IMG/VR virus record: IMGVR_UViG_3300044997_000826
Coordinates: 1-29,446 of that record
Source: a virus
Length of the DNA: 29,446 nucleotides
Reading direction: 5' to 3' (one strand)
Under the pieces are notes generated by a model. That model saw only the letters and a program-made list of their open reading frames with translations. It did not search any database and was not told the origin of the DNA. Both the position numbers and the translations under genes were made by a program. Below are positions 1 through 29,446 of the stretch, piece after piece (position 1 is the stretch's first letter; each line of letters opens with the position of its first letter).

Positions 1-255
1 GGACAGCTTCGTAAAGTACCCAAGGCCAACTTTTTCACCGATTCAGGTGAATACATCATGATTGCTTGTGATCAAGCCATATTCCTTCCTATGATGCATC
101 TGTCTCATCTAGAAGGAAAAAAAATGAACTTCTTGCCGATCGTTGGATACCACTATAATATCGACGTAGAAAATGAAAATCTCTTTACTTCCGATAGGGC
201 CTTCAATCAAAAGATGTCCGCAGAAATGATTAGGGCAAGAGGATATCTAGATTGA
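1..255 (+). CDS. Glycosyltransferase family 2-like protein, C-terminal fragment (5' partial)
   Basis: The reading frame is open from base 1 to a TGA at 253-255, so this is the last 84 residues of a gene that starts upstream of the window. The segment DSGEYIMIACDQAIFLPMM, followed by a GYHYN segment and an ending MIRARGYLD, resembles the C-terminal part of GT2-type glycosyltransferases of phage and bacterial glycan clusters. In those proteins a 'DQA..P..' stretch is followed by a 'Y.YN' motif and a short basic tail. The catalytic GT-A domain with its DxD motif is not in the window, so donor and acceptor are unknown. An internal ATG at 58 exists but lies inside the conserved stretch and is unlikely to be a real start. 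The stop overlaps the TTG start of the next gene. The family call is an inference from a short segment. Confidence 0.55.
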   Translation, partial: GQLRKVPKANFFTDSGEYIMIACDQAIFLPMMHLSHLEGKKMNFLPIVGYHYNIDVENENLFTSDRAFNQKMSAEMIRARGYLD

Positions 256-1142
256 AGATATTGTTAGACAACGTTGACATTAATTCATCGTCGGGCCCGA
301 ATTCTTTTGGGCGACGTTTAATGTTACAAATGCAAAAAGAAGGTCACGACGTCGGATCATCTATAGACTATCCTGACGTTCAACTTTCTTTCATAATGAC
401 GTCACAAAAGAAAACTAAGTTAGCCTTACGATTAGATGGTATATATTTTAATTCGCGCCAAGATTGGCAACGACTGAACGAACCCATTAAGAGATCGATC
501 GACATCGCAGATCTGGTAATATATCAGTCAAATTTTAACAAAAATCTCACAGAGAAATATTTTGGAATTGCAAAAAATTCGATCGTCATCAACAACGGTA
601 CATGTTTTGATACGATAAATTCGATTCCTGCTTTAGATCATCTTGCGTTTGACAAATACTCTGAGGTGTGGTCTTGTGCTTCTTCTTGGCGTCCTCACAA
701 AAGACTAAATGAAAACATAGGTTATTTTTTAGAAATGGCGCCAGAAACAGCCTGTCTCGTTGTCGCAGGAGAGAATCCCGACTGTGTGATACAACATTCA
801 CGAATATTTTACGCAGGTAAACTTTCTTGGGAACGATGTATTTCTCTCTACAAGAGATCAAGTACTTTTCTACATCTTGCTTTTCTTGATCATTGTCCCA
901 ATGTCGTTGTCGATGCGAGGGCATCGGGGTGTAAATTAATTGTAGCGTCTTCTGGCGGGACTAAGGAAATAGCAGGATTACATGCGACCATACTTGAAGA
1001 TTTAGCGTGGGACATGTTACCTTTAGATCTTTACGCGCCACCGCATTTAGATTATTCTAAAACTAATAAAAATGAAATAGTTTCTGAAATCGACATTGTG
1101 CGCGTGAGTCGTCGATATATTGAAATCCTGGAGTCTTTATGA
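252..1142 (+). CDS. GT4-like (GT-B fold) glycosyltransferase
   Basis: This 296-residue protein probably transfers a sugar from a nucleotide donor to a glycan or protein acceptor in the cytoplasm. The N-terminus (MKILLDNVDIN, then a Gly/Ser-rich GPNSFGRRL) matches the first strand and loop of the GT-B fold. Near residues 213-235 DHCPNVVVDARASGCKLIV followed by SSGG resembles the donor-binding segment of GT4 enzymes (usual form E-x7-E), with D in place of the usual glutamates. The start is TTG at 252, which overlaps the preceding stop as TTGA. The first in-frame ATG is 23 codons later and would remove the conserved first strand, so TTG is preferred. The protein is shorter than typical GT4 enzymes (350-400 residues). 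The next gene starts at an ATGA overlap, suggesting translational coupling. The specific sugar is not predictable. Confidence 0.7.
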   Translation: MKILLDNVDINSSSGPNSFGRRLMLQMQKEGHDVGSSIDYPDVQLSFIMTSQKKTKLALRLDGIYFNSRQDWQRLNEPIKRSIDIADLVIYQSNFNKNLTEKYFGIAKNSIVINNGTCFDTINSIPALDHLAFDKYSEVWSCASSWRPHKRLNENIGYFLEMAPETACLVVAGENPDCVIQHSRIFYAGKLSWERCISLYKRSSTFLHLAFLDHCPNVVVDARASGCKLIVASSGGTKEIAGLHATILEDLAWDMLPLDLYAPPHLDYSKTNKNEIVSEIDIVRVSRRYIEILESL

Positions 1143-1495
1143 AAAATATACATGAATCTATCAGCAAGCTATTGACGACAAAATTAGAAAAATATAAAAA
1201 TGAAAAATTAAATTGGGGTACTTGTATTGCGATTTATCAGGACATATTTGAAACATTTGTAGGCGTATTTCAAGAATCTAGTATTGACATCAGCAACGAA
1301 GCTATGAATATGATATGTCAAATGTACTACGATGCCGTTTCAATCAACGGTAATCAAGAATTAGATCCTAACGTGTTCTCTCTAAGGGCTTCTGTAAAAA
1401 ATGTAGAAACGAAAGATTTGGCTTTATTAGCTAGTCTTTTTTCTAATACGCCTTTCGCTGCTCCGTTTATTCTTGAAATCAAGAAAAGGTCGTGA
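1139..1495 (+). CDS. Uncharacterised 118-residue protein
   Basis: I do not recognise this protein. It is soluble, with no signal peptide or membrane segment, and appears mostly helical, with a lysine-rich N-terminal helix (SKLLTTKLEKYKNEKLNWG) and aliphatic central helices. Its ATG overlaps the stop of the preceding glycosyltransferase (ATGA), and the next gene (GDP-mannose dehydratase) begins one base after its stop. Co-translation with glycan genes suggests a role tied to the same pathway or simple transcriptional packing. No catalytic motif is visible. The coding call rests on the uninterrupted frame, the coupled start and the tight spacing. Confidence 0.65.
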   Translation: MKNIHESISKLLTTKLEKYKNEKLNWGTCIAIYQDIFETFVGVFQESSIDISNEAMNMICQMYYDAVSINGNQELDPNVFSLRASVKNVETKDLALLASLFSNTPFAAPFILEIKKRS

Positions 1496-1496
1496 C

Positions 1497-2495
1497 ATGA
1501 GCAAGAAGGCTTTCATAACAGGAGTCACCGGTCAAGATGGTAGCTACCTAGTAGATCTCTTAATTTCGAAAGGATATGAGGTCCATGGTCTTATTAGACA
1601 ATCAACGCAATTTACGCCCGATCGTTGGGGGCATCTAAAGAGCGCAATGCTGTCTAGAAAGCTAGAAGTCCATCATGGTGACCTGATGGATGCGTCTGGT
1701 ATGAGAGCGATGTTAGAAAACATTCAACCGGACGAAGTCTACAATTTAGCTGCGCAGAGTCACGTAGGCATATCGTTCGAACAGCCTGTTAATACCTCAG
1801 AAGTAACGGCTCTTGGAGCCTTAAATCTTCTCGACGCTATTAAGCGCTCGAAGCTAAATTGTAGATTTTATCAAGCATCGTCCAGCGAGATGTTCGGAAA
1901 AGTAAGATCAACGCCACAAAACGAAGAGACCCCCTTCTATCCTCGTAGCCCATACGGTTGCGCAAAGGTATACGCTCACTATATCACACAAAACTATAGA
2001 GAGTCTTATGATATGTTCGCATGTTCTGGTATATTGTTCAATCATGAGTCTGAGCGTCGAGGTGAAAACTTTGTCACCCGCAAGATAACTCGTGCGGTAG
2101 GTAGAATCAAAGCAGAGTTACAAGATGAGTTACGCCTGGGCAACACGTCCGCGCTTAGAGATTGGGGATATGCTCCCGAATATGTCGAAGCTATGTGGCT
2201 CATGTTGCAACAAGACAAACCGGACGACTATGTGATTGGAACCGGTACTCAACACTCTGTTCAGGAATTTATCGATAAGGCTTTTGAGATCGCAGGATTA
2301 GACAAGGATAAGTACGTCAAGATCGATCAAAGGTTTATGAGACCATCAGAGGTCGACACGCTTATTGGAGATGCTACTAAGGCAAAGAACGTTTTAGGGT
2401 GGACTACCAAGGTAGACTTTAAGCTATTGGTCAAAAAGATGGTCGAGCATGATATATCGCTTGCAGAAAAAGAGAAAGTTCTACTCGAGTCATGA
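1497..2495 (+). CDS. gmd: GDP-mannose 4,6-dehydratase
   Basis: This enzyme converts GDP-D-mannose to GDP-4-keto-6-deoxy-D-mannose using bound NADP, the entry step to GDP-fucose, GDP-rhamnose and GDP-perosamine. It is a short-chain dehydrogenase/reductase of the extended type. The nucleotide-binding motif G9-V-T-G12-Q-D-G15 opens the protein. The catalytic group is S129/S130-E131 in ASSSEMFG with Y153 and K157 (YGCAK). NHES at 182-185 followed by RRG, and NFVTRKI, are GMD signatures; the usual NHESPRRG reads NHESERRG here. At 332 residues it is close to the 330-375 usual for the family and seems complete. I chose ATG 1497 over the upstream in-frame ATG at 1473: 1497 gives the family N-terminus MSKKAFITG, follows the previous stop by one base, and has AAGG upstream. 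No partner epimerase-reductase is in the window, so the final sugar is unknown. Confidence 0.95.
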   Translation: MSKKAFITGVTGQDGSYLVDLLISKGYEVHGLIRQSTQFTPDRWGHLKSAMLSRKLEVHHGDLMDASGMRAMLENIQPDEVYNLAAQSHVGISFEQPVNTSEVTALGALNLLDAIKRSKLNCRFYQASSSEMFGKVRSTPQNEETPFYPRSPYGCAKVYAHYITQNYRESYDMFACSGILFNHESERRGENFVTRKITRAVGRIKAELQDELRLGNTSALRDWGYAPEYVEAMWLMLQQDKPDDYVIGTGTQHSVQEFIDKAFEIAGLDKDKYVKIDQRFMRPSEVDTLIGDATKAKNVLGWTTKVDFKLLVKKMVEHDISLAEKEKVLLES

Positions 2496-3391
2496 ATAAA
2501 ATTTTTGTGTCGAGACCATCAGAAGATTGGATCGTCGATCGATTAGTGACGGAATGGTACGAGGGAAATTCAGATATCTCTATTCTTGATCCAGCTCAAT
2601 CCGACGTGATATGGCTGTTGGCTAATTGGTGCTACAGAAACGTAGATCCACGATTACTATCTACGAAGAAGGTGGTCACTACAATCCATCACATAGTCGT
2701 AGAAAAATTCGATCAAAATAAACTATTAGAATTCCAACACAGGGATTCGTTTACTGACGTCTACCACGTGCCCAACTGTCACACGGAAAGTATCGCAAAA
2801 CAATTGACGAAAAAACCAATACATGTAATACCATATTGGGCAAACCAAAATATTTGGAGACAAACTGGAACGAAACTCGGTTTTAGAAAAAAGCACAGTC
2901 TACCACTCGACAATTATCTTATTGGATCGTTTCAACGCGACACCGAAGGTCATGATCTAAAAACTCCAAAGTTAGAAAAAGGACCCGATCTATTCGCCGA
3001 CGCCGTCGAAAAATTTTGGCGAAGCAACAAGTCTTTACACGTAGTTTTAGCAGGGTGGAGAAGACAATACGTAGTTTCCAGATTAAAAAAATCAGGTATA
3101 CCGTATTCGTATTTTGATAGACCCTCTCAAGAAACCATAAACGAACTATATCAAACTTTAGATTTATATCCGGTAACTTCACGAGCGGAAGGTGGACCAC
3201 AGTCTCTTATTGAATGTGGCTTATTAAACATTCCGGTGGTTTCGCGAAATATTGGTATGGCAAGTTTGGTTCTAAACAAAGCTTCGATAGCAGATGATGT
3301 TACTATGGCAACGCCATTTGTCCCTAACGTTGAAGAACTAAAGTTGAATAAAGGCTTCGAAAAATACAGAAAGTTGATGAATTCGCTATGA
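2492..3391 (+). CDS. GT4-like glycosyltransferase
   Basis: This 299-residue protein is a likely GT-B-fold glycosyltransferase. IGSFQRDTEG near residue 146 is the start of the C-terminal Rossmann domain, LHVVLAGWRR is its second strand, and TSRAEGGPQSLIECGLLNIP is the donor-binding segment, with E213 and E221 of the E-x7-E pattern. HVIPYWANQNIW matches the linker ahead of the C-terminal domain. The N-terminal acceptor domain is short (about 110 residues). It starts at an ATGA overlap with the gmd stop and ends in an ATGA overlap with the next methyltransferase, so these genes are probably translated together. Donor and acceptor are unknown; proximity to gmd makes a GDP-6-deoxyhexose donor possible, but that is only inference. 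Confidence 0.72.
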   Translation: MNKIFVSRPSEDWIVDRLVTEWYEGNSDISILDPAQSDVIWLLANWCYRNVDPRLLSTKKVVTTIHHIVVEKFDQNKLLEFQHRDSFTDVYHVPNCHTESIAKQLTKKPIHVIPYWANQNIWRQTGTKLGFRKKHSLPLDNYLIGSFQRDTEGHDLKTPKLEKGPDLFADAVEKFWRSNKSLHVVLAGWRRQYVVSRLKKSGIPYSYFDRPSQETINELYQTLDLYPVTSRAEGGPQSLIECGLLNIPVVSRNIGMASLVLNKASIADDVTMATPFVPNVEELKLNKGFEKYRKLMNSL

Positions 3392-4089
3392 GAAAAGTAC
3401 ACATAAAAGACAAGTTAGAAGAATTAGATTTTCCGTTAGAGTATCTTTCTCTTGGCGACTTCGATGCTATAGGCGAATTTACAGCTAAAAAGAATAGAAA
3501 CCAAAATAGCGAACTCTATAAAAAAGTGGGCTGTTTTTATAGACCTAATTATGAAAGAGGTTTACTCATCTATTCTTTGGTTAGAAAATTTAAAGTCGAG
3601 TCGTATCTAGAAATTGGTTTTGGTAGGGGTTATTCGGCATTTTGTGCTGCAAAAGCCATGGAAGACGACGGAATTAATGGCAAGATTACGACGATCGATC
3701 CTAACTTTGATAAAAATCATTTACAAGCGTTGTCGAGAATATTCCCAACCAGCTGGTTTGAAAAAATAAATTTCGTACAAAATACTTCTGTCGCCGCGCT
3801 CCCAACATTAAATAAATTTGATATGATTTATATCGATGGTGATCACACTTATGAAGCAGTAAAGAGTGATTGGGAATTGTGTAAAGACAAATGGAATAAA
3901 GTAGTTCTTTTTGATGATTATCACTTGCCGTCTAAGGCAAAAGATGAGAACATACAATGTGCTAAGGTTATAGACCAAATAGACGGATATACAAAAGAAT
4001 TGGTCATTATGGATCGTAGAATATTTTTAGATGATCGTGGTTTTAAAGATGAAGAAATTGATTACGGACAAGTTATCTTAACCAAATAA
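3388..4089 (+). CDS. Class I SAM-dependent methyltransferase (Methyltransf_24-like)
   Basis: This 233-residue protein has the Rossmann-fold methyltransferase motifs in order: YLEIGFGRG at residues 73-81 (motif I, SAM-binding), the acidic strand end TTIDP at 101-105, FDMIYIDGDHTYEA at 144-157 (typical of the Methyltransf_24 family), and VVLFDDYH near 172-179. Members of this family are common in glycan clusters, where they methylate sugars or handle nucleotide-linked substrates. The start overlaps the preceding glycosyltransferase as ATGA. The substrate is not predictable; sugar O-methylation is the most economical guess from the neighbours. Confidence 0.8.
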   Translation: MRKVHIKDKLEELDFPLEYLSLGDFDAIGEFTAKKNRNQNSELYKKVGCFYRPNYERGLLIYSLVRKFKVESYLEIGFGRGYSAFCAAKAMEDDGINGKITTIDPNFDKNHLQALSRIFPTSWFEKINFVQNTSVAALPTLNKFDMIYIDGDHTYEAVKSDWELCKDKWNKVVLFDDYHLPSKAKDENIQCAKVIDQIDGYTKELVIMDRRIFLDDRGFKDEEIDYGQVILTK

Positions 4090-4093
4090 TTTT

Positions 4094-4912
4094 ATGGAAA
4101 ATTTTTTTTATCGCAAAAACTGGTTCGACGACTTGTGCGAATATTATAACGTTACGCCCGATGTTGCCTTAGAACTCGGTACGAGAAAGCCGAATCGAAA
4201 ACCCAACCTTCCATCTTCGTTAACTACGCACGCAGTTAATAACTTGACATTTGAAGAAATTTGGGCTTCGAAACCCAGGGACAACGAAGAGCAAATATTT
4301 GAATTCTATAAAGACCAAGGCGCATGGTCGTCTTTTAGACAAGTCGTACGTCATAAAGACATGACTTCTACTCACGTAGACTTTTTAACAAAAACGATAA
4401 AGAAAAATTCTACGTTTTGTGAATACGGCTGCGGCGTTGCACCCTTTACGTATACTCTTTTAGAGAATATAGACATTAGTGAAAAATTGAACATTTATAT
4501 TTCAGACGTAGAAAGTGAACACTTCACTTTTGGTATATGGCGATTGAATAAACTTATTCAAACTAGAAACTTAAACAATGTAACTTTTAAGCCAGTAGTC
4601 GTTCTACCAAATTCTCTACCACGATATCCGGAAAAATTAGATACGGTTTTTATATTTGAGGTTTTAGAACACGTTCCAAGCCCAATATCGACCTCTAATA
4701 ATTTATTTTCGCAAATGAACTCGGGCGGATTTTTTTGTGAAAATTTCATTAAGCATGTACATGATCCAAACGAACCGCCCGGTCCAGATTTGGATTCAGC
4801 AGCTGGACAAAGACATGATTATTACAAAAATCTAATAAATAATTTTGAATTATTAACGGGAGGGAATCCGTATGATCAACCAAACGAAACCAGAATCTGG
4901 AAGAAAAAATGA
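4094..4912 (+). CDS. Class I SAM-dependent methyltransferase (Methyltransf_23-like)
   Basis: This 272-residue protein has a methyltransferase core in its C-terminal two thirds. STFCEYGCGVAPFT near residue 105-118 is a SAM-binding motif I with the E-x-G-x-G pattern. DTVFIFEVLEHVPSP near 183-197 is the motif-IV region with the EVLEH signature of the ubiquinone/sugar methyltransferase-like group. SGGFFCENFIKH follows as the post-IV strand. The N-terminal 95 residues do not match a family I know and may bind the acceptor. The gene starts four bases after the previous stop and ends in an ATGA overlap with a glycosyltransferase. Two different methyltransferases side by side suggest a sugar methylated at more than one position, or two sugars; this is inference. 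Confidence 0.72.
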   Translation: MENFFYRKNWFDDLCEYYNVTPDVALELGTRKPNRKPNLPSSLTTHAVNNLTFEEIWASKPRDNEEQIFEFYKDQGAWSSFRQVVRHKDMTSTHVDFLTKTIKKNSTFCEYGCGVAPFTYTLLENIDISEKLNIYISDVESEHFTFGIWRLNKLIQTRNLNNVTFKPVVVLPNSLPRYPEKLDTVFIFEVLEHVPSPISTSNNLFSQMNSGGFFCENFIKHVHDPNEPPGPDLDSAAGQRHDYYKNLINNFELLTGGNPYDQPNETRIWKKK

Positions 4913-5838
4913 AAATCTATTTTAATAGAAGACCCGTGGGAGGTCCGTGGGGCGGAGGATCAAAAATTCTTTCTGCGGTCATCGATGTATGTTTGGAAAA
5001 AGGTCATCAAGTTTTTTTTGAAGAGGAAATTTTTTCTCAAGAAGATATTGACGTCATCGTTTGCATGGACCCTAGGTCAACTCAAACTGTAACATTTAAT
5101 CATCTACTAGATTATAAAAACAAGCACCGATCTAAAATAGTACAACGAATTGGAGACCTAGGTACACACGGAAAACCAGAACTTTTAGAACTTCTAAAAG
5201 CGACTACGCCTCATGCTGATTTATTGATTTTTCCAAGTAATTGGGCAAAAAAATATTTAAATCCACCATCTGAAAAAAAGTGTTCTATAATTCTAAATGC
5301 AACATCTATAGATTTTTTTTCTCAAGATTTTTCTAGATATTACGATTATAACAAAAACGTTATAAGCGTAGTAACACATCACTGGTCTAATAACCACAAC
5401 AAAGGATTCGAAATCTACCAAGCTTTTGACGAGTATTGTTCTACTTCAAATAAGTTTAAATTTACATACATAGGTAGAACTCCTCCTGGCGTCAGATTTT
5501 CTAATCATTTACCTCCCATGGATACTATAGGTCTATTAGAAGAGCTTCCTAAACATCATGTTTATTTAACTGCTTCCAAAAATGAAGCCGGCGCCAACCA
5601 CGTTTTGGAAGCGATGGCCCTAAACCTACCAGTACTTTATCATAGTGAGGGTGGTAGTATAGTAGAATATTGTAAAAACTATGGTTTTGTGTACGAAAAT
5701 ACTGAAGAACTAATCTATATTTTAGAAAATTCTATAGATTTAATACGAGACGCTTTTGTTTCCTTAAATCAAAGAAAAACTAAATTTTCTAAAGAAATGG
5801 CCGAAGAATATGTAGCCTTATTCGAAAGCTTAATATGA
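4909..5838 (+). CDS. GT4-like glycosyltransferase
   Basis: This 309-residue GT-B-type protein opens with MKIYFNRRPVGGPWGGGSK, a glycine-rich loop after the first strand as in GT4 acceptor domains. Evidence for the donor domain is NVISVVTHHWSNNHNKGF (start of the C-terminal Rossmann fold) and LTASKNEAGANHVLEAMALNLP, which carries the E-x7-E-type donor-binding segment, followed by HSEGGSIVEYC. LIFPSNWAKKYL and SIILNATSIDFF are the inter-domain segments. It is translationally coupled on both sides by ATGA overlaps. Codon use is strongly AT-rich, like the genes around it. The acceptor and donor are unknown. Confidence 0.78.
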   Translation: MKIYFNRRPVGGPWGGGSKILSAVIDVCLEKGHQVFFEEEIFSQEDIDVIVCMDPRSTQTVTFNHLLDYKNKHRSKIVQRIGDLGTHGKPELLELLKATTPHADLLIFPSNWAKKYLNPPSEKKCSIILNATSIDFFSQDFSRYYDYNKNVISVVTHHWSNNHNKGFEIYQAFDEYCSTSNKFKFTYIGRTPPGVRFSNHLPPMDTIGLLEELPKHHVYLTASKNEAGANHVLEAMALNLPVLYHSEGGSIVEYCKNYGFVYENTEELIYILENSIDLIRDAFVSLNQRKTKFSKEMAEEYVALFESLI

Positions 5839-6542
5839 AACTCAATATTAGCATAGACGATGTTTCGCCTCATCCTCTGTCTTCGATTAAAGTTCTTGAT
5901 AGGTGTTTCGATTTAATTAAAGAATTTTCCGAAATCAAATTTTCTTTATTCGTACCAGCTTCGTATTGGAGAACTATTAAGTCTGGTACTACAACCAACG
6001 AAGCCCTAACACTTGACCTATATCCTGAATTTTGTAGTCATATAAAAAACTTACCACGAAAAAATTTCGAAATTTGTTATCACGGATTATTCCACGGAAT
6101 ACCGAATCTCTCTGATAATGATGAATTTAAAAATCTAGACTACGAACAAGCAATCGAAAAATTTACAAAAATGTTTCAAATTATTTCGAATGCAAATTTA
6201 ACAGAAATCTTTCAACCTGTTTTTAGACCTCCCGCGTGGAGAATGTCAGCATCAGCTATTCGCGCAGCTAAAGATCTAGGGATAAAAATTTTAGCATTGT
6301 CTTCTAAAGATTATGCTAAAAATACTTACGCCGGCGCCGAAAAAGATTTCAATAAAGTAGTTTATTATAACTGCAATCCACCCTTCGATAAGTTAGAATT
6401 TTTTTCTCCTTATACCGAAGTCGTATATCACGCATGCGAATGGGATTCGAACTATTTTAGTGAAGAAAAAACCGAAGAACTAAAGGTTTTTATAAATTCT
6501 CAAAACAATATAGAATTTTGTTTTATGGATAAGCTTCTGTAG
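5835..6542 (+). CDS. Polysaccharide-deacetylase-like protein (NodB/DUF2334-type)
   Basis: This 235-residue protein resembles metal-dependent carbohydrate deacetylases of the NodB/CE4 superfamily. It starts with SIDDVSPH, where D8-D9 is the expected catalytic/metal aspartate pair. It continues with CYHGLFHG, giving H83 and H87 in the metal-binding H-x3-H arrangement, and FRPPAWRMS, matching the RPP-x-W substrate-binding loop. Family members remove N- or O-acetyl groups from GlcNAc-type sugars or peptidoglycan. There is no signal peptide, so it probably acts in the cytoplasm on an intermediate. The start is an ATGA overlap with the preceding glycosyltransferase. It ends in TAG, one of few in this window, followed by the first sizeable gap. 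Alternative: a catalytically altered family member; the motif residues are present, however. Confidence 0.75.
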   Translation: MKLNISIDDVSPHPLSSIKVLDRCFDLIKEFSEIKFSLFVPASYWRTIKSGTTTNEALTLDLYPEFCSHIKNLPRKNFEICYHGLFHGIPNLSDNDEFKNLDYEQAIEKFTKMFQIISNANLTEIFQPVFRPPAWRMSASAIRAAKDLGIKILALSSKDYAKNTYAGAEKDFNKVVYYNCNPPFDKLEFFSPYTEVVYHACEWDSNYFSEEKTEELKVFINSQNNIEFCFMDKLL

Positions 6543-6643
6543 TCGAAGACAAGTCGATTTCAAATTAACGTTAATTCTGGAATGACTTATCGAACAAACT
6601 AAAAAAATTTGTACTTCATTAATTTGTTAAGATATTATGAAAA
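6543..6643 (+). promoter_or_regulatory. AT-rich intergenic gap with 14-bp perfect palindrome, possible promoter/operator
   Basis: At about 100 bases this is the longest gap in the glycan island, whose other genes mostly overlap. It contains a perfect palindrome AATTAACGTTAATT at 6563-6576, a repeated AGTCGA (6541-6546 and 6551-6556), a run of seven A at 6601-6607, and TATTATG at 6633-6639, just ahead of the next start. There is no GC-rich stem followed by T residues, so a rho-independent terminator is not supported. A promoter for the following genes with an operator-like site is plausible but unproven. Confidence 0.3.
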
Positions 6644-7510
6644 ATGATAAAATTACAAAATTTGTCTCTTGTAGAAAATGACATATTTTTCGATCATGAC
6701 GTTATTGGTTTATTGAAACTAATTAGAGACTGTAAAAGACCCAACGGGTTTGAAGTTGTAAAATTTCAAGATTTTTATTGTCTTTTCGATAAAAAGAATA
6801 ATTCGATTACCAATTTTTATCAATCGGCAGCGACGCCAGAATTTTATAGAAAATTTTTAAATATGGCGAATCATGCAAAAGCCGTCGGCGTAAAGTGCAA
6901 ATTTGAATTTTTTATTACTGAAGAATTTACTGATTTAGAGAAGACGAATTTATTTAACACAAAAGAAAAAAGCGCAATCGTAAATCTAGAAAAATATGAT
7001 ATAAAAAATATAAAGAAAGGTCATAGGCAAAATATACAGAAAGCGCAAAAGAATAAAGTAAACATAGAAATCTTTCACAATTCGACTGTAGATGAATCAC
7101 TGATAAAAGAATTCTATGATTCAGTTTTATTTTCTAGAAATTCTTTCGGTAAAGCTTTTCAACATACATATAAAACTTTTTTATTTAGAAAACTATTAAT
7201 ACAAAATGGAAAAGCAGCTCTTGTCGTATCTGAACACGAAAATAAAAAATCTTTTGTATTTTCACTGACTGGGAAAAATAACAGTTTTTATTATGATTCT
7301 GGCTATACTTCTGGAATTAATCCTTTTATAGCTCACTATGCGCAGCATAGCTTGATGTTGTATCTAAAGTCTTTGGGTGGAAAGTATTATAACTTAGGTA
7401 AAATCAACAACGTCGAAGCCCGTAATAACTCAAATATAAAAAATGACAAAGTAGATTATTACAAATCTGGATTTTGCGACGCCTTAACCGATATCTTTAT
7501 ACCACAATGA
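6644..7510 (+). CDS. FemAB/GNAT-like N-acyltransferase
   Basis: This 288-residue protein resembles the FemAB-like group of the GNAT superfamily (also called GNAT_6/CelD-type), which transfers an acyl or aminoacyl group to an amino sugar or peptidoglycan precursor. The diagnostic stretch is GHRQNIQKAQKNKVNIEI near residues 126-143, corresponding to the R-x-x-I-x-K-A signature after the first domain. A second half with SFVFSLTGKNNSFYYDSG, then HYAQHSLMLYLKSLGGKYY and LGKIN, corresponds to the acyl-CoA/tRNA-binding region. Length fits the family (300-350). The start ATG 6644 follows an AT-rich gap without a clear Shine-Dalgarno sequence; another ATG at 6637 is in a different frame. With the deacetylase just upstream it could deacetylate and re-acylate an amino sugar, an inference from adjacency. 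Confidence 0.6.
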   Translation: MIKLQNLSLVENDIFFDHDVIGLLKLIRDCKRPNGFEVVKFQDFYCLFDKKNNSITNFYQSAATPEFYRKFLNMANHAKAVGVKCKFEFFITEEFTDLEKTNLFNTKEKSAIVNLEKYDIKNIKKGHRQNIQKAQKNKVNIEIFHNSTVDESLIKEFYDSVLFSRNSFGKAFQHTYKTFLFRKLLIQNGKAALVVSEHENKKSFVFSLTGKNNSFYYDSGYTSGINPFIAHYAQHSLMLYLKSLGGKYYNLGKINNVEARNNSNIKNDKVDYYKSGFCDALTDIFIPQ

Positions 7511-8484
7511 AATTTGCAATTTCAGAAATGACAGCTCTAAAATACTTTCTACCTCTCGTCGTAGAAGGTAACAAAAGAGGTATACATTCAACGCTAATTC
7601 TATTTAGAAGCAACAAGTATAACTGTCCATTTTTAAAAGAACATCTGGAGCAACTTACATTATTTTCTAAAATTTATAATTTTACCTTGCGCGAATCGGG
7701 ACAAGACGACAAAATTAAAGACGTCGTTTTTTTTATAGAAGGCGTTCTAAGAGACAAACCAATTTGTAAAAGCAAATCTATATCACTGTGCTATTCAACC
7801 GATTTCAGGATGGGATATGAGAAATATATTAACGAAGTAGATTATGTAGTTTTTTCTAGTAAACATCTTTCAAATTACTACAATAAGCATAACGAAAAAA
7901 ATTTATACCTAGGGTCTCCAAAGTTTGACTGCCATCTAAACAACGACGATATAATAAATAAATATTATTTAGACTAGTCTAAAAAAAAAGCGACGATATT
8001 CTATCCGAGAACTAGAGATATTCACGCTTGTCCTTTAGAGAAAATTTCTACGTACTTAAAAGATGCAGGCTTCGAAATAATAATAAAATCCAGAATGAAA
8101 GATGTGATTCAAGAAAATCATCTTTCCCTCGCCAGCAAATGTTTATACGACGTTTCATGGTTCCCACATACTTCTTTAGAGTTGATAAAAGTAAGCGATC
8201 TAATCATTAATTTTAGTTCGACTGTAATAGAAGAAACGACAGTCTTAGAAAAACCAGTAATCAATTTTCACACTAAACCCTTCGCAAAATCCCTCGCATT
8301 TTTATTCGATTATTCTTTCGTAAAAAATCTAACCGTCGACTTTAGCAAATTTGAATTTCAAAATTCTATTGATGACTTATGCGTCGACAAAAATCTAGAA
8401 GATCAATTTGCCTCAGCAAAAAGATTATTGCTTGATACAAAAAATTCATCAAAAGATATTATCGATTTTGTCGTAAATATATGA
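7507..8484 (+). pseudogene. CDP-glycerol glycerophosphotransferase-like gene interrupted by in-frame amber codon
   Basis: One continuous reading frame of 326 codons is interrupted only by TAG at 7975-7977. The 156 residues before it (ending SPKFDCHLNNDD... KYYLD) and the 168 after it (starting SKKKATIFYPRTRD) together look like a GT-B-type glycerophosphotransferase/surface-carbohydrate protein. The join KYYLD-x-SKKKATIFYP matches the usual domain boundary 'YnLD-k-skk.ilyaP'. The downstream DLIINFSSTVIEETTVLEKP is the typical C-terminal signature. The first ATG after the amber is at 8095, 39 codons inside the conserved region, so the second half is not a plausible independent gene. ATG 7507 overlaps the previous stop (ATGA); an in-frame ATG at 7474 lies inside the upstream gene and is rejected. 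The 3' end overlaps the neuA-like start. Either a nonsense mutation (for example AAG to TAG), suppression/readthrough, or a sequence error. Confidence 0.7.
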
Positions 8485-9056
8485 AAATAACTGCAATAAT
8501 CCCAGCTCGTGCTGGATCTAAAAGACTAAAAAATAAAAACATCTATCCAATTTGGGATAAACCAATGATTCATTGGGCAATACGCGCATGTAAAGAATCT
8601 ATTTACAAAATAGACGTATGGGTCACAACTGATTCAGAGGAAATTGCAACTGTTGCTAGGGGTTGTGGAGCTAACGTAGTTTTTCGTGATAAATCAACAG
8701 CTAGCGATACTGCTTATAAACAGGCAGCAATAAGAGATGCTGCTAGAAAAATTGATGGTGTTAAAGGCGTTAGCGATGTTTACATTTCTTTACAACCAAA
8801 TTCACCAGAAGTAAAAAGCATCGACTTAGATAAGGCAATTGATTGTTTATTAAAAAATAACAAAGACGAAATAATAAGTTCAGATTCGAACCTTATGCAG
8901 AATGGTGCCTTTAGAATTTTTAAAGCAAAATATGTTTATCAACAAGATCTATCTACAAACTGTGGGTTTGTTGTATGTGATCTTTTTGATGTACACACCA
9001 AAGAAGATGTTGAACTTTTAGAGTCTCGTACGAAGGATAAAAATGAAAAAGCTTAG
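8481..9056 (+). CDS. neuA: CMP-nonulosonate (acylneuraminate) cytidylyltransferase, NeuA-like
   Basis: This enzyme would activate a sialic-acid-like nine-carbon sugar with CTP to give the CMP-sugar donor. The N-terminal IIPARAGSKRLKNKN (residues 6-20) is the CTP-binding signature of the cytidylyltransferase family that includes NeuA and KdsB. KPMIHWAIRAC and VWVTTDSEEIATVA match the following conserved helix and strand, and ISLQPNSPEVKSIDLDKAI matches the 'LLQPTSPlR...di..ai' sugar-binding segment, with N for T. At 191 residues it is shorter than typical (220-230). It is coupled by ATGA to the broken gene upstream and overlaps the next gene by 14 bases. CpG is sparse here compared with neighbours (see findings). 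Which nonulosonic acid (neuraminic, legionaminic, pseudaminic) cannot be decided; the NeuB-like gene 0.6 kb downstream supports the pathway. Confidence 0.85.
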   Translation: MKITAIIPARAGSKRLKNKNIYPIWDKPMIHWAIRACKESIYKIDVWVTTDSEEIATVARGCGANVVFRDKSTASDTAYKQAAIRDAARKIDGVKGVSDVYISLQPNSPEVKSIDLDKAIDCLLKNNKDEIISSDSNLMQNGAFRIFKAKYVYQQDLSTNCGFVVCDLFDVHTKEDVELLESRTKDKNEKA

Positions 9057-9648
9057 GTTTATAGATTGTGGAGCTAATATTGGACAATCAATTGAATGGG
9101 CATTAAAAGTTTTCAAAGATTATGAAGTTATCGTAAATTCATTCGAACCTTTACCTCTAAATTTCAATATCATAAAAGAAAAATTTTTGCAAGACGATAA
9201 AGTCATCGTTCAACAATTTGCGGTATCAACAAATTATGGAAGCTCAACTTTTTATTGTCAAAATACAGGTGCTAGAACGGGATCTACACTTGTGAAAGGT
9301 AAACTTTATCTAAACGAAAATGAATCTATTCAAGTAGAGACAATAGACCTTGCTGACTGGATAAAGAAAAACGTCTCTAAGGATGAATTGACGATTCTAA
9401 AAATTGATGTTAAAGGTGCAGAATACGAATTGCTTCCACACCTTTTGGAAAATAATATTCAAGATTTGATAGATTATTGGCTTATAGAATATCACTCAAG
9501 AAAAATACCAATATCTTCAGATGTTGCACAGCAAGTTGAACTAAATGTTATGGATAGTGTCAAATATGTATTTGACTGGTCAAGACCAGACATAGTTGAA
9601 GGATTGTTAACAAAAACAATTGAAATGAAGGATTGGCTAGATACATGA
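9043..9648 (+). CDS. FkbM family methyltransferase
   Basis: This 201-residue protein has the FkbM-type SAM methyltransferase pattern: RFIDCGANIGQS at residues 5-16 (SAM-binding motif I), NSFEPLPLNF near 32-41 (acidic strand end), the internal TGARTGSTLV segment, and LTILKIDVKGAEYELL near 112-127, the characteristic 'lKiDveGaE..vL' of the family. Family members O-methylate sugars and polyketides. The gene lies between the NeuA-like and NeuB-like genes and overlaps both (14 bases with the first, ATGA with the second), so methylation of the nonulosonate or its glycoside is a reasonable inference. Like neuA it is CpG-poor compared with the following gene. Confidence 0.87.
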   Translation: MKKLRFIDCGANIGQSIEWALKVFKDYEVIVNSFEPLPLNFNIIKEKFLQDDKVIVQQFAVSTNYGSSTFYCQNTGARTGSTLVKGKLYLNENESIQVETIDLADWIKKNVSKDELTILKIDVKGAEYELLPHLLENNIQDLIDYWLIEYHSRKIPISSDVAQQVELNVMDSVKYVFDWSRPDIVEGLLTKTIEMKDWLDT

Positions 9649-10334
9649 CATATATCATAAGCGAAATATGTGGACAGTGGGGCGGCTCTGTAAGAAAAGC
9701 AGAACAGATGATTCTTCAATCAAAGATGATGGGCGCCGACGCTGTCAAGGTGCAACTTTTTGACACATATAAAATGCCTGGACAAGATCGTCATCTTTGG
9801 GAATATCTGTCGATGAAGCGAGAAGACTTTCTTCGCCTCGCAGAGTTTAGCGAAAAACTAAACATAGACTTCTTTGCTTCAGCGTTCGACGAAGAAAGAT
9901 TTCAGTGGATTCAAGAAGTCAAGTTGAAATACAATAAGATAGCTAGCTCTTTGATCGAGCTTAAGCCCGAACTTTGCAAAGCGATGTTAGACTCTGGTAT
10001 GAAAACCTTTTTCTCTTTGGGAAAGTGGAACAAACCAGATCTACCTTTTCAACACGACAACGTTGAATATTTCCACTGCATACCAAAATACCCTCACACC
10101 CTTGAAGAAGCTCTTCAAACTCTTCCTAATACTTTTGATGGTAAGATATCAGGATATTCGGATCACGTCATAGGAATCGAAGCGACAAAGGAAGCTGCTC
10201 GCCGCGGTGTCAAGTACATCGAGAAACATTTCACGTTGAATAAAAACTCGCAGTCAAAGACTGAAGCAGCACACGCCTGTAGCATGGACATGGAAGACCT
10301 GCGAGCCCTAAGAATCTTTTGCGACTCACTATGA
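9645..10334 (+). CDS. neuB: Short NeuB-like N-acetylneuraminate/nonulosonate synthase, catalytic barrel only
   Basis: NeuB-family enzymes condense phosphoenolpyruvate with a six-carbon amino sugar to give a nine-carbon sugar acid. The sequence begins YIISEICGQWGGSVRKAEQM, matching the usual 'iAEIG.NH.G....A..mi', followed by GADAVKVQLFDTYK (family: aGADavKfQ). FFASAFDEERF, KIASSLIELKPEL (with the phosphate-binding 'KI.S.e...'), FHCIPKYPH (family 'C.s.YP'), GYSDHVIGIEA and YIEKHFTLNK follow in family order. At 229 residues it lacks the C-terminal SAF (antifreeze-like) domain of normal 330-350-residue NeuB. That domain contributes to the active site across the dimer, so activity would need another arrangement. 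ATG 9645 overlaps the fkbM stop (ATGA); a TTG at 9633 is also in frame but less likely. The absence of SAF could be a phage-lineage trait or a truncation. Confidence 0.85.
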   Translation: MTYIISEICGQWGGSVRKAEQMILQSKMMGADAVKVQLFDTYKMPGQDRHLWEYLSMKREDFLRLAEFSEKLNIDFFASAFDEERFQWIQEVKLKYNKIASSLIELKPELCKAMLDSGMKTFFSLGKWNKPDLPFQHDNVEYFHCIPKYPHTLEEALQTLPNTFDGKISGYSDHVIGIEATKEAARRGVKYIEKHFTLNKNSQSKTEAAHACSMDMEDLRALRIFCDSL

Positions 10335-11116
10335 TGGATTTTTCCATAATCGTCACCATAAAAAACAGAAAAGAACATTTTCTAAAAATTTTTTCTTCTC
10401 TAGTCACCCAACAACAACCATGGTCGTACGAGGTTAATTTCGTAGACTACGGTTCTCAGGATGGCTTCGAAGAATCTTTAAAAAAAGAAACGATAAGATA
10501 TCAAGATCTTTTTTCTGATTCTCTTAAAGCCATTAACAGAATATTCATAGAAGAAGACATCAAGTTTAATGGTGGTAAGGCTAAAAACATAGGCTCGCAT
10601 TTCTCTAAAGGAAACTTTATTTCTTTTTCAGACGCTGACGTATTTCTTGGTATGGATTATCATCGACACTGGCTTCAGATGTTGACTCGTAACGATACTC
10701 ACTTTTTTTCTTCTAGAGTCCAAGAAACTACCGAACATTCTGCGTGTAGAATCACGCCTCAGACGAATTACGGTAACATGATTGTCTCTCGATCAAACTT
10801 TGTAATCGTCGGAGGATTTGACGAAAACTTCCCGGCGTGGGGTGGAGAAGATGACGACATTGTTCACAGGTTAAAGCTTTACGGCTTGAGAGAGATTAAT
10901 CCTCATGATGTATATGAATCTCATCACACGAGCATTGTCCATGGCGACGAGCTCCGAACCAAGTTTAGAGAATCGACAGAAAAAAATTTGGAAATATCAA
11001 AACAAAAATTCAAAGCTATTTATAATAACTCAAGTTTCGTTAATCCCAATTTCTTGTCTTTCTACAACGACAACAAAAACTTAATTAAAGTCGAAAACGT
11101 ATATGAGCGTACCTGA
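10331..11116 (+). CDS. GT2-family glycosyltransferase (galactosyltransferase-like C-terminal motif)
   Basis: This 261-residue protein has a GT-A fold. FSIIVTIKNRKEHFLKIF opens the nucleotide-binding domain. SFSDADVFL supplies the D-x-D metal/donor motif near residues 95-102. VGGFDENFPAWGGEDDDIVHRL near residues 157-178 matches the C-terminal motif (WGGEDDD) of beta-galactosyl- and N-acetylgalactosaminyl-transferase-like enzymes, in which the acidic residues contribute the catalytic base. A 14-base overlap joins it to the next GT2 gene. I placed the start at ATG 10331 because it forms an ATGA overlap with the neuB stop; an adjacent ATG at 10334 is also possible, and a TTG at 10319 is less likely. 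A galactose- or hexosamine-type donor is a family-level guess. Confidence 0.85.
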   Translation: MMDFSIIVTIKNRKEHFLKIFSSLVTQQQPWSYEVNFVDYGSQDGFEESLKKETIRYQDLFSDSLKAINRIFIEEDIKFNGGKAKNIGSHFSKGNFISFSDADVFLGMDYHRHWLQMLTRNDTHFFSSRVQETTEHSACRITPQTNYGNMIVSRSNFVIVGGFDENFPAWGGEDDDIVHRLKLYGLREINPHDVYESHHTSIVHGDELRTKFRESTEKNLEISKQKFKAIYNNSSFVNPNFLSFYNDNKNLIKVENVYERT

Positions 11117-11723
11117 TGTTTCAATAATCGTCACGAACTATAATTATAGTTCTTATCTTCAACGCTGTTTGAGAAGCGTCTTGAATCAAAAAAACGTCAA
11201 TCACGAAGTTATCATTGTCGATGATTGTTCTACGGACGACTCGTTAGAGATGGCCAAGATATTCGAACCAGACGTAAAAGTAATTTCGACGTCTCAAAAT
11301 TCAGGAGTTGCCGGCGCAGCTAATCAAGGAATAAAAAACGCCAGAGGTCAATTTATCATTCGAGTCGACGCCGACGATTACGTGTCTTCTGACATGTGCT
11401 ATTTCATGAAGACCTACCTAGAATCTAATCACGACGCTTTTTGTGTGTCTTGTGACTACCATCTCGTCGACAATCATGAAAATATCATCGAAAGAAAATA
11501 TGCTGAAAAAGAGCCCGTGTCTTGCGGGATCATGTACAGAAAAAATCTTTTCTTACAGTCAGGTGGTTATAACGACGCCATGAGACATCGCGAAGAAGAA
11601 GAGCTGCGAAAAAGACTAGGAGAATATTATCGAATACATCACCTAAAAATTCCATTCTATCGCTATAGAATGCATGATAGTAACAAGACGAAGACCTCCG
11701 AATATAAGGAGTGCAAGGTGTGA
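11103..11723 (+). CDS. GT2-family glycosyltransferase
   Basis: A compact 206-residue GT-A glycosyltransferase. DVSIIVTNYNYSSYLQRCLRS is the canonical start, EVIIVDDCSTDDSLEMA gives the first aspartate pair, GAANQGIKNARGQFIIRVDADDY contains the D-x-D metal-binding motif, and CGIMYRKNLFLQSGGYND with HREEEELRKRL is the C-terminal acceptor-side motif including the catalytic acidic residues. The start at ATG 11103 gives a 14-base overlap with the preceding GT2 gene. Its stop is two bases from an ATG at 11725 that opens the broken dehydrogenase region. It is shorter than many GT2 proteins but contains all the core motifs. Donor and acceptor are unknown. Confidence 0.85.
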   Translation: MSVPDVSIIVTNYNYSSYLQRCLRSVLNQKNVNHEVIIVDDCSTDDSLEMAKIFEPDVKVISTSQNSGVAGAANQGIKNARGQFIIRVDADDYVSSDMCYFMKTYLESNHDAFCVSCDYHLVDNHENIIERKYAEKEPVSCGIMYRKNLFLQSGGYNDAMRHREEEELRKRLGEYYRIHHLKIPFYRYRMHDSNKTKTSEYKECKV

Positions 11724-11724
11724 A

Positions 11725-12538
11725 ATGAAAATTGAAATTTTAGGATACGGAGAAATTGGACAGGCGATTCATGAAAAATCTATTGCCATAATTGGACAAG
11801 CAAGGATTCGTCGGTGGTTCTTTAACGACAGTCTTTACTGAGCGTGGAGTAGACGTCTACGCATATGACAAAGCGGGTAAGTATGCAAAAGGCTCATTAC
11901 CCCGTCACGGAGATCCTGTCGCTGGATACCCTGGGTCCATCGCAGAATTAATCGGAGATAATGAGGAAGGTGGAACACCGGGTTTTTCTAAAGTTTATTT
12001 TGTGTGCCTTCCTACACCCATGTACGAGGACGGTTCTGCTGACCTATCGATTGTCGAGGGAGCTTTAGCGGAATTAGCTGCAACACCAGGCGAAAGAATC
12101 ACGGTCATTAAGTCTACCGTACCGCCAGGATCTGTCGAAGCGTGGAACAAAAAGTTTTCGGAAACAGGGCTTAGAATTATCTTCAATCCTGAGTTTTTGA
12201 CCGAAGCAAATGCCCTCAACGATATGCGAAACCAAAATAGGATCATTCTTGGTGGCCCTCGACCATGGATTAACAAGGTCAAGCAAGTGTTTGAAGCTGC
12301 TTTCCTAAACGTACCTATAGTCAAGACGTCAAGCTCAACCGCTGAGATGGTAAAATACGTGACCAATGTCCATAGCTGCTTTTGTAAGGATGTTAGCGCT
12401 TTAATTAGCATCGCAAAAACCTTGGGAATCGACCCCAAGGTCATGAATGGTGCCTGGCACAAAAACATGGAAGTCCGTCCCCAAAGAGATTGGGAAAAAT
12501 TAGTCAGACTCACAATATCTAAAAAGCGTGAAATTTGA
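11725..12538 (+). pseudogene. Degraded UDP-glucose 6-dehydrogenase-like gene with chimeric N-terminus and internal deletion
   Basis: The readable part is a UDP-glucose/GDP-mannose dehydrogenase: GFVGGSLTTVFTERG, YFVCLPTPMYEDGSADLS, VIKSTVPPGS, FNPEFLTEANALNDM, SSTAEMVKYVTN and CFCKDVSALISIAKTLG occur in family order. Defects are clear. The frame containing GFVGG has an upstream in-frame stop at 11789-11791, while the expected beginning (SIAIIGQ) sits in another frame at 11779-11799. A 4-base CAAG duplication at 11797-11804 and a missing base in an A run near 11773-11778 explain the shifts. The ATG at 11725 opens a 38-codon frame that begins with a second Rossmann motif (MKIEILGYGEIGQAI). After YVTNVH (about 12373) the sequence jumps to the catalytic-cysteine region, omitting about 50 usual residues. 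Translation from a TTG at 11792 would lack the NAD-binding strand. Likely inactive. Confidence 0.75.
11755..11809 (+). repeat. Imperfect direct repeat at the dehydrogenase pseudogene junction
   Basis: ATTGGACAGGCGATTC at 11755-11770 and ATTGGACAAGCAAGGATTC at 11791-11809 are related copies 36 bases apart, each encoding I-G-Q-A in the same frame. The second copy differs by a 3-base excess and substitutions. The two copies sit at equivalent Rossmann-fold positions of two dehydrogenase starts. They could be a recombination seam between two related genes or a local duplication. I infer this from inspection only. Confidence 0.5.
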
Positions 12539-12574
12539 ACTAAAGCTCGATTAAAATTTATTATGTGATTCATA

Positions 12575-13393
12575 ATGCAAGAATCACAATCTCCATTTGA
12601 AGTTCTACCGACAGGTAAACCTCATGTTTCTTTTTCTGAAGTTAAACTCTGGAAAGAGTGCTCGTATCGTCACCACCTAGTTCATATCAAAAAAATTGAT
12701 CTTTCTAAGCCTTCTCCCGTTTTGGACTTCGGTACGGCGGTCCACGCAGCTTGTGAAAAATACTTGCTCACGCGAGTAATGGACGTAAGAGTAGCTTACG
12801 AACACTTAGATAAAGCTTGGGAAGAAAGGAAGGACATTCCAGAATTTAGCACGGAAGCTTTAGCCAAGGCCAAATCAGAATCTGCGCTTATTCTTTCGGA
12901 AGTGCCGAAATTTCTTGATGATACTTTTTCCGAATGGGAAGTCGTCGCCGCTGAACATAAACTCTACGAAGCAATAGAAAATCATCCGCACGCTTTTAAG
13001 GGATTTATTGACGGCGTCATTAAGGCAAAAGGCAAGCGAGGGGAAACGATATACTGGATCCTAGACTTTAAAACAACTGCTCGTGGGTGGTTTCGCGAAA
13101 AACGTAGCGACGATATGGTTAAATCGCAATTGGCGCTTTATAAAAACTATTGGTGCCAAAAACATCCACAAGTTCCGATGAAAGACGTACGATGTGGATT
13201 CCTTCTTCTAAAGAAGGCAGCGAAGCCAGGAGAACATTGCGAATTATTCTCCGTATCGCTCGGTGAAGTGCCCATCAAACGCTCTCTTAAGGTTGTTAGT
13301 AACATGATAACTTCTGTGAAAAGAGGCGTCGCGTTAAAAAATAGAGATGCTTGCACTTGGTGCGAATATAAAGGTACTGAGCATTGTACCTAA
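12575..13393 (+). CDS. PD-(D/E)XK nuclease, Cas4/AddB/RecB-like with probable Fe-S cluster
   Basis: This 272-residue protein has the RecB-type nuclease layout: H57 in FGTAVHAACE (motif I), D146 in GFIDGV (motif II), D164-F-K166 in WILDFKTT (motif III), and Q185-x3-Y189 in QLALYKNY. C29 near the N-terminus and C260, C263 and C271 near the C-terminus are spaced like the four cysteines that ligate a 4Fe-4S cluster in Cas4 and AddB. Such enzymes process DNA ends by exonuclease action. No cas1/cas2 and no CRISPR repeats are present, so a phage recombination or DNA-processing role is more likely than spacer acquisition. It begins after a 36-base gap containing TTTATTATGTG and ends 41 bases before the next glycosyltransferase, so it has no overlap with the glycan genes on either side. 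Confidence 0.85.
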   Translation: MQESQSPFEVLPTGKPHVSFSEVKLWKECSYRHHLVHIKKIDLSKPSPVLDFGTAVHAACEKYLLTRVMDVRVAYEHLDKAWEERKDIPEFSTEALAKAKSESALILSEVPKFLDDTFSEWEVVAAEHKLYEAIENHPHAFKGFIDGVIKAKGKRGETIYWILDFKTTARGWFREKRSDDMVKSQLALYKNYWCQKHPQVPMKDVRCGFLLLKKAAKPGEHCELFSVSLGEVPIKRSLKVVSNMITSVKRGVALKNRDACTWCEYKGTEHCT

Positions 13394-13434
13394 AAAAGAT
13401 TACAAAACGCAAAAAATAGTTACGATAGACGATA

Positions 13435-14685
13435 ATGAGTAATAAAAAAACAATTTTAGTTTTAAGCGATCACCCACTCTCAACTTCGGGAGTCGGTACT
13501 CAGGCAAGATGGCTAATTCATGGATTAATTAACACGGGAAAATATAGTTTTAGGTGTTTCGGTGGAGCCGTAAAACATGATGACTATAGTTTGAGTGTAG
13601 TCAATCAAGACTTTATAATCAAACCCACCGACGGATTTGGCGACAGAAATTTATTACGACAAACTTTAGTGCAACTAAAACCTGATGCGTTGATGCTTTT
13701 TACAGACCCTCGTTTTTTTATTTGGGTTTGGGAAATGGCGGACGAAATAAAACAAATTTGTCCAATAACTTATTGGCATCTTTGGGACAACTATCCGTGG
13801 CCAGATTTTAATAGAGTTCTTTATGAATCTACTGATTTAATCAATTGCATTAATTGGCCCACATATCAGATGGTCAAGGAACGCTTCCCCGAGAAGACAA
13901 ACTATATTCCACACGCAGTACCAAAAGAAATCTACAAACCGCTTCCTGAAAGTAACGTTTTAACGTTTAAGAAAAAACTGTTAGGAGAAAATAAGGCAGA
14001 TCATTTTGTCGTAGGTTATGTAAGTCGAAACGCCCGCCGCAAAATGCCTAGTGACATCTTAGTTTCTTGGGAATTGTTTTTGCGTAAACTCGAAGAAAAA
14101 CATGGTCATCGTAAAGCAACATTAGTAATGCACACCGAACCTTTAGACCCAGAAGGTCCTAATTTATATCATGTTATTGAAACCTTAGGTCTACAAAACG
14201 ACGTTGTATTTTCTAAGAATCGTACGCCATTCGAAGACATGTCTTTGCTCTATAATTCTTTTGACACGATAGTCAATCGTAGTTGTAACGAAGGCTTCGG
14301 GCTGCCGACTCTAGAGTCTATGATGTGTGGTAAGCCGATTATTGCTTTAAAAACAGGTGGTTTAACAAGACAAGTAGAAGACGCCGAAACCGGCGAACAA
14401 TTTGGAATAGGCTTGGATCCTGAAGTAAAATGTTTAGTCGGTAACCAGATGGTCCCTTACATCTATGAAGATTTTATTTCTCATGAAACTTTGGCGAACG
14501 CGTTCATGCGAATGTACGAATTAGGTCCAGAAGGTCGCAAACAATTAGGTTTAAAAGCCATGGAACATGCTCACAAAGATTACGGTCTTGAAAAAATTGT
14601 AGAAGATTGGGACAAATCACTATCAACCATAATAGACGCGTGGAAAAATAATAGACCTAAGATGTGGTCTCATCTGGAGATTTGA
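13435..14685 (+). CDS. GT4-family glycosyltransferase
   Basis: A full-length 416-residue GT-B enzyme. KTILVLSDHPLSTSGVGTQARW is the acceptor-domain start with the glycine-rich loop. TNYIPHAVPKEIYKPL is the inter-domain linker, FVVGYVSRNARRKMP begins the donor domain, and NRSCNEGFGLPTLESMMCGKP contains the E-x7-E donor-binding segment, followed by ALKTGGL. Residues after 340 (EQFGIGLDPEVKCLVG) appear to be an insertion relative to minimal GT4. It sits after a 41-base AT-rich gap and is followed one base later by a second GT4 gene. Lack of membrane segments suggests a cytoplasmic or peripheral enzyme. The donor is unknown. Confidence 0.88.
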   Translation: MSNKKTILVLSDHPLSTSGVGTQARWLIHGLINTGKYSFRCFGGAVKHDDYSLSVVNQDFIIKPTDGFGDRNLLRQTLVQLKPDALMLFTDPRFFIWVWEMADEIKQICPITYWHLWDNYPWPDFNRVLYESTDLINCINWPTYQMVKERFPEKTNYIPHAVPKEIYKPLPESNVLTFKKKLLGENKADHFVVGYVSRNARRKMPSDILVSWELFLRKLEEKHGHRKATLVMHTEPLDPEGPNLYHVIETLGLQNDVVFSKNRTPFEDMSLLYNSFDTIVNRSCNEGFGLPTLESMMCGKPIIALKTGGLTRQVEDAETGEQFGIGLDPEVKCLVGNQMVPYIYEDFISHETLANAFMRMYELGPEGRKQLGLKAMEHAHKDYGLEKIVEDWDKSLSTIIDAWKNNRPKMWSHLEI

Positions 14686-14686
14686 T

Positions 14687-15865
14687 ATGAAAAAAATAGT
14701 CATAAGAGGTCCTGCATTAACTCAGTCAGGATATGGCGTGCACTGTAGACAGGTCGCAACGTGGCTTTTGTCGAAACCCGACCTCGACGTCAAATTTCAG
14801 ATTCTACCATGGGGAGATACTCCTTGGATATTAGATAAAAATGTCCAAGGAGGTTTAATAGACAAGATTGTAAAAAATTCTGTAGAGCTATCTGTGCCTA
14901 AAGAGAAACAGTACGATGTTTCTTTTCAATTACAACTACCAAATGAGTGGGATCCTTCTATCGCTAAATTTAACGTTGGTATGACGGCCGGCGTAGAGAC
15001 TGACGTTTGTAATCCTGCTTGGGTTGATGCTTGTAACAAGATGAATTTGATCATCGTTCCGTCAAAACACGCTGCTAATAGTTTAAAGAATGGTGGAAAA
15101 ATAGATGTTCCTATCGTCGTAGTTCCCGAGTCTTTTTGTGATGAAATACTTGAAGAAAATTTAGAAAATGATGACAACCACTTTCCTGAATTTTCTACTA
15201 ACTTTAATTTTTTAGTGTTCGGTCAAATTACGGGTGACAATCCATTTAACGATCGCAAAAATATTATGTTTACGATTAAGTGGCTTTGCGAAGTTTTTAA
15301 GGACGATAAAGACGTTGGAGTCGTAATAAAAACCAATATCGGTCGCAACACACCTATCGACCGCCGTCGAACGCATCAGTTGATAAAAATCCTAATTAAG
15401 GAATGTAGAAAAGGAGATTTTCCAAAAATACATCTGCTTCACGGAGAAATGTCTAATGCAGAAATTGCTACTCTTTATAAGCACAAACAAATAAAGGCGT
15501 TAGTGTCTTTAACTCGCGGCGAAGGATATGGACTACCGATTCTTGAGGCTGCGGCCAGTGGTTTACCAGTTATTGCGACTGGTTGGTCCGGTCACACCGA
15601 GTTTCTTAGTCACGGCAAATATATTTCAGTGTCTTATAATCTAAAGCACATACACTCCTCTAGGGTCGACAATAGAATATTCGTACCACAAGCCAAGTGG
15701 GCTGAAGTCATAGAAGAAGACTTCAAGAAAAAAATAGTAAAATTTAGGAATAGCCACTCGAAGCCCAAAGATTGGGCGATTGAATTAGCTTCTATTATAC
15801 AGAAAAAATATTCTTCTGAAGCCGTATTCAAGCTATACGATGAAACCACCAAAGAATTAATATGA
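14687..15865 (+). CDS. GT4-family glycosyltransferase
   Basis: This 392-residue GT-B enzyme follows its neighbour by one base and has a good ribosome-binding sequence (GGAG about eight bases before ATG). KIVIRGPALTQSGYGVHCRQ is the N-terminal glycine-rich loop, IIVPSKHAANSL and IVVVPESF are the linker, FLVFGQITG starts the donor domain with the ribose/phosphate-binding DRKN segment nearby, and SLTRGEGYGLPILEAAASGLP carries the E-x7-E motif, followed by TGWSGHTEFL. Like the preceding gene it is a complete GT4, but the two are divergent in sequence, so they are not a recent duplication. Its TGA overlaps the start of the small membrane-anchored protein as ATGA. Confidence 0.88.
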   Translation: MKKIVIRGPALTQSGYGVHCRQVATWLLSKPDLDVKFQILPWGDTPWILDKNVQGGLIDKIVKNSVELSVPKEKQYDVSFQLQLPNEWDPSIAKFNVGMTAGVETDVCNPAWVDACNKMNLIIVPSKHAANSLKNGGKIDVPIVVVPESFCDEILEENLENDDNHFPEFSTNFNFLVFGQITGDNPFNDRKNIMFTIKWLCEVFKDDKDVGVVIKTNIGRNTPIDRRRTHQLIKILIKECRKGDFPKIHLLHGEMSNAEIATLYKHKQIKALVSLTRGEGYGLPILEAAASGLPVIATGWSGHTEFLSHGKYISVSYNLKHIHSSRVDNRIFVPQAKWAEVIEEDFKKKIVKFRNSHSKPKDWAIELASIIQKKYSSEAVFKLYDETTKELI

Positions 15866-16158
15866 TTGTTTTAATCGTTGTTTTATCGATGGTTTGTAGC
15901 GCTTCTTCTTATGCCCTTTATCATAGCGTAAGAAGAAACTTTGAACTTATCGACTTATTAGAAGAAACTAATGAGCAAATAGAAGTTGCCATAGAGACAT
16001 TAGATCATTATTACAAGAGAATAGACAAAAAAAGCAAACTAGAATTATTTTCAGACGATCCTACGATTCGTGAATTAGTCGAAGACATGAAACAGGCACG
16101 CCGCGCAGTTTTACTAATTTCCGAAAAACTAACAGGAGAAAAAGTCGAAGAAAAATGA
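15862..16158 (+). CDS. Small single-pass membrane protein with helical cytoplasmic domain
   Basis: I do not recognise a named family. Residues 1-20 (MIVLIVVLSMVCSASSYALY) form one hydrophobic segment at the N-terminus, and the following 78 residues are charged and predicted helical (EETNEQIEVAIETLDHYYKR). The last part, DDPTIRELVEDMKQARRAVLLISEKL, resembles a conserved tail of small proteins found in marine T4-like phages. The sequence does not match a lipobox (SMVC). It may be anchored to the inner membrane with the helical part in the cytoplasm. It begins at an ATGA overlap with the glycosyltransferase and is followed after 30 bases by the sigma-like gene. Confidence 0.6.
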   Translation: MIVLIVVLSMVCSASSYALYHSVRRNFELIDLLEETNEQIEVAIETLDHYYKRIDKKSKLELFSDDPTIRELVEDMKQARRAVLLISEKLTGEKVEEK

Positions 16159-16188
16159 AGACACACTCGAGCAAGAAAGCCAATAAAA

Positions 16189-16932
16189 ATGACGAAAAAA
16201 GGCAAAGAAGAAAAAGACAAAAAACAAGAAAGAGTAAAAAAAGTTGATCCATTAAAATTATATTTCAACTCAGACACTCAGCGTGCGATTGTAGAATTTC
16301 AGGCAGCAATGGATAGAAAAGATAGGGATCGTCTTTATGTCGAAGAGATATTGCCGGCTTTCGAAAAGCTAGTAGAAAATCTCATTAATATTCATAAATT
16401 TGCTGGGCTTTATGATTCGTATGACGATCTAAAAAATGATTGTGTCAATTTTTTATTTGAAACTATATGCAAATTTGACGCGTCTAGAGGAACGAACGCA
16501 TTTTCTTATTTTAACGTTGTCGCTAAAAATTGGCTAATTATAAAAACCAAGCAAAAATCTCAAAAGTCAAAAAAGAATGTTAGTCTCGATGACCCCAGCC
16601 TTCTTTCTGCTCACGAAAAAATTATAGTAGAAGAACACAACGCGTTGCCATCTCAGGACTTATTTTTGGAAGGCCTAAAATCTTCAGAGTCTATAGCAAC
16701 AGTTCTCTATGAAATAAGAGAAAAGGTAAGAACTGAAAATGAATTGATGTGCATTAATTCGATTATAACGATATTCGAAAACATAGAAGAGATAGACCTG
16801 TTAAACAAAAATGCTATATTGTTATACATGCGAGAATTGTCAGGATTGAGTCCGAAGCAATTAACGACGACGATGCAGTCTATAAAAAAACACTACAAAA
16901 AAATTAAAGTAGAGCAAAGAAACGAGGTCTAA
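16189..16932 (+). CDS. Sigma-70 region 2-like protein, candidate phage late sigma factor (gp55-like)
   Basis: This 247-residue protein resembles the T4 gp55 class of divergent sigma factors. After a lysine-rich N-terminus, residues about 83-120 (DLKNDCVNFLFETICKFDASRGTNAFSYFNVVAKNWLI) correspond to sigma region 2.1-2.3, where the usual pattern is 'DL.qeg...l..a...FD..rG..F.tYa...i'. The remaining C-terminal part is helical with no clear region 4. In T4, gp55 with the sliding clamp directs late transcription, so a late-promoter role for the baseplate genes that follow is likely if the assignment holds. Assignment is from motif similarity only; it could be a diverged structural relative. The stop overlaps the next gene's start by one base (TAATG). 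Confidence 0.6.
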   Translation: MTKKGKEEKDKKQERVKKVDPLKLYFNSDTQRAIVEFQAAMDRKDRDRLYVEEILPAFEKLVENLINIHKFAGLYDSYDDLKNDCVNFLFETICKFDASRGTNAFSYFNVVAKNWLIIKTKQKSQKSKKNVSLDDPSLLSAHEKIIVEEHNALPSQDLFLEGLKSSESIATVLYEIREKVRTENELMCINSIITIFENIEEIDLLNKNAILLYMRELSGLSPKQLTTTMQSIKKHYKKIKVEQRNEV

Positions 16933-17288
16933 TGGAAACTTTACTTGAAGAATCTGAACTTAAATTAGAAAGTAAAGTAAGAGATTTTTCTAGTTTGCTA
17001 GACCAAATAGAGGGTTTATCAGATAAAAAGAAAAAATTGTGGAAAGAAATTTACGAAAACGCCATTAGTGATAGACAAAACGCGTATATTCTTTTTGCCA
17101 AATTGGTCAGTATAGTAGAAGATAAAAGTACGGAACACGCCGTGCATGGTAGATCGTTAGCCTCTTACATAGAAAAAATGAGCAAGGCGAACGATCAATT
17201 AATTAGACTCGCTGAATTAGTTGCTAAAGCAGAAAAAACTAATGATGAAATCGATCCTGAAGAAATGTTTAAGAAAATAAATGGATAA
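16932..17288 (+). CDS. Small helical protein, possible terminase small subunit (gp16-like)
   Basis: A 118-residue acidic, mainly helical protein. The central stretch AISDRQNAYILFAKLVSIV and the later HAVHGRSLASYIEKMSKANDQLIRLAEL share the pattern of the T4 gp16 family, where an 'A..F......H......L...M...N..I..L' helical array forms the oligomerising core of the small terminase. No DNA-binding motif is obvious. It overlaps the sigma-like gene by one base (TAATG) and precedes the spike-like gene by three bases. The large terminase is not in the window. I hold this as a possibility; a scaffold or regulator is also compatible. Confidence 0.4.
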   Translation: METLLEESELKLESKVRDFSSLLDQIEGLSDKKKKLWKEIYENAISDRQNAYILFAKLVSIVEDKSTEHAVHGRSLASYIEKMSKANDQLIRLAELVAKAEKTNDEIDPEEMFKKING

Positions 17289-17291
17289 TTT

Positions 17292-18821
17292 ATGCCGATA
17301 GATCCTCATGATGTATTAACAAAACTTTCCGAAGGTAAATTATCAAAACTAGACGAAAGAATTAAGTCGTACATCGTAGAGCCGCTGCCTACGTTTATGC
17401 GAATGATCGTATTGGACGTCATATCAGATCCATCGATTATTGACGATAACAAGATAGATTATTGGAAAAATGTATTAAAAGTTTCTAATTCAAGATTTGC
17501 TAAAATTTTACCTAGAAATTCTATCGTCGCACAACCGGCCAGCGTAGGGAAAACTAGAATCACCCCCGTAATGTTCGTGTTTCCATTTTTTCCGTCTCAT
17601 CTAGCGTTACCTTGTAAACCAGGCGAAATGATCTGGACTATGTTCGAAGATCCGAACGCTAGAATAAAAGAAATAGCCTACTGGTTTTGTAGGATAGCAG
17701 AACCTCACACAATTGACGACGTTAATCATACTCACCACGCTGCGCAGTTAAATGACTCCAGCGACGACAACATAAAAAAAGCGATGGAAGAAGGTAAACA
17801 AATAACCACGTATGAGTTGAGAAATGGAAAAACGCAAACGACAAAAGATGGCGTAAAATTTACCGCTAAAGACTCTAATACTTTGGAGTCTAAAGACGTA
17901 GAGGTGTTTGAAAAATTAATAACTCAAACCGACGCAGCTGCCTTAATGCAATACGAGTCAGTTCCTCGTTTTAGAAAAAGACCTGGCGACGTTGCCATAG
18001 AAGGCAGTAATAACACTTTAATAGTTTTGGGAACAGACAGGGCTAACACACTTGCAGACTATGAATTTATCGCGTCGCATCCTTCTAGAGGCATAATTCC
18101 TGCTATAGTTCGTGATTTTAGAGGTGCCGCCGGCGCGATAGATCTTGTAGCGGGTCGTGGAATGACGCCCTTTACTGGTGGAAGTTTTACTATCACAAAA
18201 AGAATTAATGATGACCAGGAATTAAAAAAAGAAATTATAAAAGATCTCACGACAATATCTCCGACCGAAGGTGATCCCGACTTTGCGCAAGATAGAAGTA
18301 GAATTTTAATTTCTCAGCGTACCTCGCCCGATCAAAACTTCGGTTTAAAAGAGTATCTTTTACGACAAACGCCATTACTACCAGTTTCCGATTCGTCTGA
18401 TGGCGATGCAGCGATAGTTATTAAATCTGATAAAATAAGAATAGTCGCAAGGTCTGATATATCTTTTATAGTGACTAATTACGCCGAAAGCAAATCTAGC
18501 GACGGTTCTGACATTAACATAAAAAATAGTGAACTTGATTCTAGCAAGTGGGCTTCAATCACGATAAGAAGAAATGGCGATATCATTTTTTCTCCAAGCG
18601 ACAAAGGAGTAATTAAATTGGGCGGCGAGGATGCGTCACAAGCAATTTTATGTACCGCATACCTCGCGAACAATAAAGGAGGCATGGTTAATGCTTCGCC
18701 TATCGCTACTACAGGAGGAGGATTCATCGGCACCTACGGCGACAACATCGATTCAAAAGCTGCAGAATTAAAACAAACGCCAGATTTAGGTACGTTTTCT
18801 ACCAAGGTTTTAATTAAATAA
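17292..18821 (+). CDS. Baseplate hub/spike-like structural protein (OB-like N-terminus, spike-like C-terminus)
   Basis: This 509-residue virion protein has an N-terminal part ending in VFPFFPSHLALPCKPGEMIW, then IAYWFCRIAEPHTIDDVNHTHH, which resembles the OB-fold start of contractile-tail spike proteins (gp5/VgrG-like). A middle region contains PGDVAIEGSNNTLIVLGTDRAN. The C-terminus has short strand repeats (WASITIRRNGDIIFSPSDKG, VIKLGGEDAS) suited to a beta-helical spike. I see no lysozyme domain, which in T4 gp5 sits between the two; the next gene carries a hydrolase domain instead. Position ahead of the gp25/gp6-like genes supports a baseplate role. The name is by analogy, not by a decisive motif. 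Confidence 0.55.
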   Translation: MPIDPHDVLTKLSEGKLSKLDERIKSYIVEPLPTFMRMIVLDVISDPSIIDDNKIDYWKNVLKVSNSRFAKILPRNSIVAQPASVGKTRITPVMFVFPFFPSHLALPCKPGEMIWTMFEDPNARIKEIAYWFCRIAEPHTIDDVNHTHHAAQLNDSSDDNIKKAMEEGKQITTYELRNGKTQTTKDGVKFTAKDSNTLESKDVEVFEKLITQTDAAALMQYESVPRFRKRPGDVAIEGSNNTLIVLGTDRANTLADYEFIASHPSRGIIPAIVRDFRGAAGAIDLVAGRGMTPFTGGSFTITKRINDDQELKKEIIKDLTTISPTEGDPDFAQDRSRILISQRTSPDQNFGLKEYLLRQTPLLPVSDSSDGDAAIVIKSDKIRIVARSDISFIVTNYAESKSSDGSDINIKNSELDSSKWASITIRRNGDIIFSPSDKGVIKLGGEDASQAILCTAYLANNKGGMVNASPIATTGGGFIGTYGDNIDSKAAELKQTPDLGTFSTKVLIK

Positions 18822-18822
18822 C

Positions 18823-21345
18823 ATGCCAATAATGGATGATTTGGGATTCATAACTGATGGAAGAGTCAGCATGGATCTTTTTTATCGATACATTGTAGAC
18901 CTAAAAAGAAAATTAAGAACGGGGAACGGTATATTTCAATCGTCCGAACTTGACGATTTTAAAACTCCTGCCAACGGATATGAAGCAGCACCGCTAGAAA
19001 ACTATTTAATATTTCCTGATTTTCATAGAATATGGGCACTGCGTTACACTAGAATGTTAGTGCAAATTAATTTGCCGAGTCAATTTAGACTAGTCCCTCA
19101 AGGCGTAATGCTATTAGATCCTACTGCGCTAGCTAAAGCTATGGGCTCTAAACAAATCGTCGAAGTAAAATTTCCAGATATATTCGATGAAATACAAGGA
19201 ATACCTGCTCAGCCAGGTGGTCCTGCTCCACCGACCATAGCAGACGTCATGGCGGGACAATCTGATAAAACTATAAAGTACTTCGAAAAGTATATGTCGA
19301 CGCTTAATCCCGTGGACCCTGAAGTTATAAAAAATCTTACATCTATAGTTACCGCGCCCCCGGCAGCACCTAACAAAAAATTTCCGAATCCTCAGCTCGC
19401 TAGATATGGATATGACGATCAAAGAAATTTTGAAAAAAATTTTTATGAAAGTCAAATAAAAACTCACGAAGCGCTAATGGCTGAAGCGCACGAGCTTTTG
19501 CCCGCTGCGTTAAACGAACTAGCATCTGACAGAGGTTGTAATACGGTATTAGAAAAGATATACACGACTGCTAAAAGCTATCAGTCAAAATCTTTACCAA
19601 CTAGCCAATTTGAAATTGCTGCGCAAGAAATATTGTTGCAACATCAAGTAAGACTGCAGTTCGCTATTTTGTTTGGAATGAACTTAGGTTACGGCGCAAT
19701 TCTTGACGCGCTTGTAAAAAAACCTGAACGTGATGGTGGCATCGGATTAGTTGATCCTTCTCAAACTGCGCAATCAATCATCGACGCGTATAGACAAACC
19801 ATAAAAACTAACAACAGCGATTCTACCAGTAATTCTCGAGGAGAAACGTCCAACGACCAAACAACGCAAGGATCTTTAAACAATAATACTACACAATCGT
19901 CGTCGGCTACAGCACCTTCTACTGAACAGCAACAACAATCCAGCGGTATTAATAGCGCAACGACCGAAGATACGTCGTATCCGCAAAAAGATCCAGGAAT
20001 TGACGCGGGCGAAAATGCCTCGACTGCCGCCAATGGTGGAACTGAAACTTCTTCAACCGCTACTCAAAACGCCGAAATTAAGCAAGTAAATGACGAGCAC
20101 ACGAACCAACAAGATCCTCAAAGTCCTCAGGGCTCTTCAGGACAACCTAGCTCAGTAGGTCAAGACGAAGTCGAGCGCGACGAGGATGGAAACCCTATTC
20201 CTTATCCAACGCCTCGTGTCGTAGAAGAAGATACGACGCCCGCCGCCCTGCCTTCACACGTAACAGGCATGACCTCATGGACTAATTTAGTCATAGCCGA
20301 GAAAAACGAAACCGCAGCAGCCACAGACGAAGCTGACGAAGATGCCCAGACACAAGAAGGCATGAATGCGAGCATAAGATATTCAAAAGTTCGGCAACGC
20401 GCAAGGTTCGTGATAGAAGGTTCTTTGGGTCCGAAGCCCCGCGAGAGCGATTACCAAAACTTGGTAAGCAATCCTAATAATCCAACGTTTAAGGGATTTA
20501 AAGGTGGCCGCGTCGACCCTCAATGGTTCCCGGGTCCAGCAGGAACGCAGCCTCCTTCGCCAGGAGCAGGATATAACGATGAAAGTGCTATTCGAAGTAA
20601 TATTAATGCAGCTAATTCTAGCAATAGCGTGCAAGCTATTGCAACGTCGTGCGGAAATTACGCTGGATGGTTGTTGCGCAACGTTATTTTTGACGTCGCC
20701 CATCCGTTTTCAAAAGTCAATTTAAGGTTTCCCGTCAACGCAGAGAACGACGCGAGAGCGAAAAGTGCGGGCTTTCCATTTCTTGGTAAAGCTGTAACGC
20801 AAGATGCAGACTACCTCGTCGGCGCGCCAGGATTCGCTAATTTAGGTTATTTCGCCGCAGCGTGCGGAGCTTGGAGAAATAGCGACGTGAGTAAAGGTGG
20901 CGTTACTAACGAGCAGTGTCAAAAAATGAGTCCCAAGTACGGAGACGTATTTTTGATTAGAGACAATCAAATTATTCGCCACACCGGTGTTTTTGTCGAT
21001 TGGTTACCCGCTGGTACAGGGACGGGTTTTTGTATAACAGCAGACGCCGGTGTTTCAAATGTTAACATACTTTATAGAGCATGGGCTAATGGCAAAACAG
21101 GAGATCAAAAAAATGATCTAAACGCTGCGGCGCAACAGATTATACCTAAAGCCGCAGAAGGAATGTGTTATTTAAAAAGGAATTTAACTTTTGAAATTGG
21201 TAAAGGGTGGAGCATACAAGGACAAGTCGATCAAGGCGATGAAGGTAATATGAGAATAATAATGGGATGGATTGATTTAGATTTATTAATCCCGGCTTTG
21301 GAAAAATACTTTGGCAATCAATATCCAAAGCCCAGTACCTACTGA
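18823..21345 (+). CDS. Virion protein with disordered linker and C-terminal CHAP/NlpC-like cysteine hydrolase domain
   Basis: This 840-residue protein has three parts. Residues 1-325 are a folded region with no family I know. Residues about 327-475 are a low-complexity linker rich in S, T, Q, N and later E/D/P (for example TTQSSSATAPSTEQQQQSSG), which should be disordered. Residues about 600-770 form a papain-like cysteine hydrolase: C610 in TSCGNYAGWLLR is the nucleophile candidate and H720 in IIRHTGVFVDW, preceded by GDVFLIRDN, is the histidine, as in CHAP/NlpC-P60 amidases and peptidases. The probable role is local peptidoglycan cutting during infection, supplied by the tail. The upstream spike-like protein lacks a lysozyme domain, so this protein may fill that function. 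It starts one base after the previous stop. Confidence 0.72.
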   Translation: MPIMDDLGFITDGRVSMDLFYRYIVDLKRKLRTGNGIFQSSELDDFKTPANGYEAAPLENYLIFPDFHRIWALRYTRMLVQINLPSQFRLVPQGVMLLDPTALAKAMGSKQIVEVKFPDIFDEIQGIPAQPGGPAPPTIADVMAGQSDKTIKYFEKYMSTLNPVDPEVIKNLTSIVTAPPAAPNKKFPNPQLARYGYDDQRNFEKNFYESQIKTHEALMAEAHELLPAALNELASDRGCNTVLEKIYTTAKSYQSKSLPTSQFEIAAQEILLQHQVRLQFAILFGMNLGYGAILDALVKKPERDGGIGLVDPSQTAQSIIDAYRQTIKTNNSDSTSNSRGETSNDQTTQGSLNNNTTQSSSATAPSTEQQQQSSGINSATTEDTSYPQKDPGIDAGENASTAANGGTETSSTATQNAEIKQVNDEHTNQQDPQSPQGSSGQPSSVGQDEVERDEDGNPIPYPTPRVVEEDTTPAALPSHVTGMTSWTNLVIAEKNETAAATDEADEDAQTQEGMNASIRYSKVRQRARFVIEGSLGPKPRESDYQNLVSNPNNPTFKGFKGGRVDPQWFPGPAGTQPPSPGAGYNDESAIRSNINAANSSNSVQAIATSCGNYAGWLLRNVIFDVAHPFSKVNLRFPVNAENDARAKSAGFPFLGKAVTQDADYLVGAPGFANLGYFAAACGAWRNSDVSKGGVTNEQCQKMSPKYGDVFLIRDNQIIRHTGVFVDWLPAGTGTGFCITADAGVSNVNILYRAWANGKTGDQKNDLNAAAQQIIPKAAEGMCYLKRNLTFEIGKGWSIQGQVDQGDEGNMRIIMGWIDLDLLIPALEKYFGNQYPKPSTY

Positions 21346-21407
21346 TTTGTCAAAAATTATTATAATGTTGTCCCAATATAGGCGATTGACAATACATAAA
21401 ATTGTAT
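21346..21407 (+). promoter_or_regulatory. AT-rich gap before baseplate gp25-like gene, candidate promoter
   Basis: This is the only clear break inside the structural gene block. It contains TATTATAATG with a TATAAT hexamer at 21361-21366, and TTGACA at 21386-21391 too close to the start codon to be a useful -35 box. A TTGTCA at 21347-21352 lies only eight bases from TATAAT. A phage late-type promoter recognised through the -10 region alone is possible. There is no convincing hairpin terminator and no Shine-Dalgarno sequence before ATG 21408. Confidence 0.25.
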
Positions 21408-21881
21408 ATGGCTACTACGATAAATTTTAAGAGCGTCGGCAGTACTGGACAACAATATGTTGCTGACATTCAATATCCTACGTTAACGCCTGTCGGTATA
21501 AAAACTCCTCTTAGACTAGGCAGTCGACATGGAATATTAGATATGTACACGAACGTCGCCGATACTGTTCACGACAATCTAAGAAACTTAATTCTAACTA
21601 ATTGGGGCGAAAGATTGGGTATATATTTTTTTGGAGCCAATTTAAGACCATTAACGACTGATTACTCAACGCAGGAAAATTTTGACTCTGAGGCGGTTAT
21701 TAGGATAAAGACCGCTGTTACTAGCTGGATGCCGTTCGTCAGTTTGATCGATTATGTGTCAGACATAGAAGATTTTAAAACGGGTTCTTCGGTCGCGCTA
21801 ATAAAAATAAAGATAACATATTCGATACCCACGTTGGGCGTTAACGACAAACAACTAAACGTAAATTTATTCGTATTATAA
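21408..21881 (+). CDS. Baseplate wedge protein, gp25-like (GPW/gp25 family)
   Basis: The 157-residue product matches the gp25/GpW lysozyme-like fold found in all contractile tails, where it helps form the baseplate inner ring with gp6 and gp53. The diagnostic stretch is VHDNLRNLILTNWGERLG, equivalent to the family's 'I..sI..lL.T..GeR.m...fG', followed by FFGANLRPL. The C-terminus ends in alternating strands (ALIKIKITYSIP). T4 gp25 is 132 residues, so this is slightly longer. I chose ATG 21408; a TTG at 21402 would add two residues only. The gp6-like gene follows after 16 bases, as in T4-like modules. Confidence 0.85.
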   Translation: MATTINFKSVGSTGQQYVADIQYPTLTPVGIKTPLRLGSRHGILDMYTNVADTVHDNLRNLILTNWGERLGIYFFGANLRPLTTDYSTQENFDSEAVIRIKTAVTSWMPFVSLIDYVSDIEDFKTGSSVALIKIKITYSIPTLGVNDKQLNVNLFVL

Positions 21882-21897
21882 TAGTGTAGGATAAAAA

Positions 21898-23745
21898 ATG
21901 GCGTCAAAAACGATTAAAGAAATCAGACAAAGAAAATACCTGGCCAGAGATTTTGATTCCTTAAGATCCACTCTTTTAGACTACGCCAGACAGTATTATC
22001 CAGATAGAATAGAAGATTTTTCAGAAGCATCGGTGGGCGGACTCTTCCTGGATATGGCTGCCTATGTAGGTGACAATTTATCTTTTTATCTTGATCATTT
22101 ATATGGAGAGCTAAATCCGGAAACGGCGGTAGAAAATGCGTCTGTCGAGCGAGCGCTAAGAAATGCTGGCGTACCAATCACCGGTGCCGCTCCTGCGACC
22201 GTCGACGTTACGGTTTATATTGAAGTACCTGTTGCTTCTCTCGGCGACGACGAGCCCGATGTTACTCTTTTACCGACGATCAAAGAAGGTACGGTTTTTA
22301 TTAGCGACAGCGGAATACCTTTTACGCTGATAGAAGACATACAGTTTTCTATAGATCCAGCAGAAGATGGAATCTATATTCTAAATCAAGAAGCCAAAAA
22401 AAGAATCGGTAGACAGAGACCCGACGGTACTATAGTAAGCTATTTTCTTTCTTTAACGGGACTTTGTATTTCCGGTAGAGAAACTAGAGAAATTACAACT
22501 TTTGATTCGTTCGTTCCATTCAGGAGATTCTCTCTAAGTCAAACCAACGTAAGTGAAATAGTTAGAGTTTATGATGACTTTGGAAACACATACTACGAAG
22601 TCGGTTCTTTAACGCATGACGTAGTCTATAGAAACGTTTTAAATACTTCAGAAGACAGCGACTTAGTAAAAGATGGTTTGAGAATCATTCCTGCGCCATA
22701 CAGGTTTCTTAAATTAACTGATTTAGCGACGCGTAAAACTACTTTAATTTTTGGTGGCGGATCTGCCAGCACGATAGAAGACGACGTCATACCAGACCCG
22801 TCCGAATTCGCTATACGCATGCCTTATTCAAAATACATTGGTAGAACAACCCTAAATCCAGAAAAATTATTGACTACTAACACGCTAGGCGTAGCTGCAG
22901 AGAACGCTAATGTAACGGTAGTATATCGCTATGGTGGAGGATTAAGTCATAATATTGCGCCTAATTCCTTAACGTCAGTTTCCACATTAAACATAGTTTT
23001 TCCTTTAAATCCGCCGAACAGTCAGGCAGTTAAAGTGAGAAATAGCATAGAAATTTCTAACACAGTTGCTGCGACAGGTGGAGAAGACGCACTGTCTGCC
23101 AGGGAATTAGCGACGCTAATACCTTCAATAAAAAACTCTCAAGAAAGAATAGTGACCAAAGAAGACTTGCTTGCTAGAGTCTATACGATGCCCTCAAATC
23201 TAGGCAGGGTTTTTAGAGCAGCCATAGCATCGAATCCCAACAATCCGCTAGCCACCCAGCTTTTTATCATATCGAGAGACAACAATCAGAGATTGATCAC
23301 GTCTCCTGATACGCTAAAGATAAATCTAAGAAAATATTTAAATTCTTATAGAATGATATCGGACGCGATAGACATCTTAGACGCCAGAATCATCAATTTG
23401 CAACTAAAGTTTACGGTAATTATAGACCCTACATTAAATAGAACATCAGTTTTATCTACGATTTTAACCAAGCTTCAAAATAAATTTGAAGCTAGAAAAA
23501 TGTACATAGATCAACCAATAATCATATCGGAAGTAATCAACTTAATCTATACCGTGCAAGGCGTTATTGCAGTAGATTCAATTAACTTTAACAATATTTC
23601 GGGTGTCGTAAATAACCTAGTGTATAGTGACGTTACTTACGACGTAAAAAATAATACAAAACGTCAAATGATACTTCCTCCGACAGGTGGAATATTTGAA
23701 ATACGTTATCCTGCAGACGATATTATCGCGAAGGTGGTGTCATAA
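21898..23745 (+). CDS. Baseplate wedge protein gp6-like (baseplate J family)
   Basis: The 615-residue product fits T4 gp6 (660 residues), which forms the inner baseplate ring that transmits the sheath-contraction signal. The N-terminal RQRKYLARDFDSLRSTLLDYARQYYP, then FSEASVGGLFLDMAAYVGDNLSFYLDH, is the conserved gp6/J-like opening, with helices that pair with gp25. ENASVERALRNAGVPITGAAPATVDVTV continues the J-family pattern. The C-terminal third (QERIVTKEDLLARVYTMPSNLGRVFRAA and later IDILDARIINLQLKFTVII) corresponds to the ring-forming domain. It begins 16 bases after the gp25-like gene with AGGAT upstream, and its stop overlaps the next start by one base (TAATG). Confidence 0.85.
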   Translation: MASKTIKEIRQRKYLARDFDSLRSTLLDYARQYYPDRIEDFSEASVGGLFLDMAAYVGDNLSFYLDHLYGELNPETAVENASVERALRNAGVPITGAAPATVDVTVYIEVPVASLGDDEPDVTLLPTIKEGTVFISDSGIPFTLIEDIQFSIDPAEDGIYILNQEAKKRIGRQRPDGTIVSYFLSLTGLCISGRETREITTFDSFVPFRRFSLSQTNVSEIVRVYDDFGNTYYEVGSLTHDVVYRNVLNTSEDSDLVKDGLRIIPAPYRFLKLTDLATRKTTLIFGGGSASTIEDDVIPDPSEFAIRMPYSKYIGRTTLNPEKLLTTNTLGVAAENANVTVVYRYGGGLSHNIAPNSLTSVSTLNIVFPLNPPNSQAVKVRNSIEISNTVAATGGEDALSARELATLIPSIKNSQERIVTKEDLLARVYTMPSNLGRVFRAAIASNPNNPLATQLFIISRDNNQRLITSPDTLKINLRKYLNSYRMISDAIDILDARIINLQLKFTVIIDPTLNRTSVLSTILTKLQNKFEARKMYIDQPIIISEVINLIYTVQGVIAVDSINFNNISGVVNNLVYSDVTYDVKNNTKRQMILPPTGGIFEIRYPADDIIAKVVS

Positions 23746-25253
23746 TGTTTCGTATATTAAAAGCTGATAAAGACACTTACATCACAGACAAATACGTCGA
23801 TGGGATTAGAGTAAAAAGTGGTAATGTTGGTACGGCTGGAACGCTGGATTTATTTAAACTTTACGGAATTACTGTAGTCAGTAATCAAGCCCAAATCGAG
23901 CTGTCCAGGTTGTTGTTACACTTTGATTTGAATCCTTTACGAGATTTAGTAAATAGCGGAAAGATAGACACGACGCATTCGAGTTTTAAATGTCAATTAA
24001 GTCTTAAAGACGTATATGGTGGTCAAACGACTCCCAATAATTTTACTGTCGACATCTTTCCTTTGTCGGGTTCTTTTGACGAAGGATCGGGAAAAGACAC
24101 TGCGTATTATGTCGACAAAGATAGGGCAAATTTTATCTCGGCATCTCGCGAAGCTAGATGGTTCGGCGAAGGTTGTACTCTAGCTTGCTTTTCGACGGGT
24201 TCAGGCGACTATATCACTAGTTCTATTGCGATACCAGACACTAGAGTTTCTCAAACTTTTGTAAATGGTGAAGAAGATCTACTTGTAGATGTAACAAAAA
24301 TAGTTTCAGCGACTTTGAATGGCGACTTACCAGATTCAGGGCTCAGAATAACGTTTAGTGATTCTATCGAGTCGGATACTCATACGTATTTCGTCAAAAG
24401 ATTTGCAACGAGGCACGCGTATGATGAAACACAAAGACCACAGCTGCTAGTTAAATTCGACGACGCCATATCCGATGATACTTCAAACCTTTATCTAGAC
24501 GCGCCAATTTCTTCTAGTTTATTTTTTTATAATTACGTCCATGGACAACTAAGAAATTTAACTTCGGCCAGTTTAAACGTGACTGGATCAAACTGTGTAC
24601 TATTACAATTAAAAACCGAGGCTTCTGGCGTCGGCGCTTACTCTTTGTTCTTTACTGGTTCACAACACCATGTTGGTTCGAATCAAATGATGGGTGTTTA
24701 TTCTGCTTCGATATCGTTACCGTTCTCTAACGCTAACATCAAGGCAAGTTATGAACAAAGTGGTTCTGTTAAGTTTACTCCCATCTGGAGTTCAATAGAC
24801 AGGACAGTAGCTTATTTTACGGGCTCTATCGTTACGGCACGATCGCCCGAACGAGTCAATCAACGACTCAATCCAAGAAAATACGTGATTAACGTTTTAG
24901 GAATGAGTAACGAATATACCGAAAATGAAGAAGTTACGCTTCGCGTTAACGTGTTTGACGAAAATAGCCCAATAATAATCGCTAAAAGATTACCCGTAGA
25001 AATTCCTGGTATCGTTCTCAGAAATTCTTACTACGCTATTAGAAACTCTGTGACGAACGAATATGTTGTTCCATTCGATTCAATATCTAATTCTACTAAA
25101 CTAAGTAGCGACGCTAGTGGAATGTATTTTAACTTTAATACTTCGGCGCTAACTCCTTTTAGGACGTATGTAGTCGATGTAATGATAATCGTAGATGGTC
25201 AACAACAAAAATACCTGAATGCTTCTCCTACGTTTAAGGTTACTAAACTTTAA
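23745..25253 (+). CDS. Virion structural protein with N-terminal DNRLRE-like domain
   Basis: The 502-residue protein starts with ILKADKDTYITDKYV, then GTLDLFKLYG and IELSRLLLHFDLNPLRDL, matching the DNRLRE domain pattern (DtyI... with a later 'SR.LL.FDL'), a beta-sandwich common in extracellular proteins. The remainder is beta-rich with repeated S/T/G strands, and the C-terminal 120 residues (VTLRVNVFDEN...) look like an immunoglobulin-like sandwich. No catalytic motif is visible. Placement between gp6-like and the 1149-residue protein suggests a baseplate or tail-periphery component. The gp7/gp8-type name cannot be assigned from sequence. It is coupled to gp6 by a one-base overlap. Confidence 0.65.
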   Translation: MFRILKADKDTYITDKYVDGIRVKSGNVGTAGTLDLFKLYGITVVSNQAQIELSRLLLHFDLNPLRDLVNSGKIDTTHSSFKCQLSLKDVYGGQTTPNNFTVDIFPLSGSFDEGSGKDTAYYVDKDRANFISASREARWFGEGCTLACFSTGSGDYITSSIAIPDTRVSQTFVNGEEDLLVDVTKIVSATLNGDLPDSGLRITFSDSIESDTHTYFVKRFATRHAYDETQRPQLLVKFDDAISDDTSNLYLDAPISSSLFFYNYVHGQLRNLTSASLNVTGSNCVLLQLKTEASGVGAYSLFFTGSQHHVGSNQMMGVYSASISLPFSNANIKASYEQSGSVKFTPIWSSIDRTVAYFTGSIVTARSPERVNQRLNPRKYVINVLGMSNEYTENEEVTLRVNVFDENSPIIIAKRLPVEIPGIVLRNSYYAIRNSVTNEYVVPFDSISNSTKLSSDASGMYFNFNTSALTPFRTYVVDVMIIVDGQQQKYLNASPTFKVTKL

Positions 25254-25255
25254 TC

Positions 25256-28200
25256 ATGATAAAAAAGAAAAATTACATACAAGCGCCTTCGTTTATTAAA
25301 GCTGCGTTAACTGAAACGCGACCCATTCAATTAACGTTTAGAGACTTGATAGAAACCAATATTGAAAGCACTTCTTCTTTTTATTATGATCCTCTAAACT
25401 ATCCTTTAAAAAATACCCAACAGTTAAATATAAACTGGTCGAAATTCGAAGAACACACATTTTTCCAATCAGCAGAAGTAAAAACGAATATAGCCTTTGA
25501 TCAAATTATCAATGGTTATCCTTTTGATGGTACTCGAATTGAAGTTGAAAGATTTTTTGAAAGATTAACTGGATTCGAACGTTGGATCTTTGATCAATTT
25601 CCTAAATTCGCAGGTCAACTACATTTTTCTGGAACGCAAGTGGGCGAGGACCCTTCTAACGGATTTTCGGAAAATTTAGGCGTAAGAATAGAAGTAAAAG
25701 ATTCAGAGGGAGGATTATTCCCCGAACTTTCTAAAAAAAATTCGGGAGATGCTTTATTAAATCCTCCTCATAACAAATCTTTCACTGCCGAAACGCACAT
25801 ATTCGTTCCCGATCAAGTCAATGATAGCCAAATAGTTTTCCAAAAGTTATCTTCCGATAAGTTACAAGGATTTACTTTTTACCTTCATCCCTCGCTAACG
25901 TCATACGCAACTGGAACATTGAGTATAATTTCGGGTAGCGTTGAAAATTTCGTTGACTGTATTTTTCCGAAAGGTAAATTCAATCATATTTGCGTCTCTT
26001 TTAACAGAGAGACTGGCAATAATTATCTGCAATCTTTCGTAGACGAAAGATTACAACAAGAAAGCAAAAAGCAAAAAGTCATTGGCGCCCTGGACGTTTC
26101 ATCTACGTTTTATATTGGTTCAGGTTCTTCTTTTTATTCTAATGGCGCTTACGTAACTCCACAACAAACCTTTAGCGGTACTTTAGATGAATTTAGAATA
26201 TTTCACTCATACAGAACGATAAAGCAACAGAGGGCATATGCCACTAAAGGCATATATTCTACAGACTCTTTAAAACTATATTTCAGGTTTAATGAGCCGT
26301 CTTCTTCTCTATCTTCAGACCCGTCCGACGCGGTTAATTCGATAGCGCTCGACAGCTCTGGTAATTCTTTGCACGGGTTAATTTACAATTTTAATACGTC
26401 ATTAAGACGATCCGCGTCAGAAGACGCCTATAGTCTTATGAAAGACGAGAGACCAGAATTTAAGACGATATTATTTCCTTACAATCCAGACGTAATAAAT
26501 CTTAATACGAAGTTATTGGCTTCGGCTAGTACATACGATAACTTTAACCCTAATTTAATTACTAAATTAATACCAAGACACTATCTACGCCAAGGCGCAG
26601 ATTACGAATCCATAAAAAAAACCGAAATAGAAGGAACTATAGGAAATTCATATGGCGGCGAAGGCATGCCGGGTCAAGGAAAATTAGGTTCTACGCAAAT
26701 TATATTAACATTCCTCTACATATGGGCAAAATTTTTCGATGACATCAAAATGTTCGTCGATTCATTCGGTACATTACACACCATAGATTACGAAACTCAC
26801 AACTCAGTACCCGATAATTTTTTAACAGATCTGGCGAATTCATACGGTTTGTATCTACCTCCATTTTTTAATGACTCTAGCATATTACAGTATGTCGACG
26901 GAGAAGACATCGGTGAGCAAGGGCTTTCGACTTATACGCTCAAACAAATACAGTCCATGATATTGCGTCGAGTGCTCGTTAATATACCCGATGTATTACG
27001 TTCCAAAGGTACCCAACACAGCATTAAGTCTTATTTAAGATCAGTAGGTATAGATCCCGATAATACCCTAAGAATAAGGGAATTCGGTGGGCCTTCTCTA
27101 AATCAATTAGGAGCCAGTAGAGAAACAAGAACAGAGTATTCGGCCGTCGTAGATTTTCATACGACTTCTATAGTATCGACGTCATTTTTATCAGCTTCAA
27201 GAGTTGAGCCGGGTTATCCAGAAATAATGGGGTCTTTCGTAGAGGGCGTATCTTCTAACCCAAATGATGGTTTATTAACATCGGGTTCATGGACGTATGA
27301 AGCTTGTTATAAGTACGTTCAAAAAAACCTGGACCGTGGCGCGTCGAATAAAAAACAATCTTTAGTTAGATTCGAAGTAACAGGTTCTTCTTCGGCAGTA
27401 CAACCAGGCGTAGTTTTAAATTTATTCGCCACTAGCTCTTTATTAGCCTATATACGACCTGGCGACAGTAGCACCTCGCCACTTCTTTCTCTAAATTTAC
27501 CCGTAGATATCTTTAACGGAGAAAGATGGAACGTGTCCGTCGGTTGTTTTCGCAATGATTCTATAGAAAGTGTAACGTCGTCTTCTTACTTTTTAAGAGC
27601 CGCGGTGCAAAATAACGGTGATATCACGAAAATATATACGACTTCTTCTTTTTTCAATGAAACGCCGACAGGAGGAAATAACGTATTTAGAACATTAAGC
27701 GCCTTAACTAACGCTTCGGGCTCTAGGATAGTAATAGGAAGAAACGACAACATTCCCGAGGGCGTAATGGGGTATCTTTTCTTAAATAATACTATTGATT
27801 CTCCTGACGATGCAAGAGAAACTTCCTTCGTAGGACAGATAAGTAACGTTAGATTTTGGTCGAAGGGCTTATCAGAAACAGAGTGGAGAGAACATGTCAG
27901 GAACCCTAAGTCGCTCGGCGTCATGGACGCTTTAACGAATTATAATTACGTAACCAATAAAACAGGTTCTTTTGAAAAACTAAGATTAAGCACGCTAGAG
28001 AAACAAACGGCTCGTACAGCAAGTTTATCTGGTGATATCATCTTTAATGACTTTAGTGAAAACGAAATAAGCGTTGTCGGCAATAAATTTCCAGCGCAAC
28101 AAAATATTTTCGTTAATGATATTTTTGGCTACAGTTATTTGTCTCCCTATTTCGATGAATATTCTACTAGCGAAAAAATTAGAATAAGAAGCTTTAAGGA

Positions 28201-28705
28201 TTCTGAAAACTTAAATGATTCTACATATGCTTCCGTAGGTCCATTGTACGAATTGCCTCCTGGAGAAACTCCTCTCGATGATGTTAGACTATCAATAGAG
28301 TTTTCCTTATTAGACGCGTTAAACAAAGATATTGTCAATATGTTCGCGACGTTCGACACCTTGTCAGCAGCGATTGGTTCGCCCGAACTGATGTATTCAC
28401 CAGATTATCCAGACCTAGAAAAATTAAGAAACATATATTTTAATCGCGTAAAAGAAAAAATAAGTTTTAGAAATTTCTTCGAATTTTACAGATGGTTTGA
28501 TCAGTCGATGAGCAACTTTATAGAGCAGCTGGTTCCTCGTAAGACAAGATTTAAAGGCATAAATTTCGTTGTAGAATCTCACATGCTAGAAAGGCACAAA
28601 TTAGAATATCAGTCTAGCGAAATTTATCTAGGCGACTCGACGCGAGGAAGAATAAAAGACAACCTGTTGGTCCAACAGGTCGTAGGAAAAATAAGTAGAT
28701 TTTAA
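25256..28705 (+). CDS. Large baseplate/tail-peripheral protein with two LamG-like domains
   Basis: At 1149 residues this is the longest gene in the window. The N-terminal region (FERLTGFERWIFDQFPKFAG near residues 100-120) resembles proteins seen in marine T4-like baseplates. Residues about 168-330 form a concanavalin-like LamG domain: SFTAETHIFVPD, then GKFNHICVSFNRETGNNYLQ, then FSGTLDEFRIFHSYRTIKQQ. A second such domain lies at about 677-890 (GSWTYEACYKYV ... FVGQISNVRFWSKGLSETEW). Between them LTDLANSYGLYLPP and QIQSMILRRVLVNIPDVLRSKGTQ are helical. The C-terminal 200 residues are helical and charged. T4 gp7 is 1032 residues and fills the equivalent position, but homology cannot be claimed. 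The LamG domains suggest carbohydrate contact. Confidence 0.7.
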   Translation: MIKKKNYIQAPSFIKAALTETRPIQLTFRDLIETNIESTSSFYYDPLNYPLKNTQQLNINWSKFEEHTFFQSAEVKTNIAFDQIINGYPFDGTRIEVERFFERLTGFERWIFDQFPKFAGQLHFSGTQVGEDPSNGFSENLGVRIEVKDSEGGLFPELSKKNSGDALLNPPHNKSFTAETHIFVPDQVNDSQIVFQKLSSDKLQGFTFYLHPSLTSYATGTLSIISGSVENFVDCIFPKGKFNHICVSFNRETGNNYLQSFVDERLQQESKKQKVIGALDVSSTFYIGSGSSFYSNGAYVTPQQTFSGTLDEFRIFHSYRTIKQQRAYATKGIYSTDSLKLYFRFNEPSSSLSSDPSDAVNSIALDSSGNSLHGLIYNFNTSLRRSASEDAYSLMKDERPEFKTILFPYNPDVINLNTKLLASASTYDNFNPNLITKLIPRHYLRQGADYESIKKTEIEGTIGNSYGGEGMPGQGKLGSTQIILTFLYIWAKFFDDIKMFVDSFGTLHTIDYETHNSVPDNFLTDLANSYGLYLPPFFNDSSILQYVDGEDIGEQGLSTYTLKQIQSMILRRVLVNIPDVLRSKGTQHSIKSYLRSVGIDPDNTLRIREFGGPSLNQLGASRETRTEYSAVVDFHTTSIVSTSFLSASRVEPGYPEIMGSFVEGVSSNPNDGLLTSGSWTYEACYKYVQKNLDRGASNKKQSLVRFEVTGSSSAVQPGVVLNLFATSSLLAYIRPGDSSTSPLLSLNLPVDIFNGERWNVSVGCFRNDSIESVTSSSYFLRAAVQNNGDITKIYTTSSFFNETPTGGNNVFRTLSALTNASGSRIVIGRNDNIPEGVMGYLFLNNTIDSPDDARETSFVGQISNVRFWSKGLSETEWREHVRNPKSLGVMDALTNYNYVTNKTGSFEKLRLSTLEKQTARTASLSGDIIFNDFSENEISVVGNKFPAQQNIFVNDIFGYSYLSPYFDEYSTSEKIRIRSFKDSENLNDSTYASVGPLYELPPGETPLDDVRLSIEFSLLDALNKDIVNMFATFDTLSAAIGSPELMYSPDYPDLEKLRNIYFNRVKEKISFRNFFEFYRWFDQSMSNFIEQLVPRKTRFKGINFVVESHMLERHKLEYQSSEIYLGDSTRGRIKDNLLVQQVVGKISRF

Positions 28706-28717
28706 ACGAGTAAAACA

Positions 28718-29446
28718 ATGTCAGTATTTATTAAGAATTTTTATTCCTCGATCCAGCAATATAGTAAACTGGAAGAACGAGCTTTTGACGAAGGTCCGAG
28801 AATATATGATACATCTATTGGCATTAACTCTTCATCGATAGCAACGAACGAAATAGATCAATACCGCCAAGGCGTCGAAATTACGCAAGAAACTTACACA
28901 CTAGGCATGGTTAAAATTTCGGCTGGCACACCGGGTCACTTTGTCAAACCCGTGTGTTACGGTATCAACGACTTAGATATCATCTCTACTGGTTCATTTA
29001 TCGAAATAGAAAATTTTAATCCTGTCGCTTATTTGTATCTACAGCAACCGGGACTAGAACTTAAACGAGCGATCACTTTCCCTATAATCACCGCAGACAG
29101 TAATCAAGCTGAAAATTATAACCTTAACGGTATCATCGAACCGCTTTCCATTAGACCAGTTATTTCTTTTTTCTCTATAGAATTTCCATTTGAATCGCAC
29201 GCTTTTCGTGGAAGTATGATGGCCGGAAATTTAGATCCCTGGAAATTTTCTAGCGATAGAATTTTAACAGTAGATTACGTTCCCAAAAAATTGATACCGA
29301 TTAAAACCTTAACTTCTGGCACGATCGAAACTCGTGGATTTATAAACGAAGAATTTTATTTAGACGCGTTTGAAGTTATTAGGTCGGGTTCTTCGGTAGC
29401 GCAACAAAGTGTCGGTTATGTTAGCGATCGCGTCAATGATTTTGAT
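28718..29446 (+). CDS. Structural protein, N-terminal 243 residues (3' partial)
   Basis: The frame opens at ATG 28718, 12 bases after the previous stop, and stays open for 243 codons to the last base, so the gene continues beyond the window. The N-terminus is MSVFIKNFYSSIQQYSKLEE. The sequence is beta-rich (SFIEIENFNPVAYLYLQQP, LSIRPVISFFSIEFPFESH) with no signal peptide, membrane segment or catalytic motif. The segment from GIIEPLSI to HAFRGSMM might be an assembly domain. Placement at the end of a baseplate gene run suggests another tail or baseplate component. I do not recognise a family. Confidence 0.65.
   Translation, partial: MSVFIKNFYSSIQQYSKLEERAFDEGPRIYDTSIGINSSSIATNEIDQYRQGVEITQETYTLGMVKISAGTPGHFVKPVCYGINDLDIISTGSFIEIENFNPVAYLYLQQPGLELKRAITFPIITADSNQAENYNLNGIIEPLSIRPVISFFSIEFPFESHAFRGSMMAGNLDPWKFSSDRILTVDYVPKKLIPIKTLTSGTIETRGFINEEFYLDAFEVIRSGSSVAQQSVGYVSDRVNDFD

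Follow-up and report, generated by a model that had tools for sequence, protein, structure and literature searches.

In a T4-like bacterial virus the wall-cutting enzyme appears to lie on a separate tail protein and not on the tail spike

Introduction

Where would a T4-like virus keep its wall-cutting enzyme if the tail spike carries none? To our knowledge, wall-cutting enzymes of the baseplate are well known in phages, and those described are fixed parts of the spike or the hub. Here we studied two adjoining genes of an uncultivated virus, IMG/VR record IMGVR_UViG_3300044997_000826, positions 1 to 29,446. This whole stretch of 29,446 nucleotides is called the window below. Two of its proteins, both unannotated, are interpreted here as a spike and as what is probably a wall hydrolase of the baseplate.

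Results

The spike and its neighbourhood

The features discussed below are as follows (positions in the window, all on the + strand).

16189..16932, +, neighbouring gene for a gp55-like late sigma factor (PHROG 234, E 2.5e-5)
17292..18821, +, spike-like protein of 509 residues, lysozyme-free (open reading frame; 43-row alignment; AF2 model, mean pLDDT 80.6; VIA rows)
17385..17699, +, putative OB fold in the spike, residues 32-136 or thereabouts (range aligned in most VIA rows)
18823..21345, +, slot protein of 840 residues with anchor, disordered linker and CHAP-like domain (open reading frame; full-length AF2 model)
18823..19818, +, N-terminal domain (residues 1-332) taken as the anchor, with a mostly helical prediction (pLDDT block means 61-93; family profile)
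19819..20376, +, predicted disordered linker, residues 333-518, 186 residues (pLDDT below 50; composition; residue order not conserved beyond shuffles)
20377..21342, +, predicted CHAP-like papain-fold cysteine hydrolase domain, residues 519-840 (AF2; VIA)
20650..20652, +, codon of C610, presumed nucleophile (invariant, 23/23; first residue of helix 610-622; codon checked)
20944..20946, +, codon of D708, GD motif (invariant, 23/23; codon checked)
20980..20982, +, codon of H720, presumed catalytic His (invariant, 23/23; in strand 717-728; codon checked)
21043..21045, +, codon of D741, candidate third catalytic residue (D or E, 23/23; in strand 735-745; codon checked)
21402..21881, +, gp25-like baseplate protein (gp25-like family profile)
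21898..23745, +, gp6-like baseplate wedge protein (PHROG 219, E 7.3e-11; tblastn to the 'baseplate wedge protein' of Flavobacterium phage immuto)

Both genes stand where the first-pass annotation had placed them, and a single base separates the stop codon of the spike from the next ATG. The gp25-like family profile also matches the 'baseplate assembly protein' of immuto (E 4e-9) and a gene annotated as 'tail lysozyme' in Microcystis phage Mel-JY01 (E 6e-15). Wherever loci have the slot gene and show both of its sides, it is flanked by the spike and the gp25-gp6 baseplate genes. Two marks of a virion-associated lysin, a fold of the wall-cutting type and a place among genes for virion structural proteins (spike, gp25/gp6), are both found in the 840-residue protein. 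A tblastn search of 50,697 phage records with this protein, the spike and the relatives of both from locus L022 gave no match, and PDB sequence searches with A1, A2, A5 and A9 gave chance rows or none. The species genomes searched with the spike and gp6 alignments gave no match either and hence no hint of the host.

The spike model is beta-rich (mean pLDDT 80.6, AF2). Its residues 32-136, approximately, align to OB folds with VIA Z scores of 6-7, including the contractile-system spikes of E217, P1, Mu, PVC, the Anabaena CIS and SN Orf41, and no PDB row found by Foldseek for this model reached E 0.001. The protein had been read as a spike without a lysozyme, and this reading holds: neither Pfam nor PHROG finds a lysozyme-like stretch in it, and no lysozyme-sized insert occurs in any of the 43 aligned spikes, whose segment lengths are nearly constant. 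A lysozyme hidden inside the spike is ruled out by this alignment. The C-terminus is longer and different in four of the 43 (L088, L094, L095 and L102).

The cysteine hydrolase domain

The first-pass annotation had proposed a C610/H720 cysteine hydrolase domain, with prediction of a papain-like fold as a check. The two residues proved conserved, and the predicted fold resembles the papain type. C610, D708 and H720 are invariant in all 23 aligned relatives, some of which form near-identical pairs, and position 741 is D or E in all of them; apart from C610 and H720, a Cys or His anywhere between residues 585 and 840 is shared by three relatives at most. The predicted secondary structure fits a papain-type topology, in which C610 opens a helix and H720 and D741 lie on the strands that follow (AF2). 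The best VIA rows for residues 521-824 are the CHAP domains of LysK (4csh; Z 8.1, rmsd 3.7, 148 residues aligned) and LysGH15 (Z 8.0), where a Z of about 8 is a moderate match. Nearly all of the best 35 rows are papain-like cysteine amidases or peptidases, with phage-lysin CHAP domains on top and the CHAP domain of the phi812 hub (9eum) among them. For the 840-residue model no Foldseek match in the PDB reached E 0.001, and the BFVD fold search gave nothing.

At the level of sequence, Pfam, PHROG and PDB searches match the window protein to no hydrolase family. Its relative in L022 has a weak Pfam CHAP match that covers the His motif (E 0.012), with a score of 16.5 bits where the cut-off is 26. 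Since no sequence match exceeds the Pfam gathering score for PF05257, and the window protein has none, we call the domain CHAP-like and not a member of that family.

The anchor and the linker

The residues in front of the CHAP-like domain fall into two parts. The anchor, residues 1-332, is predicted to be mostly helical (AF2), and a gp27-like barrel is rejected for it on this ground. Its family profile was trained on most of the rows that it finds, except for certain left-out proteins, and it recovers slot proteins outside the training set which carry other catalytic modules (L037, E 6e-9; L039, 5e-17; L050, 1e-23; L099, 2e-27).

Between the anchor and the enzyme, an S/T/Q/N-rich linker of roughly 150 residues had been described. 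The long disordered stretch is there, but it measures 186 residues and its S/T/Q/N content is 45%, the remainder being mainly A, E, D, G and P. No conserved residue order was detected, the window linker scoring no better against L002, L018 and L019 than the best of 100 shuffles. Members of the window's clade have linkers of 208-289 residues, against 4-19 residues in the 12 remaining full-length slot proteins of the CHAP type, so a long linker is no general device. Because it is seen only in that clade, the earlier idea of an enzyme swung out on a flexible arm cannot stand as a general mechanism.

The slot position in relatives

The survey covered the best 80 of 368 gp6 relatives and the loci found before, together 85 loci in 55 groups. 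Of these groups, 38 have a slot protein of the same kind and 15 lack the gene. Among the 38, the C-terminal module was classed by eye from the protein sequences as CHAP-like in 19, lytic transglycosylase in two, T4-type lysozyme in one and other eye-read classes in 11, and five groups have none. The CHAP-like class is backed by a cysteine-domain profile, whose training set included most of the rows it recovers, the lysozyme (GH24) by Pfam (PF00959, E 2.2e-16, in L092) and the lytic transglycosylases by PDB and PHROG (9udh, E 1.7e-22; PHROG 196 'baseplate hub', E 9.8e-27). The eye-read modules, which we assigned from motifs, are presumably LAS-metallopeptidase-like (two groups), GH73-like (two) and HESG (seven); PDB searches with profiles of these three gave nothing.

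In the same survey, 31 of the 38 groups with a slot protein gave an anchor match that reached E 0.001. It was undetected in L028, L035, L042, the L044 group, L051, the L055 group (L057 only at 4e-2) and L069, nearly all of which are cut at the 5' end. Might viruses lacking the slot gene keep the anchor elsewhere? A search of nine such records, all possibly incomplete, gave no match, with a sensitivity that also missed an anchor in L096 which the profile search had detected. With 15 of the 55 groups lacking the gene and five having the anchor alone, the enzyme would be dispensable, or placed elsewhere, in many relatives.

Judged from the sequences, this gene position is a putative slot for swappable enzymes, in which non-homologous catalytic modules follow a common anchor at the same place. 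Two of the modules, the GH24 lysozyme and the lytic transglycosylase, are identified as predicted peptidoglycan-cutting enzymes.

Discussion

We consider it very probable that the 840-residue protein is a dedicated baseplate-associated wall hydrolase, which takes the role that the lysozyme domain has in T4 gp5 but resides on a polypeptide apart from the spike. In the proposed mechanism, the anchor would attach the protein to the tail, probably close to the spike or the hub, and the protein would be expected in the virion. The CHAP-like domain may then cut peptidoglycan, presumably in its peptides, through C610 and H720 with the assistance of D741. In the window's clade the 186-residue disordered stretch could let the enzyme reach the wall off the spike axis, perhaps by swinging out or being released.

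Could the protein instead act outside the virion, as an endolysin made late or an accessory lysis enzyme? Domains of the CHAP and GH24 types are typical of endolysins, and the nearest VIA rows are endolysin CHAP domains. Against this, the enzyme is fused to a conserved domain of 300 residues, within a run of baseplate genes and one base past the spike stop, and lysis would leave the anchor-only state of five groups unexplained; we regard this explanation as unlikely. It seems less likely still that the slot protein is simply the usual hub-hydrolase of a contractile tail, in which a gp27-like hub bears the lytic domains, as in diffocin CD1368 or A-1(L) gp15. In both of those systems the spike is free of lysozyme and the hydrolases, peptidase domains included, are on the adjoining hub. 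However, a gp27-like hub is a beta barrel, whereas residues 1-332 are predicted to be mostly helical, and a hub should be essential, yet the gene is missing in 15 of the 55 groups (best 80 of 368 gp6 relatives and prior loci). Lastly, enzymes with papain-like folds act on a variety of substrates, and non-wall enzymes such as IdeS and trypanothione synthetase are also among the VIA rows, so that the cysteine domain might be a processing protease or amidase that serves virion assembly or the takeover of the host. Homologues with GH24 or lytic transglycosylase modules at the same position, whose common target is peptidoglycan, make this the least probable of the three, and we think it very improbable.

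Beyond the baseplate wall hydrolase itself, we lean towards a wider interpretation, in which the position works as a dedicated cartridge slot for penetrating the wall. A single conserved domain, part of neither spike nor hub, would serve as the dock on which wall-cutting enzymes can be exchanged. These would belong to three or more unrelated catalytic classes: CHAP-like, GH24 and lytic transglycosylase, with metallopeptidase and glucosaminidase-like enzymes as probable additions. The module would have been replaced many times while its baseplate neighbours stayed put, and in the window's clade it would sit on a long disordered arm for work off the spike axis. The first-pass annotation had suggested that wall degradation moved to another polypeptide with a different catalytic class. 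It does seem to lie on a separate polypeptide, but a direction of change from a gp5-like ancestor is not supported by the tests made here. The class is predicted to be of the cysteine type in the window; it is not a fixed replacement, because homologous slot proteins carry a T4-type lysozyme (L092), a lytic transglycosylase or no enzyme.

At one syntenic position the same putative docking domain comes with a CHAP-like module, a lytic transglycosylase or a T4-type lysozyme, it seems with further classes too, and in some groups with no module. Nature thereby offers a series of variants in which the match between wall enzyme and host wall can be studied, as can the question of whether contractile tails require such an enzyme in the first place. 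The anchor is also a candidate natural docking module for baseplate enzymes.

Separate baseplate hydrolases are already known from A-1(L), diffocin and phi812. T4 gp5 (PMC5380687) may share the OB-fold spike, and presumably the job and the stage of the life cycle, but its lysozyme is inserted in the spike and the window spike has none. The CHAP domains of LysK and LysGH15 (PDB 4csh, 4olk; Z 8.1 and 8.0) are the top fold matches of residues 521-824; both, however, belong to endolysins, with about 10% identity across the aligned part. The hub of Staphylococcus phage phi812 likewise has a CHAP cleaver domain on a contractile-phage baseplate protein (PDB 9eum), although its Z to our model is only 4.9 when the CHAP domain alone is compared. 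The cultured phage Mel-JY01 is a distant relative by gp6, in which a separate glycosidase behind a proline-rich stretch adjoins a lysozyme-free spike-like protein. This 'putative chitinase' (WWT39505.1; PHROG 181 endolysin, E 9.9e-33) comes directly after the spike-like gene and two before the gp25-like one. It differs in having a glycosidase instead of the cysteine domain and in that the profile detects no anchor, and the likeness of the two spikes is a short motif only (hhalign probability 2%). Diffocin CD1368 also keeps its hydrolase apart from the spike, on a flexible loop, and release on triggering was proposed for it (PMC10996793); it is a gp27-like hub fused to LT and endopeptidase, and its loop has 23 residues against 186 here. 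In Anabaena phage A-1(L) (PMC10966104), an OB-fold spike without lysozyme adjoins the baseplate protein gp15 with lysozyme, endoglucanase and peptidase domains, and peptidase and endoglucanase activity of this hub was demonstrated. There the domains are part of a trimeric barrel hub, whereas the slot anchor here is predicted to be helical, the slot gene appears dispensable in relatives and its modules are seen singly.

Results

Wall degradation in the window virus appears to be entrusted to the gene that follows the spike. The window, a 29,446-base uncultivated virus record, carries in its right half, in this order, genes for a gp55-like sigma factor (PHROG 234), a 118-aa protein, the spike, an 840-aa protein, a gp25-like protein, a gp6-like baseplate wedge protein (PHROG 219, E 7.3e-11), a 502-aa protein and an 1149-aa protein. 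Two of these genes concern us here:

17292-18821 (+): spike-like protein, 509 aa
18823-21345 (+): 840-aa protein, occupying the slot, i.e. the position between the spike and the gp25-like gene

Glycosyltransferases, methyltransferases and nucleotide-sugar enzymes are abundant in the left half, and the closely packed glycosyltransferase, methyltransferase, epimerase and UDP-glucose dehydrogenase-like genes at 1-12535 suggest synthesis or modification of a surface glycan by the virus. In three related loci, genes upstream of glycosyltransferases (L018:593-1453, L020:809-1663, L019:365-1054) resemble, by eye and from the printed N-termini, sialic-acid (NeuB-type) synthases. By gp6, the closest named phages are Flavobacterium phage immuto, Microcystis phage Mel-JY01 and an uncultured 484-kb phage, all of them distant at 30-32% identity. 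Species-genome searches with the spike and gp6 alignments yielded no assignable host.

Searches with the 509-aa protein matched nothing in PHROG and nothing meaningful in Pfam. Its AF2 model (43 rows; mean pLDDT 80.6) is beta-rich, and in a second look with VIA residues ~32-136 matched OB folds. Among the 50 VIA rows, contractile-system spikes recurred at Z 6-7 (E217, P1, Bas63, Anabaena CIS, Pseudomonas phage SN Orf41, PVC, Mu, PhiTE and A-1(L)), with unrelated OB-fold proteins of the same Z interspersed among them; these predicted matches are consistent with a spike, the fold alone being no proof. Segment lengths across 43 spikes leave no space for a lysozyme, which bears out the first-pass annotation, where the protein was described as free of any lysozyme-like stretch. 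Four of the 43 (L088, L094, L095 and L102), all from viruses with no slot gene, have the usual C-terminus replaced by a longer, different one. In L067 (4585-6080) the spike reads as two ORFs, which may be a sequencing error or a broken gene.

In the full-length AF2 model of the 840-aa protein (30 rows), residues 1-332, the anchor, are ordered and mostly helical, residues 333-518 have pLDDT below 50, and residues 519-840 are ordered again. Helix 610-622 begins with C610, and strands 717-728 and 735-745 contain H720 and D741, respectively. The best VIA rows for residues 520-840 were the CHAP domains of LysK (4csh, Z 8.1, rmsd 3.7, 148 aligned) and LysGH15 (4olk, 8.0), followed by Ly7917, Clostridium autolysins, MepS and PlyPy; lower down, Tse1 and the CHAP domain of the phi812 hub each scored 4.9. 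Foldseek itself gave zero rows for this model at E 0.001 or better. Since the domain scores below the Pfam CHAP cut-off, we call it CHAP-like. All 23 aligned relatives that carry the domain have C610, D708 and H720, and a D or E at position 741, while every other Cys or His within 585-840 is retained in three of them at most; L013 and L035 (C-terminal part only), outside this set, agree by eye. The C610/H720 domain noticed at first pass, a predicted cysteine hydrolase, is confirmed.

The same annotation had raised the possibility of a flexible arm. The arm is real as predicted disorder, yet local to one clade, since by alignment columns the stretch from anchor to domain spans 208 aa in the window and 281-289 aa in the rest of its clade (L002, L003, L018, L019), as against 4-19 aa in the 12 full-length CHAP-type proteins outside the clade. 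The clade's linkers align no better than shuffled sequences, and therefore only their length class and composition are conserved. The slot gene L013:1454-4147 has an in-frame stop within the linker, which may be a sequencing error or a broken gene.

The slot was surveyed in 80 IMG/VR loci found by gp6-homologue alignment (the best 80 of 368); with further loci added, 85 were classified and fell into 55 groups at 95% gp6 identity.

Content of the slot in 55 groups
CHAP-like: 19
HESG type: 7 (motif reading)
Anchor only: 5 (L021, L059, L064, L069, L096)
Lytic transglycosylase (LT): 2 (PDB 9udh, E 1.7e-22; PHROG 196 'baseplate hub', E 9.8e-27)
LAS-metallopeptidase-like: 2 (motif reading)
GH73-like: 2 (motif reading)
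GH24: 1 (Pfam PF00959, E 2.2e-16)
Unrelated 210-aa protein: 1 (L004:2457-3089)
No slot gene: 15
Unclear: 1

The modules that we take to be LAS-metallopeptidase-like, GH73-like and HESG were classed by motif reading, and searches with their profiles gave no database support. L069, cut at its 5' end, was assigned by eye. The 210-aa protein lacks the anchor and is perhaps thioredoxin-like by eye, and in L092 a GIY-YIG/NUMOD3 homing endonuclease gene (4128-4913) separates spike from slot gene. The fifteen groups with no slot gene comprise L067, L070, L072, L075-L079, L082-L086, L088-L090, L093-L095, L098 and L102; in five of these loci, listed with long flanks, the neighbouring gene order is unchanged. 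The search for wall enzymes in these viruses covered two Pfam families in selected records.

An anchor profile trained on CHAP-type, GH73-like, GH24 and anchor-only proteins also matched slot proteins from other classes outside its training set: LT (L037, 6e-9; L050, 1e-23), LAS (L039, 5e-17; L099, 2e-27), L049 (1e-8) and HESG (L045, L046, L047 and L054, 6e-4 to 1e-5). At E 0.001 or better, the anchor is found in 31 of 38 slot groups; of the seven that remain, most are cut. Mapping the nine slot states onto a gp6 tree of 54 groups takes 18 changes or more, where the minimum is 8 and the mean after shuffling 30.7, so that the states are clustered, yet have been swapped repeatedly. LT, LAS and GH73-like require two changes each and CHAP-like at least five on well-supported branches; the count is of changes, gains and losses taken together.

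Discussion

We propose that the anchor docks the 840-aa protein onto a partner in the baseplate and that the protein is carried in the virion. Because five groups keep the anchor without a catalytic module, the anchor itself is hinted to have a structural role. Once contraction begins, the module would cut a bond of the wall that surrounds the tube, at the same time as the lysozyme-free spike pierces, and in the window's clade the linker may lend it reach or allow its release. The first-pass interpretation, that wall degradation moved to a separate polypeptide, is supported in part.

A wall enzyme apart from the spike is already known in print. A-1(L) is described with a plain spike and a hub bearing domains of lysozyme, endoglucanase and peptidase type, of which two proved active (PMC10966104), and diffocin with a hub-hydrolase whose LT and endopeptidase are linked to the hub through a loop of 23 residues and for which release on triggering was proposed (PMC10996793). 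For one conserved anchor with exchanged catalytic modules at such a position we found no report among the open-licence papers that our searches listed; a term search of the far-T4 paper (PMC4360716) found gp5, lysozyme, baseplate and hydrolase all absent from its main text. The fifteen groups with no slot gene are less odd because a C. difficile phage has been described in which no wall enzyme was found (PMC11948020). In the cultured phage Mel-JY01, the gene adjoining the spike-like protein is annotated as a 'putative chitinase'.
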